This document shows, one piece after another, positions 1 through 64,000 of a stretch of 64,000 nt of DNA. Under the pieces are notes generated by a model, which saw only the letters and a list, made by a program, of their open reading frames with translations, was not told the DNA's origin and made no database searches. This DNA comes from Pseudomonadota bacterium. Lineage in GTDB: Bacteria > Desulfobacterota > Desulfobacteria > Desulfobacterales > Desulfolunaceae. The position numbers and the translations under genes are program-made. The stretch is from assembly GCA_018818835.1 (NCBI GenBank), contig JAHIRD010000127.1, forward strand, positions 1-64,000, read 5' to 3'. Within the stretch, counting starts at the first letter, position 1; each line of letters starts with the position of its first letter.

Positions 1-75
1 CCGGTAACAACGGTAATGGCAAAACATAAAACGACTGTCACGTAGTAGCCGCGTGCGGCAAGGCGTCAGTAAAGC

Positions 76-321
76 ATGTTGTTAATAAGCTGCCATTATT
101 GGAGAAACCGGTCTACTCGACATCCATTTCCCAGCCATGGGCACCACATCTACAAAAGGAGAATGGGAACCGTTGAGCCGGTTTTCGCAAACATCCGCAA
201 TGCCATGGGCCTGGATCGGTTCACCCTCCGGAGTAAAAAGAAGGTGGACATTCAATGGGAACTCTACTGCATGGTTCACAATATTGGGAAGATTGCAAAA
301 TTCGGTACAATCGGAGCATAG
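76..321 (+). pseudogene. 3' remnant of a DDE transposase (IS1182-like)
   Basis: The last ~55 residues read YKRRMGTVEPVFANIR...GLDRFTLRS...KVDIQWELYCMVHNIGKI, which matches the conserved C-terminal end of IS1182-type DDE transposases (a 'GTVEPVFGNIK...F.LRG..KV..EW.L.C.AHN..K' signature). The same frame is closed by two stops at 43-48, so the catalytic core is absent and the gene is a dead fragment. No terminal inverted repeat could be recognised. It marks the left edge of the accessory stretch that follows. Seen: the motif and the stops. Inferred: the family. Confidence 0.7.
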
Positions 322-524
322 AAAATGAAAACCAAATGGGAAAAATGAATACAAAGGTCAAAAAGATATGCTAAGGAATCATAGTCATTCGTTTTTTATC
401 AATGAAACAATAAGCCTTCCGCGTTGTGATTGAAATTTACTTTTTCAATCCTTAGCGGGGAGAGATGATGTTTATTTTAATAAGGGGTTTTTCTACAGAC
501 TCGTTATGCAAAAAAGGAAATATA

Positions 525-887
525 ATGAATTGCTTCAATCACCCAAACATACCGGCAGTTGGTATATGTAAGTCTTGTAGCAAAGGCCTCTGCAAAGAAT
601 GCGCTACTGATCTTGATCATGGCCTCGCATGCAAAGATAAGCATGAAGCAGAGGTAGAAAACGTTAATATGATTATCTCTCAGAATACAAAAATTTATTC
701 CTCTGCACCAAAAAATACAATTATTGCACCCTTGTTTTATTTGTTTATGGGATTGGTTTTTGCAGGTTTCGGCTACACCTCAAAAGGAGGTGTTACTGAT
801 TTGCCCTTTGTGTTAGGTGTTGGTTTCATAGTGTTTGGTATTATTGTATTTTTTAGAAATCGAGCATTGTTTGGGAGAAATGCATAA
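525..887 (+). CDS. B-box-like zinc finger membrane protein
   Basis: A 120-residue protein. The N-terminus (MNCFNHPNIPAVGICKSC..GLCKEC...GLACK..HEAEV) has the Cys/His spacing of B-box-type zinc binding domains found in small bacterial proteins. Two hydrophobic segments (about residues 63-80 and 88-108) predict a C-terminal membrane hairpin. The ATG at 525 is preferred over upstream 465 because an AAAAAGGA ribosome site lies just ahead and the zinc motif begins at residue 3. The stop overlaps the start of an attC-like hairpin, the usual layout of an integron cassette. Function unknown. Confidence 0.65.
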   Translation: MNCFNHPNIPAVGICKSCSKGLCKECATDLDHGLACKDKHEAEVENVNMIISQNTKIYSSAPKNTIIAPLFYLFMGLVFAGFGYTSKGGVTDLPFVLGVGFIVFGIIVFFRNRALFGRNA

Positions 888-943
888 CAAGTAAGCAGCG
901 GACGCATTCCGCTCCATGCGCCGTTGACCCGCAGCGTTCTCAT
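883..943 (+). other. attC-like recombination site 1 (degenerate)
   Basis: The sequence begins with a CATAACAAG box directly at the stop codon of the preceding gene. It folds into an imperfect hairpin: 896-906 pairs with 917-926 and leaves A902 extrahelical, a hallmark of integron attC sites. The distal box (AGCGTT at 933-938) resembles the GTT end of a core site but lacks the usual RRRY bases, so the site is probably degenerate. No integrase gene is in the window. Confidence 0.5.
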
Positions 944-1011
944 AATAATTGAAATTTATAGATTATTTGTTATAATCAAGATGACATTTAAGTTTTCATG
1001 GAGAATTTAAC

Positions 1012-1272
1012 ATGCCTGAAATATGCAGATTTTTTGGAATTATTATTAGGATGTTTTATGATGAACATAATCCGCCTCATTTCCATGCAGAATATCAAGG
1101 AAGTAAGGCTGTCTTTGATTTTCAAGGAAATATGTTAATAGGAAATTTAAATTCAAGAACAGCGATTAAATTAGTTCGAGAATGGATTGATATTCACATT
1201 CTTGATCTTAATACTGCTTGGGATGATGCAAGAAGCTACAAAGAAATAAAAAAAATTGCTCCATTAGAATAA
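1012..1272 (+). CDS. DUF4160 family protein
   Basis: An 86-residue protein with the DUF4160 signature: [29 protein letters not shown] near the N-terminus (Asp/Glu-His...PPHFHAEY) and a helical C-terminus LVREWI. The family is commonly found next to DUF2442 proteins, as here, 10 bp upstream of the next gene. Such pairs are often suspected of being toxin-antitoxin-like, but no activity is established and none can be read from the sequence. The pair sits between two attC-like sites, as a single integron cassette would. Confidence 0.85.
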
Positions 1273-1282
1273 GGAGATTAAT

Positions 1283-1525
1283 ATGTGGAATATGAATGAT
1301 GTAACAGCAATTGAATATAAAGGTGATTATATATTTCGAATTACTTTTGACAATAAAGTGTCAGGAAATATCGATTTTTCTTCTTATCTTAACAAAGGCC
1401 CTGTATTTTCATCTCTAAAAGATATTAATTTATTTAAACAAGCGTTTATTGATGGTGGCACTATTGCGTGGCCAAATGGAGCGGATATCGCGCCTGAAAG
1501 TTTATATGAGAAATGTGGAGGATGA
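1283..1525 (+). CDS. DUF2442 family protein
   Basis: An 80-residue protein typical of DUF2442: alternating strands ([13 protein letters not shown]), a central [14 protein letters not shown] segment and the C-terminal [16 protein letters not shown] motif, which is the family's best signature. It is translated after an AAGGAG site and forms an operon with the DUF4160 gene 10 bp upstream. Role unknown; the association may be a two-gene addiction-like unit carried as a cassette. Confidence 0.85.
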
Positions 1526-1590
1526 TTACAAGAAAATGAACTGGGCCGGGTTATAGCACGCCGTGATTGAATAAAGTAAATAAATAAAAT

Positions 1591-1620
1591 AAAGGGGTCA
1601 AGTCCACGTTTGACCTTTAT
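1591..1620. repeat. REP-like palindromic element, copy 1
   Basis: AAAGGGGTCAAG...TTTGACCTTTAT forms a short inverted repeat (GGTCAA/TTGACC). A near-identical copy in the opposite orientation is at 53701-53730. This resembles the extragenic palindromes that accompany REP-associated tyrosine transposases. No such transposase is present in the window. Confidence 0.5.
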
Positions 1621-1774
1621 TCTAAATTTTCTGCTCACTGCGGGGTTTGTGGGTTATGTATTGCAAGATTAACTTTAAGGGGACATTTCGGGAATTGAAA
1701 AAGCGTATCCAAAACAAAAAAACGGAAAAGTCTTACTGCCATTCAAGAGATTATTTTTTATAGGATACAAATCA

Positions 1775-1830
1775 CATAACAAGTCTAATTCATCCGACGC
1801 AAAAAGTCGCGGTTCTGATTAGCGGATAGG
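1775..1830 (+). other. attC-like recombination site 2
   Basis: A CATAACAAG box (1775-1783) is followed by a hairpin with classic attC features: CTAAT (1785-1789) and CA (1791-1792) pair with TGATTAG (1816-1822), leaving T1790 extrahelical; CCG (1794-1796) and CG (1798-1799) pair with CGG and CG (1808-1812), leaving A1797 extrahelical. An unpaired spacer separates the two stems. The distal box GGATAGG is one or two bases from a GTTAGG core. The acyltransferase gene begins 11 bp downstream, as in cassette arrays. Confidence 0.6.
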
Positions 1831-1840
1831 TGAAAAAAAC

Positions 1841-2517
1841 ATGAGAAAACCTTTTATCTATCGATATCGGGTCGATAAAGTACCTATTATGATTCGACCG
1901 CAATTTCTCCTTTATGGGTACGGTATGGGGTTATTGTTATTTTTTTATCTCTTAATCCTGAGAGTTACCATTAAAGTAAAGATTGTTGGCCGGGAGAAAC
2001 TCGTAAAAAATTCAAATCATATCTTCTCTGTGTGGCATAGCTTTGTTCCATTGGGGCTGACAAGCGCAATACCTAAAATCGATAGAATTCTTGATCGTGC
2101 CCCTCAGGCATGGATGCAACATCCTATCTGGTATATGAAACCCATACATGTTCTGTTGCAATTGATGGGGGTCAAAAAAATAATTTTAGGTTCTACAGGA
2201 CATTCAGGTCGCGATGCGGCTGAACTTCTGATTGGTTATTTACGGATAGGATATTCAACTGTTATAAATCCTGATGGGCCAAATGGTCCAGCCTTTGTCC
2301 TTAAAAAGGGCATTCTGCATTTATCTTTGCAAAGCAATGTACCGATTGTTCCTTTGCGATTTTCATCGTCAAGTTACCGAGAACTTAAAACCTGGGACCG
2401 AAAAAAATTTGCTCGATTATTCTCCACGATAGAAATAATAATTTTGGTGAACCTATTTATGTTACAAGTGACAACTTTGATCATGCACATGAATTATTAG
2501 CAGGAAAGATGGGATAA
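1841..2517 (+). pseudogene. Lysophospholipid acyltransferase-like protein, 3' frameshift
   Basis: A member of the DUF374/LPLAT superfamily. It has an N-terminal membrane helix (residues ~27-44), HIFSVWHSFVPLG near residues 60-72 (an HxxxxD-like region with SVWH) and VINPDGPNGPAFVLKKG near 145, the signature of this family. The frame reads to a stop at 2500, but the last ~25 residues do not fit. In the neighbouring frame from about 2440 the sequence FGEPIYVTSDNFDHAHELL continues sensibly to a stop at 2515-2517. One missing T in a TTTT run near 2441-2446 explains it. This is either a real indel or a sequencing error. Confidence 0.7.
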
Positions 2518-2531
2518 TCGCACAAAGGTGT

Positions 2532-3233
2532 TCAGGCCTTTTGTGATATCAGTGTGTGAATCACCTCAAACAGGGCCGGGTCAGGATGGGAAAAGTCGGG
2601 AATGTGAGGAATCAGGCCCGCAACCTGCACATCTGAGAACATGGCGATGGCCTCCATATTTTCTTTGACCATGGCAAGGGATGTCGGGTCCGTGTCCTTT
2701 TGGATGAATACCAGTCCGGGTGATTCGATGCCCCTGTGTCTCAGGGCTTCCAGGCTTAAAAGGCAATGGTTGATGGTGCCCAGACCTGCCCGGGCGGCGA
2801 TGATGGGTCTGGCTCCGGATTGCTGGACCAGATCGATGATCAGGGATTTTTCCGTGACCGGAACAAGAAGGCCACCGGCAGCTTCAATAATCAGAGGATC
2901 ATGGTTTTTTCCTTTTTCGTGGATAAAGGAAAGTACGGTGTCTATATTCATGGGATTGTGTTGATTGCGTGCTGCAAAATAAGGTGCTTTGGCGTTTTTA
3001 AGGCAGTAGATCATTGAATCTTCGGGATTTTTCCCCTTCAGTGGGGGGAATGATTCATAGATCATCCGGGCATCGCTGTCCGTGTCCAAGGGATGGCTGC
3101 AGCCGGTCTGGAACGGTTTGATGTAAAAGGGGTTTGCTCCCTTTTTGGAAAAATAATGCATGAGCAAAAGGGAGAGAACGGTTTTCCCGACTCCCGTGTC
3201 CGTGCCAAGGACAAAAAAACGGTTATTCTTCAA
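2532..3233 (-). CDS. bioD: Dethiobiotin synthetase BioD
   Basis: ATP-dependent carboxylation of 7,8-diaminopelargonate to dethiobiotin, the penultimate step of biotin synthesis, in the cytoplasm. At 233 residues it is the usual length. Visible signatures: P-loop GTDTGVGKT (residues 10-18), K39/T43 region YIKPFQTGC, the EAAGGLLVPV motif near residue 117, and AAARAGLGTINH..LS for nucleotide binding. It lies on the same strand as bioF but 8 kb away, with the plus-strand sia block between them, so it must have its own promoter. None could be assigned in the 260 bp upstream. Confidence 0.95.
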   Translation of the reverse strand: MKNNRFFVLGTDTGVGKTVLSLLLMHYFSKKGANPFYIKPFQTGCSHPLDTDSDARMIYESFPPLKGKNPEDSMIYCLKNAKAPYFAARNQHNPMNIDTVLSFIHEKGKNHDPLIIEAAGGLLVPVTEKSLIIDLVQQSGARPIIAARAGLGTINHCLLSLEALRHRGIESPGLVFIQKDTDPTSLAMVKENMEAIAMFSDVQVAGLIPHIPDFSHPDPALFEVIHTLISQKA

Positions 3234-3496
3234 AGCGTGACCTCATCATGTATCAATGGGTTGTGAACTTGTCGGTTGTGACCTTGATTTATATCCCAGG
3301 CCTGACCGGAAAACAATTGAAATGTCCCTAAAAAACGATGGGGATACTTCAATGACGAAGGTTTTGTCTTGTTTTGGCTTGCAATTCTGGGCATTTGCGA
3401 TTAAGATATACGTTAAATAAACTATCCTAAAAACGGGTCTCTGTCGATCTTAAGAGATGGTGACTCGGCACTCTTAGTTCCACACAGGGCAAATAA

Positions 3497-5677
3497 TTGG
3501 GCAAAAATAATCGAAAACAGTTTCCGCTTTTCTCTGTGATCTTTTGCATGGTCATGGGACTGTTTTCTCTTTCGGTCTCACATGCAGAGACCCGGAGGGT
3601 TGCGCTCAACGCAGAGACACGATACCTGCACCTCGGGCCGAACATGTCCTATCTTGAGGACACAGAAGGCTCCTTTGAAATGGCTGATTTGATCTCTGCC
3701 GCATCAGATAAAATCTGGATTCCCTTCCATGGAGAGACACTCAATTTCGGCTATACAGACTCTGTTTACTGGGTCAAGGGAGATTTTGTGAATCAGGAAC
3801 CCAGGGACCTTGAGTTCTTAATTGAGATCGCCTACCCGGTTATCGATGACATCCAGGTGTTTATCATGGGAAAAGACAGGGTAAAAACCTTGTCCATGGG
3901 CGACAAGAAACCCTTTTATGACAGGCCTATTGAACATAAAAATTTTCTTTTTCCAGTGGATTTCGCTGCCTATGAATCCCTGACCATTATGTTTCGCTTT
4001 AAAACCACAAGCTCCATGCAGATACCCCTCAATCTTTACAATGAAAGAGTGTTTCTAGAAAAGTCCCAGGGTGAAATGATGGGGCTTGGTCTGTATTACG
4101 GTTCCATGATTATTATGATTCTGTATAATCTGTTTGTTTATCTGTCGGTGCGGGAGGCCAATTACCTGTACTATGTGATCTATGTTACCTGCATGGCGGT
4201 CTTTCTGGCCAGCCTCAACGGAACAAGTTATCACTATCTTTGGCCGGAAAGTATCTGGTGGAACGATCAGGTGCTTGTTGTTTCTCTTTGCGGAGTGGTT
4301 CTTTTTGCAATTCTTTTTACTGTGGGTTTTTTGAAAGTCAAGGAATCACGCCCAAAAAGTTACAGGGTTTTCATTTTTTTTGCGGTCATTGCAGGGTTCA
4401 TCATTCTTTTTTCATACAAAATCCCTTATAAAATGGGTATACTCTCCACCATTGGTCTTGCCGTTATTTCCATTGTCTGGTGCATGATTGTTACCTTGAG
4501 CCGCTGGATGGAAGGGTTTTCATCGGCGAGATTTTATGCTGTGGCCTGGTTTGCCATGCTGTCCGGAGGTGTGATTTTGGCTTTGAACAAGTTCAGCATT
4601 CTACCCCGGAACGCCTTTACCGAAAATGCCACCCAGTATGGTTCGGCCCTGGAAGTGATGCTCCTTTCCTTTGCCCTGGCAGATCGGTTGAATTTTGAAA
4701 AAAAGGAGAGGATTGAAGCCCAGGACATTGCACATCTCCAGGAAAGAAATGCGAGAATCGCCAACGAAAGTGCTCTCCATAATGAACGAAAAGCACGGGA
4801 AGCACGGGAGCATGCCTTTGAAATCCAGAAAAAGGCCACAGAAACCTTAGAGCAGCGGGTGGAGGAGCGCACCTGTGAGTTGAATGATATTCTCTTGCAG
4901 GTCCGGGATGCAAACAGCCATATTATGGGCAGCCTGCGTTATGCAAGAATGATCCAGCTTTCCATGCTGCCGGACCCCAAAAAGATCAGGGAATTTTTAC
5001 CCGGGCATTTTATCTGGTGGGTGCCCAGGGATCTCGTGGGGGGGGATTTTTATTTTATTGAAAAAAAAGAGGCCTGGACCGTTGTGGCGGTGGCGGACTG
5101 CACGGGACACGGCGTCCCTGGAGCTTTTATGACCATCATTGCCGGTTCGGAATTGAAGCGGATCGTCAGGGGTGAGGCGTGTTATGATCCGGGTGAAATT
5201 CTCTCCAGAATGAACAGACGGATCAGAAAAACCCTGAAACAGGATACCTCACACGCCCTGTCCGATGATGGTCTTGATATTGGGGTCTGTGCATTCAACA
5301 ACATAACGGGGAAACTCTATTTTTCAGGAGCGAAGATGACGATGTATTATACCCTTGGTCAGGAGCTGCTCACCCTTCCAGGAGATAAAAACAGCGTAGG
5401 CTATATCTCATCCAAGGAAGACTATGTGTATCCGGTTCACGACATGGATTTGCATCAGAATATGACGGTCTATCTTTTTACCGACGGGATTACAGATCAG
5501 GCCGGGGAAGAAAACACACTACGTTTTGGAACCAAACGTTTGTTGAAACTGATCAAGGACAATGCCCATCTTTCCCTGGATGCCCAGTATGAATGCTATA
5601 AGGAAACCCTGGAAAAATACAAAGGGAGTTGGGAACAGAGGGATGATATGACCATGGTGGCCTTCAAACCCGAATAA
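3497..5677 (+). CDS. 7TMR-DISM receptor with SpoIIE (PP2C) phosphatase domain, paralogue 1
   Basis: A membrane receptor phosphatase. In order it has a signal peptide (to about residue 30, ...SLSVSHA), a 7TMR-DISMED2 extracellular jelly-roll-like domain (~45-175, with NFGYTDSVYWVKGDF), seven membrane helices (~190-390), an Arg/Glu-rich coiled coil (~395-470) and a SpoIIE-type PP2C domain (~490-726). Metal-binding aspartates are intact in DLVGGDFYF, VAVADCTGHGVPGAFMT, YLFTDGITDQ and RDDMTMVAF. The predicted substrate is the SiaC-like phosphoprotein encoded downstream. The TTG start is uncertain; ATG at 3548-3550 would shorten the signal peptide. Confidence 0.85.
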   Translation: MGKNNRKQFPLFSVIFCMVMGLFSLSVSHAETRRVALNAETRYLHLGPNMSYLEDTEGSFEMADLISAASDKIWIPFHGETLNFGYTDSVYWVKGDFVNQEPRDLEFLIEIAYPVIDDIQVFIMGKDRVKTLSMGDKKPFYDRPIEHKNFLFPVDFAAYESLTIMFRFKTTSSMQIPLNLYNERVFLEKSQGEMMGLGLYYGSMIIMILYNLFVYLSVREANYLYYVIYVTCMAVFLASLNGTSYHYLWPESIWWNDQVLVVSLCGVVLFAILFTVGFLKVKESRPKSYRVFIFFAVIAGFIILFSYKIPYKMGILSTIGLAVISIVWCMIVTLSRWMEGFSSARFYAVAWFAMLSGGVILALNKFSILPRNAFTENATQYGSALEVMLLSFALADRLNFEKKERIEAQDIAHLQERNARIANESALHNERKAREAREHAFEIQKKATETLEQRVEERTCELNDILLQVRDANSHIMGSLRYARMIQLSMLPDPKKIREFLPGHFIWWVPRDLVGGDFYFIEKKEAWTVVAVADCTGHGVPGAFMTIIAGSELKRIVRGEACYDPGEILSRMNRRIRKTLKQDTSHALSDDGLDIGVCAFNNITGKLYFSGAKMTMYYTLGQELLTLPGDKNSVGYISSKEDYVYPVHDMDLHQNMTVYLFTDGITDQAGEENTLRFGTKRLLKLIKDNAHLSLDAQYECYKETLEKYKGSWEQRDDMTMVAFKPE

Positions 5678-5771
5678 ATGTGTGAGAGCCTTGTTATCCG
5701 TGTTTGAATAAACCTTCAGTGCCAAATGTGATGCATGCGAAAAATAAAGCGATGTCCATGGAAATGGCCTT

Positions 5772-5819
5772 TATGCCAAACACGATAACGCCGCATATGC
5801 GACTTTTTACGACGCCATC
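5772..5819 (-). repeat. Half copy of palindromic mobile repeat (family P)
   Basis: The sequence TGCCAAACACGATAACGCCG followed by a CATATG box and TTTTTACGACGCCATC is the reverse complement of the left half of the full elements at 15052-15205 and 49122-49267. Only one arm is present. It lies between paralogues 1 and 2 of the receptor phosphatases. Confidence 0.7.
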
Positions 5820-5864
5820 AAAGATTAACTGAATGATTGACTACGCCCAGAGCAGGAATAAACG

Positions 5865-8054
5865 GTGCCGATGCGAATACGTTTAGCGCATATGTCAAAA
5901 AAAGTGTTTGCCCTTGGGCTGACCTACCTGTGGTTTTGCGGGACAGCCTTGGGATCTCAGGCGCCCATACAGGTCACCGGGGATACCCTGTTTTTGGAGC
6001 TGGATCCCATGGTGTCTGTGCTGGAAGATCCTTCAGGCGTTCTTCAGGTTCGGGATTTTACGGAAAACAGGACCGATATTTTATGGCAACCAAGTTCGGG
6101 TAACCTGAACTTTGGGTTCACGGATTCCGTGTATTGGGTCAAGGCCGAGTTTGTCAACTCATCATCACGGGACCTGGAGCTGGTTCTTGAGATAGGGCAT
6201 CCCATACTTGATTATATCGAGGTCCATATTATTCGAAAATCCGGGACGGAAATGTTGGTGATGGGAGATAAATATCCCTTTGATGAGCGGCCTATAAAAC
6301 AGACCTACTTTGTTTTTCCCATGAACCTGATTGCCCATGAGTCTGTGGAAATTCTGTTCCGATTTGAAACCCAGGGCTCCATGCAGATGCCTTTAAGTCT
6401 GTATCATCCTGAACGGTATATTGAAAAAAAACAGGTGGAGATGACGTGCCTGGGTCTGTATTACGGAGCCATGGCCATCTTAATGCTTTACAACCTCTTT
6501 CTTTTCTCGTCTGTTCGTGATGTGGAATATCTGTATTATGTGGTTTATGTGTTCTGCCTGTGCACCTTTCTTGCGAGTCTGAACGGCATGACGTTTCAGT
6601 ACCTCTGGCCCGGGGCGACCTGGTGGAATGATCAGGTACTGGTGGTGGCTTTATGCGGTGCTTTGCTTTCAGGTGCTTTACTCGCCATGAGTTTCCTGAA
6701 ATTGAGAACAAAAAGGCCCAGGCAGTTTTCCCAGTTCATGATTTTTCCGGTTGCAGCGGGAATTCTTATCCTTCTTTCCATGGAATTACCCTACAGGACG
6801 GCACTTTTTTTGGCCATCGGCGTTATTTTTTCAGGTCTTTTGTTCGGACTGCCCATGACTCTGATCTACTGGTTGAAGGGGTTTGAACCCGCACGTTTTT
6901 TTGTCTGGGCCTGGTTGTCACTGGTGGGGGGCAGTCTGATTCTTCTATTCAATAAAATGGGCTTTCTGCCACGGTTTTTTTTGACTGAAAACGCCACTCA
7001 GATCAGTTCTGTTCTCCAGGTTGTACTCTTGTCCATCTCCCTGGCTGATCGATTGAACATGGAACGAAAAGAAAAACTTGAGGCCCAGAACATGGCCCTT
7101 GTTCAGGATCGTCAGGCGCGCCTTGCCAATGAAGCGGCTCTGGTCAACGAACGCAAGGAACGGGAAGCCCGGGAAGATGCCTATGACATTCAGAAAAAAA
7201 CAACAGAAACCCTCGGAATACAGGTCGAAGAACGTACCCGAGAGTTGAACAATACATTCGAGGACGTCAGGAAGGCGAACCATCGGATCATGAGCAGTAT
7301 CCGGTATGCCCGCATGATCCAACAGGCCATACTGCCGGATCCTGAAATGGCCCGGGAATGGTTACCTCGCCATTTTATCTGGTGGGCGCCCAGGGATGTG
7401 GTGAGCGGTGATTTTTATTACATGGATCGCCTGGATGGCGTCACCATTGTGGCTGTTGCCGATTGCACCGGTCATGGGGTTCATGGTGCGTTCATGACCA
7501 TTATTTCAAGTTCGGAACTCAAGCATATCGTGAGATGGGATTCATGCAAGGATCCCGGAGAAATCCTAAGGCGTCTGAATCACAGGATTCAAACGATCAT
7601 GAACCATAACAGGGATAAGGACCTTTTGGACGACGGGCTTAGCATCGGGGTCTGCGTGATCAGGCCACAGGACATGCGGATCGATTATTCGGGTGCCCGA
7701 ATGGATATGCATCTTGTTCGTGGTTCGGGAATTGAGACGATCCGGGGAGACAGGAGGGCTTTGGGGTTTGATGCGTCGATCCATGGGGCGGCTTTCGAGG
7801 TTCGGAGTCTATCCCTTGAACCCGATCTGAATATATATATGGCAACCGATGGCCTCACAAATCAGATCGGCGAATATTCCGGCAAGCGATTCGGAACGCG
7901 TCGTTTGAAAGACCTTTTATGTGAGCATGCCCACCTGCCTTTAAACGTTCAGCATGAGATTCTGGAGGCCAGTCTGAAGGTATTCAGGGGCAATAGAGAA
8001 CCTGTGGATGATATTACCATGGTGGGTTTCAGGCCAGAGATAATAACAGGATAA
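5865..8054 (+). CDS. 7TMR-DISM receptor with SpoIIE (PP2C) phosphatase domain, paralogue 2
   Basis: A 729-residue protein with the same architecture as its upstream neighbour: signal sequence, 7TMR-DISMED2 (LNFGFTDSVYWVKAEF), seven helices, a long Arg/Glu coiled coil (ERKEREAREDAYDIQ) and a SpoIIE domain with DVVSGDFYYMD, VAVADCTGHGVHGAFMT, ATDGLTNQIG and VDDITMVGF. The catalytic aspartates are kept, but GVHG replaces GVPG and the DVVSG loop differs. GTG at 5865 or ATG at 5871 both fit an AGGA ribosome site at about 5853. The tandem copies probably arose by duplication and may sense different ligands. Confidence 0.85.
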   Translation: MPMRIRLAHMSKKVFALGLTYLWFCGTALGSQAPIQVTGDTLFLELDPMVSVLEDPSGVLQVRDFTENRTDILWQPSSGNLNFGFTDSVYWVKAEFVNSSSRDLELVLEIGHPILDYIEVHIIRKSGTEMLVMGDKYPFDERPIKQTYFVFPMNLIAHESVEILFRFETQGSMQMPLSLYHPERYIEKKQVEMTCLGLYYGAMAILMLYNLFLFSSVRDVEYLYYVVYVFCLCTFLASLNGMTFQYLWPGATWWNDQVLVVALCGALLSGALLAMSFLKLRTKRPRQFSQFMIFPVAAGILILLSMELPYRTALFLAIGVIFSGLLFGLPMTLIYWLKGFEPARFFVWAWLSLVGGSLILLFNKMGFLPRFFLTENATQISSVLQVVLLSISLADRLNMERKEKLEAQNMALVQDRQARLANEAALVNERKEREAREDAYDIQKKTTETLGIQVEERTRELNNTFEDVRKANHRIMSSIRYARMIQQAILPDPEMAREWLPRHFIWWAPRDVVSGDFYYMDRLDGVTIVAVADCTGHGVHGAFMTIISSSELKHIVRWDSCKDPGEILRRLNHRIQTIMNHNRDKDLLDDGLSIGVCVIRPQDMRIDYSGARMDMHLVRGSGIETIRGDRRALGFDASIHGAAFEVRSLSLEPDLNIYMATDGLTNQIGEYSGKRFGTRRLKDLLCEHAHLPLNVQHEILEASLKVFRGNREPVDDITMVGFRPEIITG

Positions 8055-8063
8055 AAAAAACAT

Positions 8064-10277
8064 ATGGGCATTCGCATAACACATAAGCACAAGCAAAACA
8101 CCCTGGGCCAAGGTCTGATATTTCCCGTCATAGCCTTGGTATGGGGTGCGATGTTGGCTTTGGCCCAGCCCTGTAACAGCCAGACTCGGGGGATAGAACT
8201 CAGACCGGAGATAGGCATGGTTAACTTGAGCAGATCTTTGTCTTACATGGAGGACAAGAATGATTCTTTCCATGTGGACGATCTGATCAGCGGCAAATCA
8301 AGCGGTTTGTGGCAGGAAAACACAGCGGAAAATATGAACTTTGGCTACACGGATTCGGTATACTGGGTTATGGGGGATTGTATCAACACCCGCAACGAAT
8401 CCATGAAATATCTGATTGAAATTGCTTACCCTGTGATTGATTATATCACGGTGTACGCCATCCGGAAGGATCAAAGGGATACCTGGACCCTGGGTGACAA
8501 GTTCCCCTTTGACGAGCGGCCCATCAAACACAGAAATTTTGTTATTCCGGTCCGTTTTGCGCCCCATGAACAGGTCCGGTTTATTTTTCGTGTCAAAACC
8601 ACAAGCTCCATGCAGATTCCCATCCGGGCCTGGACAGAAGCCGGTTTCATGGAAGAAAACCAGGCCGAGGTGCTGGGTCTTAGCCTGTATTACGGTGCCA
8701 TGATGGTGATGATTGTTTATAATCTGTTTATCTTCATGTCCATCAAGGAAATCAACTATCTTTATTATGTGATTTATGTGGTGTGCATGACATTGTTTGT
8801 GACAAGTCTGAATGGCACCAGTTATCAGTATCTGTGGCCCAATGCAACCCATTGGAATGATCAGGTGATCGTGGCCAGTCTAAACGGTGTGGTTTTGTTT
8901 GCCCTTCTGTTTGTGCTCGGTTTTTTGAGGGGCAAGGAACATTACCCTAAAAATTACATCCTTCTTATGATGTTGGCCTGGATTGGGGGTTTTCAGATCA
9001 TTGCATCGTTTTTCACCTCCTATCGGCTGGGAATTGCTTCGGCCATTATTCTGGCCATCATTGCTATTGTCTATGGGTATTTCCTGCTTATAGGCCTGTG
9101 CATAAAGGGTCTTAGATCGGCCAAAATTTTTCTTGTGGCATGGAGTGTTATGCTGGTGGGGGGGGTTACCCTTGCCTTGAATAAATTCGGGCTGTTGCCG
9201 AGGAATTTTATAACGGAAAATGCAGCTCAGATCGGATCGGTTCTTGAAGTGACCCTTTTGTCATTCGCCATGGCTGACCGACTTAACCGGGAAAAGAAGG
9301 CCCGGATCGAAGCCCAGGCCGTGGCAAGCAACAGGGAACGACTGGCGCGCATTGCCAATGAAAACGCCCTGATCAAGGAGCAGCAAGCCCGGAAGGCCAG
9401 GGAGGAAGCCATCCGGATTCAGAAACGAGCAAGTGAAACCCTTGAGAGAAAGGTGGCTGAAAGGACCCGGCAGCTTGACCAGAGCCTCAATGAGGTTAAG
9501 ACCGCCAACGATCACATTGTGAGCAGCCTGACCTATGCCCGGATGATCCAAAAGGCCATGCTGCCCCATGGAGACGTCATCAATAATGCCTTTTTAGACC
9601 ATTTTATCTGGTGGGAACCCCGGGATATGGTGGGGGGCGATTTTTATATGATTGAATGGATCGATACTGGCTATATACTGGGTGTCGGGGACTGCACCGG
9701 GCATGGCGTTCCGGGTTCGTTCATGACTCTTATCGTAAATTTTGCGTTAAATCGTATCATTCGTGGAGAAAAATGCTATGATCCGGGACAAATTCTTGCT
9801 AAACTGAACAAGCATATCAAAAAGACACTTAAGCAAGACACCCAAAGTCCCCTGGCCGATGAGGGACTGGATATCGGGTTTTGTTCCGTGGATCTCCAGC
9901 AGCGAATCCTTACATTCTCAGGCGCACGATTGGACTTGAATTATACCCATAACGGAATCATTCAAACAGCTAAAGGGGACAACCAGAGTCTTGGTTATAC
10001 GTATTCGAATGATCACCATCATTTTAAGACCCACCGGATTTCCATTGAACCCGGTATGAATTTTTATCTGGCCACAGACGGAATTTACGAACAGCCCGGA
10101 GAAGGAACAGGGCTGGGATTTGGTAAAAAACGATTGAGGGAGCTGATGCTGGATAATAGTGATCTCCCCTTTGACAGGCAACACCAGGTCTTGAGGCAGG
10201 CATTTGAAACCCATCGTGGGAAAAGAGATCAGGTGGATGATCTGACCATGGTTGCATTCAGACTCGGAATTTATTAA
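8064..10277 (+). CDS. 7TMR-DISM receptor with SpoIIE (PP2C) phosphatase domain, paralogue 3
   Basis: The third tandem copy (737 residues) starts 9 bp after paralogue 2. Domain order is identical: signal peptide ending near SQT, DISMED2 (MNFGYTDSVYWVMGDC), 7TM, a coiled coil rich in Arg/Ala/Glu, and a SpoIIE phosphatase (DMVGGDFYMIE, GVGDCTGHGVPGSFMT, LATDGIYEQPG, VDDLTMVAF). Its 3' end is followed after 13 bp by the SiaB-like gene, so this copy is the direct operon partner of the kinase and phosphoprotein. In the Pseudomonas Sia system a HAMP-SpoIIE phosphatase (SiaA) takes this role; here the sensor half is different. Confidence 0.87.
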   Translation: MGIRITHKHKQNTLGQGLIFPVIALVWGAMLALAQPCNSQTRGIELRPEIGMVNLSRSLSYMEDKNDSFHVDDLISGKSSGLWQENTAENMNFGYTDSVYWVMGDCINTRNESMKYLIEIAYPVIDYITVYAIRKDQRDTWTLGDKFPFDERPIKHRNFVIPVRFAPHEQVRFIFRVKTTSSMQIPIRAWTEAGFMEENQAEVLGLSLYYGAMMVMIVYNLFIFMSIKEINYLYYVIYVVCMTLFVTSLNGTSYQYLWPNATHWNDQVIVASLNGVVLFALLFVLGFLRGKEHYPKNYILLMMLAWIGGFQIIASFFTSYRLGIASAIILAIIAIVYGYFLLIGLCIKGLRSAKIFLVAWSVMLVGGVTLALNKFGLLPRNFITENAAQIGSVLEVTLLSFAMADRLNREKKARIEAQAVASNRERLARIANENALIKEQQARKAREEAIRIQKRASETLERKVAERTRQLDQSLNEVKTANDHIVSSLTYARMIQKAMLPHGDVINNAFLDHFIWWEPRDMVGGDFYMIEWIDTGYILGVGDCTGHGVPGSFMTLIVNFALNRIIRGEKCYDPGQILAKLNKHIKKTLKQDTQSPLADEGLDIGFCSVDLQQRILTFSGARLDLNYTHNGIIQTAKGDNQSLGYTYSNDHHHFKTHRISIEPGMNFYLATDGIYEQPGEGTGLGFGKKRLRELMLDNSDLPFDRQHQVLRQAFETHRGKRDQVDDLTMVAFRLGIY

Positions 10278-10290
10278 GAAGGAGAAACGT

Positions 10291-10839
10291 ATGACAATGA
10301 GGTTATTTAACCTGAGGGAATGTTTTTCCAAGAAAAAAATTATTTTCTGCTATAGTGGCCCCATGAGCCAGGATTTGATGGTGGAAATTGGAAACACCCT
10401 TAAAAGCAAAATGCAGCAGGACTCATTCAATCGGAGTATGGTCGCAAAAACGTTTGCCATTCTGGTGGAGCAGGTTCAGAATATCATCCATTACTCCACG
10501 GAACAGACCGTGTTGAGAAGTCTTGAAGAATCCAAATTGAGCAATGGAATTGTGGCTGTGGGATACGAAAAAAAAAGTTATTTCGTGTCCAGCGGTAACA
10601 TGATTCACATCAAGGATAAAGATAAGATTGCTGCGATGATTGATAAGATAAACAGTCTGGGACCGGAAGAAAAAAAACAGTACTACAAGGAAATGCGCAA
10701 AAAAGGACCGGACGAGGGCAGTCGTGGGGCAGGATTGGGGTTTATTGAAATGGCCAGAAAAACCGAGCATCCTGTTGATTATGATTTTATTGATATTGAC
10801 AAAAACTTCTGCTTTTTTACGATAAGACTGCATATCTGA
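10291..10839 (+). CDS. siaB: SiaB-family protein kinase (DUF6272)
   Basis: An HATPase/GHKL-like small kinase of 182 residues, homologous to SiaB, which phosphorylates SiaC in the Pseudomonas biofilm switch. Family-like segments: FCYSGPMSQDLM at the start, FAILVEQVQNIIHYS around residues 50-65, a mid-protein NGIVAVGY strand, and the C-terminal RGAGLGFIEMARK, which is the glycine-rich nucleotide loop. The ATG at 10291 is chosen over 10252 because AAGGAG lies 7 bp upstream and 10252 would overlap the phosphatase gene. SiaC follows 11 bp downstream. Confidence 0.85.
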   Translation: MTMRLFNLRECFSKKKIIFCYSGPMSQDLMVEIGNTLKSKMQQDSFNRSMVAKTFAILVEQVQNIIHYSTEQTVLRSLEESKLSNGIVAVGYEKKSYFVSSGNMIHIKDKDKIAAMIDKINSLGPEEKKQYYKEMRKKGPDEGSRGAGLGFIEMARKTEHPVDYDFIDIDKNFCFFTIRLHI

Positions 10840-10850
10840 ACGGAGGATTT

Positions 10851-11234
10851 ATGGATGATCTTAAAATAGAGCCAACGAAATTCACTCCTGAAATCACATT
10901 CGACTATAACCACCGATTGCTTGAGATCAAGGGGGAATCCTATCCGGAAAATACCTCCGAATTCTTCAATCCGGTTTTTAAGTGGCTGGAGGACTATCTG
11001 GCCGGTGACCATGACGAGACCACCGTTGTGAATATCGAATTATACTATTTCAACAGCAGTTCCTCCAAGGTGCTGATGAATTTCCTTGAAGTGCTGGACC
11101 AGGCTTCGGCAAAGGGGAAAAATATCACCGTCAACTGGGTGTATGAAGAGGAAGATGAAGATAGTCTGGAATTCGGTGAGGAGTTTGCAGAAGACCTGAA
11201 CCACGTAACCTTTAATCTCAAAGCCAAGGAATAG
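10851..11234 (+). CDS. siaC: SiaC-family regulatory phosphoprotein (DUF1987)
   Basis: A 127-residue anti-sigma-antagonist-like protein. In the known system, unphosphorylated SiaC binds and activates a diguanylate cyclase; SiaB phosphorylates it and SiaA dephosphorylates it. DUF1987 signatures are visible: GESYPENTSEFFNPVFKWLE and IELYYFNSSSSKVLMNFLE. The expected phospho-acceptor position (Thr in Pseudomonas, in a N-T-S-S context) is Ser69 here. A GGAGG ribosome site precedes the ATG. No cyclase gene follows; the nearest GGDEF gene in the window is at 35048. The gene converges on bioF with a 7-bp gap. Confidence 0.88.
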   Translation: MDDLKIEPTKFTPEITFDYNHRLLEIKGESYPENTSEFFNPVFKWLEDYLAGDHDETTVVNIELYYFNSSSSKVLMNFLEVLDQASAKGKNITVNWVYEEEDEDSLEFGEEFAEDLNHVTFNLKAKE

Positions 11235-11241
11235 ACAGGGC

Positions 11242-12381
11242 TCACGGGTGGTGACGTATGATCAATGTGTCCACCAAGCGCTGAATGTGATCGTATTGAT
11301 GCAGAGCAGTCAGGCTGATCCGTAATATGGCCTGACCCAGTGGCACCGTGGGAAAGCGGGCAGGAAAGACCAAGATATCATCGTGATAAAGATTCCGGGC
11401 CAGTTCCATTGTTTTTTTCTCATCACCGATGTTTACAGAAAGAATGTGGGCATCTCCGTTGACGGTGAACCCAGCCCCCACAAGTTTCATTTTTAATGAA
11501 CGGGAGAGCCCTTGAAGGTACTCCCGTTTGTCGTCGGATGATTCAATGACCGAAAGGATATCTACTGCACTCTTTGCATGGGCTTCTGGAAGTGCCGTAC
11601 TGTAAATCAAGGGTGCTGAGAAATTTATAAGATAGTCCCTGAACAATTTTGGAAGAAGAACAATGGCCCCAAAAAGGCCAAAGGCTTTACCCAGTGTGCC
11701 CACGCCCACATCAGCCACTGTTTTACCCACCCCCCGTCCTCCCTTGCCACAGACCCCATAGGAATGGGCCTCATCCACCACGCAGAGAAAGCCGTATGTT
11801 TTCTTTAAAGCCGAAAGGGAGTCAATATCCGGGAAATCACCGTCCATGCTGAACAGGCCTTCTGTGATTACGGCCCGTGGCCCTTGTCCTCCGGATTTAA
11901 GCCGTTTTTCAAGATGGTTCATGGCGTTGTGTTTGTACCCTGAAAAGGCGGCTCCGCTCAAGGCAAGACCCTTTACACTGCTGGCATGGATGTGTTTGTC
12001 AAAATAGATATGGTCTCCTTTGCCAAACAAGGTAGAGATCAGAGCCAGATTGGCCTGGAACCCCGAGGGGAAAAACAGGGCGTCTTCAAAACCGAAATAC
12101 GCCGCGAATGTTTGCTCGGCCTCCCGCATCATCTGGAAATTCCCTGAAACCAGTCGTGACGATGAGGCCGAAGGCCCCATGGCCTCAAAGTTTTCAGCCA
12201 CCATTTTTCTGACTGCTGGATCAGATCCCAGGCCCAGGTAATCGTTGGATGCGAAATTGAGCCGGGTCCGGCCTTCCATATGAATAAAGGGTCCCTCTTT
12301 CCGGGCAATTTCCGGGGGATTCCGGTATAGGTCCGTGAGTTTTTGGTGCTTCAATCGTTGGGCATATCGTTTTTCAAACAT
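11242..12381 (-). CDS. bioF: 8-amino-7-oxononanoate synthase BioF
   Basis: A PLP-dependent decarboxylative condensation of pimeloyl thioester with L-alanine, the first committed biotin ring step. At 379 residues it is the usual length. Visible: NFASNDYLGLGSDP near residue 45, SRLVSGNFQMMREAE, FPSGFQANLALISTLFG, VVDEAHSYGVCGKGGRG and the PLP-lysine motif GTLGKAFGLFG near residue 233. It is the last gene of the bioB-led operon and overlaps the upstream hotdog gene by 31 bp, indicating translational coupling. BioF normally accepts pimeloyl-ACP or pimeloyl-CoA; the ACP in this operon is the likely donor. Confidence 0.95.
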   Translation of the reverse strand: MFEKRYAQRLKHQKLTDLYRNPPEIARKEGPFIHMEGRTRLNFASNDYLGLGSDPAVRKMVAENFEAMGPSASSSRLVSGNFQMMREAEQTFAAYFGFEDALFFPSGFQANLALISTLFGKGDHIYFDKHIHASSVKGLALSGAAFSGYKHNAMNHLEKRLKSGGQGPRAVITEGLFSMDGDFPDIDSLSALKKTYGFLCVVDEAHSYGVCGKGGRGVGKTVADVGVGTLGKAFGLFGAIVLLPKLFRDYLINFSAPLIYSTALPEAHAKSAVDILSVIESSDDKREYLQGLSRSLKMKLVGAGFTVNGDAHILSVNIGDEKKTMELARNLYHDDILVFPARFPTVPLGQAILRISLTALHQYDHIQRLVDTLIIRHHP

Positions 12382-12806
12382 GAGAACAGGTTCCGATAAT
12401 GGGATTCAAGGATATCTTTCCGGAAATGGTGGTCGTAATCACCCAGGGCAAATAAAAAACGCCCTTCAATCCGGGTTTCACCATCTTTTTCCGCAAAAAG
12501 GTCATAGGCATAGGCCTGTTTGCTTTGACTGACAAGGGTACCCCATGCCCGATAGAACCCAGGCTCAAGGCAGCTTTTTTGTGCTTTAACATGCTGGATT
12601 TTTAGAAGAAAGGCATGCTTGACCAGGCTTGTGAGATACCGGACATGGAGGGCTCCGGCCTGGGCCAGGATTTCAATGCCCGTATGGATCTGAGTGTCTT
12701 CTTTATCAATGGTTTTGCTGATACCTATTCGATTCGGCCCGAGAAAAAGGATGTGGTCAGCCATGACAAAACCCTGGCGGCCGGTGCGTATGATTAAGGT
12801 TTCCAT
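12351..12806 (-). CDS. ApeP-like hotdog 3-hydroxyacyl-ACP dehydratase
   Basis: A 151-residue hotdog-fold protein. The segment IHTGIEILAQAGALHVRY (Glu45) corresponds to the catalytic-Glu helix of ApeP/FabZ-type dehydratases, and His18 in VMADHILFLG is the likely partner. It overlaps the ketosynthase gene upstream by 13 bp and bioF downstream by 31 bp, so it is an integral part of the biotin operon. The proposed role is dehydration of the 3-hydroxyacyl-ACP intermediate while the pimeloyl chain is built. It could alternatively be a thioesterase-like hotdog; the Glu helix favours dehydratase. Confidence 0.7.
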   Translation of the reverse strand: METLIIRTGRQGFVMADHILFLGPNRIGISKTIDKEDTQIHTGIEILAQAGALHVRYLTSLVKHAFLLKIQHVKAQKSCLEPGFYRAWGTLVSQSKQAYAYDLFAEKDGETRIEGRFLFALGDYDHHFRKDILESHYRNLFSCLKNDMPND

Positions 12807-14008
12807 GATTGTATCACCAGGGCGCTGTTCTGGCCTCCAAATCCGAAATTTTCAAGAAGTATGGTCCGGGGATTCATGGATGTGGGTGCCTTGAGAAAAT
12901 GAAGTTCCGGGTTAAGGGGCTCCACCAGATTTCTCACGCCGGGAAAGAGACCCAATTCAAGGCAGCTCAGGCAGAGGGCCAGCTCCACAGCCCCACAGGC
13001 CGATGCCAGATGGCCAATCCATGATTTGAGGGCCGTGATTTTTGGGCTGTGACCCTTGAAAACCCGTTGGATCATACCGGCTTCCATCCGGTCATTGAGC
13101 ACGGTTCCCGTGCCGTGGGTGGAAATCAGGTCCACATCTCCAGGGTTGAGGCCCGCCTCGGAAAGGGCATGTTGCACAGCATGTTCTGCCCATGTTCCCT
13201 GGGGCTCCGGGGCTGTCATAGTGTATCCGTCCATGGCAGAGCCATACCCGCAGATTTCAGCCAGAATTCTCGCTCCCCGGGCTTTGGCATGGTCAAGGCT
13301 CTCTATAAGCACGGATGCTCCGCCTTCGCCGGCCACAAAACCCGTCCGGCAGACATCAAAGGGTGCGTATGTTTGCCTGGGGTCTTCTATTCCTTGCCAC
13401 AGGGCCTGGGCTTTTTTGTAAGCGAGGATCCCCCCGGGGGACAAGCGGGAATCTCCTCCCCCTGCAAATGCAAGATCCAGGTAGCCATCTTTGACTTTAC
13501 GGAAGGCTTCGCCCACAGCCATCATGGACGCGGCACAGGCCGAACCCACGCTCAGGTTTTCACCATGGATCCCGGCCAGCCGAGAAATGGCGGATGCCGC
13601 AGTATTGGGTAAGAATCTTAGCAGAAAGAGAGCTGGAAGAGGGTCTTGAACGATCTGTCCGTCCCGGATATCCGGGCATTCCCCACCCAGGTCCATGTTG
13701 GGCCCGCTGCCCACAAAAAGACCGGCCCTTTCGCATTGATCCGGCCTGAGTTTCGATGCATTAATCGCTTTAAGAGCCGCAGCCAGTGCAAACTCAACGC
13801 CTCTGTTCAGGTAGCGTGCATCCTTGAACCGTCCTGTATGGTCTTTGAGATTGAAATCATGGACCGGGCTGACTGCCGTTGTGGGGTCATACACAGGCCG
13901 CTCAAAGGTCACGCGATCCTTTAGGATGTTTTCAACGATGGCCTCAGGGTCAGAGCCCAGTGAAGAGAAAAGGCCCATGGATGTTATGACGACGCGGTTT
14001 TTCATCAT
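12794..14008 (-). CDS. Beta-ketoacyl-ACP synthase (FabF/KAS II type) of the biotin operon
   Basis: A 404-residue condensing enzyme with the full thiolase-fold signature: nucleophile Cys158 in SVGSACAASMMAVG, first His in ISTHGTGTVLNDRMEA and second His in LKSWIGHLASACGAVE, plus the C-terminal LENFGFGGQNSALVI loop. The Cys-His-His triad makes it a chain-elongating (malonyl-ACP using) synthase rather than a KAS III. Its place between ACP, dehydratase and BioF genes suggests that it elongates the pimelate precursor separately from bulk fatty acid synthesis. The gene is 27 bp downstream of the nitroreductase gene. Confidence 0.87.
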   Translation of the reverse strand: MMKNRVVITSMGLFSSLGSDPEAIVENILKDRVTFERPVYDPTTAVSPVHDFNLKDHTGRFKDARYLNRGVEFALAAALKAINASKLRPDQCERAGLFVGSGPNMDLGGECPDIRDGQIVQDPLPALFLLRFLPNTAASAISRLAGIHGENLSVGSACAASMMAVGEAFRKVKDGYLDLAFAGGGDSRLSPGGILAYKKAQALWQGIEDPRQTYAPFDVCRTGFVAGEGGASVLIESLDHAKARGARILAEICGYGSAMDGYTMTAPEPQGTWAEHAVQHALSEAGLNPGDVDLISTHGTGTVLNDRMEAGMIQRVFKGHSPKITALKSWIGHLASACGAVELALCLSCLELGLFPGVRNLVEPLNPELHFLKAPTSMNPRTILLENFGFGGQNSALVIQSWKP

Positions 14009-14035
14009 TTGTTTAAGCGCTGCCCGGGACAGTCG

Positions 14036-14662
14036 TCAGACCGTTTGGCAGATTTCCTCCGCAGTAATACGTTGAAGAGTCGAGGCCTTTTCATCGGCAA
14101 AACCTGCCGTGACAAAGCAGGTGATACGCAGGTCCGTTCCAAGGATATCCGATACATCACGGATATAAACAAGGGGTGCCGTGAGAATACAGGTGGCAAT
14201 ACCCAGTTCGGTCCCTTTCAGAATAAATGCTGAAAGGGACAGGCCCGTAGCCAAATCAAGATCCTTGTTTTTTTTTAAGGCATCCACGGTGAGCCCTGCA
14301 TCCTGGAGACGGTCCTGGAAGGACATTACATTTTTTGTGCCCAGGGCAAACAGATAAGGCGCAGAGAACATGAATTCGGAAAAACGATAATAGGCCCGGA
14401 TCAGATTTCGGATTTTTTTTGAGGCTCCCAAGGATTCGTACTGGGCAAGAAACCCCTCCTTTCCCAGAGCCATATTCTTTTTCAGGGCATCTTTGATGGA
14501 AACAGAGTCGATCAAAAGAAAGCGCACCGGTTCCGAATGGGAGGGTGAGGGCGCAAGACAGGCACTTCCCAGCATTTGGTTTACCAACAACCGATCAGGC
14601 GTTTCAGGTGTGTAACGCCGGATGCTTCTCCGCTCCCTTAAAATCTGATCAAAACTCATCAT
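14036..14662 (-). CDS. Nitroreductase-family flavoprotein in the biotin operon
   Basis: A 208-residue FMN-dependent nitroreductase-fold protein: ERRSIRRYTPETPDRLLVNQML at the N-terminus (the SRRSIR(R/K)F FMN-phosphate motif), LAPSPSHSEPVRFLLI, and a C-terminal GTELGIATCILTAP helix. Family members reduce nitro, quinone or enone groups using NAD(P)H. The operon has a ketosynthase, reductase and dehydratases but no FabI/FabK/FabV enoyl reductase, so this protein is a candidate for the enoyl-ACP reduction step. That role is an inference from position only; it might instead be an unrelated flavin enzyme. Confidence 0.8.
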   Translation of the reverse strand: MMSFDQILRERRSIRRYTPETPDRLLVNQMLGSACLAPSPSHSEPVRFLLIDSVSIKDALKKNMALGKEGFLAQYESLGASKKIRNLIRAYYRFSEFMFSAPYLFALGTKNVMSFQDRLQDAGLTVDALKKNKDLDLATGLSLSAFILKGTELGIATCILTAPLVYIRDVSDILGTDLRITCFVTAGFADEKASTLQRITAEEICQTV

Positions 14663-14671
14663 ACCCGGGGC

Positions 14672-15034
14672 CTAATTTTTCCAGTTGATATAACTGACAA
14701 GATCTTTGACCTTGATCACCGGTCCATGGGGAAGATCCTCAAGAATTTCCTTGATCCTCTCCCGGGTCAGATACGGATACTTTTCCATCATGTATTCACC
14801 CATATCTTTTGGACACTCCTTGGGTTTGTCCAGATAAATTCGCAAGGTTTTCAGAAAGATTTCATCATCATCCACCTCGATTTTAAATTCCGTATTCAGA
14901 ACAACCGCAAGCTCCAGAAGATCAATGGACTCGGCTTCCAGGTCTCTGATCAAATAGGTTTCCGGGCCGATATTGTTTGGATCGAAATCCAGTATATCAG
15001 CCAGGGATTCGATGACTTTTGATATAACATTCAT
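14672..15034 (-). CDS. Acyl carrier protein of the biotin operon
   Basis: A 120-residue ACP. The phosphopantetheine attachment site is Ser36 in RDLEAESIDLLELAVVLN, and the surrounding acidic helices fit the fold. It is about 40 residues longer than a housekeeping ACP: the C-terminal extension (MGEYMMEKYPYLTRERIKEIL...VKDLVSYINWKN) has a second Leu/Ile-rich helical unit. It lies 9 bp upstream of the nitroreductase gene and is preceded by a palindromic repeat that separates it from the SDR gene. It is probably the carrier of the nascent pimeloyl chain. Confidence 0.88.
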   Translation of the reverse strand: MNVISKVIESLADILDFDPNNIGPETYLIRDLEAESIDLLELAVVLNTEFKIEVDDDEIFLKTLRIYLDKPKECPKDMGEYMMEKYPYLTRERIKEILEDLPHGPVIKVKDLVSYINWKN

Positions 15035-15051
15035 GGCGTTTCCTTATACCT

Positions 15052-15205
15052 GATGGCGTCGTAAAAAAGTCCCATATGCGGCGTTATAGTGTTTGGCCGG
15101 ACGTTCGACATACGCTTAAAAGAATGCCTTCGCACCCGGCCAAACACTATGCCTTGCCTATGGACCTTTTTCCAAAGCCATCCGTCGGTTTTTTACGAGT
15201 TCATC
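15052..15205. repeat. Palindromic mobile repeat (family P), full copy inside the biotin operon
   Basis: A ~154-bp element starting GATGGCGTCGTAAAAAAGTC and ending TTTTTTACGAGTTCATC, so its ends are imperfect inverted repeats around TCGTAAAAA. The core carries inverted copies of GTGTTTGGCCGG and CCGGCCAAACAC. It shares both ends and core with the copy at 49122-49267. Transcription of the bio operon must pass through it, and the RNA could form a long hairpin between the SDR and ACP genes. Confidence 0.8.
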
Positions 15206-15236
15206 AAACATGACGTAAAAATTCAAATTAAAAAAT

Positions 15237-15992
15237 TTAAGCAAAAAAATGTTTTCCTGAACCGATCCCCCCATCCATAACAAGTTCTGTGGCATTGAAC
15301 CCCCTTGCCCCATCCGAAAGCAGAAAAACGATGGTTTCAGCCACATCACGGGAAGAGAGCCAGTGTCTGTTAGGTATTTGGCGGATAAGTCGGTCCTGGT
15401 TATTCTCAATAAAGGATTTACCCCGTCCACATGCAACATACCCCGGACGTAGGGATACGGAACTGATGCCAAAGGAGCCCAGTTCAAGGGCAATGTTTTT
15501 GTACAAGGCCTCGGCAGCCAGTTTGGAGGCCGCATAAAAGCCCTGTCCCTGATTGGGTCGTCCCGCTGCACCCGAAGACACAAAGACCAGGCGGCCGAAT
15601 TTTTTTTTGATCATGAGACGGGTTGTTTTTTTCAGAAAGGCAGCCCTGAACGCAATATTTTCTTCAAGAAAACAATCGGTTTTCCTGGTATCTGCCGAAG
15701 AAACAAGCGTTTCATAGTCTCCCTGGGCAAAGTCCACCAGATAGTCCGGTCCTTGGGGAAGGTCATCAAACACGGTAGAGAGGGTGTCGCGCCTTGAAAA
15801 ATCAAGACCGCAGGTCTGATAAAGGTCAATGGAAAAGGGAAGGGCCGCCATGATTTTTTCCCGGCCCTCCGGGCTTCGGAAACTTAAGATGGGTCGAAGA
15901 CCTGCTTCAATCAGGAGGCCTGCAAGCTCAATGGCCATATCGCAGCTCCCCCCAGCGATCAGAACCGTTTGCCCTGAAAAAGAAAGTCTCAT
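15237..15992 (-). CDS. Short-chain dehydrogenase/reductase (FabG-like) of the biotin operon
   Basis: A 251-residue classical SDR: a cofactor loop VLIAGGSCDMAIELA (a variant of TGxxxGIG), a catalytic Ser in RLVFVSSGAAGRPN, the YAASK catalytic Tyr/Lys at about 162-166, and a C-terminal ATELVMDGGIGSG as in FabG. The glycine loop is unusual (GGSCDMA), so cofactor preference is unclear. The start overlaps the end of the hotdog gene by 4 bp, indicating coupling. The expected role is 3-ketoacyl-ACP reduction in the dedicated pimeloyl pathway. Confidence 0.82.
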   Translation of the reverse strand: MRLSFSGQTVLIAGGSCDMAIELAGLLIEAGLRPILSFRSPEGREKIMAALPFSIDLYQTCGLDFSRRDTLSTVFDDLPQGPDYLVDFAQGDYETLVSSADTRKTDCFLEENIAFRAAFLKKTTRLMIKKKFGRLVFVSSGAAGRPNQGQGFYAASKLAAEALYKNIALELGSFGISSVSLRPGYVACGRGKSFIENNQDRLIRQIPNRHWLSSRDVAETIVFLLSDGARGFNATELVMDGGIGSGKHFFA

Positions 15993-16273
15993 AGGTTCAC
16001 CGTGCCCGTAACCAGGGTTTTTTCATGATCATACAATCGGCAGAGGATACGGCCCGTCTCCGGGACAAGGCTGAACCGGTATTTCCCCGGAGAAATAAAA
16101 TGCTTGAACCGGAACTGGCTAAGATCAAGCTTGGCTCCTCCGCTCGCATACGTTCCAATGGCCTGGACAAAGGCCTGGACAATGATGCTGCCCGGAACAA
16201 TGGGATGACCCGGGAAGTGATCCTTATAAATCCCGTCATGCGGATCAAAATAAAAATAACCGTCCTTAATCAC
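15989..16273 (-). CDS. FabZ-like hotdog protein lacking the catalytic glutamate
   Basis: A 94-residue protein, short for FabZ (~140-150). It keeps the signature YKDHFPGHPIVPGSIIVQAF. His19 aligns with the FabZ catalytic His, but the catalytic Glu found 14 residues later in FabZ is Gln33 here. The N-terminal ~35 residues of FabZ are also absent. It may act as a weak or partner-dependent dehydratase, perhaps paired with the ApeP-like hotdog protein of the same operon, or only bind acyl-ACP. It is 6 bp downstream of bioB and overlaps the SDR gene by 4 bp. Confidence 0.75.
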   Translation of the reverse strand: MIKDGYFYFDPHDGIYKDHFPGHPIVPGSIIVQAFVQAIGTYASGGAKLDLSQFRFKHFISPGKYRFSLVPETGRILCRLYDHEKTLVTGTVNL

Positions 16274-16279
16274 CTTGAT

Positions 16280-17278
16280 TTACCCCCGTGCCTCATCCAT
16301 AGTCACTGTATGGCCGCAGTCACGTACCATGTCCATATCCATGGCAATGTCACGGCCAGAGGTGGTCAGATAATTTCCAATCATCAGGCCATTGGCCCCG
16401 GCCTTGAACACCCAGGACTGGAAATCCTTTAATGTGATTTCCCGGCCTCCACAGACAGTGATGCTTTTTTCCGGATTGACCAGACGCATGATGGCAATGC
16501 ACAGCAAGGCATCCCGGGGCGAAAGCAGGGGCATGTCTTGGAGCCGGGTCCCTTTGACAGGGTTTAAAAAATTAACCGGAATGGTGTCCACGGGCAGGCC
16601 TTTGAGGGTAAAGGCCAACTCCACCCTCTGCTTCCAGGATTCACCCAGGCCGAAAATCCCGCCGCTGCATACGGCAAATCCGTTGTCCACCGCTGTATGG
16701 ATGGTGTCCAGGTCCTCGTCGTAACTGTGGGTGGTGCATATCTTGTCAAAATGACTTCGCGCGGTTTCCAGGTTATGATGATACCGGGTCATGCCGCTTG
16801 AAATCAGTTTTTTTGCGCCTGCCTGGGACAGCATTCCCAACGAACCGCAGATGGTGAGCCGTGTTTTTTTCACGATGATCTCAACAGCTTGGCAGATCCG
16901 ATCAATTTCCGCCTCGTTCAGGGAATGGCCGCTGGTCACGATGGAATAGTGTGTCGCCCCTTTTTTTTCCATGAAAAAGGCTTTTTCGGTCAGTTCATCC
17001 ACGGACAACAGGGGATAGGTCTCGATCCGGGTCTCGTGAAAAGATGACTGGGCACAGAACGCACAATTCTGGGAGCATTTCCCTGATTTTGCATTGGTGA
17101 TGGAGCAAAGAAACACCCGATTGTTTTTGTGGGCCCGCCTGATTTGGTCTGTCAGTGATAGAATATCAGACAAATGGAGGTCCTTATTTTCAACCAGGGC
17201 GCAGATCTCCTCTGCGGTCACGGAAAGGCCATTTTCTGGAATCATGTCCCTTAATACGTTGATTTGTTCATGAAGCAT
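16280..17278 (-). CDS. bioB: Biotin synthase BioB
   Basis: A radical SAM enzyme that inserts sulfur into dethiobiotin. The cluster motif CSQNCAFCAQSSF (CxxxCxxC) follows LCSITNAKSGK; further family marks are YSIVTSGHSLNEAEIDRI, CGSLGMLSQAGAKKL, YHHNLET and VNFLNPVKGTRL. It is the first gene of the operon. Three ATGs are possible (17302, 17293, 17278). The promoter predicted at 17317-17345 would start RNA near 17309, which leaves a usable leader only for the 17278 start; this choice is moderately certain. No strong ribosome site is visible for any of them. Confidence 0.95.
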   Translation of the reverse strand: MLHEQINVLRDMIPENGLSVTAEEICALVENKDLHLSDILSLTDQIRRAHKNNRVFLCSITNAKSGKCSQNCAFCAQSSFHETRIETYPLLSVDELTEKAFFMEKKGATHYSIVTSGHSLNEAEIDRICQAVEIIVKKTRLTICGSLGMLSQAGAKKLISSGMTRYHHNLETARSHFDKICTTHSYDEDLDTIHTAVDNGFAVCSGGIFGLGESWKQRVELAFTLKGLPVDTIPVNFLNPVKGTRLQDMPLLSPRDALLCIAIMRLVNPEKSITVCGGREITLKDFQSWVFKAGANGLMIGNYLTTSGRDIAMDMDMVRDCGHTVTMDEARG

Positions 17279-17316
17279 AGTGTCGTCTTTCATAGGTTGC
17301 ATGTTTAGAAAGGAGG

Positions 17317-17345
17317 ATCATAATCTCAGATTAAACCATTGTCAA
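17317..17345 (-). promoter_or_regulatory. Predicted sigma-70 promoter of the biotin operon
   Basis: On the minus strand TTGACA (17345-17340) and TATGAT (17322-17317) are separated by exactly 17 bases, a near-consensus promoter. Transcription would begin around 17309 and run into bioB. The -35 box lies inside the left arm of the BirA-type operator, so operator occupancy would block polymerase. Confidence 0.75.
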
Positions 17346-17370
17346 CCCGAAACGAGAAATGGGTTGACAG
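17339..17370. promoter_or_regulatory. BirA-type biotin operator
   Basis: TTGTCAACC (17339-17347) and GGTTGACAG (17362-17370) are inverted arms separated by 14 bp, matching the conserved bacterial BirA operator pattern (TTGTNAACC-N14/15-GGTTNACAA). It overlaps the -35 box of the bioB promoter. This indicates biotin-responsive repression by a DNA-binding biotin protein ligase encoded outside the window. Confidence 0.88.
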
Positions 17371-17599
17371 GCGACATCAAGACTTTTTTCGGCCAGGGCC
17401 CTATGCAGAACAGGTTCGAAGGAATCATTTTTGGCCACATAGGGGGCAGATGCCATGGAAAAAAATATTGCCAATAGCATCACAGGTAATCCCTTGAATT
17501 GTGTGTGCTTTAGAGATATACCAAGAGCCAGGCCGTGACGTGATAATGAAATGACTCTACCAAATCATTATGAAAACTTAATAATTAAAAGGGTGACTT

Positions 17600-17941
17600 A
17601 TGAGCGATTTACCACGATGCCCCAAATGCAGTTCGGAATACACGTACGAAGACGGGAATCTATATGTTTGCCCAGAATGCGCCCATGAATGGGTCAAAGA
17701 TGCAATCCGGGAGAGCACGGATCGAAAACCTGTTGTGCGCGATGCCCATGGGAATGAGCTTGCTGACGGCGACTCTGTCACCGTGATCAAAAATTTGAAG
17801 ATCAAAGGCTCCTCATCCGTCGTTAAAGTCGGAACAAAAGTCAAAGGCATCCGTCTTGTGGAAGGCGATCATGATATTGACTGCAAAATTCCCGGTATCG
17901 GCGCAATGCAGCTGAAATCGGAATTTGTGAAGAAAGCATAG
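17600..17941 (+). CDS. yjdM: PhnA/YjdM-family zinc-ribbon protein
   Basis: A 113-residue protein of the PhnA (YjdM) family: an N-terminal zinc ribbon [25 protein letters not shown] (four Cys) and a C-terminal SH3-like barrel with [28 protein letters not shown] and [10 protein letters not shown]. The family was named from the phosphonate operon of E. coli, but it is not a phosphonoacetate hydrolase there and its role is unsettled. An AAAAGGGTGA ribosome site precedes the ATG. It is a single gene, divergent from the biotin operon and sharing its 300-bp intergenic region. Confidence 0.9.
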
Positions 17942-17962
17942 ATAAAAGTAGACTTAATGTTT

Positions 17963-17998
17963 GTGAACTCGTAAAAACATCGACAGATGGCTATGCCG
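17963..17998 (-). repeat. End fragment of palindromic mobile repeat (family P)
   Basis: GTGAACTCGTAAAAA followed by CGACAGATGGCTATG matches the reverse complement of the right end of the full copies at 15205 and 49267 for about 35 bp, then diverges. It is the truncated end of a former element just downstream of yjdM. Confidence 0.55.
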
Positions 17999-18164
17999 CG
18001 CTGTGTTCTTCATGGTAAATTTTTTCCACCGCCCGTTCTTGGGGTTCACTGAACGCATTATTTGCCTGTCCCCTGTTTTCCTGTTTTCTATGGCAAACGG
18101 TGAAATATTTTAAGCGGATGAGAGCCAAATCGGTGGGCACAGCCCACCCTACGAGGTCTTCCGC

Positions 18165-18401
18165 ATGGGCGGGAATGTTTTGTTGTTCGGTCAAGGGTCT
18201 GGATGTCCGAGTGGCACAGTTTTGGAGGGATATCCGGAATATCATAAAGGACCATGTGCTTTGATAATTCTGAAAGATTTTGAAGGGAATCCCATTCATG
18301 CCGTTTGGGGTATCCCACGTGGGTTTGAAGCGACAGCTGTTTTGGTTACAGCTTATCGACCTGACCCAGAACGGTGGGAAGACGATTTCAGATTATCTTA
18401 A
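18165..18401 (+). pseudogene. DUF4258-like protein, 5' end lost
   Basis: From about residue 17 the frame reads GTVLEGYPEYHKGPCALIIL, then NPIHAVWG and LVTAYRPDPERWEDDF. This is the C-terminal two-thirds of DUF4258 proteins (a motif ending in Y.PDP..W..DF). The expected N-terminal helix with H..QRM.ER is missing; upstream sequence is a palindromic repeat end and a GTGGGCACAGCCCAC hairpin. The remnant suggests a decayed toxin-like gene. Start codon arbitrary. Confidence 0.5.
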
Positions 18402-18488
18402 AGCGTGATAAAGAACACTCCATTGCAGAACATGTGTTTTGCAGCAGAGCGCAAAAAAAAAGCGTGCGCCCACTGAAAAGCGACGTTC

Positions 18489-20360
18489 TCACGGTCTTTT
18501 TTTAGGACGCATACAGCTTATTTTTGTCGTAAGGGCGATGATCAGGTCCGAGGGATAGCGGGTGAGGACGCCGTTGCTGAGCCGGTGGTTGAAATAAAGG
18601 AATTTGGCTGCAAAACCCGGGATGACCAGAAATGATTTTTTCTGTATTCCTTTGACAATGGCCTTTGCCACAACATCGGGGTTTAAACATCCGGCAAGGC
18701 TTTTCACGACACGGGCTTCGGGAGGCAGGGTTTTCGCCTCTTCTTCGATAAAGGGTGTGCGGACTTCGGGCGGACATACGAGCGTCACGGCGATGTTAAA
18801 TCGCTTCAGCTCACTTCTCAGGCACTCGCTTAAACCCACAATGGCATATTTGGTGGTTCCGTAAAGGCTGTAACCATACATGCCGATAAGCCCGGCCACC
18901 GAAGAGATGTTGACCACCTGGCCGGAACCGTTTGCTTTCATGGATGGAAGCACGGCACTGATGGTGTTCCGGGTGCCGTATACGTTGATTTTCATGGTTT
19001 GGTCGAACCGGTCGTACCCGATGTTCTCAAAACGATCACCCGAACCCACTCCGGCGCTGTTGATCAGGATATCCGGCGTGCCGAAGCGGTCAATGGCTTC
19101 CGAGATTTTTTGTTGCACATCGTCGTTGTCCGAAACATCCATGCTGAGGGACCCGATACGCTGGGACGGCAGAGCCGCCTTTGCCTGGATGGTTTTACAT
19201 ACCTCGTCAAGCCTTGCCTGACCCCGGGCGAAAAGAACCAGATCGCATCCTTTTTCCGCCAGAACAGCTGCAGTCTCAAGGCCGATACCGCTGGACCCGC
19301 CGGTGATGAACGCCAGTTTACCCATAAAGACGGGGGGGACGGTTATCGCCAAACCGTTCCCCCCATTTTCGATGTATTCTTTTGTCAGCTTCAGGCCTTG
19401 GGCATATGAAATTGTGGGATTGTATCCCAGTTCCGATTTTACCCGGTCAATGGGAATTCGGTTGTCCGACCCCACGAGATTCAAGGCTTCTCGGGTGATG
19501 GGGGGGCGTTTTTTGATGTGGAGCCATCCCCAGACCGCTTCGCATGATGCTGCGGCCAGGGAAGCCACGGGCCGTAGAATGGATTTGGGTTTTTTAGCCC
19601 CGATCATGGATGCGATATCCGAAAAATAGTCTTTCCAGGTGACGGAAAGGTCATCGCAGGCATTGTAGGCTTTTCCAAGGGCCGCACCCAACGATCCGGC
19701 AAGGATAATGATGTCGGCCACATTGTCCACATAAGCAAGTCCGGCGTTCATATCGCCCCCTGAAATCAAACCCGGTGAGCCGCTTTTTAGAACAGCCACC
19801 ACATCATGAAGCCAGGGGCCGGAACCTGGGCCGTATACATTGGCAGGGCGGACAACCGACAGTTTCATGCCCTGGGTGTTATGGTATTCCCAGGCCAGCT
19901 TTTCCTGTGCCTGTTTGGTTCGGCTGTAGGGTCCGAACGTGTTTCCGTAACCGGATTCTTCGGGGCAGCTTTGGGTTTTGATCTTGTCACCGTAAACCAC
20001 GATGCTGGAGACCAGAACCACACGCGCACCGGTTTTCACAGCCTGGTCGAAAACATGTCTGCTTCCCTCCACAGTGAATTCCCAATAAAGACGTTCATCT
20101 CCCCAGTCAGATACCACGGCGGCCAGATGGATGATGGTGCCTGCTCCCTGGGCCGCCTTTGCCACGGCAAGGCTGTCTGATATGCTGCCCCGCACAATAT
20201 CCACCTTCCCATCCCAGGCAGGTGGCGCTGCTTCGTCAGGAAGAACAAGGGCTTTGACGGCGATGTTTTCTGCAAGAAGTTTTTCCACCACCCGGCGGCC
20301 GATAAATCCGGTGGCTCCGGTCACAAGAACAGGCTGGGCCAAGGTTGTCATGTCGTTCAT
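18489..20360 (-). CDS. Two-domain SDR fusion: 3-beta-HSD-like epimerase/dehydrogenase + 3-ketosphinganine-reductase-like SDR
   Basis: 623 residues with two complete NAD(P)-binding domains. Domain 1 (residues ~8-335) is an extended SDR: GATGFIG (15-21), IIHLAAVVSDWG, VLVSSIVVYG and the catalytic YSRTK, as in 3-beta-hydroxysteroid dehydrogenase/UDP-sugar epimerase relatives. Domain 2 (~346-620, beginning with its own Met346) is a classical SDR: ITGGSSGIGLETA, NSAGVG, VNISSVAGL and catalytic Tyr500 in YGTTKYAIVGLSECLRSEL, resembling 3-ketodihydrosphingosine reductases. The end (CLNPDVVAKAIVKGI...FLVIPGF) also fits that group. It is downstream of the glycyl radical enzyme gene, on the same strand. 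The substrate is probably lipid-like; unproven. Confidence 0.85.
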   Translation of the reverse strand: MNDMTTLAQPVLVTGATGFIGRRVVEKLLAENIAVKALVLPDEAAPPAWDGKVDIVRGSISDSLAVAKAAQGAGTIIHLAAVVSDWGDERLYWEFTVEGSRHVFDQAVKTGARVVLVSSIVVYGDKIKTQSCPEESGYGNTFGPYSRTKQAQEKLAWEYHNTQGMKLSVVRPANVYGPGSGPWLHDVVAVLKSGSPGLISGGDMNAGLAYVDNVADIIILAGSLGAALGKAYNACDDLSVTWKDYFSDIASMIGAKKPKSILRPVASLAAASCEAVWGWLHIKKRPPITREALNLVGSDNRIPIDRVKSELGYNPTISYAQGLKLTKEYIENGGNGLAITVPPVFMGKLAFITGGSSGIGLETAAVLAEKGCDLVLFARGQARLDEVCKTIQAKAALPSQRIGSLSMDVSDNDDVQQKISEAIDRFGTPDILINSAGVGSGDRFENIGYDRFDQTMKINVYGTRNTISAVLPSMKANGSGQVVNISSVAGLIGMYGYSLYGTTKYAIVGLSECLRSELKRFNIAVTLVCPPEVRTPFIEEEAKTLPPEARVVKSLAGCLNPDVVAKAIVKGIQKKSFLVIPGFAAKFLYFNHRLSNGVLTRYPSDLIIALTTKISCMRPKKRP

Positions 20361-20523
20361 GTGTTTATTCCCTTTTATTAAGGTATTTTAGTGTTTGGAT
20401 AATCAAAGGGGTCGTCCAGGCTGTTGCCTTTAATTTCCAGGATAAGCGGTTTTTTTATTGTTTCGTTTGTCATCATAAGATGGTTGTCTCTATATGGCGT
20501 TAGAGGCTAAGTGTGGACGCTTT

Positions 20524-23472
20524 TTACCCACAGAACTCGGCCCTTTCAACCAACTCGATCTGCATATTCCTGTTCAAGGTCACAAAATACGCATTGTAAC
20601 CGGAAATGCGGACCATCAGGTTTTGGTGGTTTTCAGGGTGACACATGGCATCACGGAGCATTTCCGACGACACCACATTGAGTTGCATCTGCATGCCGCC
20701 CATGTCGGTGAACGCTCTGGCGTAGGATGTGATGGTATCGACGGTCTGCCCATGGCTGTCGTGGGGGCCGGGAACGACTTTTACGTTAAAGGCGATGTTG
20801 TTGTTCAGGTATCTTGGATCAAGCCCTGCCACATCCCGCAAATTTGAAAGGATGTTCTTGGATGCATGGGGTTCGGGGGTGAGCCCGGGTGTGAACGCTT
20901 TTCCGGCAAGTCGGCCCGATGGAAGAGCTCCGGTCAGACTTCCGAAAGCCACATGGTTGGACATGGACCAGAACCCCGCTGTATATTGCCCCCCACGGTA
21001 GTTGATATGCTCTGCAAACATATCGTGGGCCAGCTTGGTTACCCGGTTGGCAATGGCCAGGGCCTCCGGGTCACCTGAACCGAACAGGGGGACCTTGTTT
21101 TTGATGGTGGCCAGAAGGGTCGCATGATTACTGAAATTGCTGTTCACAGCACGAAGAAGCTCAGGGAACGAGACCTTTTTGTCATCAAACACCAGTTTTT
21201 TGATGGCCATCATGGAGTCGGTTATATCTGCAAGGCCGATGCACGCGGTGCCCGATGAATTGTACATGGCACCACCTTGGGTGACGTCCTTTCCTTTTTT
21301 CTTTGGCCCTTCAATTAATGCCGAAATATACGGCGTGGGCCTAAGGGTCTGATGGGCCTCTCCCAGGTCGTTGTTGTACTGGCAGGTGAGGTCTGCGAGA
21401 TGGCGAAGCTGCACAGCAAACGCCGTGAAAAAGGATTCAAAATCTTTGAAATCACCGGTCGCAACATCGCCTGTCCGTGGTCCCAGATTCCAGCGCATCA
21501 AGGGATGATGCCCGTTGTTCAGTGCCATTTCAAGGGCTGCCACCATGTTGAACATCATGCAGTTGGTGTGGCCGATATGACGGCCCGAAAGGGTCGGCTC
21601 CACGCAGCCCGTGGCTGACCAGTCCCTTAAATGTTCCGCCGGGTAATTGAATTCAGCAAGGGAGGCCATCACCGCCTCGTCATTGTGAATGGACGGCGTG
21701 GACAGGGTGTTTACATTGACTTCACAGAGCCGTTTCAGATAGGTTTGACTGTTCTTTTCCCTGCTGAATCGAGCATTGACATTGGGGTCCCTGATGCTGA
21801 GCATTTCAGTGACCTTGAGAAAGATGTAGGTCATATCGTTTACCGCATCGTTGCCTTCCGGTGTCACGCCGCCCAAGGTGATGGCCTGGTCCGATGAACT
21901 CCCGCCGAACAAGTGGTTTCCGATGTCCGGGATCAAGGGAAGATGGTCTGTACAGCGCATGTACAGACAGCCGATCAGTTCCACGGCATGGCGGATGTAC
22001 AATTCCTTGTCTTTTTCATGGTCCAGTTTTTCCATATCCGATGTGAAATAGGGCTGGAGCCACTGGTCCAATCGCCCCAGTGAAAAGCCGGCGTTGGTGT
22101 TTTCCATATGAACCCCGATCCAGATAATCCACATGGCGTTTACCGCTTCAGCAAGTGTGGTGCAGGGGTTTTCAGGAACACGGCGGCAGATGTCTGCGAG
22201 GGTCAAAAGTTCGGCTTTTCGCTCTGGATTCCCTTCAAGGCCTGCCAGCCTTGCGGCCTCGTTTGAAAGATTTTTAGAATAAATATCAAGCCCTTCAAGG
22301 CAGATTGTCATGGCGAGAAGCAGGTCGCGTTTTTCTTTCATGGACCCAGGTGTTCCATCCCGTTCCCCTTGGATTTCAGAGATCAGGCCCTTTGTTCCAA
22401 GGGATAGAATTTTCGGATAGTGGAGGATGGTGTGGGACAGGGCCGTGGTTTTCCACAGAAAGCAGGCGGCGAACCGTTCGTCAAGTTTCTGGCCGGTGGG
22501 GTAATTCTTGTTATCCCTTACCCATTCCCGGAAATTTCGTTTCAGCCAGAAAGGGAAAATCCGGTTGTGAAGCGCCTCAACCGTTTCAGGTTCCACCACA
22601 TAAGGATTCAAGGGGCGGTAGGGCGCGGTCAAGAGTTCCCCCCAGATCATGGTTCCATGGGCATCGGGGTAGAGAACCACCCCGATTTCTTTGGTGGTAG
22701 TGGTTCCTGCAATTAAATCCTCGGCCCGGATCAGGGGTTTCTTGTTTTCCAGGAGATATTTGAAAGCCCGGGCCTGGCGGAGTTCGGGTACCTGGTGATC
22801 TCCGTTTTTGTCCGTTTCAAAGCCGGTTTCTTTGAACCAGCGCGTCAGAAGTTCGGGCCGTTCGTGGCAGAGGGCGGGCTTTGTTTTCAGGTGGGTGCCA
22901 AGGAAGTCTTTCAACCTTGGGAAGTCCTCAAGGCCCCATTCTGACAAATAAGGGTCTTTGAGGAAAAGGACGCCCGGATCAATGGCTTCCGCTTTAAGCT
23001 GTGGGATCTTCCGTGTGTCGATGCTTGTTTTGGTGGCTTTTGCCTGATCGTAATCACGGTTTTCAAGGCGTGTTTCTTTTTTTAGTTTGGCGATTTGAAT
23101 CGGTTTCAGCAGAAGGGACAGGTAAAAATTGATCATCTGGATGTATCCAAGATTCCCTATGGTGACAATTCTGTTTTCCATCAGGGCGAGCATCAGCTTG
23201 TTGGGTGGTTCGGTGGCTGCCTCTTTCAATGCCTGTTCGTCCTTAAATATCAGCATGGCATCGGGTGTTCCAGGTAGGGTTCCGGAAACCCTCACCCGGC
23301 CCTCTTTAAAAATCAATGACTGTTTCACATGTCCGTTTTCAGTTTTGATGCCCATGGTGAAGTTCATCCATCCGTCTTCGGATTTCAGATACCTGTTTAA
23401 TGATTTGCGCCAGTTGAAATTCATGGCAAAAAATTGTAAAAAAAGATGCGTCAATGCGTTGCTGATCGTCAT
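20524..23472 (-). CDS. Glycyl radical enzyme (PFL-like) with N-terminal SCP2-like domain
   Basis: 982 residues, about 150 longer than most of the family. Residues ~15-125 (GWMNFTMGIKTENG..., SLIFKEGRVRV, MLIFKDEQALKE, NRIVTIGNLGYIQMINFYLSLLL) resemble an SCP2 sterol/lipid carrier domain. The rest is a glycyl radical enzyme: thiyl-radical Cys623 in WSATGCVEPTLSG, with the Glu two residues on that is typical of eliminases/dehydratases, and the radical Gly958 in VRISGYNAYFVTLNRNM near the C-terminus. A GGAGG ribosome site supports the 23472 start. No activating radical-SAM enzyme is encoded nearby, so activation must come from elsewhere. Substrate unknown. Confidence 0.88.
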   Translation of the reverse strand: MTISNALTHLFLQFFAMNFNWRKSLNRYLKSEDGWMNFTMGIKTENGHVKQSLIFKEGRVRVSGTLPGTPDAMLIFKDEQALKEAATEPPNKLMLALMENRIVTIGNLGYIQMINFYLSLLLKPIQIAKLKKETRLENRDYDQAKATKTSIDTRKIPQLKAEAIDPGVLFLKDPYLSEWGLEDFPRLKDFLGTHLKTKPALCHERPELLTRWFKETGFETDKNGDHQVPELRQARAFKYLLENKKPLIRAEDLIAGTTTTKEIGVVLYPDAHGTMIWGELLTAPYRPLNPYVVEPETVEALHNRIFPFWLKRNFREWVRDNKNYPTGQKLDERFAACFLWKTTALSHTILHYPKILSLGTKGLISEIQGERDGTPGSMKEKRDLLLAMTICLEGLDIYSKNLSNEAARLAGLEGNPERKAELLTLADICRRVPENPCTTLAEAVNAMWIIWIGVHMENTNAGFSLGRLDQWLQPYFTSDMEKLDHEKDKELYIRHAVELIGCLYMRCTDHLPLIPDIGNHLFGGSSSDQAITLGGVTPEGNDAVNDMTYIFLKVTEMLSIRDPNVNARFSREKNSQTYLKRLCEVNVNTLSTPSIHNDEAVMASLAEFNYPAEHLRDWSATGCVEPTLSGRHIGHTNCMMFNMVAALEMALNNGHHPLMRWNLGPRTGDVATGDFKDFESFFTAFAVQLRHLADLTCQYNNDLGEAHQTLRPTPYISALIEGPKKKGKDVTQGGAMYNSSGTACIGLADITDSMMAIKKLVFDDKKVSFPELLRAVNSNFSNHATLLATIKNKVPLFGSGDPEALAIANRVTKLAHDMFAEHINYRGGQYTAGFWSMSNHVAFGSLTGALPSGRLAGKAFTPGLTPEPHASKNILSNLRDVAGLDPRYLNNNIAFNVKVVPGPHDSHGQTVDTITSYARAFTDMGGMQMQLNVVSSEMLRDAMCHPENHQNLMVRISGYNAYFVTLNRNMQIELVERAEFCG

Positions 23473-23560
23473 GTTTTCCTCCGCCCCAATGTTATTTCAT
23501 CTGATGGATCATAGACTCAATCATTTTACAGTCTATTCCATTTATGGATGGGCACTAACA

Positions 23561-24232
23561 TCAAAACACCACATCCCCCCTATCAATACGCTGCTTCAAG
23601 TCCACAACCTGCCCGATCAAATCCATGGCCCGTTTTTCCACAAACCCGTCCACATCATCCAGGACCTCATGAAACAATCGGCTGTTGTATAAGGTCACCA
23701 GCCCGTGAAGATCGGACCAGAACCGAACGACCTGATAAAGCACGAACCGGTCTTTGCTCTCGCCCTTGCCCGGTATATACGACCCAATGGGTTCGATGAA
23801 CAGAGCAAGGCACTTCATGGCGTTCTCTTTTTCCTCCTGGGCCACCGGTTCGATGTCCGTGCCCACATAGTCCAGGTATTTGGGCGTATGCAGATTGAAC
23901 ATGATGTCGTAATAACTTGGGAACGTTTTACCGAACTCCACATAAGCCCGGATCATAACCTTGAACCTACCTTCCATATCGTCATGGCCTGCAGACCGCT
24001 TGGTCAGGAGATTGTAAAGTTTTTCAAAACCCCGCATCCTGATCTTCAGGTTGAGTTCATCTTTGTTTGTGTAATAGTTGTAGATGGTTGTGGCGGTGAC
24101 TCCCAGACGTGAAGCGATTTTTCGTACACTGAGGTTGTTGAACCCTTCTTCAATGATGATGTCTAAGGCTGCATCAAGGATCTTTTCTCTGGAGTGTTCA
24201 ATTTCTTCCGCCGTCATGGGCGCTTTGGGCAT
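23561..24232 (-). CDS. TetR/AcrR-family transcriptional regulator
   Basis: 223 residues. The N-terminal helix-turn-helix is clear: ILDAALDIIIEEGFNNLSVRKIASRLGVTATTIYNYYTNKDEL (residues ~18-60). The ligand-binding half is alpha-helical and not assignable to a ligand. It is the first gene of a tetR-GRE-SDR run and has an AAAGGAGAT ribosome site. A 31-bp palindrome overlaps its promoter, so autoregulation, and probably regulation of the glycyl radical enzyme, is expected. Confidence 0.92.
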   Translation of the reverse strand: MPKAPMTAEEIEHSREKILDAALDIIIEEGFNNLSVRKIASRLGVTATTIYNYYTNKDELNLKIRMRGFEKLYNLLTKRSAGHDDMEGRFKVMIRAYVEFGKTFPSYYDIMFNLHTPKYLDYVGTDIEPVAQEEKENAMKCLALFIEPIGSYIPGKGESKDRFVLYQVVRFWSDLHGLVTLYNSRLFHEVLDDVDGFVEKRAMDLIGQVVDLKQRIDRGDVVF

Positions 24233-24251
24233 TTTATGATCTCCTTTGTTT

Positions 24252-24292
24252 GAATAACGGTGTTATGATAACAGCGTTATTCTTAAAGTCAA
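24252..24292 (-). promoter_or_regulatory. TetR-type operator overlapping promoter
   Basis: Two 14-bp arms, GAATAACGGTGTTA (24252-24265) and TAACAGCGTTATTC (24269-24282), form an inverted repeat with one mismatched pair around a TGA centre. On the minus strand a -35 box TTGACT (24292-24287) and a -10 box TATCAT (24270-24265) are 16 bp apart, so the operator covers the -10 region. Confidence 0.82.
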
Positions 24293-24353
24293 GGATTTAT
24301 GATCATGCCTAAAATGCAGTTGGGAATACACATACTCTTATTTCATTTAGGGG

Positions 24354-24385
24354 TCCTATGGGACTAATGGGACTCATGGGACCTA
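24354..24385. repeat. Three-unit 9-bp repeat (ATGGGACNN)
   Basis: Units ATGGGACTA, ATGGGACTC and ATGGGACCT follow one another directly after TCCT, at the 3' edge of the sensor kinase gene. The period of 9 bp is the same as that of the GTGGAC arrays at 35.9 and 36.5 kb. Confidence 0.6.
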
Positions 24386-26116
24386 TGAAATGATAACAGA
24401 CTCCCCATCCGTCACCATGGCCGGTAGATCCACGGTGAATCGCGCTCCGGATGTTTCCATATTTTTTACACGGACACTGCCGCCCATGGCGCTGATGATG
24501 CCGAAACAGACCGACAGTCCCAGGCCGGTTCCTTTGCCCACGGGTTTGGTGGTGAAAAAGGGCGAAAAGATTTTGTCCAGGAATTCCGGGCTCACGCCGG
24601 TGCCGTTGTCTTCCACGGAGATTTCCACCCGTCCCTTGTCCGGGATTTGTTCGGTGCGTATGATGATTGTTCCTCCCCGGGCACCATGGGCCTGGGTCAC
24701 GGCATCAAAGGCATTGTTCAGAAGATTTAAAAAGACCTGCTGCATCTGGGCCGGATCTGCATGGATTAGAAGGGGGCTGTCCGGGAGATGCTTTTCAATG
24801 GTGATGCCGTGGACGCCTGCTTTTTTTTCAACCATTCGGGTGACTTCGTCCATAAAGTCCCGCACATCCACGGCTTTGGCCTGGGTTTCCTCCTGTCGTC
24901 CGAATTTCAGGATGGACCCGGTGATCCGTGCACAACGCTCGATCTGGATACTGATCTGGGCCAGTGAATCGTTTATTTCCAACAGAGTATTCTCTTGTTC
25001 GGCCGGGGTGATTTGGGGGTCTTTGGATGCGATATCATCAATGAGAAGGCTCATAAGAGCCTGTTCGCTTTTCATGATTTGAAGGGGGTTGTTGATTTCA
25101 TGGGCAAAACCGGTAGCCATTTCGCCAATTTCGGCATAACGACCGGCACGGATCAGTTGTTCTGAAAGTCGCCCTTTTTCAGCATCTGTCTTTTCAATGC
25201 GCCGTACCACACGGCCTGTGATGACAAAGGCCAGGACCACCAGCCCGGTTCCACCCAGGGTCATGACGACAACAATCAGACTCAAGGCCCTTCGAAGCAG
25301 ATGAAAGGCGTCATTTTTTTCTTGCTTGACGATCAGTTGCCAGGTGTTGTCTTTAAGCCACATGGTGGCGTAGACCTGGGTTGCACCGGAGGTGTCTTTG
25401 TCGATAAAGGTTCGGACCTCCGGGTGGGCATTGCTGTAATGGGCAAAGTCAGGGTCTTTTTCCATAAGCATGCCCCCTGACCTTTTTTCGGTTTGGTAAA
25501 AGCCATTTTTATTGATCAGATAGGCTTCGCCTGTTTTTCCGGTTCGGACACTTTTAACGAATTCGTTGAAAAAGGCTGAATCAATGGTGGCCCGAAGCAC
25601 CCATTTCCCCGTGGGTGAATTTTCGGATACGGCGATGATAAAGTGGGGGACATGGCGGAATCCCATGAATACATCACTGATATAGTAGCGGTTTTGAAGA
25701 ACCTCCCTGAACCATGAGGTATCGTGATAATCCATGCCGGTGAGCTTGAAGGGGCCCTGGTAGGATACGTGGACCCCGTTTTCGTCAAAGACACCCAGGT
25801 CCACAAAGGCATGGGACTTGTTCTGAAGGGTTTGGAAGACATGTTCAAGAACATCCTTTTGGCTCAAGTCTTCAAAGGTATAGGATCTGGCAATGAAGGC
25901 CAGATCCCCCTTTCGTTCCTCTAAAAATGAGCTGATCATGTTCCCGTGATCGGAGACGATGCGTTTCATGGCTGAAACCGTGTTTTTTTCCAGGGAGGAG
26001 GCAAAGTAGAAATAACCGATGGCCAGGGATGAAAAGAAGGGAATCAGGGGCACAAGGATCATGCTCACAAGGATATTCTTTTGGACCGATGCGTAATTTT
26101 TTTTTATGTCATTCAT
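24383..26116 (-). CDS. Membrane sensor histidine kinase with dCache-like domain
   Basis: 577 residues from the ATG at 26116. Topology: TM helix ~15-40, periplasmic dCache-like sensor ~50-270 (DLGVFDENGVHVSYQGPF, TGKTGEAYLINKNG), second TM ~280-305, then a kinase core with H-box GFAHEINNPLQIM, N-box VFLNLLNNAFDAV, G1 SVEDNGTGVSPE, F-box KIFSPFFTTKP and G2 GKGTGLGLSV. All catalytic boxes are intact. The 26116 start is preferred because the upstream frame overlaps the receiver gene. It follows that gene by 1 bp, giving an RR-HK operon. Signal unknown. Confidence 0.88.
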   Translation of the reverse strand: MNDIKKNYASVQKNILVSMILVPLIPFFSSLAIGYFYFASSLEKNTVSAMKRIVSDHGNMISSFLEERKGDLAFIARSYTFEDLSQKDVLEHVFQTLQNKSHAFVDLGVFDENGVHVSYQGPFKLTGMDYHDTSWFREVLQNRYYISDVFMGFRHVPHFIIAVSENSPTGKWVLRATIDSAFFNEFVKSVRTGKTGEAYLINKNGFYQTEKRSGGMLMEKDPDFAHYSNAHPEVRTFIDKDTSGATQVYATMWLKDNTWQLIVKQEKNDAFHLLRRALSLIVVVMTLGGTGLVVLAFVITGRVVRRIEKTDAEKGRLSEQLIRAGRYAEIGEMATGFAHEINNPLQIMKSEQALMSLLIDDIASKDPQITPAEQENTLLEINDSLAQISIQIERCARITGSILKFGRQEETQAKAVDVRDFMDEVTRMVEKKAGVHGITIEKHLPDSPLLIHADPAQMQQVFLNLLNNAFDAVTQAHGARGGTIIIRTEQIPDKGRVEISVEDNGTGVSPEFLDKIFSPFFTTKPVGKGTGLGLSVCFGIISAMGGSVRVKNMETSGARFTVDLPAMVTDGESVIIS

Positions 26117-26117
26117 A

Positions 26118-26486
26118 TCAGCATTCTTTCGATTGAAGGATCTCCGATGATACTTTTTTGAGTTCACCAATGCTGTTCCAGTTTTTTTCCACTCGGCCGT
26201 AAACAATCCCCAGGGGACTGATTTGTTGGGGATTGGGGCACAGAGAATGGACGATGACTGGGAGATCCGGATAACATTGGCGGATGCGCTGCCACACAGT
26301 ACTGAACGTATTCTCAACGATTTCAGGGTCAATGATCAGAAGATCAACTCGGCTGATACCGTCCATGATTCCAAAGAGCTCATGTTCATTGGCCGCCCCT
26401 GAAACCTGATATCCTTCGGACTGGAATTCCCGTTCCAAAAGACTGCGGATATGGGGATTTCTTTCCACAACCACAAGCCGTTTCAT
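26118..26486 (-). CDS. Single-domain response regulator (receiver only)
   Basis: 122 residues, a lone receiver fold. The phospho-acceptor Asp lies in VDLLIIDPEIVE (about residue 55). The usual acidic pair after the first strand is replaced (MKRLVVVERNPHIRSLL has ERN instead of a DD/ED pair), which would weaken Mg2+ binding; phosphorylation may be altered. ATG 26486 has a GGGAG ribosome site and begins the fold exactly. It has no output domain, so it may act through protein-protein contact with the kinase encoded next to it. Confidence 0.75.
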   Translation of the reverse strand: MKRLVVVERNPHIRSLLEREFQSEGYQVSGAANEHELFGIMDGISRVDLLIIDPEIVENTFSTVWQRIRQCYPDLPVIVHSLCPNPQQISPLGIVYGRVEKNWNSIGELKKVSSEILQSKEC

Positions 26487-27112
26487 AATCAGGCTCCCAG
26501 GGGTCCAAAGGGACTGATGCCTGAAAGACATGTGGCTTTGGATCCGGTTAACATAAAACGGTGGGTTGTCATTTTAAAATTCAACGCCATCATGTTCTCC
26601 TTTAATTAGGTTTCTTGAAGATCTGTATGAGACCTTGAAAACAGAGAAACTCTGTGGGGGAAATGAGCAATGAATGTGCCATGGGCCAGATTTAACCGGT
26701 ATAAAAAAAATAAATCAATAATACTATTGTGTTATCAGATTGTTCGTGGCTTTTGGCATCCCATGCCGGATCCGGGAAGTCAGACCCATGGGCCACCCGT
26801 TTGTCCGCTTACTTTACACCTTGGAAAAATAGGGATTTATCCCTCCCTTTTAATAGGAATTCACGAATTAACAGGGGGAGTGTCAGCACTATTCATAAAA
26901 ACAAATCCGGTTTTCCATGATGTAAAAGATGCTGACAGTTTTAACCGGATTTTTTTGAGGAAGATCCTGGGTTAATGATTCATAAATACAGATATATAAA
27001 AAGTATAATCACCATGGCACAGTCAATGCAATTACCCAGTGTCGATGACAGGGCACCGGTGTGACAAAGGTCAGGTGCCCTCCCCTTGAATTCTACGACG
27101 ACGAGGTGACCC
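26487..27112. other. Intergenic region with inverted repeats upstream of the PHA operon
   Basis: No credible gene. Two interlocked inverted repeats are visible: TGTCAGCA (26881-26888) with TGCTGACA (26930-26937), and AAATCCGGTT (26903-26912) with AACCGGATTT (26943-26952), the latter followed by a T run. A third, AGGGCACC (27050-27057) with GGTGCCCT (27074-27081), sits 31 bp before phaE and could be an operator or leader hairpin. Confidence 0.5.
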
Positions 27113-27913
27113 ATGGAAACAAATTTTGTACTGCCCGGTTTTACAGAAATGATGTCCCAGATCAACACCTTCCAGAAAGAGAATGTGGACCGTATGATGG
27201 CGGCCATGAATGAAGGCCTTGGCGGAAAAAATCCCATGAACATCTTCTCTTCGGAAAAGATGGCCGATTATTCCATGACCGGAGGTTTTTCGGATTTCTT
27301 TGATATCATGCAGAAAACAACCCGTGGCATGCTAGATATTTCCCGGATTTTAATGCCTGCGTTGTCCGGTGACGGAAAGAATCCCATGGGTATGTTTATG
27401 GAAAATCTGCCTGAAATCCCGGCCCAGATCATCAAAAAACTTCTGGAAATTCCACCTGTGGGCATCACCCGGCCCTACCAGGAAAAAATCAACCAGGCTC
27501 TGGATAAACTGGGCATGTACAACACCGCAGCCATGGAGTTTTTGTACTGCACATGTATACCACTGGAGGAAGCCACCCGAATGACCTTGACGGAAATCAT
27601 GAAAAAATCCGATTCGGTGAAATCCATGGATGATGCCCAGAAGATCTATGAAAAATGGTTGAAAATTCTTGAGGAGGAATATCAGGCCCTGTTCAAGACA
27701 GACCGGTACAAACATGTTCTGGCCAAAATAATGAACGCCATGGGCGAATATCGAGCTGCATCACGGGAACTTATTCTTGATATTATGCATTTGGCGGGTC
27801 TTCCCTTTGGTCGTGAGGTGGATGAATTGTGTAAGGACGTTTTCACCCTCAAGAAAAAGATTAAAGAACTTGAAGCCACATTGAAGAGAATGGAAAAAAG
27901 CACGGTACATTGA
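27113..27913 (+). CDS. phaE: PHA synthase subunit PhaE (class III)
   Basis: 266 residues. The middle segment EIPPVGITRPYQEKINQALDKLGMYNTAAMEFL matches the conserved PhaE region that contacts PhaC, and the C-terminal ~30 residues form a Lys/Glu coiled coil (LKKKIKELEATLKRMEK). PhaE has no catalytic residues and is the obligatory partner of class III PhaC. An AGGTG ribosome site precedes the ATG. The phaC gene follows after 32 bp. Identification rests on the motif plus the neighbour; distant phasin-like proteins are the main alternative. Confidence 0.8.
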   Translation: METNFVLPGFTEMMSQINTFQKENVDRMMAAMNEGLGGKNPMNIFSSEKMADYSMTGGFSDFFDIMQKTTRGMLDISRILMPALSGDGKNPMGMFMENLPEIPAQIIKKLLEIPPVGITRPYQEKINQALDKLGMYNTAAMEFLYCTCIPLEEATRMTLTEIMKKSDSVKSMDDAQKIYEKWLKILEEEYQALFKTDRYKHVLAKIMNAMGEYRAASRELILDIMHLAGLPFGREVDELCKDVFTLKKKIKELEATLKRMEKSTVH

Positions 27914-27945
27914 TGGTACCTTAAAAATAAAGAAAGGAGAAACTC

Positions 27946-29139
27946 ATGCTTCCCAATGAACACCCGCTCAACAAATTGTTTTCAGAATCAATGAGCAGTA
28001 CGAAAAAGGCTCTGGGGTTTTCCTTGGACTCCCTGCAGACCATGCTGGGTTCTCTGGATACAAAAATCGCATCCACCCCATCTGAAACGGTTTATACGGA
28101 AGACAGGATTAAACTCAAACACTATGTTTCGGAAAATAAAGAAAAAAAAGGAACAAAAGCGCCTCTTTTGATCGTTTATGCCCTGATCAACCGGGAGACC
28201 ATGCTGGATATCCAGCCTGAACGCAGCGTTATCCGGAGTTTTTTAAAGGAAGGCATGGATGTGTATATTCTTGAATGGGGTTATCCCAGCTGGAAGGATC
28301 GTTTTTTAACCATCGATGATCATGTGTCCGGTTACATGAACAATGTGGTGGATTATATTCTGGAAAGCCGTCAACTTCAATCGTTGAATCTTATGGGCAT
28401 CTGCATGGGCGGGACTTTTTCGCTCATGTACGCATCCTTGTACCCGGATAAGGTCAGGAATCTGATCACCACCGTGACACCGTCGAGCTTTGATACACAA
28501 GACGGCCTTCTTCATGTGTGGATGAATGAAATCAACGCTGACTCAGTGACAGATGGCTTTGGGAACATCCCCGGTGACTTGATGAATTTCGGTTTTCTGC
28601 TTATGAATCCGCCCCGACTCATGGTGGACAAGTACAAAAATCTTTTTGAAAATCTTGATGACAAGGCCTTTGTTGAAAATTTTATTCGCATGGAAAAATG
28701 GATTTTTGACAGCCCGGATTTGCCAGGGGAAACCTTCCGTCAGTTTATCACGGATTGTTACCAGAAGAATTTGTTCATCCAGAGCAAGATGGACATCGGC
28801 GGGAAGCGTATTGATCTGTCCAATGTGACCATGCCCCTTTTGAATATTTACGCCAAATATGACCATCTGGTTCCCCCAGCGGCTGCAAACAAGATTACAG
28901 CTGCTGTGGGCTCAACGGATGTTCAGGATATCTGCCTGGATACGGGCCATATCGGGATTTATGTCAGCTCCAAATGCCAGGGTGCATTTGCTCCGGCCAT
29001 CGCATCCTGGCTGAAACAAAGGGATCCTTCAGGAAAACCCGTGTTAAAAGAGGTGAAGAAATCTCCAAAAACAGGAAGAAAACATGAGGGAAAACGGCAG
29101 GAACACCCTGGCAGAGCCAGGGAAATGAAAACAGCATAA
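27946..29139 (+). CDS. phaC: PHA synthase PhaC, class III
   Basis: 397 residues; polymerises (R)-3-hydroxyacyl-CoA into PHA at the granule surface. The lipase-like box with nucleophile Cys is MGICMGGTFSLMYA; the catalytic Asp is in NIYAKYDHLVPPAAA and the His in DTGHIGIYVSSK. Size and partner gene phaE fit class III. The last ~40 residues are a Lys/Arg-rich tail (KKSPKTGRKHEGKR) not usual for the class. AAAGGAG ribosome site. Operon with phaE upstream and phaJ downstream. Confidence 0.93.
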   Translation: MLPNEHPLNKLFSESMSSTKKALGFSLDSLQTMLGSLDTKIASTPSETVYTEDRIKLKHYVSENKEKKGTKAPLLIVYALINRETMLDIQPERSVIRSFLKEGMDVYILEWGYPSWKDRFLTIDDHVSGYMNNVVDYILESRQLQSLNLMGICMGGTFSLMYASLYPDKVRNLITTVTPSSFDTQDGLLHVWMNEINADSVTDGFGNIPGDLMNFGFLLMNPPRLMVDKYKNLFENLDDKAFVENFIRMEKWIFDSPDLPGETFRQFITDCYQKNLFIQSKMDIGGKRIDLSNVTMPLLNIYAKYDHLVPPAAANKITAAVGSTDVQDICLDTGHIGIYVSSKCQGAFAPAIASWLKQRDPSGKPVLKEVKKSPKTGRKHEGKRQEHPGRAREMKTA

Positions 29140-29156
29140 GGTGTGTGAGGCAGGCT

Positions 29157-29624
29157 ATGAATACATTATATGATTTTAAGGTCGGAGATAAAGAGAGCTA
29201 TACCATGACCATGGTTGATGCGGATGTTGTTCTTTATGCATGCATGACCGGTGATTTCAATCCCATACATATCGATGACGCCTATGCGGAAAAAGGACCT
29301 TATGGACAGCGAGTCGTCCACGATATGCTGGTGGCGGGTCTTATTTCCACGGTTTTGGGGACAAAGATGCCCGGACCTGGCAGCAGCTGTATCCAAAATA
29401 CCCTTGAATTCCTGGCACCTGTATACATTGGTGACACCGTAACAGCATCGGTGCAAGTCATCTCGCGCGATATGGGACAAAACCAGATGACCCTTTCCAC
29501 CCAGTGCGTCAAAGATAACGGAACCGTGGTGATCAAGGGCCATGCCCTGATGCGTTTTTTGGAACATGGTGTTCGTTTAAACTCAACCATGAAAAAAATT
29601 TATAAAGCGGTGGAAAATGCATGA
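29157..29624 (+). CDS. phaJ: MaoC-family (R)-enoyl-CoA hydratase, PhaJ-like
   Basis: 155 residues. The hot-dog hydratase motif ACMTGDFNPIHIDDAYAEKGPYGQRVVHDMLVAGLIS carries the catalytic Asp and His of (R)-specific enoyl-CoA hydratases, which turn beta-oxidation enoyl-CoA into (R)-3-hydroxyacyl-CoA for PHA synthesis. ATG 29157 with an AGGCAGG ribosome site is preferred over a GTG 12 bp upstream. It lies 17 bp after phaC and overlaps the second synthase gene by 8 bp, so it feeds both synthases. Confidence 0.9.
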   Translation: MNTLYDFKVGDKESYTMTMVDADVVLYACMTGDFNPIHIDDAYAEKGPYGQRVVHDMLVAGLISTVLGTKMPGPGSSCIQNTLEFLAPVYIGDTVTASVQVISRDMGQNQMTLSTQCVKDNGTVVIKGHALMRFLEHGVRLNSTMKKIYKAVENA

Positions 29625-31323
29625 GTTTAGCCGAAAAATAAAGGGCCTTGACAGTGTTCTTCATGCCTATCAAGGTCGTTTTTTCATGAACATGTCCCCC
29701 ACGGCCATTTTTCTGGCTTATGCGGACTGGGCCTGTCATTTTATAAATTCACCGGAAAAACAGGTTGAAACACTGGACTCCCTGATCAATGGGCTTGTGA
29801 AACTGAGTCGTGACATATACGCCGGTCAGGAAACCAAGGGGCAAAATGGAACAGACCCCAGGTTCAGTTCATATGGCTGGCAGCGTTTCCCATTTTCAGT
29901 GACGTACAAAACATATCTTGCAGCCGAATATTTTTTGAACCACATCATGTCCAATGTGAACGGTGTCACCCCCCATCACGAAGAAATGGTCTGTTTTATC
30001 ACACGGCAGATGCTCCAGGCCATGGCCCCGTCAAACGTTATCATGACCAACCCGGATATTCTCGAGTTGACCCTGGGCACACGGGGGCAGAACCTTGTCC
30101 AGGGAAGCATGAATTTCATCGATGATTGCAGCCGGTTGGCTCAAGGAAAGAAACCCGCAGGCACCGAAACATTTCAACCCGGAGTCAACGTGGCGGTAAC
30201 ACCCGGAACCGTTGTGTTTAAAAACAGGCTCATTGAGTTGATCCGCTATGCCCCCTCAACCGATATTGTTTACGCAGAACCGGTTCTTATTGTGCCTGCG
30301 TGGATTATGAAGTATTATATTCTAGACTTATCTGAGCACAATTCTCTGGTCCGTTTTCTGGTGGATCAAGGCCATACCGTTTTTATGATTTCATGGAAAA
30401 ATCCCGGTGCCGAGGAAAGGGATCTCGGCATGGTGGATTACCTCAAACTGGGCGTGATCGAAGCTGTCAACGCCGTGTCTGCCATGATTCCGGGTCAACA
30501 GATCCACAGCGTGGGATATTGTCTGGGCGGCACACTTCTGGCCATTGCCGTGGCTTATCTTGAAGGCCGGGGCGATGCCTGCATGAAAACCATGACCCTT
30601 CTTGCAGCCCAGACAGACTTCACCGATGCCGGTGAACTGACTCTTTTTATCGATGACAGCCAGGTGGCCTGGCTGGAGGATCTGATGAACAGTCAGAACT
30701 ATCTGAAAACCGATCAAATGGCCGGTGCGTTTCGCCTGCTCCGGGCCAATGAACTGATCTGGGCCGATATCATCAACACATACCTGCGGGGTGAGCGTAC
30801 GCCCGTCAGTGACCTTATGGCCTGGAACGCCGATGCCACCCGGATGCCATATACCATGCACAGCGAGTATCTTCGCTCGCTTTTTTTACAAAACGATCTG
30901 TTCGAAGGACGTTACCGGGTGGAGGGTGTTCCCGTTGCCTTAAGCAATATTCATGTGCCTGTGTTTCTCGTAGCCACCCGCAAAGACCATGTGGCCCCCT
31001 GGCTTTCGGTGTACAAATTTTATCTGCCCTCGGATGCCGCAAGCGTGACCTTTGTTCTGACCAGTGGTGGCCATAATGCGGGGATCATAAGTGAACCGGG
31101 GCACCCAGGTCGCAGTTATCAGATCGCCTGTCGCAAGGAAGGGGAAACCTATATGGACCCGAAAACATTTGAGGAAACAACCCCAGTCAATAAGGGGTCC
31201 TGGTGGATTCCCTGGCAGATGTGGCTGGCAGAACATTCAGGCGCAAAAATTCTGCCGCCGGGTTATCAGACAGATCCCCAAAAAATGATCCCGGCACCCG
31301 GAGAGTATGTGCTTGAAAAGTAA
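29617..31323 (+). CDS. phaC: Second PHA synthase PhaC, class I type
   Basis: 568 residues, the length of class I/II synthases. An N-terminal domain (KQVETLDSLINGLVKLSRDIY..., DPRFSSYGWQRFPF) precedes the alpha/beta core with lipase-like box HSVGYCLGGTLLAIAVAYLEG, Asp in LVATRKDHVAPWLSVYKF and His in TSGGHNAGIISEPGHPG. The C-terminal GSWWIPWQMWLAEHSG is typical of long PhaCs. It starts inside phaJ. Two synthases of different class in one operon is unusual; they may differ in monomer chain length. Confidence 0.93.
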   Translation: MHEFSRKIKGLDSVLHAYQGRFFMNMSPTAIFLAYADWACHFINSPEKQVETLDSLINGLVKLSRDIYAGQETKGQNGTDPRFSSYGWQRFPFSVTYKTYLAAEYFLNHIMSNVNGVTPHHEEMVCFITRQMLQAMAPSNVIMTNPDILELTLGTRGQNLVQGSMNFIDDCSRLAQGKKPAGTETFQPGVNVAVTPGTVVFKNRLIELIRYAPSTDIVYAEPVLIVPAWIMKYYILDLSEHNSLVRFLVDQGHTVFMISWKNPGAEERDLGMVDYLKLGVIEAVNAVSAMIPGQQIHSVGYCLGGTLLAIAVAYLEGRGDACMKTMTLLAAQTDFTDAGELTLFIDDSQVAWLEDLMNSQNYLKTDQMAGAFRLLRANELIWADIINTYLRGERTPVSDLMAWNADATRMPYTMHSEYLRSLFLQNDLFEGRYRVEGVPVALSNIHVPVFLVATRKDHVAPWLSVYKFYLPSDAASVTFVLTSGGHNAGIISEPGHPGRSYQIACRKEGETYMDPKTFEETTPVNKGSWWIPWQMWLAEHSGAKILPPGYQTDPQKMIPAPGEYVLEK

Positions 31324-31359
31324 AATGAAACGGTGTTTTTAAATCATAAAGGAGAGGCC

Positions 31360-32322
31360 ATGGAAAACAAAAAGAAAACCATTCTGGTCACCATTGATCA
31401 TTCCCGTCAATCCATTGATGCTGCCACCTACATCAGCGCCATGGTTGACCCCAGGGAAAACATCGTCACTCTTTTTCATGTGGAAAGTGATCTTTTCGAT
31501 ATTTTTTTTGACAGCGATGACTACCCGTCCCTAAACCTTGGCGAAACATCTCATTTTTCAGACTGGATGAATGTCCAGAGGCACAGTATTGACGAAAATC
31601 TGGAAATGGCGGAAAAAATTTTTCTTTCAAAAGATTTCCCCAAAGAAAACATTCGGATACTTAAACAACCCCTGACCAAAGGGATCACCAGGGATATTCT
31701 GGTGGAATCCCAGAAAAACTACGATCTGCTTGTGATCGGCAAATCCGGTTCCAACTGGATCGCCGATGGCCTGACCGGAACCGTCACTGAAAAGCTCTTG
31801 TCCCGAACCTTCCATATACCCCTGGTCATTATTGCAGGCACGCCTGATACCCATAAGGTTCTGCTGGGGTATGACGGCTCGAATGGCGCAGACAAAGCCG
31901 TTGCAACCTCTGCCAAATTGATCCGTAGTGATATGTCCGAGGTCCAGCTTTGTCATGTGATTCGGTCCTTTAACATGGCACTGGCCCAGAACACCCCGGG
32001 CTATACGTCCTTTTACAATACCTATCTGCCTGAGCTGGAGGAGGCCTTGATCAAGATCCGGCGTGAAAAGATGGAACCCCTTCTCAACAAGGCATGTAAC
32101 GTTTTTGTCCGCCATGGATTTGTACCATCAACGGTGCGCTGGTCCTTGATTAACAGGACAGCCAGCCGTTCCCAGGCCCTATTGGATATGGCCAAAACCC
32201 AGGAATGTGGAAGCCTTGTCCTCGGGCGTCGCGGGAATTCGGCGGTGGAGGAATTTTTCATGGGCAGGGTTGGGAAAAAAGTCGTTCAAAAAGCAGATTC
32301 CATTGCCGTCTGGATCATATAA
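31360..32322 (+). CDS. Tandem universal stress protein
   Basis: 320 residues with two Usp domains. Domain 1 (~1-155) begins KKKTILVTIDHSRQSIDAATY and ends in the nucleotide loop LLVIGKSGSNWIADGLTGTVTEKLLSR; domain 2 (~165-320) begins HKVLLGYDGSNGADKAVATSA and ends SLVLGRRGNSAVEEFFMGRVGKKVVQKA. The second loop has the G-x2-G-x9-G(S/T)-like ATP-binding form. ATG 31360 has an AGGAGAG site. It lies between the PHA synthase and the acyl-CoA synthetase, so it may link granule metabolism to stress or energy state. Confidence 0.88.
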   Translation: MENKKKTILVTIDHSRQSIDAATYISAMVDPRENIVTLFHVESDLFDIFFDSDDYPSLNLGETSHFSDWMNVQRHSIDENLEMAEKIFLSKDFPKENIRILKQPLTKGITRDILVESQKNYDLLVIGKSGSNWIADGLTGTVTEKLLSRTFHIPLVIIAGTPDTHKVLLGYDGSNGADKAVATSAKLIRSDMSEVQLCHVIRSFNMALAQNTPGYTSFYNTYLPELEEALIKIRREKMEPLLNKACNVFVRHGFVPSTVRWSLINRTASRSQALLDMAKTQECGSLVLGRRGNSAVEEFFMGRVGKKVVQKADSIAVWII

Positions 32323-32355
32323 GATTCGGGAACACGGACAGAGAAAGGAGGGCGT

Positions 32356-35037
32356 ATGGGCATTGAAAATATGGACAAACTCTTTAAACCCCAAGCCATT
32401 GCGGTGATTGGCGCAAGCAACCGTGAAGGTTCGGTGGGCTATGCCATCTACCGGAATCTGATTCAAAGTGGATATAAGGGGAGCCTCTATCCCGTGAATG
32501 CCCGGCACCGGACCATCTGGAACGAAACCGCATACGAATCCGTGGCAGACATTCATAAACCCGTGGACCTTGCTGTCATTGCCACTCCCATTGCCTCGAT
32601 ACCCCAGATCATGAAGGAGTGTGGGCATGCCGGGGTAGGCGGGGCTGTGATCATTTCGGCCGGTGGCAAGGAAACAGGTTTGGCCGGAGCGGAACTGGAA
32701 GCCAGGATCAAACTGGAAGCCAAGGCAGCGGGCATCCGAGTCATTGGGCCCAACTGCCTGGGTATATATTCGGCGGAAAGTCTTGTTAATGCCAATTTCG
32801 CCAGCCATAGGCCCATTCCCGGAAACATGGCGTTTATCTCCCAGAGCGGTGCCATCTGCACATCGGTTCTGGATCTGGGGGCCAAGGAACGTATGGGCTT
32901 CCGTTATTTTGTCAGTCTGGGCTCCATGCTGGATGTGGAGTTCGGAGATGTGATCGATTATGTGGGGGCAGATCCCGAGGTATCCAGTATTGTCATGTAC
33001 ATCGAAAACCTGAGTCGCTTCAGAAATTTTATGAGTGCAGCCCGGGCTGTCTCCAGGGTCAAGCCCATCATCGCTCTTAAGGCCGGCCGTACCCGGGCAG
33101 GGGCCAAGGCTGCCTTTTCCCATACAGGCGCCATGACCGGAGAGGATGCGGTTTATGATGCGGCATTCAAGCGGGCCGGTGTGATCCGGGTATCCACTTT
33201 TGAAGAACTCTTTGACTGTGCTGAACTTTTATCCAAACATCCAAAAATCTCCAGCCAGGGTCTGGCCGTAATCACCAATGCAGGAGGTTCGGGCGTCATG
33301 GCCGTGGATGCCCTGAGCGATTATGGGGTTGAACCCGTCAGTCTGAGTGCGGAAACCATCGACGAACTCAACAAGGTGCTGCCTCCCCACTGGAGCCACG
33401 GCAATCCCGTGGATATCCTTGGAGACGCCACACCCCACCGTTATAAAAGCGCCATGGAAATCTGCCTGGGAGCACCTGAAGTCAAGGGCATCCTTATCCT
33501 GAATTCCCCGGTGGCCATGACCCGGCCTTCGGAAATCGCAGAAGCCCTGATCGGGCTTCTTCATGGTAAGAATTTCCCTGTGTTCACCGCCTTTATCGGA
33601 GGGCTGGATGTGGAGATCGCCAGGGATTTGTTCAACCAGGCCGGGATCCCCACCTTTGACAGTGCAGAACGGGCGGTCAGGGCCTATATGGATCTCAACC
33701 GGTATTCACGGAATGTGGAATTGCTCCGGGAAGTGCCTCCAGCCCTGAATATGAAGCTGGATTATCACAAAAACCAGGCTGAAAAAATGATTCGAGAGAG
33801 CCTTGCGAAGGATCCCTGTGTGCTCACGGAAGGTGAATCCAAGACCCTCTTGTCATTGTATGGCATCCCCGTGAATCCCGTTGAACTGGCTTCCACAGTG
33901 GATGAGGCCCTTTCAAAGGCAGACGTGGTGGGCTTTCCCCTGGTGATGAAAATTAATTCCAAGGACATCAGCCACAAATCAGATGTGGGTGGGGTTATTC
34001 TGGGAATTAAAGACAACGAGGCGCTGAAAACCAGTTTTGACCGAATGATGACCCAGGTGAAAGAAGCCAGGCCCGATGCCCAGATTACCGGCGTGACTCT
34101 CCAGCCCATGCTCAAAAAAAGCAGCTATGAACTGGTGATCGGAGCCAAAAAAGACAAGGACTTCGGTCCGGTGATTCTTTTTGGCATGGGGGGCGTGATG
34201 ACAGAAATCATGGCGGACAGGGCCCTGGCCTTGCCGCCCTTGAACCGCCTTCTGGCCCGACGTCTCATGGAAGAAACACGGGTCTTCAAAGCTCTCAACG
34301 GCTTCAGGGGCCAAAAGCCCGTGAACCTGGAACAGCTGGAGGAAATTATGATTCGACTGTCCCATCTTGTCTCGGATTTTTCTGAAATTGAAGAACTGGA
34401 CATTAATCCCCTGTTTGTGGATGAAAAGGGGGCATTGGCCGTGGATGCACGGATCATGCTTAAAGTCCAGACCGTCAAAGCCCCCTTGCATCTGGTGATC
34501 AGTCCTTATCCCAACCAGTATGAAGACCGGACCCTGATCAAAACAGGCGAAACCCTTTTTATTCGACCCATCCGGCCTGAAGATGCACCCTTGCTGGTGA
34601 CCTTTTTTGAAAATCTGTCACCCCGGACCATCTACTACAGGTTTTTTAGCCCATTGAAGCATCTTCCCCCAGTCATGCTGGCCCGGTTCACCCAGATAGA
34701 TTATGACCGGAGCATGGCCCTGACCGCGTTTCTGGAACCTCTGGGTTATGAGAAAATGATTGGCGTTGCCCGCATCATAGGGGATGCAGACCCCCGCATC
34801 GTGGAGTTCGCCGTGATGATCGATGATCGATGGCAGGGCAAAGGCATCGGGGCCGAGTTGATGAAACGTCTGATCGCCATTGCCCGGTCACGGGGAGTTG
34901 AAAAGATCTGGGGCACGGTGCTGGCTGAAAACACCCAGATGCTGGCCCTGGGCAAAAAAATGGGTTTTGAAATCAAAACAGCAGCGGATGCAGGGTGCTA
35001 TGAATTAAGGGCCTCCCTTAAAGATATAAATATCTGA
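32356..35037 (+). CDS. ADP-forming acyl-CoA synthetase fused to GNAT acetyltransferase
   Basis: 893 residues. Order: CoA-binding domain (~8-135, AVIGASNREGSVGYAI), succinyl-CoA-ligase-like domain (~150-300), ATP-grasp domain (~478-708, GFPLVMKINSKDISHKSDVGGV and LFGMGGVMTEI) and a C-terminal GNAT domain (~720-893, VMIDDRWQGKGIGAELMKRL). His ~255 in FSHTGAMTGEDAV corresponds to the phosphohistidine of ADP-forming acetate-CoA ligases, so ligase activity is plausible. Pat/PatZ lysine acetyltransferases share the architecture but are usually inactive as ligases. It could make acyl-CoA for PHA and acetylate metabolic enzymes. Gene start has an AAAGGAGGG site. Confidence 0.88.
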   Translation: MGIENMDKLFKPQAIAVIGASNREGSVGYAIYRNLIQSGYKGSLYPVNARHRTIWNETAYESVADIHKPVDLAVIATPIASIPQIMKECGHAGVGGAVIISAGGKETGLAGAELEARIKLEAKAAGIRVIGPNCLGIYSAESLVNANFASHRPIPGNMAFISQSGAICTSVLDLGAKERMGFRYFVSLGSMLDVEFGDVIDYVGADPEVSSIVMYIENLSRFRNFMSAARAVSRVKPIIALKAGRTRAGAKAAFSHTGAMTGEDAVYDAAFKRAGVIRVSTFEELFDCAELLSKHPKISSQGLAVITNAGGSGVMAVDALSDYGVEPVSLSAETIDELNKVLPPHWSHGNPVDILGDATPHRYKSAMEICLGAPEVKGILILNSPVAMTRPSEIAEALIGLLHGKNFPVFTAFIGGLDVEIARDLFNQAGIPTFDSAERAVRAYMDLNRYSRNVELLREVPPALNMKLDYHKNQAEKMIRESLAKDPCVLTEGESKTLLSLYGIPVNPVELASTVDEALSKADVVGFPLVMKINSKDISHKSDVGGVILGIKDNEALKTSFDRMMTQVKEARPDAQITGVTLQPMLKKSSYELVIGAKKDKDFGPVILFGMGGVMTEIMADRALALPPLNRLLARRLMEETRVFKALNGFRGQKPVNLEQLEEIMIRLSHLVSDFSEIEELDINPLFVDEKGALAVDARIMLKVQTVKAPLHLVISPYPNQYEDRTLIKTGETLFIRPIRPEDAPLLVTFFENLSPRTIYYRFFSPLKHLPPVMLARFTQIDYDRSMALTAFLEPLGYEKMIGVARIIGDADPRIVEFAVMIDDRWQGKGIGAELMKRLIAIARSRGVEKIWGTVLAENTQMLALGKKMGFEIKTAADAGCYELRASLKDINI

Positions 35038-35047
35038 GGTAAAGGGC

Positions 35048-35917
35048 ATGAAATGCTTTGAATTTCTTGGGCCGGTTTCCCAAAAAGGCATACTCACGGG
35101 ATGTGTGGTGATGGCTGTCCTTATCGGGATACTGCGATATGCCACCGGTCCTGAACTGTCCTTGTCCTTGTTCTACCTGTTTCCGGTCAGTCTGGCCGCC
35201 TGGAAATCCGGGAAAGTTCCCGGGATACTCATTGCCTGCTTTTGCGCATTAACTTGGCTTGTGGCTGACCTGGGCATGCAGGACCGCTTTTCCAGTCCTA
35301 TGATCCCCCTGATCAATGAATTGTTGCGGCTTATGGTTTTCCTCTTCGTGGCACTCCAGGTATCAACCATGAAGATGGTTATGGATGCTCACAAGAAAAC
35401 AGCACGCACCGACTCTCTCACCGGCATTCCCAACCGTCTTTCCTTTTTGGAATACAGTGAATTTGAGATAAACAAATCCCGTCGCGATAAACGGCCCATA
35501 TCCCTTATTTTTCTGGACGTGGATAATTTCAAGGCCGTCAATGACACCAAAGGTCACCATGAAGGGGATATCCTTTTGTCCAATGTGGCGGCCACTCTCA
35601 GCCAGGTGATCCGGGTGACGGATTTCGCGGCCAGGTTAGGTGGGGATGAATTTGCCGTTCTTCTCTGGCGTTCGGGTGCAGAGGATTCCTATCAGGTGGC
35701 TATGAAAATCAAAGAACAGCTGCTCAAACTGGTGAAACGGAAACACTGGCCCGTGACCTTCAGCCTGGGACTGGTCACCTATGAAGCCATTCCCGCCAGT
35801 GTCCATGAGATGGTGGACGAAGCCGATAAACTTATGTACCAGGCCAAGCAGAAGGGGAAAAATACGATTGTGTTTCGGACTGTGAAAAATGGGGAGGGGG
35901 TGGACTTGGTGGACTGA
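35048..35917 (+). CDS. Membrane diguanylate cyclase (GGDEF)
   Basis: 289 residues. The N-terminal ~110 residues hold about three hydrophobic helices and no recognisable ligand domain. The GGDEF domain follows (TDSLTGIPNRLSFLEYSEFE, IFLDVDNFKAVNDTKGHHEGD, FAARLGGDEFAVLLWR) and the active-site loop is intact; no RxxD inhibitory site is seen just before it. It makes cyclic di-GMP. The final residues EGVDLVD and the stop codon are supplied by the GTGGAC repeat array, so the native C-terminus has been altered. It is the only GGDEF gene in the window and could in principle serve the SiaC protein, but it is 24 kb away. Confidence 0.9.
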   Translation: MKCFEFLGPVSQKGILTGCVVMAVLIGILRYATGPELSLSLFYLFPVSLAAWKSGKVPGILIACFCALTWLVADLGMQDRFSSPMIPLINELLRLMVFLFVALQVSTMKMVMDAHKKTARTDSLTGIPNRLSFLEYSEFEINKSRRDKRPISLIFLDVDNFKAVNDTKGHHEGDILLSNVAATLSQVIRVTDFAARLGGDEFAVLLWRSGAEDSYQVAMKIKEQLLKLVKRKHWPVTFSLGLVTYEAIPASVHEMVDEADKLMYQAKQKGKNTIVFRTVKNGEGVDLVD

Positions 35918-36004
35918 GTGGACTTGGTGGACTTGGTGGACTGGGTGGACTGGGTGGACTGATTTTTTTTGTCCACTGGAGTCCACGTTGTCCACTTTGT
36001 CCAC
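35900..36004. repeat. Left GTGGAC/GTCCAC 9-bp array
   Basis: Seven GTGGACNNN units (35900-35962) are followed by eight T and then four GTCCAC units (35971, 35981, 35990, 35999). The two halves are reverse complements and can fold into a long hairpin with a T-rich loop. The array begins within the last codons of the diguanylate cyclase gene. The same architecture recurs at 36493-36613. Confidence 0.85.
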
Positions 36005-36095
36005 AAAAAAATAATAAAACCCTTGATGTTCCCTCCAAAGTCAATTATATAAAAAATTATTGACTAATCACAAAAAAAATGAGGCCATCCGTCCC

Positions 36096-36785
36096 ATGAA
36101 CCACGAACCGCTTATCCCTAAGCATGGCGGCTACAGAAATCTCAAGAGCTTCCAGCTGTCCCAGTTGGTGTATGATGTGACGGTGAGGTTTTGTGAACGC
36201 TATATTGACAGGAAAAGTCGCACCCATGATCAGATGGTCCAGGCGGCCCGAAGCGGAGTCCAGAATATCGCCGAAGGAAGTCAGGCTTCAGCCACTTCAA
36301 AGAAATTCGAATTAAAACTCACCCAGGTGGCCCGGGCAAGTCTGGAAGAGCTGAAGCTGGATTATGAAGACTTTTTACGGCAACGGGATCTGCTGCAGTG
36401 GGAACGGGACAACCCGATTAGACAAGCCTTGATCAATAGGCGGTGTAAAACTGCGGATGAGTTGGCTGAGTGGGTCAGGGGGATCAAAGAGGGTGGACAG
36501 GGTGGACGGGGTGGACAGAGTGGACAGAGTGGACAGGGTGGACGGGGTGGACGGGGTGGACGGGGTGGACAGGGTGGAGAAACTGTTTTGTCCACTGTGT
36601 CCACTCAGTCCACTCCGATATCCTATCCATGTCTCGCCGCCAATGCCGCCCTGGTACTCATCACCGTCGCCTGCTCTTTACTCGACCGTCAGGTCGCAAA
36701 CCAAGCCAGGGACTTTGAAAACCAGGGAGGATTTACTGAGCGACTCCACCGCGTCCGAACTGCAAACCGGAGGCAGACATTCTAA
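36096..36785 (+). CDS. Four-helix-bundle (S23/IVP-like) protein with repeat-encoded linker
   Basis: About 229 residues. Residues ~1-125 are a four-helix-bundle protein of the 23S-intervening-sequence/S23 family (IPKHGGYRNLKSFQLSQLVYDVTVRFC, AARSGVQNIAEGSQASATSKKFELKLTQVARASLEEL). Then comes a low-complexity linker of GGQ/GGR/SGQ triplets encoded by the 9-bp array, and finally a conserved C-terminal segment (AANAALVLITVACSLLDRQVANQ, FENQGGFTERLHRVR) known from longer members. ATG 36096 is favoured because the fold starts there; TTG 36060 is an alternative. Function unknown; relatives include the DGR accessory protein Avd, which binds nucleic acid. Confidence 0.8.
   Translation: MNHEPLIPKHGGYRNLKSFQLSQLVYDVTVRFCERYIDRKSRTHDQMVQAARSGVQNIAEGSQASATSKKFELKLTQVARASLEELKLDYEDFLRQRDLLQWERDNPIRQALINRRCKTADELAEWVRGIKEGGQGGRGGQSGQSGQGGRGGRGGRGGQGGETVLSTVSTQSTPISYPCLAANAALVLITVACSLLDRQVANQARDFENQGGFTERLHRVRTANRRQTF
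36493..36613. repeat. Right GTGGAC/GTCCAC 9-bp array inside the four-helix-bundle gene
   Basis: Nine GTGGACNGN units (36493-36573) in reading frame, one decayed unit, a short spacer, then three GTCCAC units at exact 9-bp spacing (36590, 36599, 36608). Copy-number changes would lengthen or shorten the protein by three residues without a frameshift. The layout mirrors the array at 35900-36004. Confidence 0.88.
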
Positions 36786-37264
36786 GACTTCACCAGCCTT
36801 AAGCCCCTTCTGGGTTGCTTTTTCTTTATTTTTGGAGTCCAGATGGTATCCACCAGTCGATTGATATCCGAGGGTTTCATGTCCCAGTTGAACTTATCGT
36901 TCAGTGCTTTTTCAGTAAACAGGCGTTCAGCCTGAATTACTTTTTTATCTGTGGGTTTTTCTTCAGATGTCAGAACATCCCCTAAAAAATATCCCATGCT
37001 GATATGGGTGAGACGTTTATTCTCCTTATCGCTTTCCTGAATGGAACCTGTTTTGTCAAAATGCAGCATGGAACCGACCACCCGAATGATTTGTTGAGGT
37101 TCTCTGTCAACAAGACCCAAAACAACCTCGGCCATTCTGACCGAGGATGAGGCATACTGGGGGAAGGTGAGCTCCCCATGCTCAAGCTTTTCAAATCGAG
37201 TCAAGGGTATGCGTTTGATGGTATCATCATTGTCAAATATGTATAAGCGTAACGATAAATTCAT
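36782..37264 (-). CDS. Hypothetical protein next to GMC oxidoreductase
   Basis: 160 residues, no family recognised. It starts MNLSLRLYIFDNDDTIKRIPLTRFEKL and has a basic C-terminus (KIKKKQPRRGLRLVKS). There is no signal peptide or membrane helix. ATG 37264 has an excellent GGAGGT ribosome site 7 bp upstream; the longer reading back to 37561 would overlap the oxidoreductase gene and is rejected. It follows that gene by 76 bp on the same strand, so the two may be co-transcribed. Its stop overlaps the convergent four-helix-bundle gene by 4 bp. Confidence 0.7.
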   Translation of the reverse strand: MNLSLRLYIFDNDDTIKRIPLTRFEKLEHGELTFPQYASSSVRMAEVVLGLVDREPQQIIRVVGSMLHFDKTGSIQESDKENKRLTHISMGYFLGDVLTSEEKPTDKKVIQAERLFTEKALNDKFNWDMKPSDINRLVDTIWTPKIKKKQPRRGLRLVKS

Positions 37265-37340
37265 GAAAGTACCTCCGGCCAAATCGAATGAAAATCTATC
37301 GATAAACCAGACGGGAAAGTTTTTCAACATGAATGTTAAT

Positions 37341-38990
37341 TTAAAAATCCTCCTGAATAATTCGTTCAATATTTCTTTCAGCAATGGCAGCAACTGTAAA
37401 TGAGGGATTGGCAGATGCGGTTGAACCTGGAATGAGCGCGCTGTCATTGACATACAGTCTGTCATAATTTCGAACCCGTCCAAAAAAATCGCATGCCTTT
37501 CCCATGACAGCACCACCCAGGGGATGATAGGCGGCTGCATCATTATACCCTTTTGAACCACCGATCAGGTTGCTTGTGATGCCGCCATTGGCCTCATTCA
37601 GAATGTCCATGGTGAAGAGCAGTGCCTCGTTTAATGTCTGCTGCTCATTGTATTTTTTGGGCCAATGCAGATATGCTTTGTCTTTAAAGGCATTGTAGAA
37701 AAACCTTCCCCGGGTCGGGTTGATGCCAATTCCAAAATACAGCAGGCAACTGCAGTTAATGCCAAGGGGAAGTTGGGGATGCTCAATAAAAAGGGGCGCA
37801 ATCGGATTGTCGTAATCTTCCACGGCTGCGGCAGGCGGCCCCCCTTGCCACTGACCGGTGGAGGTAGTGAGATTGACTCTCAATGCCTCAACATTCCCAT
37901 TATTTCCCCAGCCTCTTCCAATATGGCCGTTTAAATCCGGCAGCAGTCCCTTGGCCTTGGCTTTCACAAGAATGTTTGTTGTCCCAATTGATCCGGCTGC
38001 AAGGAAAAGATAATCACAGGAATACACCTTTTCTGCCATGATCTTGCCTTTGACATCAATCTCTTGTATTTGAACAAGGTATTTGCCGCTTTCATCCATG
38101 CTGATATTTTTGACCTCATGCAATGTCTTAACGTCGAGAAACCCGGATTGCTCAGCCAGGGCAAGATAGTTTGTATCAAGGGATTTTTTGGCGCCGCTGT
38201 TGACGCCATAAATGGCTTCTCCATGAATGATGGAGGGTTTGATGGTGCCCTCAATTTCCTGTCTGACAATGTCCCAGTCAGATGCGGATTGGATTCTGGC
38301 TGTTTTTAATCCTGCAACATCATCTTGCTCTTCCATAACGCGATAATGTTTGAAATATTTTGTTTGATAAATATCGTCCGGCACAGGGCTGATGCCCATC
38401 ATGTCCCCAACACGTTTATAGTAGACCTCAAGGTCCTTGTAATTGACTTCCGGGGGGAATACCTGGTTAAAAAGGTTTTCCGGAGGCTTTACATGGAGGC
38501 CCCCGTAAACAATAGATCCACCACCATAGCAGGCGCCTGTCAAAACCCGCATTCCCCGGTAAAAATGGCCTTCTAAAACGCCTGTGTATTTATTGATGGG
38601 AAGTGGGGGCCCCAGAGGTGTTACTGTCGTATAATTCAACCAGGTTGACCGTCCGTCAGGGTATATATATGGGGAAAAGATGGATTTTTCTTTTTCAACC
38701 TCCCATCGTTTTCCTTTTTCAATAATCATGGTTTCAACACCTTTTTCACAAAGGCGGAGTGCGGTGATGGCTCCTCCAAACCCACTGCCGATAACAATAG
38801 CGTCTTTATGCACCGTTGGAGAGGGTAGCACAACAGGCGGCCGGGATCCCATGGCCAAGGTGTTTTTTGAGATGCCTGTTGCGGCCAGAAATCCACTTAA
38901 ACCGGCAATCCCTGATTTCTTGAGAAAGCTGCGCCTGGAATGGTTGGCATCTTTCACTATGTTGCTTTTCTGGTGAGTATCGTCATTCAT
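37341..38990 (-). CDS. Tat-exported GMC oxidoreductase (cholesterol-oxidase-like)
   Basis: 549 residues. A twin-arginine signal (SRRSFLKKSGIAGLSGFLAATG, residues ~18-40) predicts export of the folded flavoprotein. FAD-binding: AIVIGSGFGGAITALRLCEKG and a later YLFLAAGSIGTTNILVKAK; GMC C-terminal motif YHPLGGAVMGKACDFFGRV...LYVNDSALIPGSTASANPSFTVAAIAERNIERI. Closest overall layout is the cholesterol oxidase/GMC group, but the substrate is unknown, and in an anaerobe the electron acceptor is unlikely to be oxygen. AAAAGGAG ribosome site. The 160-residue gene downstream may be its partner. Confidence 0.88.
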   Translation of the reverse strand: MNDDTHQKSNIVKDANHSRRSFLKKSGIAGLSGFLAATGISKNTLAMGSRPPVVLPSPTVHKDAIVIGSGFGGAITALRLCEKGVETMIIEKGKRWEVEKEKSIFSPYIYPDGRSTWLNYTTVTPLGPPLPINKYTGVLEGHFYRGMRVLTGACYGGGSIVYGGLHVKPPENLFNQVFPPEVNYKDLEVYYKRVGDMMGISPVPDDIYQTKYFKHYRVMEEQDDVAGLKTARIQSASDWDIVRQEIEGTIKPSIIHGEAIYGVNSGAKKSLDTNYLALAEQSGFLDVKTLHEVKNISMDESGKYLVQIQEIDVKGKIMAEKVYSCDYLFLAAGSIGTTNILVKAKAKGLLPDLNGHIGRGWGNNGNVEALRVNLTTSTGQWQGGPPAAAVEDYDNPIAPLFIEHPQLPLGINCSCLLYFGIGINPTRGRFFYNAFKDKAYLHWPKKYNEQQTLNEALLFTMDILNEANGGITSNLIGGSKGYNDAAAYHPLGGAVMGKACDFFGRVRNYDRLYVNDSALIPGSTASANPSFTVAAIAERNIERIIQEDF

Positions 38991-39022
38991 ATTCGCTCCT
39001 TTTATTAAAAGGGTATCATGTC

Positions 39023-39289
39023 ATGATTCACATGTTTCATTGTGAACCTAAGGTCAGTATGGTTCTTTTTGGAAAGAATGGATTTGTCAGGAAACAAGAG
39101 GTTGCTTTTGCAAAGAAACGTCTTGTCTGGAAATATGAGAAATCAGAAATGGGGCTACCTGATGAGTCTGTCATAGCTTCCTATGCCGAAAGAATTGTGG
39201 ATGATGCCCATGTGGTGGCCCGGAAAAGAGGCATGAATGTATGGGCCATTATCAAAGACGCTGTAAGGGATTTTAAAAATAAATTGTAA
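39023..39289 (+). CDS. Small hypothetical protein
   Basis: 88 residues: KVSMVLFGKNGFVRKQEVAFAKKRLVWKYEK at the N-terminus and a C-terminal helix-rich part (ERIVDDAHVVARKRGMNVWAIIKDAVRDF). No known family recognised. Composition looks like a soluble protein. A weak AAAAGGGT site precedes the ATG. It is divergent from the GMC oxidoreductase gene and is followed by a palindromic mobile repeat. Confidence 0.45.
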   Translation: MIHMFHCEPKVSMVLFGKNGFVRKQEVAFAKKRLVWKYEKSEMGLPDESVIASYAERIVDDAHVVARKRGMNVWAIIKDAVRDFKNKL

Positions 39290-39344
39290 AACTGTTTTGG
39301 CGATCAGGCTTAATACATTGAATTTCAAGTTTAAAAACCCATAA

Positions 39345-39435
39345 GTAAGGCATGGTGTTTGGCCGGGGGGTATGGCATACTTGGTCGTATGCCAAAGGTC
39401 CGGCCAAACACGATAGCGACGCATATGGGAAATTT
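39345..39435. repeat. Palindromic mobile repeat (family P), partial copy
   Basis: GGCATGGTGTTTGGCCGG and CCGGCCAAACACGATAGCG flank a GGCATACTTGGTCGTATG centre; this is the core of the family in the orientation opposite to 49122-49267. The outer TCGTAAAAAGTC end is degraded (GGGAAATTTTTTATTC). It overlaps the intergenic space downstream of the hydrolase gene. Confidence 0.75.
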
Positions 39436-39436
39436 T

Positions 39437-40297
39437 TTATTCATCGATGTTGGCTACATTTTTCCTGGCTTGGTCAGCCCAATCACCATAGAGAAAATTA
39501 TCATCAGTGCCTGAAAGATAAAATATAGCTTTCGCCTCTGCATTATCAAGGAGGTGGGCATAAATAAAAGCTCTTATCATTTCATGCAATGACACTTTTT
39601 CCGCCACGGGAAAATGATTCGTGTCCGCGGAACAGCCATACCAGACAGGAGGTTTATCACTTTCAGCTAAAAGCCCACTTGTTTCATTATAAGCGCCAAA
39701 AACTACGAATGGATTTGTATATTTGCCATCATCAATTTCACCGGAAATAAAAAAAATCGGAACTGTGATCAGGCCATATTGGACGGGTGTACCGTTGACA
39801 AGTATAGATTCTCCCGTTCCCGGCATCAAGGGCAATATTGCCGTGACCCTTTTATCCTGCTCCCAGACCCGCATGGCTGAAAACCCGCCCTGGGAGTGAC
39901 CCATGGAAAGTATCCGGTCTGTTCTTAGCATATCCTTGTACGGACTTTCGGTAATCAGCCAGTCCAAGCCTTCAAGAGCCTGATCACCGTCGCGTTGAAA
40001 ACCGTCAATGCCGGCGATCACAACGATCCCGTGTGATGCATAACTTCTTAACATGTATCCGTACATCCAGGGTCTGGCAAAGGTGCCCACGCAGAATACA
40101 ATGACAGGGTGATTGCCTACCAATACGTTCGGTCGGTAAATATAGAATTGATTCCCGGGGCCGGTCAATGCTTCTACTTCTACTTCAATACCTCCATCTT
40201 CATATTGGTACCCATATTCGGCCTGTACTGATTCAGAAACAAAAACGATTACAATGATGAAAAGCAAAGCAAATGACAGATGTTGTAACTTTTTCAT
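39437..40297 (-). CDS. Secreted alpha/beta hydrolase (polyester-hydrolase/lipase-like)
   Basis: 286 residues from ATG 40297, which has an AAGGAGAT ribosome site. A signal peptide (MKKLQHLSFALLFIIVIVFV..SVQA) precedes a hydrolase core: HPVIVFCVGTFARPWMYGYML, the nucleophile elbow MGHSQGGFSAMRVW (Ser), LMPGTGES and a late NHFPV that may hold the catalytic His. The arrangement resembles secreted cutinase/PET-hydrolase-type and dienelactone-hydrolase-like enzymes. The substrate is unknown; an extracellular polyester or ester is a reasonable guess. Confidence 0.8.
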   Translation of the reverse strand: MKKLQHLSFALLFIIVIVFVSESVQAEYGYQYEDGGIEVEVEALTGPGNQFYIYRPNVLVGNHPVIVFCVGTFARPWMYGYMLRSYASHGIVVIAGIDGFQRDGDQALEGLDWLITESPYKDMLRTDRILSMGHSQGGFSAMRVWEQDKRVTAILPLMPGTGESILVNGTPVQYGLITVPIFFISGEIDDGKYTNPFVVFGAYNETSGLLAESDKPPVWYGCSADTNHFPVAEKVSLHEMIRAFIYAHLLDNAEAKAIFYLSGTDDNFLYGDWADQARKNVANIDE

Positions 40298-40865
40298 TGG
40301 GAAGATCTCCTTTCTTGAATGAGTTGACATTAAACAGATGATTTGCATTCGTCTCACAGACTAAAAAGTGTAGCAGCACGATATTAAAGCGTCATATAGG
40401 TTTTGGAGCGGAAAAAGCATGTGCCAATCAATGAAAATTATATTGGGAAATAATTTCATACAATCGTCAGAATTAAACATAGATATAAAACAATGTCAAT
40501 GAAATAAACATTGTTTTTAGAGTTCAGATGTTCTGTTCTTAATCATAATATACATTGTTAAAATAATTATTTTCATTCCACATTGTCACCCAGTGGTATT
40601 ATTCGCGTGTGAAAAACGCCTCAGCCTGTTTTAGGAATGTCAGCAAATACCAGTCGACCATGATCCTGCACTCCGCATCGAGAAGATGTTCGGCCTGTCT
40701 TTCTTATAAAAGGGATGCCTGGGCTGGTAACTGTTCATCAGCATCGTTGAACAGAAACAATAACGGGATATGGGGTGGTGCAGTTAAAACGACTGATACA
40801 TCGTGCTGCGCCTTTTTTTATTCAGAAACACGTTTATTCAAAACATGGTTAGATTAAAACTCAGA
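40298..40865. other. Intergenic region, AT-rich, with one inverted repeat
   Basis: No credible gene. AAAACAATGT (40487-40496) and ACATTGTTTT (40508-40517) form a perfect 10-bp inverted repeat with an 11-base loop, which could act as a terminator on either strand. A frame at 40609-40857 has coding-unlike composition and no ribosome site. Confidence 0.4.
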
Positions 40866-41090
40866 CTACCCATTTTTTTTTCTGCTGATCCCGATCAATG
40901 CGACTCCGCTCAGAAGTGCAATAGCTCCAACGATCGGTGGTAAGGGTATGGTTCTTGTTTTTTTCGCTGTCATCTGTAACGGGCCAATATCCACAACTTT
41001 TTCTCTGGTGGTATAGGTGATTCCCTGATACCCGAATGCCATGACTCCTATAACGATAAGTATGATGGCAATAACTGTTGTTGATTTCAT
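40866..41090 (-). CDS. DUF3185-like small membrane protein
   Basis: 74 residues with two transmembrane helices (AIILIVIGVMAFGYQGI, residues ~7-25; IVGAIALLSGVALIGIS, ~52-70) separated by TTREKVVDIGPLQMTAKK, a segment repeated in this small-protein family. Short basic tail RKKNG. An AAAGGAAG ribosome site precedes the ATG. Role unknown; such proteins are often stress-induced inner-membrane proteins. Confidence 0.75.
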   Translation of the reverse strand: MKSTTVIAIILIVIGVMAFGYQGITYTTREKVVDIGPLQMTAKKTRTIPLPPIVGAIALLSGVALIGISRKKNG

Positions 41091-41155
41091 TTTGACTTCC
41101 TTTCCATGTCAATGTGTTCTGGTTTCACAACAGGCCGAATCATTTTCGGAATAGC

Positions 41156-41449
41156 TTAGAAACGGAATCCAAGATCGGCTGTGGTCGTGAATCCGTCCAG
41201 CTTGATGTCCTGGCCGCCGTAAGACGGTTTAGCCCAGAGGTATCTTCCCTCAATGCCCAGAAACACATTCTCAGTAATGTTTAAATTAACACCCGCCCCG
41301 GCATGAAGCCCGTATGTGACCTCAGAAGAACCGGAGAAGTTGCCGAGATTGCCTTCCACATCCAGTTTTGTGAAATAAGATCCGATTCCAAACTCGGCAT
41401 AAGGCTCAATGGGCAGGAGCGGGAGAAAGATCTTGGCCGTGGCGATCAC
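41156..41449 (-). pseudogene. Outer-membrane beta-barrel protein, C-terminal part
   Basis: 97 residues that read as the last four strands of a small porin-like barrel: IEPYAEFGIGSYF, VTYGLHAGAGVNLNITENVFLGIEGRYLW and the terminal Phe-ending strand TTADLGFRF required for outer membrane insertion. No signal peptide or N-terminal strands; the GTG at 41449 overlaps the end of the peptidase-like gene. The 5' part appears to have been removed by a deletion whose junction is at about 41449-41455. Confidence 0.7.
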
Positions 41450-42093
41450 CGGTCATTGTGCATGGAGTCCACATAATAAATGGTTTCATTGTTTGAACTA
41501 TAACCGATCAGAGTCACATAATGTCCGAGGAACGGGATTGAACTATCAAGGTGTATCACAACAGGCATGTCTTTATTAAGGAGGTGTTCACGGATATATG
41601 TGAGTCTTGCCCGTCTGATCTCGATGTCTTCGATGAGGGTATGGGACGAACACACATAAACATCATAGAGGGGGGCATTGTCATCTTTGGAATAGTAAAG
41701 ATTGGCAACCCTTTCAAGATATGACCAGCTGGACCCCGTGTCATCGGGCTGAATAAACGAACCAAACGACGTATCGTCGATATACATCAATGGACTTGTG
41801 CTGGTGATGACAGGGATCTCGATGAGGTCAGCAGCCCAGTCATTTTCGGGAAGATTTTTAGAGTCATATAAACCGTAATCTCCATAATAGCTGATGATAT
41901 GGTACAATGCGGCCGGACCGCAATACCCAGAACCATCGATAGGAGCCACCCAGGACCATTGTGCCGTTTTTTCGTAAGGCTGTTGAATAACAGAAATTCC
42001 TGAGCTGCTTTTGCTATTTCCATTTGAGCCGCAGGCAAAAAGCGTTAAGATGACGATAACACATGCTAAAAAACATGATGATTTTGTTTTCAT
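41446..42093 (-). CDS. C39-like lipoprotein peptidase, probably 3'-truncated
   Basis: 215 residues. A lipoprotein signal (VIVILTLFACGSNG, lipobox Cys21) precedes a papain-like C39 fold: nucleophile Cys in DGSGYCGPAALYHIISYYG and catalytic His in LGHYVTLIGYSSNNETIYYVDS. The frame stops just after YVDSMHNDR, where related proteins continue; there it meets the decapitated barrel gene, so the 3' end is probably missing. Strong AGGGGG ribosome site. It might process or bind a secreted peptide; unproven. Confidence 0.7.
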   Translation of the reverse strand: MKTKSSCFLACVIVILTLFACGSNGNSKSSSGISVIQQPYEKTAQWSWVAPIDGSGYCGPAALYHIISYYGDYGLYDSKNLPENDWAADLIEIPVITSTSPLMYIDDTSFGSFIQPDDTGSSWSYLERVANLYYSKDDNAPLYDVYVCSSHTLIEDIEIRRARLTYIREHLLNKDMPVVIHLDSSIPFLGHYVTLIGYSSNNETIYYVDSMHNDR

Positions 42094-42825
42094 AAATTCC
42101 CCCTTATAGATGATTATGTGCCAACGATTTATCTTTCTGATAGAGCATGTTTTATGCCTGCATCACTGCACATGATATTTTATATTTTTTCATTGTGATT
42201 AGAGGGGTATATGAAACATGGTATCCAATTGGAGAGGTCCATCAGTCAGAAAAAAAGTGTTTCACGCAACAGAAACGTTGCGTCCCAACTACATGTAACA
42301 CATCTCCACCTAACATTTATTTTTTCAATGGGTTTATCTGACCAATAAGTAACTGTATATGCGCAATAATCAGAATCAAGGCATGGCCGGATGAAACGAG
42401 GCATGCAACGTGCAAGTTAACAATATTCAACGACAATGTTCAAATATTTAGGCAATGTCTGAGTTTATATTATCGTCCGGTTGGACTCAACGTTAGCGTA
42501 CTATTATGTTCACTTTCCATGAAAAGTGCTTTTGCTCCTTGGTCTTGGAATGACTGGTCTTGCTGCTTTCAAAAGAGCGAAAACCAAAAACAGGGGGTAG
42601 GAGGCGATACGTCTATGTCACTATCTGATGGGTGACGAATCAAAGAATTAAACCGATAAACATCTGAGATTAAAGGTAATTGAGCGTTTCTGCTCAACTG
42701 CCTTTTCTCGTTTAATGGATAGGGAGCGGACCTTCCGTCGTCGCCTTTGGCTATGGCGTGACACGTGATAAAATTCCATAACAAGAACATTAACAATATA
42801 ATCGACATATAATAAAACAATTACA
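42094..42825. other. Intergenic region; one weak small secreted-protein candidate
   Basis: No firm gene. A minus-strand frame 42569-42820 begins with a plausible signal peptide (MSIILLMFLLWNFITCHAIA) but the remainder has no recognisable features. A perfect hairpin ACGCAAC/GTTGCGT (42264-42283) is present. Base composition is AT-rich. Confidence 0.35.
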
Positions 42826-42855
42826 TTGACAAATAGACATATCTATTTGTAAAAT
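42826..42855 (+). promoter_or_regulatory. Promoter with palindromic operator ahead of fic
   Basis: TTGACA (42826-42831) and TAAAAT (42850-42855) are 18 bp apart. A perfect inverted repeat, ACAAATAGA (42829-42837) and TCTATTTGT (42842-42850) around CATA, fills the spacer. A protein bound there would block polymerase. The Fic protein has a C-terminal winged-helix segment and may repress itself. Confidence 0.72.
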
Positions 42856-42886
42856 ATAATATGGTCAAAACATAATTGAGGTTAAT

Positions 42887-44050
42887 ATGAATAAATTTCA
42901 GCATATTGCATTCTCTAAACGATGGAACATCACGCCAGAAATATCTTACATTTTAGGCCAATGTAAAACGCTAACCCGCGCAATATCAGATACACCGATT
43001 CAGCCCGAATACCATCAGAGGCTTTTAAACTTATCTTTAATCAAAGGAGCCCAGGCCACAACAGCCATTGAGGGGAACACTCTCAGCCATGAAGAAATTC
43101 AAAAAATACAGTCCGGGGAAAAACTTCCTCCAAGCAAGGAATATCAAGAAATAGAGGTTAAAAATATCCTTGATGCGTTTAATAAATTTTTAAATGATGT
43201 CACAGTTAAAAACAGCATTCAATACATCACACCGTCGCTTATCAAGGATATGCATAAGTTGATTGGCGTTAATCTTGGGAAACACCTTGACGCAATACCA
43301 GGGCAGTTCCGGGAAGACTCACGGATCGTAGGTTCATACAGGTGCCCTGACCACAGAGATATCAAGGAGTACATGACATCCCTGTGCCAATGGCTGGTCA
43401 AAGAATTTAATTTTGGGAAAGATAACAGCTTTAAAACAACCGTCATTCAGGCCATTGTAACCCACATCTATATTGAATGGATACATCCATTCGGAGACGG
43501 AAATGGAAGGACAGGCAGGCTGGCAGAATTTTATATTTTACTTAGATCAGGGCTTCCCAATATAGCAACACACATCCTGTCAAATTATTACAATCTAACC
43601 CGCCCGGAATACTACAGGCAACTCGAAAACGCCCGGGTAAAAAACGATCTTACAGAGTTCATCCATTATGCCGTACTTGGGTTCAGGGATGGCTTGAACG
43701 AGACCCTGGGAAGTATTAGAAAGAGCCAGTTTGATATACACTGGAAATATTTTATTTATGAAACGTTCAAAAACGTCGCTTACCGGAAAAAGGACGCATT
43801 CAAACGGAAACGAGATCTGATGCTTGACTTTCCAATTCATTCGGAATTACGCCTCGAAGATATTGAAGAAATATCACCAGCGATTGCAAGGCACTATGTA
43901 AAGATAACTGAAGTCACCCTTAAGAGAGACTTGAAAGAGTTGGTCGAAATGGGGTTATTGATTAAAAACCGGGGAACATACAGAGCCAACACAGAGATTT
44001 TGAAAGCATTCACGCCAGTAAAGCGGCCAGATCCAGACTTGAATTATTGA
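42887..44050 (+). CDS. Fic family protein with C-terminal winged helix
   Basis: 387 residues. The N-terminal inhibitory motif is TTAIEGN (residues ~60-66, the S/TxxxE(G/N) form that blocks ATP), the Fic active site is HPFGDGNGRTGRLAEF (residues ~200-215) and the C-terminal ~90 residues resemble a winged-helix unit (ITEVTLKRDLKELVEMGLLIKNRGTYRAN). Such proteins AMPylate target proteins; having the inhibitory helix in the same chain makes this a self-inhibited class. A GAGG ribosome site precedes the ATG. Its 3' end overlaps the convergent cstA gene by 7 bp. Confidence 0.92.
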   Translation: MNKFQHIAFSKRWNITPEISYILGQCKTLTRAISDTPIQPEYHQRLLNLSLIKGAQATTAIEGNTLSHEEIQKIQSGEKLPPSKEYQEIEVKNILDAFNKFLNDVTVKNSIQYITPSLIKDMHKLIGVNLGKHLDAIPGQFREDSRIVGSYRCPDHRDIKEYMTSLCQWLVKEFNFGKDNSFKTTVIQAIVTHIYIEWIHPFGDGNGRTGRLAEFYILLRSGLPNIATHILSNYYNLTRPEYYRQLENARVKNDLTEFIHYAVLGFRDGLNETLGSIRKSQFDIHWKYFIYETFKNVAYRKKDAFKRKRDLMLDFPIHSELRLEDIEEISPAIARHYVKITEVTLKRDLKELVEMGLLIKNRGTYRANTEILKAFTPVKRPDPDLNY

Positions 44051-45486
44051 GATCCGTTTTTTCTTTCCGTATTAGTGGTTTCCTGAGTCACGTCAGCTGA
44101 TGCATATAAAAGAAACAAAAGAAGCACAACGACCCCAATGACAGCACCTGCGATGTTTGAGAACTTCTCGGGCAGGTTCAAACCGATTTTGGCCTGAAGA
44201 ATAAACGATGCATCAACGGCCGTCATAAACGTGGCAGGCAGTGAGCATATCCAGTGAAACTTTTTATTCTTGGCAAGGAAGATGGCCGCCGCCCATAGCA
44301 CAAGCATGGAGAGCATCTGGTTTGACCATCCAAAATATCTCCAGACAATATTAAAATCAACCTGAGTGATCATAAACGCGACGATAAAAAGAGGCACTGA
44401 AATCAGAAGTCGTTTGCCTGCCTCTGACTGATCAATCCGGAAGGTTTCCGAAATAATAAGCCGGGTGCTTCTAAACGCCGTATCACCGCTGGATATGGGC
44501 AGAATAACAACGCCCATAATGGCCAAAAACCCGCCGAAGGGACCCAAAAGGCTTGTACACACCTCATTGACAACGGTTGAGGGGGAACCGGATAAAATAA
44601 CGGCATTCAGCGCTTCCGGGCTGTTATAAAAAGACAGGCCGGCCGACGCCCAGATCAGAGCAATGATTCCTTCGGCGATCATGGCCCCATAAAAAACCAA
44701 TCGCCCCTTATTTTCATTTCGGATGCACCGGGCCATGAGCGGCGACTGGGTTGAGTGGAATCCGCTGATGGCACCACAGGAAAGTGTGATGAACAGAAGC
44801 GGCCAGATCGGCTTATGGTTAGGATTTGTATTGGTGAAAAAATCAAGGTTGGGAAGAATGTCATACCCATGAAAGACCAGGCCGCCCATCACGCCGAAAC
44901 TCATGAAAATCAAAAGCGCACCAAAAAGGGGATAGAGTCTTCCGATGATTTGATCAATGGGCAGGATCGTTGCAAGAAAATAATAGATAAAAATGCCTGC
45001 GACAAATATCTGAACATGCCATCCGGTCAGGTTGTTCAAAAGTTTTGCCGGTCCTAAAATAAAAACGACGCCCACAAGCATCAGAAGGAGGACTGAAAAA
45101 ACCCGCATGATATAACGCGCCGGCATGCCCATAAAAGACCCGACGACTTCGGGAATGCTTTTGCCCCCATCTCTGACCGAGAGCATGCCGCTGAAATAGT
45201 CATGAACACCCCCGGCAAAGATAGACCCTATCACGATCCACAACAGGGCCACAGGCCCGTACAACGCGGCAAGAATGGGGCCGAATATCGGGCCTAATCC
45301 TGCAATATCAAGGAGTTGAATGAAGAAGACCTTCCAGGTCGGAAGGGATATATAATCCACACCATCTTCCAGGGTATGACAGGGTGTCGGCCTTGCCTCA
45401 TCCACACCGAAAACCTTTTCCACAAGCACACCATACGTAAAATACCCCAGAATCAGCAGGGCCACACACCCTGAAAAAAACAGCAT
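44044..45486 (-). CDS. cstA: Carbon starvation protein A (CstA) family transporter
   Basis: 480 residues with about 12 membrane helices. Family marks: LLDIAGLGPIFGPILAALYGPVALLWIVIG, GGVHDYFSGMLSVRDGGKSIPEVVG, STQSPLMARCIRNENKGR and LPISSGDTAFRSTRLIISE. CstA proteins import peptides or pyruvate under carbon limitation. It is shorter than E. coli CstA (~700), as is common in anaerobes. GGAGACG ribosome site. No two-component regulator (BtsSR-like) gene is adjacent. Confidence 0.92.
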   Translation of the reverse strand: MLFFSGCVALLILGYFTYGVLVEKVFGVDEARPTPCHTLEDGVDYISLPTWKVFFIQLLDIAGLGPIFGPILAALYGPVALLWIVIGSIFAGGVHDYFSGMLSVRDGGKSIPEVVGSFMGMPARYIMRVFSVLLLMLVGVVFILGPAKLLNNLTGWHVQIFVAGIFIYYFLATILPIDQIIGRLYPLFGALLIFMSFGVMGGLVFHGYDILPNLDFFTNTNPNHKPIWPLLFITLSCGAISGFHSTQSPLMARCIRNENKGRLVFYGAMIAEGIIALIWASAGLSFYNSPEALNAVILSGSPSTVVNEVCTSLLGPFGGFLAIMGVVILPISSGDTAFRSTRLIISETFRIDQSEAGKRLLISVPLFIVAFMITQVDFNIVWRYFGWSNQMLSMLVLWAAAIFLAKNKKFHWICSLPATFMTAVDASFILQAKIGLNLPEKFSNIAGAVIGVVVLLLFLLYASADVTQETTNTERKNGSQ

Positions 45487-46049
45487 GGCACGTCTCCATT
45501 GTTAAAATAACGTTTCGATTGGGTTTTGCCTCTGGCGGCCAGCATTTTTAAGCTTGTCTCAGCGACGTGAGGGACTCGACCGCGGCATGCGTTAAAACTT
45601 GGCTCTACTTTGTGCTCGTTCCCAGGCTCCGCCTGGGAACGCTTTCTGGGAGGCTCCGCCTCCGATATTCGCATGTATCAGAGCGTTTTTATCCACACGA
45701 TGCCCCTTGAGTTCATGAATACACAGGCTTATCCCCAGTATCATCTTTTTTGTTTGGGGCCGATCATTCAAGGCGGAGCCTGGGAACGAGAGGGGAGCCT
45801 CACAGGCTCTGGTGTTTCACAAGGGGGCAAGAGCGCCCATTTTTTTCGGCCATTGCGCCCTTTAAACAGCGACTTTTCGTTATGGGCATGGTGCCAGAGC
45901 CCCACACTCCGATGGGGCAGACTCTTTCGAGGGGCCAAAGCGCCTCATTCATCCCCCTCATGTGTTCCCAACCCATTTGTCCAGCTTTTTAAAAGCTGGC
46001 CCCCGGAGGGCCGCCGGAGGCTTATCCTTGATTCAATCGGAATAGATAA
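45487..46049. repeat. Repeat-rich intergenic region with GTTCCCAGGC palindromes
   Basis: No gene. CGTTCCCAGGCTCCGCCTGG (from 45619) forms a palindrome, and its inverted counterpart GGCGGAGCCTGGGAACGAG is at 45772-45790. A segment at 45546-45573 (TTTTTAAGCTTGTCTCAGCG) and one at 46003-46021 (GGAGGGCCGCCGGAGGC) recur in modified form at 49351-49376 and 49386-49408, so similar repeats bound both sides of the 46-49 kb gene group. Confidence 0.6.
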
Positions 46050-46928
46050 TTACTGATCAAAATAGTCCAACGTGGCCTTGACCGAATGGATCCCGACTGA
46101 AATGGTCGAGCCGTCCTCTCTTTTGCCATGGAGGACAAATTCGCTCAAACCGATGTGGTTGTTTCTCCCCCAGTCGTAGGTGTAGCCGAGGCGGGTCCAG
46201 GGATAGGGGTTTGAATCCGGGGTGTAGGAGTAGAGGGTTTGATTGTCGAACCATGATGTATAGGTCATGAACACACCGTCGTCAGGCCCGGCCGTTGCCA
46301 TCACCGTGTTGTCGGGATCGATAAGCCTGAACGAATCCGTGGGAAAGTCGGTTTCACATTCCCTGTCCGAAATCTCCGTGTCGGGACAGGGGCGGAAAAG
46401 ATCCTCCGGAGAAACCCACATCTCCAGCATGTAGGTGTATTCCCCGGGATCTCCATCAACCGCCGCTTCGGGGGGCAAACCCAGTAACTGGGCCATGCGT
46501 AAGGGGGCAGGCTGGGTGTTCGCGAAGAACTGTTTGATCTCCGGCACCACCGTCACCCAGGAATCGTATCTGTACGTCGGACATTCACCCCCTTCGATAC
46601 ACGAGGTATTGCCGGTGCAGCCGTCAGGATCATCACACCTATAATAGTCTCCCGCATCGCCCAGCCAGGTGACCACCAACAGACGCGACCCCACCACGCC
46701 GTTTTCCCAGATAAGATCGGGATTCTCAACAGTGATCGGTGTGAGGAGGTGTGATATCTCGGAGGCCGTGGCCATGCGGGCATCGTCAACGGCACGGATA
46801 TAAAGGGCCTGGAGGCTGGCCGGGTCCGGATCGGGTGGTATTGATGAAGGAGGGTCCTCGCCGCAGGCGGCAAGCAGCCAGAGGAGTAAAAGCAATGATA
46901 AGGTGATTCGATGTTTCAGAAATCTCAT
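46050..46928 (-). CDS. Hypothetical secreted lipoprotein
   Basis: 292 residues from ATG 46928 (AAAGGA site upstream; the longer start at 46949 lies ahead of that site). Lipobox: LLLLLWLLAACGEDPP, then a Pro/Asp-rich spacer. The mature part is rich in Cys (CDDPDGCTGNTSC, ECPTY, PCPDTEISDRECE), suggesting disulfides, and in aromatic residues (RLGYTYDWGRNNHIGLSEFVLHG). No family recognised. The neighbouring secreted phosphatase and this gene may form a surface-protein cluster. Confidence 0.65.
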   Translation of the reverse strand: MRFLKHRITLSLLLLLWLLAACGEDPPSSIPPDPDPASLQALYIRAVDDARMATASEISHLLTPITVENPDLIWENGVVGSRLLVVTWLGDAGDYYRCDDPDGCTGNTSCIEGGECPTYRYDSWVTVVPEIKQFFANTQPAPLRMAQLLGLPPEAAVDGDPGEYTYMLEMWVSPEDLFRPCPDTEISDRECETDFPTDSFRLIDPDNTVMATAGPDDGVFMTYTSWFDNQTLYSYTPDSNPYPWTRLGYTYDWGRNNHIGLSEFVLHGKREDGSTISVGIHSVKATLDYFDQ

Positions 46929-46970
46929 TTCATTGATCCTTTCATTCACGATAAAGATATGTTCTTAACC

Positions 46971-47345
46971 TTATTCTTCCGGATACAGTGTCGCCAGTTT
47001 CGCAATCATTCCGGGACTCAATTGCTTGATAAGCTCCGCATTGTACGATCCCGTCAGCATGGGCTTGATGATTGAATCATTGGACGACATGGCTTGTGTT
47101 TTTGATGCGTTTATCATGAAGAAACGCGTCAAGGCCTGATCCTGAGGGCCTTCTACCGATTCATGCCAAGCAACTGAGCAATAAGGATGGCATCGGATGA
47201 CACGTTTAAAGTCATCATGAGTTGGGCGTGATAGTTGCCTGGAATGGGTTTGTTCACGTGGCTCATGCATACCCATCTCATGAAATGGATCCGTTTCCTT
47301 TTGTATGGTGTATGAGGCTGTTTCGCTGAAGGATTTTCCTGTCAC
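46971..47345 (-). CDS. Hypothetical protein, possibly a remnant
   Basis: 124 residues with no signal peptide. The C-terminal part (FFMINASKTQAMSSNDSIIKPMLTGSYNAELIKQLSPGMIAKLATLYPEE) is the most protein-like; the N-terminal half is polar and irregular. The start is not supported by a good ribosome site. It could be the 3' portion of a longer secreted protein gene located just upstream of the lipoprotein gene on the same strand. Confidence 0.35.
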   Translation of the reverse strand: MTGKSFSETASYTIQKETDPFHEMGMHEPREQTHSRQLSRPTHDDFKRVIRCHPYCSVAWHESVEGPQDQALTRFFMINASKTQAMSSNDSIIKPMLTGSYNAELIKQLSPGMIAKLATLYPEE

Positions 47346-47856
47346 GATAATCAGAGTATGATCATCAACGAGAACGTTTTATCGTTTTAGAAATAGTCCG
47401 GCGAGCACGTTATAAGTAAGTAATAATTATACAGCCCTGACCTTTTTATGTCAAGGTGGGACATGGGGTGATCCATTGATACAGACATGACACTCTTTAC
47501 GTGATCATTCAACTTAGGGCCACGGGAAAAAATAAAATCATCAGCCTCTCAGATGACGTTGCTTTAGAAGGTAGCATCTGCTATTATTGTGAATTACAAA
47601 CATCAGAAAAAATAGTTGATTCAGCCATCCACCTCCCGAGAAGCATAAATCGTTCTGATAACATTTTGACCTCCGCCCATCGTTGAAATATTTTTGTATT
47701 GTTCATGGCGCATTATCGAGGACCCTCAACCGAAAAGCATCATGAGGGGTTGTGACTTTGAAACATACGACATGTCGTAATATCTCTTTAACTGAACAAT
47801 TGATGAGATTCATAACTTCGAGACATTGATAAGCAAATATGATGAAAAGGTGATTT
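47346..47856. other. Intergenic region without recognised gene
   Basis: The only frame (47501-47686) has no ribosome site and no family match. The final ~100 bp before 47857 are AT-rich and probably contain the promoter of the secreted phosphatase gene; no confident boxes were found. Confidence 0.4.
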
Positions 47857-49121
47857 ATGAATAAATACCCCAAACAAACACCGTTCTATTCAGTCATGTT
47901 AATCGTCATGATTATTTTCTCTTTGCCGATACCGCCATATACGCTCTTGAACCCATGACCCATGTGCAGACCGATAACAATTACCCTGACATGGCGGGCA
48001 TCTGGTCCATACAGCCCTTTGCCCTTCTCAACCAGATCACCTTACCCATCTATGGGACGGATACCCGTTATGAGGCCTACAGCTACCCAATCAATGCAGC
48101 CTATGGTCCGGGATCACTGCCTGACGGAGTTGTTGCGCCGGCGGAATACTGCCCTGATTGCCAGGGGCTTGATTTCGACGACACGGTAGGCGACAATGTT
48201 GACCTGGTAGCCGGTATCATCACGGCAAACGATCCGGGTTTTTATGTTTTTTCCGCACCCTGGGAAACCGTCCATGCCCTGATGGAAACAATCAATCAGC
48301 AAGAGAATTATACCCTGAATCTTTCCACGAGCTATATGGGTCCGAACATGGTTTATGCCATCGTCATTACGCCGTCGGGAGACGCCAGTTTATCCATCTA
48401 CGACAGTAATCTGAAACCGCCTTCCACATACCCTGAACTGCCCTTACCGGTTGCGAGCGCTCCATGCGTACATGATCTGCAACCTTATTTCAATACTTCA
48501 CGGACCGGAGGACTTAATGGCGTCGTCATTCCGGGGACCATCAACACCAACGAGAGAATTTACATTATTCGGCACGCAGAAGCGCATCCTGATCCGACAA
48601 ACCATTTTGAAGATGGCAACTTTGTGGGTGCAGGGCTATGGCGTGCACTGGACCTTGCCCATGCCCTGAGCGGTAAAATAAGTCCCAATATGGTGTATTC
48701 CATCGACCCCTCCCAGTGGTTCTATACAGGTCATTTCAATGCGTCGTACGTCAGGCCTTCATTAACAATCATGCCCTATGCTATCGCCAATAATCTGCCC
48801 TATTATCTTGTATCGAGCTTCCATCTGGGGGATCCGAACCAAGCCCAGCTCGCCAGTGACTTTTTCTTCACCGGCGGCACGTTCTCCAATCAAACCATTC
48901 TGCTGGCCTGGGAATCTTCACGAATTAAACCCATGATCAATGCTCTCCTCAACAGTTATGGTGGCGCCGACCTCCCGCTTCCTCCCACCGCATGGCCGAG
49001 CAAAGACTACGACACCATCTGGACCGTGACCCTTGACGCCATGGGTAACGTGACGGTGGATAACGATCTGTGCGAAGGCATAGATTCCGAGAGTCTGCCT
49101 GAAATGGCGCCTCAATTTTGA
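47857..49121 (+). pseudogene. Secreted histidine-phosphatase-like protein, frameshift in signal peptide
   Basis: An AAAAGGTGA ribosome site precedes ATG 47857, which encodes a signal peptide MNKYPKQTPFYSVMLIVMII that runs into a stop at 47956. The continuing frame joins at about 47935 (...YALEPMTHVQTDN), where a signal-peptide cleavage site is expected, so one base has been lost near 47930-47940. The mature ~395 residues include ERIYIIRHAEAHPDP (RH motif of histidine phosphatases), VYSIDPSQWFYTGHF and a late LLAWESSRI. The phosphatase domain begins around residue 200 of the mature part. Whether the indel is real or a sequencing error cannot be told. Confidence 0.72.
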
Positions 49122-49282
49122 TGGCGTCGTAAAAAGTCCAATATGCGGCGTTATAGTGTTTGACCGGACGTTCGACATACGACCAAGTATGCCTTCTCGC
49201 CCGGCCAAACACTATGCCTTGCCTATGGACCTTTTTCCATAGCCATCCATCTGTCGACTTCTTACGAGCGCCTCAATTTTGA
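49107..49282. mobile_element. Palindromic mobile repeat (family P) with 15-bp target duplication
   Basis: The element (49122-49267, ~146 bp) starts TGGCGTCGTAAAAAGTCC and ends GACTTCTTACGA, an imperfect terminal inverted repeat, with inner inverted GTGTTTGACCGG/CCGGCCAAACAC. It is bounded by perfect direct repeats GCGCCTCAATTTTGA at 49107-49121 and 49268-49282. The left copy encodes the last residues and stop of the phosphatase (APQF-stop), so the right copy is a duplicate made on insertion. No open frame: a MITE-like non-autonomous element. Confidence 0.85.
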
Positions 49283-49350
49283 CACGCTCAAAGACGGAAG
49301 GGTTAAGAGTAAAACCCTGGCCCTCCAGAGATTCATCTTTGTCCAGATTT

Positions 49351-49408
49351 TTAAAGCTTGTCCCAGCGAAGTGAGGGATCTGGTCCACCGGAAGGGCAGC
49401 CGGAGGCA
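49351..49408. repeat. Copy of repeat segments seen at 45.5-46.0 kb
   Basis: TTTTTAAAGCTTGTCCCAGC (from 49351) and CCGGAAGGGCAGCCGGAGGC (from 49389) are variants of sequences at 45546-45573 and 46003-46021. Here they are adjacent rather than 450 bp apart. Confidence 0.5.
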
Positions 49409-49476
49409 TTCATCGAAAGTTTATTAAAATGACAACGTCAAATTAATCGTCATTTATATTTTAGAGGTAGTCTACC

Positions 49477-50292
49477 GTGAAAAAAAAGATCGCTAAAACC
49501 CTGTGGCTTGTTTTGTTTTTGACGGCCGGTATCATTTTTATCGGAACGACCCATGCCGGGCCCACCCTGATGTTTCCTGCGGAAGCCAAATGGAAAAAAA
49601 TTCAGGGTCCACCTCAACGGATGTCCTCGGATCTGATCCGCATGAACGAGGCTGCCAAGACCAAATCGACCAAGGGAACATCCCCGGCCGGTGTGGACAC
49701 CATGGCGCGGTGGATCAGGCATGTGAACGGACTGCCCGAACTGGAAATCTGTCTGAAATCAACAGACCCCCAAGCCGTTCAAACGGCCCGTGAGTTCCTA
49801 AGCACTCTGGGCATGTCCATCACTTACGTGTCCATCACCTACGGACGGATTTACGGGACCCTGGACCTGGGCCGCTTGGATGAGATCCAACACACCCCCT
49901 ATCTGGCCACGGTGCATCCCAACTACCTGCCCATCTGCCGGTATGGCAGCGTGGATTCGGAAGGCGATGCAGCCATGGACACCCAGACGATACGGGACAC
50001 CTACGGGATTGACGGAAGCGGTGTGACCCTCGGAATCATCTCTGACAGTTTTGATGCAAGGGCAAGCGGCGACGTGGCCACATCCATCACAAACGGCGAT
50101 CTTCCGGGGCTGGGGAACCCCAATGGGTATGTGACACCGGTCGTTGTTCTTGAAGATGATCCCGACGGTGAGGATGAGGGACGGGCCATGTCGGAAATTA
50201 TTCATGACGTGGCCCCCGGAGCCATCCTGGTTTTTCATGCCGCGTTTCTGGGCGGACAGGCAGGATTGGCCGATCATAAGGACCCAGGTTGA
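49477..50292 (+). pseudogene. Subtilisin-like (S8) protease, truncated after the His motif
   Basis: 271 residues. A signal peptide (VLFLTAGIIFIGTTHAG) precedes an I9-like propeptide region and the start of a peptidase S8 domain: GIDGSGVTLGIISDSFDARASG (catalytic Asp region) and EGRAMSEIIHDVAPGA (catalytic His region). The frame ends soon after at LADHKDPG, before the substrate-binding and catalytic Ser segments. The downstream 300 bp hold no continuation, so the gene is truncated and inactive. GTG start with an AGAGGT site. Confidence 0.8.
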
Positions 50293-50567
50293 AGACGTTC
50301 TTTTCTTCCGTGCTATTTATTGATAGAACAATAGGTAAAGATTGTGAAGTGGCACTTGTGTCAAAAAACATGCTGATTGTGCCATGTGTTGAAAATACAA
50401 CTTGTTTTTATCTGGCCCTCATGTCAGTGAATCCCTGGCCGGGCGAATAGCCATTGTGCATCCTTGCCCCGAATTCGAATTTAAGTGTCCCCCTGAATTT
50501 ATAAAATCAATTCATCACAGGATTGACCAGAGCATCCGCATTAATCAGGATTTTTGGTAATTTCGGA
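50293..50567. other. Intergenic region with left 28-bp direct repeat
   Basis: No gene; unrelated to the truncated protease in front of it. A 28-bp sequence beginning CATCACAGGATTGACC occurs at 50513-50540 and again, perfectly, at 51252-51279, flanking the toxin-antitoxin pair in direct orientation. Confidence 0.65.
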
Positions 50568-50596
50568 TTGACGTAATATAGCATATTTGCTATATT
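50568..50596 (+). promoter_or_regulatory. Promoter with palindromic operator of the HigB/HigA-like module
   Basis: TTGACG (50568-50573) and TATATT (50591-50596) are 17 bp apart. A perfect inverted repeat, AATATAGCA (50575-50583) and TGCTATATT (50588-50596) around TATT, spans the spacer and the -10 box. This is the expected binding site for the Xre-type antitoxin. Confidence 0.8.
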
Positions 50597-50602
50597 TAAA
50601 TC

Positions 50603-50926
50603 ATTAACTGGACGATCACATACTACAGCGAAGCCGTGCAAAACGAGATTCTTGATTTCCCGAAAGGTTTTCTGGCCCGATACATCAGGTATACGGACAG
50701 AATGGAGATATACGGCCCGGACCTTGGGATGCCTCATACCAGAGCCATGGGTGACGGCCTGTTCGAATTACGCCTGAAATCAGCCGAAGGCATCGCCCGC
50801 GTGTTTTACTGCACGTTTATTGAAAGAAAGATCGTTATCCTGCATCAATTTATAAAAAAAACAGATAAAACCCCAAAAAGAGAACTGAACATTGCCAGAA
50901 AACGGATAAAGGAGGTTAAGCCATGA
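50603..50926 (+). CDS. RelE/HigB-type toxin (Gp49-like), start codon unclear
   Basis: The conserved protein reads NWTITYYSEAVQNEILDFP...FLARYIRYTDRMEIYG, then LGMPHTRAMGDGLFELRLKSAEGIARVFYC, IVILHQFIKKTDKTPKRE, which is the phage-derived Gp49-like/HigB RNase fold. The first beta strand is encoded from about 50606, but no ATG, GTG or TTG is available there; the codon at the expected start is ATT (50603), right at the predicted transcription start. The first standard start is GTG 50636, which would delete strand 1. The ATT reading would give a leaderless or rare-start protein. The antitoxin overlaps its end by 4 bp. Confidence 0.75.
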   Translation: MNWTITYYSEAVQNEILDFPKGFLARYIRYTDRMEIYGPDLGMPHTRAMGDGLFELRLKSAEGIARVFYCTFIERKIVILHQFIKKTDKTPKRELNIARKRIKEVKP

Positions 50927-51210
50927 TCACCCATGAAGAACTGAAAAATAAAGCGCTTAAGCGTAAGGATGTCCGCGAGGAATACGACAATCTCGAAGAA
51001 GAATTCTCCTATCTTGACGAATTTCTGAAAGCCAGGATGGGTTCAGGGCTTACTCAGGCAGAGATCGCGCGGATGATGGGCACAACCCAGTCCGTTGTGG
51101 CCCGGCTTGAAACAGGAAAAGGCCGTCATTCTCCGTCTATTGCGACACTTACAAGATATGCAAAGGCCCTTGGCCTGCGCCTTGAACTGAAACTTGTTGA
51201 AAACAGATGA
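50923..51210 (+). CDS. Xre-family HigA-like antitoxin
   Basis: 95 residues. A helix-turn-helix is clear: SGLTQAEIARMMGTTQSVVARLETGKG (residues ~44-70) followed by SIATLTRYAKALGLRLELKL, the usual HigA-type end. The ATG overlaps the toxin stop (ATGA type), so translation is coupled; toxin-first order is typical of HigBA. It should repress the palindromic promoter at 50568-50596. Confidence 0.9.
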   Translation: MITHEELKNKALKRKDVREEYDNLEEEFSYLDEFLKARMGSGLTQAEIARMMGTTQSVVARLETGKGRHSPSIATLTRYAKALGLRLELKLVENR

Positions 51211-51251
51211 CCTGGATGATGATGCCAGTAAAAAAAAGTCCATTCCCGCAG

Positions 51252-51279
51252 CATCACAGGATTGACCAGAGCATCCGCA
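51252..51279 (+). repeat. Right 28-bp direct repeat flanking the toxin-antitoxin pair
   Basis: Identical to 50513-50540 over 28 bp. The two copies bracket the toxin-antitoxin pair and its promoter, a spacing of 739 bp. Confidence 0.75.
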
Positions 51280-51446
51280 CTCTCTTCCTCCACACTCCAG
51301 AGTTCCAGTGTTCGCAGGGGCACGGTGCTGCGTGCCCTTATTTAGGAACAACCACCATAAGAACCAAACTGAATTTTTATAAGGGATTATTGATTGTGGC
51401 CATGAAAAAATGAGACCTATGATGAAGGGGTTTATTAAGGAGACCT

Positions 51447-51641
51447 ATGGACGGAACACGAAGATCAGATATAAAGAATGGCCTTACTGTCAGGATTGTT
51501 TTAAAAAAAGACCAGCGAAGCGGTATTCTGACCCAGGGCGTGGTTAAGGATATTTTAACAAACTCTGCCACGCATCCCCATGGGATTAAAGTTCGTCTTA
51601 CGGATGGGAATGTCGGACGCGTGAAAGAGATTGTAACATGA
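51447..51641 (+). CDS. ywbE: YwbE family protein (DUF2196)
   Basis: 64 residues of the YwbE family: RSDIKNGLTVRIVLKKDQRSG, LTQGVVKDILTNSATHPHGIKVRL and DGNVGRVKEI, an all-beta KOW/SH3-like small protein. An AAGGAGACC ribosome site precedes the ATG. It is 27 bp upstream of recQ and probably cotranscribed; the family's function is unknown but it recurs near nucleic-acid enzymes. Confidence 0.88.
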   Translation: MDGTRRSDIKNGLTVRIVLKKDQRSGILTQGVVKDILTNSATHPHGIKVRLTDGNVGRVKEIVT

Positions 51642-51668
51642 AATTTTATGCAGACGGGGAATGATGGT

Positions 51669-53594
51669 ATGACATCTCAACTGTCGGATCGCTTGAATCA
51701 GCATTTTGGTTTTAAAACATTCAGGCAGGGGCAGGAATCAGTGATTAGCCGCCTGGTAAATGGAGAATCGGCTGTCGCAATTTTTCCGACAGGTGCCGGT
51801 AAATCATTATGTTACCAGCTTCCGGCCCTGATGCTTCCAGGCTTGACGCTGGTGGTGTCACCCCTTCTGTCATTGATGAAAGACCAGCTCGATTATTTAT
51901 TAAGTCAAAACATACCGGCGGCACGGCTTGATTCAACTCTGGGCAGAAATGAATATAATGCGATTCTTGAGAATGCGAAGTCAGTCAGGCTAAAGATCCT
52001 GATGATTTCTGTTGAACGTTTTAAAAATGAGCGGTTCAGAAATCGCCTTAAAACCATGAATGTATCGCTTCTGGCCGTCGATGAAGCCCATTGCATTTCT
52101 GAATGGGGGCATAATTTCAGGCCGGAGTATCTGAAACTGCCGGATTACAGAGACGAATTTAATATCCCCCAGGTGCTTCTTCTTACGGCAACAGCAACCA
52201 CACAGGTCGTGAAAGACATGTGTCAGAGATTTAGTATACCAGACAGCAACGTCACCATCACCGGATTTTACAGAGAAAATCTTTATCTTCAGGTATCGCC
52301 TGTCGCAGGTTCGAATAAGAATGAAAAACTATACACGACCATCAGCAGCCAGCCGGAAAGTCCTTCAATCATTTACGTGACACTTCAAAAGACGGCAGAA
52401 AAGGTGGCTGAATTCCTCGTATCCAAGGGAATCGGTGCGGCCCATTATCATGCCGGATTAAAGAGTGATGAGCGCGAACAGATTCAGGACAGGTTCATCC
52501 AGGGTGATTTAAGGTGTATTGTTGCAACCATCGCTTTTGGCATGGGAATCGACAAGAAGGATATCCGACGGGTGATCCACTATGACCTGCCAAAATCACT
52601 GGAGAATTACAGTCAGGAAATCGGACGCTCAGGCCGTGATGGGGAAAAATCATTTTGCGAGGTCTTTGCTGACAAAGATACGATTATCACCCATGAAAAT
52701 TTTGTCTATGGTGACACACCGGAACGGTCCTCGATCCGTGGCCTTTTAGAGATTATCAAAGCCAATGAAACCCCGCTTCTTGAACTGAAGCTGGTCAGTC
52801 TTTCACGGGAGCTTGATATTCGACCCTTACCTTTGAAGACGCTTCTGGTCTATCTTGATATGCATGGAATTCTTAAGCCACGGTATGCTTATTTTCAGGA
52901 GTATTCCTTTAAATTCAACCAGCCGCCGGAGCAGATTGCAGGGTCGTTTGAAGGGGAGAGGCGGACCTTTGTTTCAACGCTTTTTAACTGCTGCGAAACA
53001 AAGAAAACATGGACATACCTGAATATGGAACGAGCCACATCCGCTGCGAACAGTGACAGAAAAAGAGTGGTTGCCGCCCTGGATTATTTTGACGAAAAAG
53101 GCTGGGTTGAGCTTCAGGCCAAACAATCTGTGGACGTTTACGATATACTAAACAATCAATTCGATCCTGAGCAGACCGCAGACACGCTTCACGCCCTCTT
53201 TGTGCAGAAAGAGACCCGTGAAATAAAACGGATTCATACAATGCTCTCATTTTTTGAAAGCAACACCTGCATCAGCCGAAAACTGGCCGCTTACTTTGGT
53301 GAAACCATTTCCAAAGAGAACTGCGGCCATTGCTCATTCTGTGCCACAGGAACCGGTGCCCGATTCACGGAATCAAAACGAATTTTTATTCCTCAAACAT
53401 ACAATGCCTCAGAAATAATCACTAAGATCAGAGAAAAAACCGGAACAGGCCTTTCTCTTCAAAATACGACCAAACTCCTCTGCGGTATACAGACGCCGCT
53501 CTTTTTTAAACTGAAGGTGAAATCAATGCCGGAATTCGGGCTGCTGGAAAACTATCCCTTTCAGGTTGTAAAGGATTGGCTTACAGGGTCTTAA
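51669..53594 (+). CDS. recQ: RecQ-family ATP-dependent DNA helicase
   Basis: 641 residues from ATG 51669 (GGGGA ribosome site; ATG 51648 has none). 3'-5' helicase motifs: motif I AIFPTGAGKSLCYQLPAL, Ia VVSPLLSLMKDQL, II LLAVDEAHCISEWGHNFRPEY, III LLTATAT, V IVATIAFGMGIDKKDIRRVIHYDLPKS and VI YSQEIGRSGRDG. Zinc-binding Cys residues follow late (TCISRKL...KENCGHCSFCATG). No HRDC domain was recognised. RecQ acts in recombination repair; here it lies among defence-type genes. Confidence 0.93.
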   Translation: MTSQLSDRLNQHFGFKTFRQGQESVISRLVNGESAVAIFPTGAGKSLCYQLPALMLPGLTLVVSPLLSLMKDQLDYLLSQNIPAARLDSTLGRNEYNAILENAKSVRLKILMISVERFKNERFRNRLKTMNVSLLAVDEAHCISEWGHNFRPEYLKLPDYRDEFNIPQVLLLTATATTQVVKDMCQRFSIPDSNVTITGFYRENLYLQVSPVAGSNKNEKLYTTISSQPESPSIIYVTLQKTAEKVAEFLVSKGIGAAHYHAGLKSDEREQIQDRFIQGDLRCIVATIAFGMGIDKKDIRRVIHYDLPKSLENYSQEIGRSGRDGEKSFCEVFADKDTIITHENFVYGDTPERSSIRGLLEIIKANETPLLELKLVSLSRELDIRPLPLKTLLVYLDMHGILKPRYAYFQEYSFKFNQPPEQIAGSFEGERRTFVSTLFNCCETKKTWTYLNMERATSAANSDRKRVVAALDYFDEKGWVELQAKQSVDVYDILNNQFDPEQTADTLHALFVQKETREIKRIHTMLSFFESNTCISRKLAAYFGETISKENCGHCSFCATGTGARFTESKRIFIPQTYNASEIITKIREKTGTGLSLQNTTKLLCGIQTPLFFKLKVKSMPEFGLLENYPFQVVKDWLTGS

Positions 53595-53966
53595 ACGTTA
53601 AACGTCCGAACAAAAACGGTATACCGGGCCATGGGGCACTTCCAGTGCCGTTTTAAGCAGAAAGGCTGTGTTGACCCTCAATGTTCATAGATGGGTTTGC
53701 AATAAAGGTCAAACGGAGACTTGCCCCCTATTGTGTTTTTACCATGAAGCACAGGCAACTTTTTTCTTAAAATTGTTCATGTGCTCGTGAATCTATAAAG
53801 CTGTGAAGATTGTCGTTGAATGTTCCTAAATTATCAACAATTACTATTTGATTTTGTAACGTAATCTGGATACTATGCACAGCAACCATGCCTTTTAGCA
53901 GGGCCATCTTCACTGAAAAATCAAAGTATAAAGTGTTTCGGATTCTGAAAAATGAAGGACTTATTG
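53595..53966. other. Intergenic region with REP-like copy 2 (53701-53730)
   Basis: No gene. AATAAAGGTCAAACGGAGAC continuing to TTGCCCCC is the inverted counterpart of the element at 1591-1620. The rest, including AT-rich sequence before 53950, probably holds the promoter of the STAND gene. Confidence 0.5.
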
Positions 53967-56615
53967 ATGAACGGAAACGTGCCTGAAACCTTACGGGACT
54001 ATCTGAAAAGCCGGGATGAAGAACTTGCCGACCGGGCGAATCATTTCTGGAGAATATCAAAACAGATTTTAGACAGGCAAAGCAGGCCGAACAGCAATGA
54101 AAATGGTGAAGTGCATGTAAAAATGGTTGAACGGAATATCTGGCGTTTGATCAAGGATTCCGGAAACGTATCCGAATTCACACCCTATGAGGTGTTTCTT
54201 CTTTCATGCAGTGCCTGCTGTCATGATTTTGACAAGGGGCTGTTTGACTCTCTTCCCTATGATATGGAACATGGCGAAGGTTCCGGGGATTATGTGTTCA
54301 AAGAATTTAAAACGTTTCTACAAAATTTCCATGAATCCTTTGCCATCAAAAAAATTATCGGAATCCATGATTTTTCTTCTGAAAGATTCCATGAAGAACT
54401 AAAAAAGGTTGATTTATCGTTTTCTTTGAGTTCAGGGCCTGTAAAACTCCAGAAACTGGCTGTAATATTTAAAGCAGCAGACATTCTGCATACGGATAAT
54501 TCCCGTATCCCCACCATGGGAGTTGATTTGGCTAAATTGACCGATAAACAAAAAAACAAGCATCATGCCAGGGAATCCATATCAGGTTGAAATATCGATG
54601 GGACCCGTATCCTGATTCAATCAAATCCACAAACACCGGAACATCTCAACGCTCTTCAGGGTTGTATCGCATCCATTGAAAATGAAGAGTGGCCAGCTGT
54701 CAGCGATAAGTTATCGGGTTACAATTTCCCTTATAAATTGGAATTTAAAGTTGATCGTTCCATCTGCGGTGAACCTCCGGAGCAAGCCATCATTTCAAGT
54801 GAAACGGAAAGAGAAGGTGTTGGCGCAAAATACAACAAGGATAACGTCGTGTTTAATGTCCCGTACAGGGCAAAAGGACAAGGGGTTGTGGGGAGAGAAG
54901 GTGCTTTACAACAGATTCGAACGGTTCTGACCGAGTCGAACGGCACGGCCATCGGCCAGACCGCGTCCTTTCTTGGAATGGGAGGGCTGGGGAAAACCCA
55001 ACTGGCTGTGGAGTATGCGTATCGTTTTAGGCAGGATTATCCTTATGGTATGATCTGGATCAGTGCGGATCAGGAGATTGATGCCCAGCTTATCCACATT
55101 GCCAAGAAGGGGGAGTGGATTGCACCGGAATCCGAACACAAAACAATTTTGGATGTGGCCAAGCGAAGAATGGCCACGTATTCCGGTTGCCTGATCGTTT
55201 TCGATAATGTTGAGAAGCTTGACGATATCAAACCCTACTTCCCTGAACCCGCTGCAACACCTCATCTTATTTTGACAAGCCGGAAGCCTGTGCCCGGTTT
55301 TGAACCCATCGACATCGATATCCTGGATGAGCAGGATGGTTTGAAACTTCTGATGATGGAATCGGGAAGGTCTGCTGATTCATTGTCACCCCAAGAAAAA
55401 GACGCTGCCCAAGCCATTTCTATCGAATTGGGCGGCTTGCCCCTTGCCCTTGAAATTGCCGGGGCTTATCTGAAATACGCGAAAAGTTTTTCACTTGTCA
55501 AATATCTAACCGTTCTTAAAACGAATCTGCCATCCGCTCTACCCGGTGACAGGGTGTCCAGCTTTACATCCCATGAATCCGACCTGTACGGAACCCTTAA
55601 AATCAGTGAGTCTGTCTTTGAAAAAGAGCCCCTTTTGAAAGATATTCTCAATGTGTTGACCTGGAGTGGACCGTCATTCATGGGATTGTCGTTACTGTCA
55701 CACCTTTTGAATGTGGAGGAACACCGCCTGTATTCAGCCCTGAACTTTGGTTTGGAATTGAGGTTGCTCCGAAAAGACGAATCCCAGGACCGGTATGAAA
55801 TTCATCGTCTGCTTCGAAAAGTCCGTCAGGCGGAATGCCCTTTACCCGGCAGTCTTGAGTGGGCCAAGACCATGTGCGAACGGATGGGGTCCTGGTTTGA
55901 AGAACGGCGGGAGGATTTTTCGTATCTTTCCGAATACGAAGCGGAAATGGACCACTTGAAACAGTGGTTTTTAAATACGAAAGAGATTCAATCCGATCAG
56001 AATGCACGCCTGCTGTGGCTTCAGGCTTATCCGTCCTATCATTGGGGAAGATACAACGAAACGCTTTACGCCGTGCAATCCGCCCTGGAATTATGTGAAA
56101 AAAACGCGGAAGAGGACTCAGAATTAAAAGCACATATCATCAGTGACATGGGGCATGTTTTTTTATTGTTAGGGAAATATCACAGCGCTATAGAGTTTCA
56201 AGAGCGAGCACTAAAAATCAGGGAAAACCAGCTTGGTCCGGAACATCCGGATACGGCAGCATCACTGAATAATATTGGCATAACATATGGGGAGCTTGGA
56301 GATCATCCAAAATCACTTGAATATAAAGAGCGAGCCTTGAAAATATTGGAAAACAAGCTTGGCCCGGAACACCCGAGCACAACAACATCAGTGAATAATA
56401 TTATAGTTACCCTTTGCACGCTTAAAAAATTTATAGATGCAGACTCATTGCTTCGCCGTTATTTAAAAGAGATCCCCAAGGATCATTCACAGTATCAAGA
56501 ACTCAATGCGTTACATGATGTCATCCATCGTGAAAGTAAAAATGCCGGTTTCCGGCCTCCTGCGACGGTGCGTTCAAATAAAAAAAATAAGAAACGAAAA
56601 TCCGGGAAAAGATAA
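53967..56615 (+). pseudogene. HD / NB-ARC / TPR STAND protein with in-frame TGA
   Basis: One frame from ATG 53967 (GAAGGA site) to 56615 is split by a TGA at 54588-54590, inside ESISG-(stop)-NIDGTRILIQ, where Trp (TGG) is expected. Domains: an N-terminal HD-type domain (~residues 70-210, CSACCHDFDKGLFD, IIGIHDF, KAADILHTDNSRI); an NB-ARC STAND NTPase (~300-560, GMGGLGKTQLAVEYA Walker A, CLIVFDNVEKL Walker B, LTSRKP, GGLPLALEIAGAY); and C-terminal TPRs of ~42 residues (GKYHSAIEFQERALKIRENQLGPEHPDTAASLNNIG...). STAND proteins with TPR sensors are common in phage defence; the HD domain would be the effector. The TGA suggests inactivation, or a sequencing error. A second initiation at 54738 would make an NTPase-TPR protein without HD. 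Confidence 0.82.
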
Positions 56616-57623
56616 AGGAAGATATCCTTTGATTCCGTTCCGGCTTATGACTGTCCGATCGAAGAGGCAGACCTTACTGAATTTACACGGCATTATAAAG
56701 AAAAGACAGGGAAAGAACTCGATCGTCAACACTTGAAGAATCTCGGTCTCATCGTTAGTGAACGAGGCGGCTTTCTGTATACCCATGCCGCTGTTTTATT
56801 GTCCACTGGCATAGGGAAGAAGACGCTGTTTCCCTATGCAAAGGTGGAATGCGCCCGTTTTAAAGGGACTGATACACGGGTTTTTCTTGATCAGATGACC
56901 TGCGAGGGTCCGGTCTATACGGCATCAGATCTATGTATTGATTTTATAAAACGAAATATCTCCCTATCCTCCAGCATTGGCGAAGTGTATCGGGAAGACC
57001 GGTGGGAGTACCCTCTGAACGCCGTCAGAGAAGCGGTCAACAATGCCCTTATCCACCGGGATTACAGCATTCTGGGTAGTGATATCAAAATTGCCATTTA
57101 TGATGATATGCTTGAAATAACGAGTCCCGGCACATTGCCTGACACCATATCCGTGGAACAACTTGGTTCCGGGAGATCGGACATCAGAAACCGAATCCTT
57201 GCCCCCCTGTTTAAAGATTTGAAACTTATTGAATCATGGGGAACCGGTATATCAAAGATGAAACAAGACGTGGCGAGCCGAGACGATATTGATCTGATAT
57301 TGGAAGAATCCGGATATTCATTCCAGGTCCGGTTTGTTAAAAAAAGTTATGACACTAAAAAGATTAATGACCAAAAACAGAGGGCAGGGTCAGGGCAGGG
57401 TCAGGGCAGAGTCGGGGCAGAGTCAGAAAATATTGATGCGCGTGTGCTCAAATGCTTAAAGGAAGGGCCTCTGTCAAAAAAAGAAATCGCTGAAAGACTG
57501 GGTCTCGAAACAGTGACCGGACAATTAAATCGAACCGTCAGGCGATTGCACGATGTTGGAGTGATAGATTATACCATTCCGGAAAAACCAAACAGCGGGC
57601 TTCAAAAGTATAAGCTGATATAA
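56616..57623 (+). pseudogene. AlbA_2-type ATPase/transcriptional regulator, 5'-truncated
   Basis: Directly after the STAND stop the same frame reads KISFDSVPAYDCPIEEADLTEFTRHYKEKTG and on through GGFLYTHAAVLLS, RWEYPLNAVREAVNNALIHRDYS, EITSPGTLPDTIS, GRSDIRNRILAPLFKDLKLIESWGTGI, the C-terminal GHKL-like ATPase half of 'AlbA_2/HATPase_c_4' proteins. A wHTH (SKKEIAERLGLETVTGQLNRTVRRLHDVGVIDY) follows after a repetitive linker. The N-terminal AlbA_2 domain is missing. TTG 56733 could start a 296-residue product. Such genes often regulate or accompany mobile and defence loci. Confidence 0.75.
57381..57424 (+). repeat. Four-copy 11-bp tandem repeat in coding sequence
   Basis: AGGGCAGGGTC, AGGGCAGGGTC, AGGGCAGAGTC and GGGGCAGAGTC run head to tail. 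The unit length is not a multiple of three, so gain or loss of one copy shifts the frame before the winged-helix domain of the regulator fragment. Confidence 0.85.
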
Positions 57624-57806
57624 CTATGAGTTAGGCCATAATCGAATAATGGCCCATGGCATGGAGTCTATGAGCGAAGTTACCATGCAAGGGATTGTTT
57701 TTGGCCCCCGGTCGGATGATTCCGCCAGTTCTTCTCTGCAATAGTGTACCATTGAAAAGGCAGGAAAAATAAACAACCTCGGAGAGAAAGCTAATATTCA
57801 TTTTTC

Positions 57807-57968
57807 ATGGTTGTCATCGATGATAAGGCCAACAAGCTCTTTGAAAAACGATTACCTAACACGATCGAGGCGGTATCAATTAAGCCAAGCCTGACCAATG
57901 TCATTGTTGAGTCAATGTACAACTGGTTCGGGCTTGTGGACGGCTTAGAAAAAAGCCTTTTTACTTGA
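57807..57968 (+). pseudogene. IS110-family transposase N-terminal remnant
   Basis: 53 residues: VVIDDKANKLFEKRLPN, LTNVIVESMYNWFGLVDGLE. This fits the N-terminal RuvC-like DEDD domain of IS110 transposases (IDE...F.K.LPN...VVESTYNWYWLVDGL). The first metal-ligand segment (AIDLH) and everything after residue 53 are gone; a TGA ends the frame. A shorter-than-usual fragment, hence easily overlooked. Confidence 0.72.
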
Positions 57969-58107
57969 TTTTATTCGCTCCAAAGATTAAGTCTTGCTGT
58001 GATTAGCCGTGCTAAAAAAACAGCTATATTGTTATTCAAACTGAAATGCCAGCACTGCCGGATTCTGAGGGCAACTATTCCAACGAGAAAGATTAGGGAG
58101 GCGTGAT

Positions 58108-61100
58108 ATGCCAAAGCGAGACGATGTGAAAAAAGTTCTGATCATTGGGTCGGGTCCGATTATCATTGGCCAGGCGTGTGAATTTGATTATTCTGGAACG
58201 CAGGCCTGCAAGGCGTTAAGAAGCCTTGGGTATGAGATTGTCCTTGTTAACTCAAACCCGGCCACCATCATGACCGACCCCGGTATGGCCGACAAAACCT
58301 ACATCGAACCGCTGACCGTTACTGCCCTTGAAAAGATCATCGACGTGGAACGGCCGGATGCACTTCTCCCGAATCTTGGCGGCCAAACCGCTCTGAATCT
58401 GTCATCGGAACTGGCAGCTGCCGGAATTCTGGAAAAATACGGCGTAAAAGTGATCGGCGTCAACATGGACGCCATCCAGCGCGGTGAAGATCGAACGGCA
58501 TTCAAGGAAACCATGGATCGTCTCAAGATAGAAATGCCACTTAGCCGGGCGGTTAATTCGGTGGCCGAGGCGGAGGTGGCCGCAGCGGAACTCGGTTATC
58601 CGGTGGTGATTCGTCCGGCTTACACCATGGGGGGAACAGGCGGTGGGCTGGTTTATAATGTGGAGGAACTCCGGGTTATTGCGGCTCGGGGCATCGCGGC
58701 GAGTATGGTCAATCAGGTCCTTGTGGAAGAGTCGGTTCTCGGGTGGGAAGAGCTTGAACTGGAGGTGGTGCGGGATGCCAAAAATCAGATGATCACGGTC
58801 TGCTTTATTGAAAACGTGGATGCCATGGGCGTTCACACGGGTGATTCCTTTTGTACGGCCCCCATGCTGACCATCAGCACGGAGCTTCAGGAACGCCTGC
58901 AACGCTATTCCTATGCCATAGTCGAGGCCATTGAAGTTATTGGTGGCACCAATGTCCAGTTTGCCCATGATCCGAACACCGACAGGGTGGTGGTCATCGA
59001 AATCAACCCCCGTACGTCTCGGTCCTCGGCGTTGGCATCCAAAGCCACCGGCTTTCCCATCGCTCTTATTTCCTCATTGCTTGCAAGCGGTATGACTCTG
59101 GATGAAATTCCATATTGGCGGGATGGAACCCTTGAGAAATATACACCTTCCGGAGACTATGTGGTGGTGAAGTTCGCCCGGTGGGCCTTTGAGAAATTTG
59201 AAGGCGTGAAAGATCAGCTCGGCACGCAGATGCGTGCCGTGGGTGAGGTGATGAGCATTGGAAAGAACTATAAGGAGGCGTTTTTAAAATCGATCCGGTC
59301 CCTTGAAACCGGCCGGTACGGACTCGGTTTTGCAAAAGATTTCAACAAAAAATCCCTGGAAGAACTGATGGGAATGCTGAGTATCCCCACAAGCGAACGC
59401 CAGTTTATCATGTACGAAGCCTTGAGAAAAGGGGCGGATATTCAGGAGCTCCACAAGCGGACCCATATCAAGGCCTGGTTCATCGAACAGATGAAAGAAC
59501 TGGTGGACCTGGAAGAGAAGCTGCTCCCGTCAAAAGGCAGTCTTCCGGCGGATGACCTGCTGATCCAGGCCAAAAAGGACGGGTTCGCCGATAAATATCT
59601 GGCTCTGTTGCTTGATATACCCGAAGCAACCATTCGCGATAAACGCATCGCCCTTGGACTGGGTGAGGCCTGGGATCTGGTTCCGGTGAGCGGTGTCGAG
59701 GATGCCTCCTACTACTATTCCACCTACAATGCACCGGACAAGGTTCCGGTGAGTGACAACAAAAAAATTATGGTGCTGGGCGGGGGCCCCAACCGGATCG
59801 GACAGGGAATCGAGTTCGACTATTGCTGTGTTCACGCGGCTTTTGCCATCCGTGATGCCGGGTACGAGTCGATTATGGTGAACTGTAACCCGGAGACGGT
59901 GTCCACCGATTACGACACATCGAACAAACTCTATTTTGAACCCTTGACCGCAGAGGATGTGCTGAGCATTTATCACAAGGAAAAACCTGACGGGGTGATT
60001 GTCCAGTTCGGCGGCCAAACTCCTTTGAACCTTGCCGAAGAATTGTACAATGCCGGGGTCAAGATTCTGGGCACCTCGCCGATGACCATCGACCTTGCCG
60101 AAGACCGGGAACGGTTCAGTGCGCTCATCAAGAAAATGGGCATTCCACAGCCTGAATCCGGCGTTGCCATAACCCAGGACGAAGCACTTGCCGTGGCGTC
60201 ACGCATCGGATATCCGGTGATGGTTCGGCCCTCCTATGTGCTGGGAGGACGGGCCATGGAGGTGGTCCTGGATGAAGATATGCTGAAGCATTACATGAAA
60301 GTGGCGGTGGATGTCTCGCCGGAGAGGCCGATTCTTATCGACAGGTTTCTTGAAAATGCGGTGGAGGCGGAAGCCGACGCCATTGCCGACGGAACCGATG
60401 CCTTTGTCCCTGCGGTCATGGAACACATCGAGCTTGCCGGCGTGCATTCCGGAGATTCCGCGTGTGTGATTCCGCCGGTTAGCATTTCGAGAAAACATCT
60501 TGATACCATAACCGAGTACACCCGAAAGATCGCCATTGAACTCAAGGTGGTCGGCCTGATGAATATTCAGTACGCCATCGCCGATGATACGGTCTATATT
60601 CTTGAAGCCAACCCGCGGGCTTCACGGACCGTACCGCTGGTGTCCAAAATCTGCAATATCTCCATGGCCCGCCTGGCAACCCAGGTGATGCTGGGTAAAA
60701 AACTCTCCGATCTGAATATCACCCCGAAAACCGTGCCCCATTTCGGGGTGAAAGAATCGGTCTTCCCCTTCAACATGTTTCCCGAAGTGGACCCGGTTTT
60801 GGGGCCGGAAATGCGCTCGACCGGAGAAGTCCTCGGCCTTGCCGATTCCTTCGGCCTGGCTTTTTTCAAGGCCCAGGAGGCAACAAAAACCCCCTTGCCG
60901 CTTGACGGCGGCGTGCTGATCACCGTGGCTAACCGGGACAAACCCAGCGCCCTTGAGCCTGCCCGGCTGCTTCGGGATATGGGCTTTAAATTGTTTGCCA
61001 CCAAAGGATCACGCACGTTTTTGGAGTCTCATGGCATTGAGGCTGAGGATATCGCTAAAATCGGCCATGGTCGCCCGGATATCGTGGACGCCATGAAGAA

Positions 61101-61311
61101 TAACCGGATTCAACTGGTGATCAATACGCCGAGCGGCAAGGAAAGCCAGGAAGATGATTCCTATATACGGAAAACGGCCATTCGGTTTAACATTCCGTAT
61201 ATCACCACCACAGCCGCCGCATTGGCTGCGGCCAAAGGGATTTCAGCCCGGAAAGACAACGGGGCGGTGACAGTGAAGTCTCTGCAAGATTATCACTCGG
61301 ATATCCGTTAA
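58108..61311 (+). CDS. carB: Carbamoyl-phosphate synthase large subunit
   Basis: 1067 residues, full length. Two homologous ATP-grasp halves are visible: half 1 ([57 protein letters not shown]) and half 2 ([56 protein letters not shown]), and a C-terminal MGS-like allosteric domain (residues ~935-1060). It makes carbamoyl phosphate for pyrimidine and arginine synthesis with CarA, whose gene is not in the window. A GGGAGG ribosome site precedes the ATG; the product ends at 61311. Confidence 0.97.
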   Translation: [1067 protein letters not shown]

Positions 61312-61460
61312 CCAGTAACATAGAGGAGCAGGTGCTGGTATGCCCAGTAATGAATATCGTGATATAGATAAAGATTGGGATGGTCATACCCTACCCAGGG
61401 AACAGACCCTGTCGTAACGCTGGGCGAGTCACACAAGGGGTAATAAGATGAAAGAAACAC

Positions 61461-61485
61461 AAAAGCCCGGATATACCGGGCTTTT
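61461..61485 (+). terminator. Rho-independent terminator downstream of carB
   Basis: AAAGCCCGG (61462-61470) and CCGGGCTTT (61476-61484) form a perfect 9-bp stem with an ATATA loop and a short T run. It lies 150 bp after carB with no convincing gene between; the symmetric A/T flanks could also work for minus-strand transcripts. Confidence 0.8.
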
Positions 61486-62131
61486 GCTGTGTCCGTTATC
61501 GATGAGATTCTCAGGATTAGAGTATGCTTCTTCACTCCAACAGACAAAAAAATGATGGGTTTATCGTTCGGTTTACGACATTTTTATGATTTGAAAATTG
61601 CCGGATTATCATTTAGGGCTGTGCCGTTTTGTCTGAAGGAGGATTGTTTGGGTAAGGTCCTGTTTCGCTTTAAGAAGGCGGAAGTGAGAATATTAGATGC
61701 TCACGGAAAAAAAGACCTGTTTGTATAGTGGACCAAGAAACCACGCTAAAAAATTTTGCGAGAGACAACTCGAAAAAAGACCGAGACAAGCCGCTCGTTA
61801 AAAGGCTTTGTACTCAAGAAGCGTATTTAACATTCAGAATAATAACATCCACACAAAACAACTTAAACATCTTAGATAACCTTTGTGAATAAATTGGGCA
61901 ATGGTTTTTCCACATCCAATCAACGCGGCAACTCGGTCCCTTCGTGCATAATCCGGATAAGGCCTGGAGGGCAAGTCTCCGTTTGACTCTTAGTGCCGAC
62001 ACCATAGCCTAAATTCATATTTCAAAAACGGATTTTTATTCCCATTAACCGATTCAAACCGTTTGCACCTTTCAATCTCACCAGGTATCCACCGGATCTG
62101 CTTTGTCTCATCAGCTCTTCACAGCACCACT
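61486..62131. other. Region without supported gene
   Basis: A frame at 61489-61728 has no good ribosome site and no family match, and its first part overlaps the terminator trail. The remaining ~400 bp show no repeats or recognisable motifs. It separates carB from the minus-strand MNT/HEPN-Fic block. Confidence 0.4.
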
Positions 62132-62455
62132 CTAATCGTCGCCATGACTTGAACGCTGATAAAAAATCACGCCAACCCGTTCAATATGTTCACGCAGTCC
62201 GGCATGATCAATCCGGCTCCATAACGATAAATCCACCTGATACGGGATCGACGATTCCTCAAGGCTTGCGGCGAGTTTGCCAAGGGTGTTTAGGTCGAGG
62301 TGGTCCCCGACCAGAGTTAGATCAATGTCGGAGCCGGGCCGGTGGTTGCCTTTGGCCCGTGATCCGTACAGGATCGCTTGCTCGACTGCCGGGCACCCGG
62401 CCAGAATGTTTCGGAGGACCGTCTGTGTTTTATCGGGTAATCCAAAATTCCGCAT
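62132..62455 (-). CDS. MNT-type nucleotidyltransferase (HI0073-like)
   Basis: 107 residues. The minimal nucleotidyltransferase core is clear: AILYGSRAKGNHRPGSDIDLTLVG (GSR...DxD motif, residues ~29-52) and a third acidic strand YQVDLSLW. Paired with the gene upstream on the same strand at a 2-bp gap. In MNT/HEPN modules the nucleotidyltransferase can modify and neutralise the HEPN RNase; whether that applies here is inference. Confidence 0.88.
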   Translation of the reverse strand: MRNFGLPDKTQTVLRNILAGCPAVEQAILYGSRAKGNHRPGSDIDLTLVGDHLDLNTLGKLAASLEESSIPYQVDLSLWSRIDHAGLREHIERVGVIFYQRSSHGDD

Positions 62456-62457
62456 GG

Positions 62458-62865
62458 CTAAAGTTCCGGTGCAAGGCGTTCTTGCAACTCCAGAAACCTG
62501 GGGTAATATGTGCCGCGGATTGCTGTGACCAAATCAGATGCCAGATCCAGGTTATAGGTGTGGTTTGAAAGATTCCGTTTGTCAATCATGTCCATCCATG
62601 CCTCGCCATCGGTGACCAGGCCTTGCTTGAATGCCTCGCGCACAACGCTTCTGGAACCGATCAGCCCATGGATTCCTTCATACTCAAGATAGTCCTTCAG
62701 CACCTTCCAGGCCAGTTCATGGGTGAACTCGAACCCTTGGATGAGGCCTTGCTTTTCCAGATCGGTAAGCGGACGCTGGTCCATAAGCTGCACGGCCAGG
62801 GATAGCTGAAGCAAAGCGCGTTTGAAATTATCGAATCGCTGTTTCCAGCGAATATCTTCAGACAT
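62458..62865 (-). CDS. HI0074-like nucleotidyltransferase substrate-binding (HEPN-fold) protein
   Basis: 135 residues, all-helical. Signature: RWKQRFDNFKRALLQLSLAVQL, LEKQGLIQGFEFTHELAWKVLKDYLEYEGI, IGSRSVVREAFKQGLV and MIDKRNLSNHTYN, as in HI0074/KNTase-C-like proteins; the RxxxxH RNase motif of toxic HEPN proteins is present only as RNLSNH (R..xxxH). AAGGAGCC ribosome site. Forms a two-gene operon with the MNT protein. Confidence 0.87.
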   Translation of the reverse strand: MSEDIRWKQRFDNFKRALLQLSLAVQLMDQRPLTDLEKQGLIQGFEFTHELAWKVLKDYLEYEGIHGLIGSRSVVREAFKQGLVTDGEAWMDMIDKRNLSNHTYNLDLASDLVTAIRGTYYPRFLELQERLAPEL

Positions 62866-63119
62866 GGTTTAAGGCTCCTTTTTAGATCAACAGCTTCCGG
62901 ATAGAAGATAAAATGTATCGTTTTTACTTTTCCATATCAATAACACGATTTTGGGTGGAAAAAACACTCTCAACAGCTTTTTTATATAGGCATCAATTCA
63001 ATAAAATTGAATGTTTATTAAAAATTACAAAGTCAAAATCTAAAATAACGTTCTGAGGTTGGAGCGTCAAAGGAATGCTTTAATAGAATCCAAGCCACTG
63101 ATTTATAAGCTTAAAGGAT
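62866..63119. other. Intergenic region, no gene seen
   Basis: AT-rich sequence between two minus-strand genes. No repeat, RNA or promoter could be assigned with confidence. Confidence 0.35.
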
Positions 63120-64000
63120 TTAAACCATCCCTTTTTGAACGAGTCCAGCTAAAAACCTGGAAAACGGCTCAATATTTTTTCTTACACTCGCTTCTTCAAG
63201 GGTGGCCATGTAATGATTACGGGTTTCAAGCGGAATCACGGTCCATGGATAACCGCCACCGGCCAGCATGACATTCATCAGGAATCGTCCCATGCGGCCA
63301 TTCCCATCGTTGTAGGGATGGATGTAGACAAAGAAAAAGTGGCCTAAAACCGTCCTCACAGCCGGTTCTTCTTCATATTTTAAAAGAGCGAAGAAAGCGG
63401 GCATAAGATCACGCACCGCTTCATAGCGGGGGGGGAAATGCATGGATTGCCGGATATAGACCGGCTGCCTTCGATAACCCGCAAGGTCGGATGCGGAAAT
63501 AAGACCAGCGTTAACACTTGGGGCAAATAATTCTCTGTACCATTGGGCATGGTCATCAGCGGCCACGTTTCCCGGCGCGTTCCCATCCAGAACTTTTTCC
63601 AGGCTTTTCTTTACAGCTTGAAAAGCCTGCCAGTAGCCACGGGCAGCCAACGCATCGGCATATTCTTTGTCCTTGCTATGTGTTTCCGGGTCCCATTTCC
63701 CCGAGCGGACTCGATCAATCAGATCTTCGCTAACGCGATAGCCTTCTATGGAAAGTGAATGATAGGCATCGGTCAGATAGATATCATCGACATGTTTAAG
63801 ATAGTCATCAATATTCCGGCGTTTCTCAGATGCCTTGGGAAAGTTTGCAAGGACTACACCGCGCATGGCTGCCCAGTCCATCCGCATCCGGTTGACATAG
63901 GGAGAAAGCTCCCGGTCATTAAAAACAATGGCAGGTTTTTCATAAAATGGGTCATCTTCCGTAAGGCTGTATCCGGCAGCTTTCATGGCGTCGATGATAT
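63120..64000 (-). CDS. Fic family protein, N-terminus beyond window
   Basis: At least 293 codons are open to the window edge. The Fic motif HPYNDGNGRMGRFLMN (residues ~215-230 from Met 63986) is complete and the inhibitory-type helix DAYHSLSIEGYRVSE is present (S-x-x-x-E-G). N-terminal residues before Met 63986 remain open, so the true start may lie outside the window; relatives have about 90 more residues. It is distinct from the Fic protein at 42887 (different motif HPYND vs HPFGD and no winged helix seen). Downstream (minus strand) are the MNT/HEPN genes. Confidence 0.87.
   Translation of the reverse strand, partial: IIDAMKAAGYSLTEDDPFYEKPAIVFNDRELSPYVNRMRMDWAAMRGVVLANFPKASEKRRNIDDYLKHVDDIYLTDAYHSLSIEGYRVSEDLIDRVRSGKWDPETHSKDKEYADALAARGYWQAFQAVKKSLEKVLDGNAPGNVAADDHAQWYRELFAPSVNAGLISASDLAGYRRQPVYIRQSMHFPPRYEAVRDLMPAFFALLKYEEEPAVRTVLGHFFFVYIHPYNDGNGRMGRFLMNVMLAGGGYPWTVIPLETRNHYMATLEEASVRKNIEPFSRFLAGLVQKGMV

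Follow-up and report, generated by a model that had tools for sequence, protein, structure and literature searches.

The characterised glycyl radical enzymes (GREs) matched in this work either use small polar or aromatic compounds or join hydrocarbons to fumarate. The protein described here is encoded in a window of 64,000 nucleotides (the whole stretch of contig JAHIRD010000127.1 that was analysed). It has the catalytic fold, the CxE motif and His347 in common with the glycerol and 1,2-propanediol dehydratases (1r8w, 5i2a and 9rco), from which it differs by an N-terminal sterol carrier protein 2 (SCP2) extension, the identity being 27–29%. CutC shares with it the eliminase fold (Z 44.5) and the CxE motif, and the residue that we take to be Thr502 in CutC numbering is aligned with Thr636 of the window protein; in contrast, CutC has Asp at the position of His347 and its match carries no SCP2 extension. 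HypD, compared by fold and motif, has the fold (Z 43.7) and the CxE motif in common with the window protein. The CxE motif of GRE eliminases is described in PMC7077986, where Glu436 of this motif and His160 are given as essential in HypD.

The features of the locus are collected in Table 1. The reading frame of the gene matches the Pfam families PFL-like (E 2.1e-169) and Gly_radical (E 1.7e-20), and the plus strand in the matching frame contains stops. With the Cys loop, the C-terminal Gly loop and the PFL-like fold the protein belongs to the GRE superfamily, and the active-site cysteine (in GCVEP) and the radical glycine (in RISGY) named in the initial annotation are both found at the positions listed. 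The same annotation had counted about 125 extra N-terminal residues. The stretch preceding the GRE fold is longer, ~157 residues, and comprises the SCP2 domain (residues ~1–124) and a long helix or linker.

Table 1. Features of the SCP2-GRE locus (positions in the window)
Feature	Position	Strand	Description and basis
Fused oxidoreductase, epimerase/3beta-HSD-like domain + classical SDR	18489..20360	-	623 aa; Pfam
5' stub of deleted GRE-activase gene	20411..20476	-	~22 codons; homology
SCP2-GRE gene	20524..23472	-	Intact frame of 982 aa without internal stop; ATG 23472, stop 20524
GRE catalytic part	20527..23001	-	Residues ~158-982; Pfam and fold
Radical-bearing Gly958	20599..20601	-	Within RISGY, residues 955-959
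Cys loop Cys623-Val624-Glu625 (CxE motif of eliminase GREs)	21598..21606	-	Within GCVEP, residues 622-626
His347, aligned with His164 of glycerol dehydratase	22432..22434	-	Alignment
Helical linker	23002..23100	-	Residues ~125-157; secondary structure of models; GRE fold aligned from 157/158
SCP2 domain	23101..23472	-	Residues ~1-124; Pfam on homologues, AlphaFold2 model and fold matches
TetR-type regulator upstream of GRE	23561..24232	-	Pfam

The window sequence by itself is a weak representative of SCP2. Searched alone, residues 1–153 and 1–195 match the Pfam family PF02036 with 15.5 bits (E 0.023) and 14.9 bits (E 0.034), below the gathering score of 21.3 bits, and the full-length protein has no SCP2 match in Pfam at E 0.1. 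The homologous N-termini are more informative: an SCP2 match is found for 14 of 22 (best E 3.8e-4; 2 of 22 for the runner-up family) and is absent from Pfam results for the other 8. A profile of the N-termini retrieves SCP2 chains among the PDB sequences at E 0.087 or worse, so that sequence alone is insufficient to settle the assignment. The AlphaFold2 model of the N-terminus (pLDDT 82.9) has as its best Foldseek match the UbiJ SCP2 protein (6h6p, E 8.8e-6). In VIA it matches the SCP2L domain of human MFE-2 (1ikt) with Z 12.9 and 2.5 Å over 111 residues, and the top three rows belong to one sec-alkylsulfatase, in its C-terminal part (residues ~546–651). Identity in the SCP2 and alkylsulfatase rows is 8–23%. 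A chance match was considered in view of the low single-sequence score and was rejected, because the homologous N-termini and the fold agree. The modelled N-terminus thus has the SCP2 fold, by which it is a predicted member of this group. The initial annotation had called it SCP2-like, to be abandoned if a structure model proved unlike SCP2; the model resembles it. UbiJ, MFE-2 SCP2L and the C-terminal domain of the sec-alkylsulfatase share their fold with residues ~1–124 of the window protein but, unlike it, none among the matches listed is joined to a GRE.

The catalytic part superimposes on glycerol dehydratase (1r8w) with Z 45.7 and 1.9 Å over 779 residues, a score tied within 1 with those of the propanediol dehydratases and of A. 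fulgidus 2f3o. The alignment comprised 109 proteins, reduced to 105 by removal of 4 duplicates. Judged by extension lengths and the tree, its fused-labelled set of 96 includes one unrelated GRE (L127_12), and its split-labelled set of 8, in which SCP2 is a separate gene, includes one unrelated (L113_4) and one truly fused protein (L113_5). In the sets so labelled, the Cys and Glu of the CxE motif are present in 96/96 and 8/8 rows, His at the position of His347 in 95/96 and 8/8, and Gly at that of Gly958 in 94/96 (the remaining two are gaps) and 8/8. The protein thus combines the CxE motif with an eliminase-type fold. Predicted from sequence and modelled fold, the catalytic part is grouped with the eliminase GREs (glycerol and propanediol dehydratases, CutC). 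The cleavage or dehydration proposed in the initial annotation is supported, as probable eliminase-type chemistry, by the motif, by the conservation of His347 and by the folds that lie nearest. Thirteen NCBIfam families are matched by the window protein, none at its cut-off, and PFL proper, CutC (361.5 bits, cut-off 1050) and HypD (392.4 bits, cut-off 1100) were rejected on these scores. His281, Ser282, Tyr339 and Asp447 of glycerol dehydratase, which we take to be its polar substrate contacts, are aligned with Ala461, Gly462, Asp528 and Asn637, so that all four positions are changed. Asp528 and the invariant His840 could also mean a polar substrate.

The N-terminal extension is carried by the best 80 of 349 relatives. 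By their record titles these 80 come from Desulfobacterota and at least 5 other phyla, and Smithella is named in the titles; they are mostly metagenome-assembled genomes, in which a contig may be misbinned. In a sister group SCP2 is encoded by a small gene of its own next to the GRE gene, and all 5 of the short stand-alone SCP2-like matches directly adjoin a GRE gene. With the labels corrected, 96 proteins, that of the window among them, are fused and 6 are split. The tree was built by a quick method with a midpoint root and has two very long branches; L138 joins the other five split rows in it, which may be a long-branch effect. In L141 a 153-residue gene lies between the GRE and activase genes, in the position of SCP2 at split loci, and Pfam detects no SCP2 in it. 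The GRE part is under purifying selection (dN/dS ~0.1). The SCP2-GRE architecture is real and conserved. In the titles and abstract openings of the literature searched, neither a description of it, nor a characterised enzyme so built, nor a GRE subfamily with the same extension and an assigned substrate was found, in agreement with the initial annotation; a published benzene-activation study, as far as its excerpted text goes, has no bearing on SCP2-GREs. Within this literature, the architecture is a recurrent, hitherto undescribed design and not a one-off.

GREs were expected to be encoded beside a radical-SAM activase, and this is borne out by 80 of 103 relative loci (counted on either strand, some duplicate records included). 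In 9 of these 80 the two are separated by more than 500 bases and by one or two intervening genes. This count supersedes a tally of 70 made from gene families in 104 sources, which was too low since longer antisense reading frames had masked some activases. No activase adjoins the GRE at L054, L139 and L140, which are half of the six split-type loci. In the window the rule fails: the activase has been deleted down to a stub, 18 residues of which match the beginning of the L035 activase at 83% identity (E 1.6e-6 in a 400-base target), with matches to four other activases at E 1.2e-5 to 6.2e-5. A candidate partner is found at the level of the genome, where the annotation had advised looking. One intact homologous activase lies on contig C178, beside a GRE remnant consisting of its C-terminal 20 residues, and contig C205 of the same genome holds a truncated GRE. 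The C178 activase may activate the window GRE in trans. Such reciprocal loss is a natural test of GRE activation by an activase left from a different operon.

Among the 104 sources the SDR gene family occurs in 32 and the family of the window's TetR-type regulator in 50. The 623-residue protein is presumably similar in layout to the two-domain fatty acyl-CoA reductases; its profile matches are to general SDR only, and a fatty acyl-CoA reductase is thus a mere candidate identity. An aldehyde ferredoxin oxidoreductase (AFOR) gene directly follows the GRE in L115 and L116 (Pfam on the L115 gene), follows a ferredoxin gene in L087, lies ~400 bases further on the same strand in L071 and is divergent from the GRE in seven loci (L072–L080). 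L125 has an aldo/keto reductase, as does L127 by the same gene cluster. The inference of an aldehyde is modest because SDRs are common and AFOR is confined to 12 of 104 sources, the seven being one related set and one lying ~7.4 kb off at the locus edge.

The reading that we prefer, and hold at about even chances, is a radical 1,2-eliminase akin to glycerol/propanediol dehydratase and choline lyase, which would be fed a hydrophobic substrate by its own SCP2 domain. The retention of SCP2 beside the GRE, whether in one protein or in two genes, makes a hydrophobic or lipid substrate plausible. Lipid binding by SCP2, eliminase activity and a carbonyl product are predictions of this reading. Most likely a hydrophobic diol- or amino-alcohol-type substrate is converted to an aldehyde or ketone. 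A radical-SAM activase would place the radical on Gly958, from which it would move to Cys623. Glu625 and His347 would assist hydrogen removal and the 1,2-elimination of water or of some other group, and the head group attacked may be a vicinal diol, an amino-alcohol or glycerol-ether-like. The product would pass to the SDRs of the operon or, in other taxa, to AFOR or an aldo/keto reductase. In its fullest form, which we put forward only tentatively, the proposal is of a widespread undescribed GRE class. SCP2 would lift an alkyl- or isoprenoid-bearing polyol (a long-chain 1,2-diol, alkylglycerol, sphingoid base or hopane-/sterol-type polyol) into the eliminase site for oxygen-free opening of lipid head groups by anaerobes of sediments and ruminant guts, the window GRE and one activase, survivors of different operons, being paired in trans. 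The recurrence of the design in several phyla suggests that oxygen-free radical chemistry may extend to fatty molecules. If an eliminase GRE is indeed coupled to a lipid carrier, radical elimination is extended to lipids and could account for some of the anaerobic turnover of lipids in sediments, in digesters and in the guts of ruminants. Because this family is broad and conserved and occurs in compact operons, in fused as well as split forms, the proposal is directly testable. The original interpretation is partly upheld: its architecture is real, eliminase-type chemistry is supported as probable, a hydrophobic or lipid-derived substrate is plausible, and its remark on the activase needed refinement.

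The presence of relatives in Desulfobacterota and Smithella, groups with hydrocarbon degraders, recalls the fumarate adders of benzyl-/alkylsuccinate synthase type. Such an identity is highly improbable, as the CxE motif is present and the matches are weaker than those to eliminases: profile scores are 286.6 bits for MasD and 251.2 for TutD against 519.4 for glycerol dehydratase, and fold Z 38.2 and 36.7 against 45.7. A thioester-bound acyl chain as substrate, with the enzyme acting as radical dehydratase or decarboxylase of hydroxyacyl-CoA, is improbable too. SCP2 proteins bind acyl-CoA, and an AMP-ligase family occurs in 12 of 104 sources (Pfam on one member). AMP-ligases, however, are common in such genomes and mostly do not adjoin the GRE, for which they were rejected as an operon part, and the active sites of known GREs are, to our knowledge, buried and small.

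It is unlikely, though less so, that the window copy is on its way to a pseudogene, its operon without activase and the enzyme no longer switched on. The stub and the GRE fragments on C205 and C178 are what such decay would leave, but the GRE gene of the window is unbroken and retains every catalytic residue, and a homologous activase is still intact on C178. Its terminal branch (0.19, against 0.18–0.20 in the nearest relatives) and its dN are not raised, although neither would as yet register a loss that is recent. A more serious, if still doubtful, competitor to the lipid-fed eliminase assumes a small soluble substrate of diol, amino-alcohol or similar type and makes SCP2 a structural or docking module, a role conceivable for the small subunit of other GREs. 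SCP2 folds are able to act as scaffolds, UbiJ, which heads the Foldseek matches, serves as an accessory protein in ubiquinone synthesis, the SCP2 gene of split loci has a position that a small-subunit gene could take, and the closest characterised catalytic relatives use small polar substrates. On the other hand, the small-diol contact positions are not kept, and the sec-alkylsulfatase that heads the VIA matches acts on alkyl chains. Purifying selection is also seen on the SCP2 part, and it is compatible with a lipid carrier and with a docking module alike.

The glycyl radical enzyme (GRE) proposed in the initial annotation is borne out by a single uninterrupted reading frame of 982 residues, whose catalytic part matches the Pfam families PFL-like (E 2.1e-169) and Gly_radical (E 1.7e-20). 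It is the intact one of two PFL-like genes found in the whole genome by profile search. None of the 13 NCBIfam families matched reaches its cut-off (the top one, the broad PFL2/glycerol dehydratase subfamily, scores 472.9 bits vs 678.2), and the protein belongs to no equivalog tested. The SCP2-like domain claimed for the N-terminus is likewise confirmed. Residues 1–195 alone match Pfam SCP2 with E 0.034; among 22 homologous N-termini this family is found in 14 (best E 3.8e-4) and absent in 8, the next family being found in 2. The AlphaFold2 model of residues 1–153 (mean pLDDT 82.9) is most similar to UbiJ-SCP2 (6h6p, E 8.8e-6, probability 1.00), with further matches to archaeal and animal SCP2 and to the C-terminal domain of alkylsulfatases. 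VIA-align 2 gives Z 14.0 with 4axh (2.1 Å, 104 residues) and Z 12.9 with SCP2L of human MFE-2 (1ikt, 2.5 Å, 111 residues). The statement that no enzyme of this architecture has been characterised agrees with the titles and abstract openings of the literature searched (most subscription papers lie outside it), where the architecture is not described.

SCP2-GREs are a family and not a one-off. The N-terminal stretch is matched in 19 of the 96 genomes searched, the window's own being among the 96. Of the 29 places matched, 23 are long GRE frames in which the match spans the extension (including the window copy and a truncated one on contig C205), 5 are short stand-alone frames, and 1 is matched at the beginning of the GRE part alone. 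One single-contig genome harbors 4 fused copies and 1 split one, with SCP2 as a separate small gene. A wider search of the genome collection yielded 349 relatives; the best 80 of them, mostly from metagenome-assembled genomes, carry the extension, since every match begins at query residue 22 or earlier. Among these 80, record titles point to Desulfobacterota (Desulfobacterales, Syntrophaceae, Smithella), Myxococcota, Spirochaetota, Bacillota (several from sheep or goat gut), Chloroflexota, Actinomycetota and SAR324.

The 5 stand-alone SCP2-like genes (in L019, L020, L026, L027 and L031/L054) all lie directly downstream of a GRE lacking the extension. The activase, the radical-SAM enzyme for the GRE, comes next in two of these loci (L137, L138) and does not directly follow in three (L139, L140, L054). 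Two of the small genes were tested by Pfam and match SCP2 below the cut-off (E 0.0064 and 0.0093), a domain of unknown function scoring slightly higher in one of them. A sixth split-type locus, L141, has its small gene and activase in the same order, the small gene being without a Pfam SCP2 match. In a quick, midpoint-rooted tree with a long-branch warning on the split group, the 6 split-type GREs form one cluster (support 96) and the 96 fused ones another (support 95). The presence of SCP2 beside the GRE even as a separate gene argues that it is part of the enzyme's work. A DUF6765 protein lies upstream in two split loci (Pfam match in L138, a similar-looking start in L137). Locus L113 contains a divergent pair of GREs, of which one has the extension and the other lacks it; each adjoins an activase-cluster gene.

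Profile comparison places CutC, glycerol dehydratase and propanediol dehydratase nearest among solved structures. By fold, the full-length model (mean pLDDT 88.3, pTM 0.90) is closest to glycerol and propanediol dehydratases and the uncharacterised A. fulgidus GRE 2f3o, followed by CutC; with glycerol dehydratase (1r8w) it shares the fold at Z 45.7. Cys623, Glu625 and His347 are invariant or nearly so in the family alignment; their aligned counterparts in glycerol dehydratase, which we take to be catalytic, are Cys433, Glu435 and His164. The positions presumed to hold glycerol are changed: His281/Ser282 to Ala461/Gly462, Tyr339 to Asp528, Asp447 to Asn637 and Tyr640 to Trp835. Position 528 is Asp in 89 and position 840 His in all of the 96 fused-labelled rows, which include 1 unrelated GRE. 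Conserved catalytic residues together with altered glycerol positions indicate, at the level of sequence, that the elimination machinery is retained and that the predicted substrate pocket is the enzyme's own.

We assign the SCP2-GRE to the GRE eliminases; its SCP2 domain is a partner new to them in the literature searched. That it is a radical eliminase taking a hydrophobic substrate from its own SCP2 we regard as evenly balanced between true and false; the broader reading, a class of GREs acting on lipids, is rather doubtful. An activase of one class is found by tblastn in 80 of 103 relative loci (several of the other 23 are short contigs); those tested by Pfam are radical SAM proteins with ferredoxin-type clusters. 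With the window counted, TetR genes occur in 50 and SDR genes in 32 of 104 sources, the tested SDRs being of epimerase/3beta-HSD-like and classical types. Rarer neighbours, assigned by gene cluster with Pfam on 1–2 members each, are AFOR (12/104, of which 7 form one related set and 1 lies at 7.4 kb), AMP-ligase (12/104, mostly non-adjacent), ferredoxin (8/104) and aldo/keto reductase (L125, L127). SDR, AFOR and aldo/keto reductase act on carbonyls, and an aldehyde or ketone as product would fit such surroundings. A sodium/bile-acid-symporter family gene precedes activase and SCP2-GRE in a Smithella genome, and radical-SAM/SPASM and DUF362 proteins flank the SCP2-GRE of L045.

No such activase is found in the window by tblastn. 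Only 163 bases separate the GRE from the SDR gene, and their search revealed an activase start and nothing of the rest. The loss is mirrored on contig C178 of the same genome, where TetR and an intact radical-SAM activase of 306 residues precede a GRE remnant of 20 C-terminal residues (90% identical, E 1.2e-10, 460-base target). The C205 copy has lost the Cys and Gly loops. An activase elsewhere in the genome, whose presence was to be checked, thus exists, and it is the sole match of its class there at E 1e-10. The simplest reading is that the C178 activase would serve the window GRE in trans. Decay of the window GRE itself is not apparent: its tree branch is no longer than in its nearest relatives and its dN (0.128 to L056) equals the L056-to-L058 value, with dS near or above 1 making dN/dS ratios rough and a recent loss leaving no trace. 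The losses may also be an assembly error, as the genome is in 334 contigs.

Positions of the SCP2-GRE, its decayed relatives and other genes observed
Feature	Source	Position	Strand	Content
SCP2-GRE	window	20524-23472	minus	
Activase start (stub)	window	20476-20411	minus	MMTNETIKKPLILEIKGNSLDD
Decayed sister locus	C178 (L136)	8739-10318		TetR, activase, 20-residue GRE stub
Decayed sister locus	C205 (L051)	7463-10024		TetR, 614-aa truncated GRE
DUF6765 protein	L138	4221-5297		upstream of GRE-SCP2-activase
DUF6765-like protein	L137	11548-12666		upstream of GRE-SCP2-activase
Two divergent GREs	L113	4685-10500		
Symporter family gene	L106	5484-6854		just upstream of activase
Flanking proteins	L045	7052-8287; 11409-12821	minus	same direction as SCP2-GRE
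Candidate acyl cluster	window	11242-17302	minus	BioB-like radical SAM, aminotransferase class I/II, ketoacyl synthase, ACP, FabA-like, SDR, nitroreductase
PHA synthase genes	window	27113-35037	plus	PHA_synth_III_E, PhaC_N, then acyl-CoA-ligase-like/GNAT fusion
Tandem receptors	window	3497-10277	plus	7TMR-DISM with SpoIIE phosphatase domains

Among the other genes of the window, the acyl cluster is a candidate for a biotin-like or other acyl-ACP assembly route. The receptor set consists of three similar-sized genes, the first and third providing the Pfam basis.
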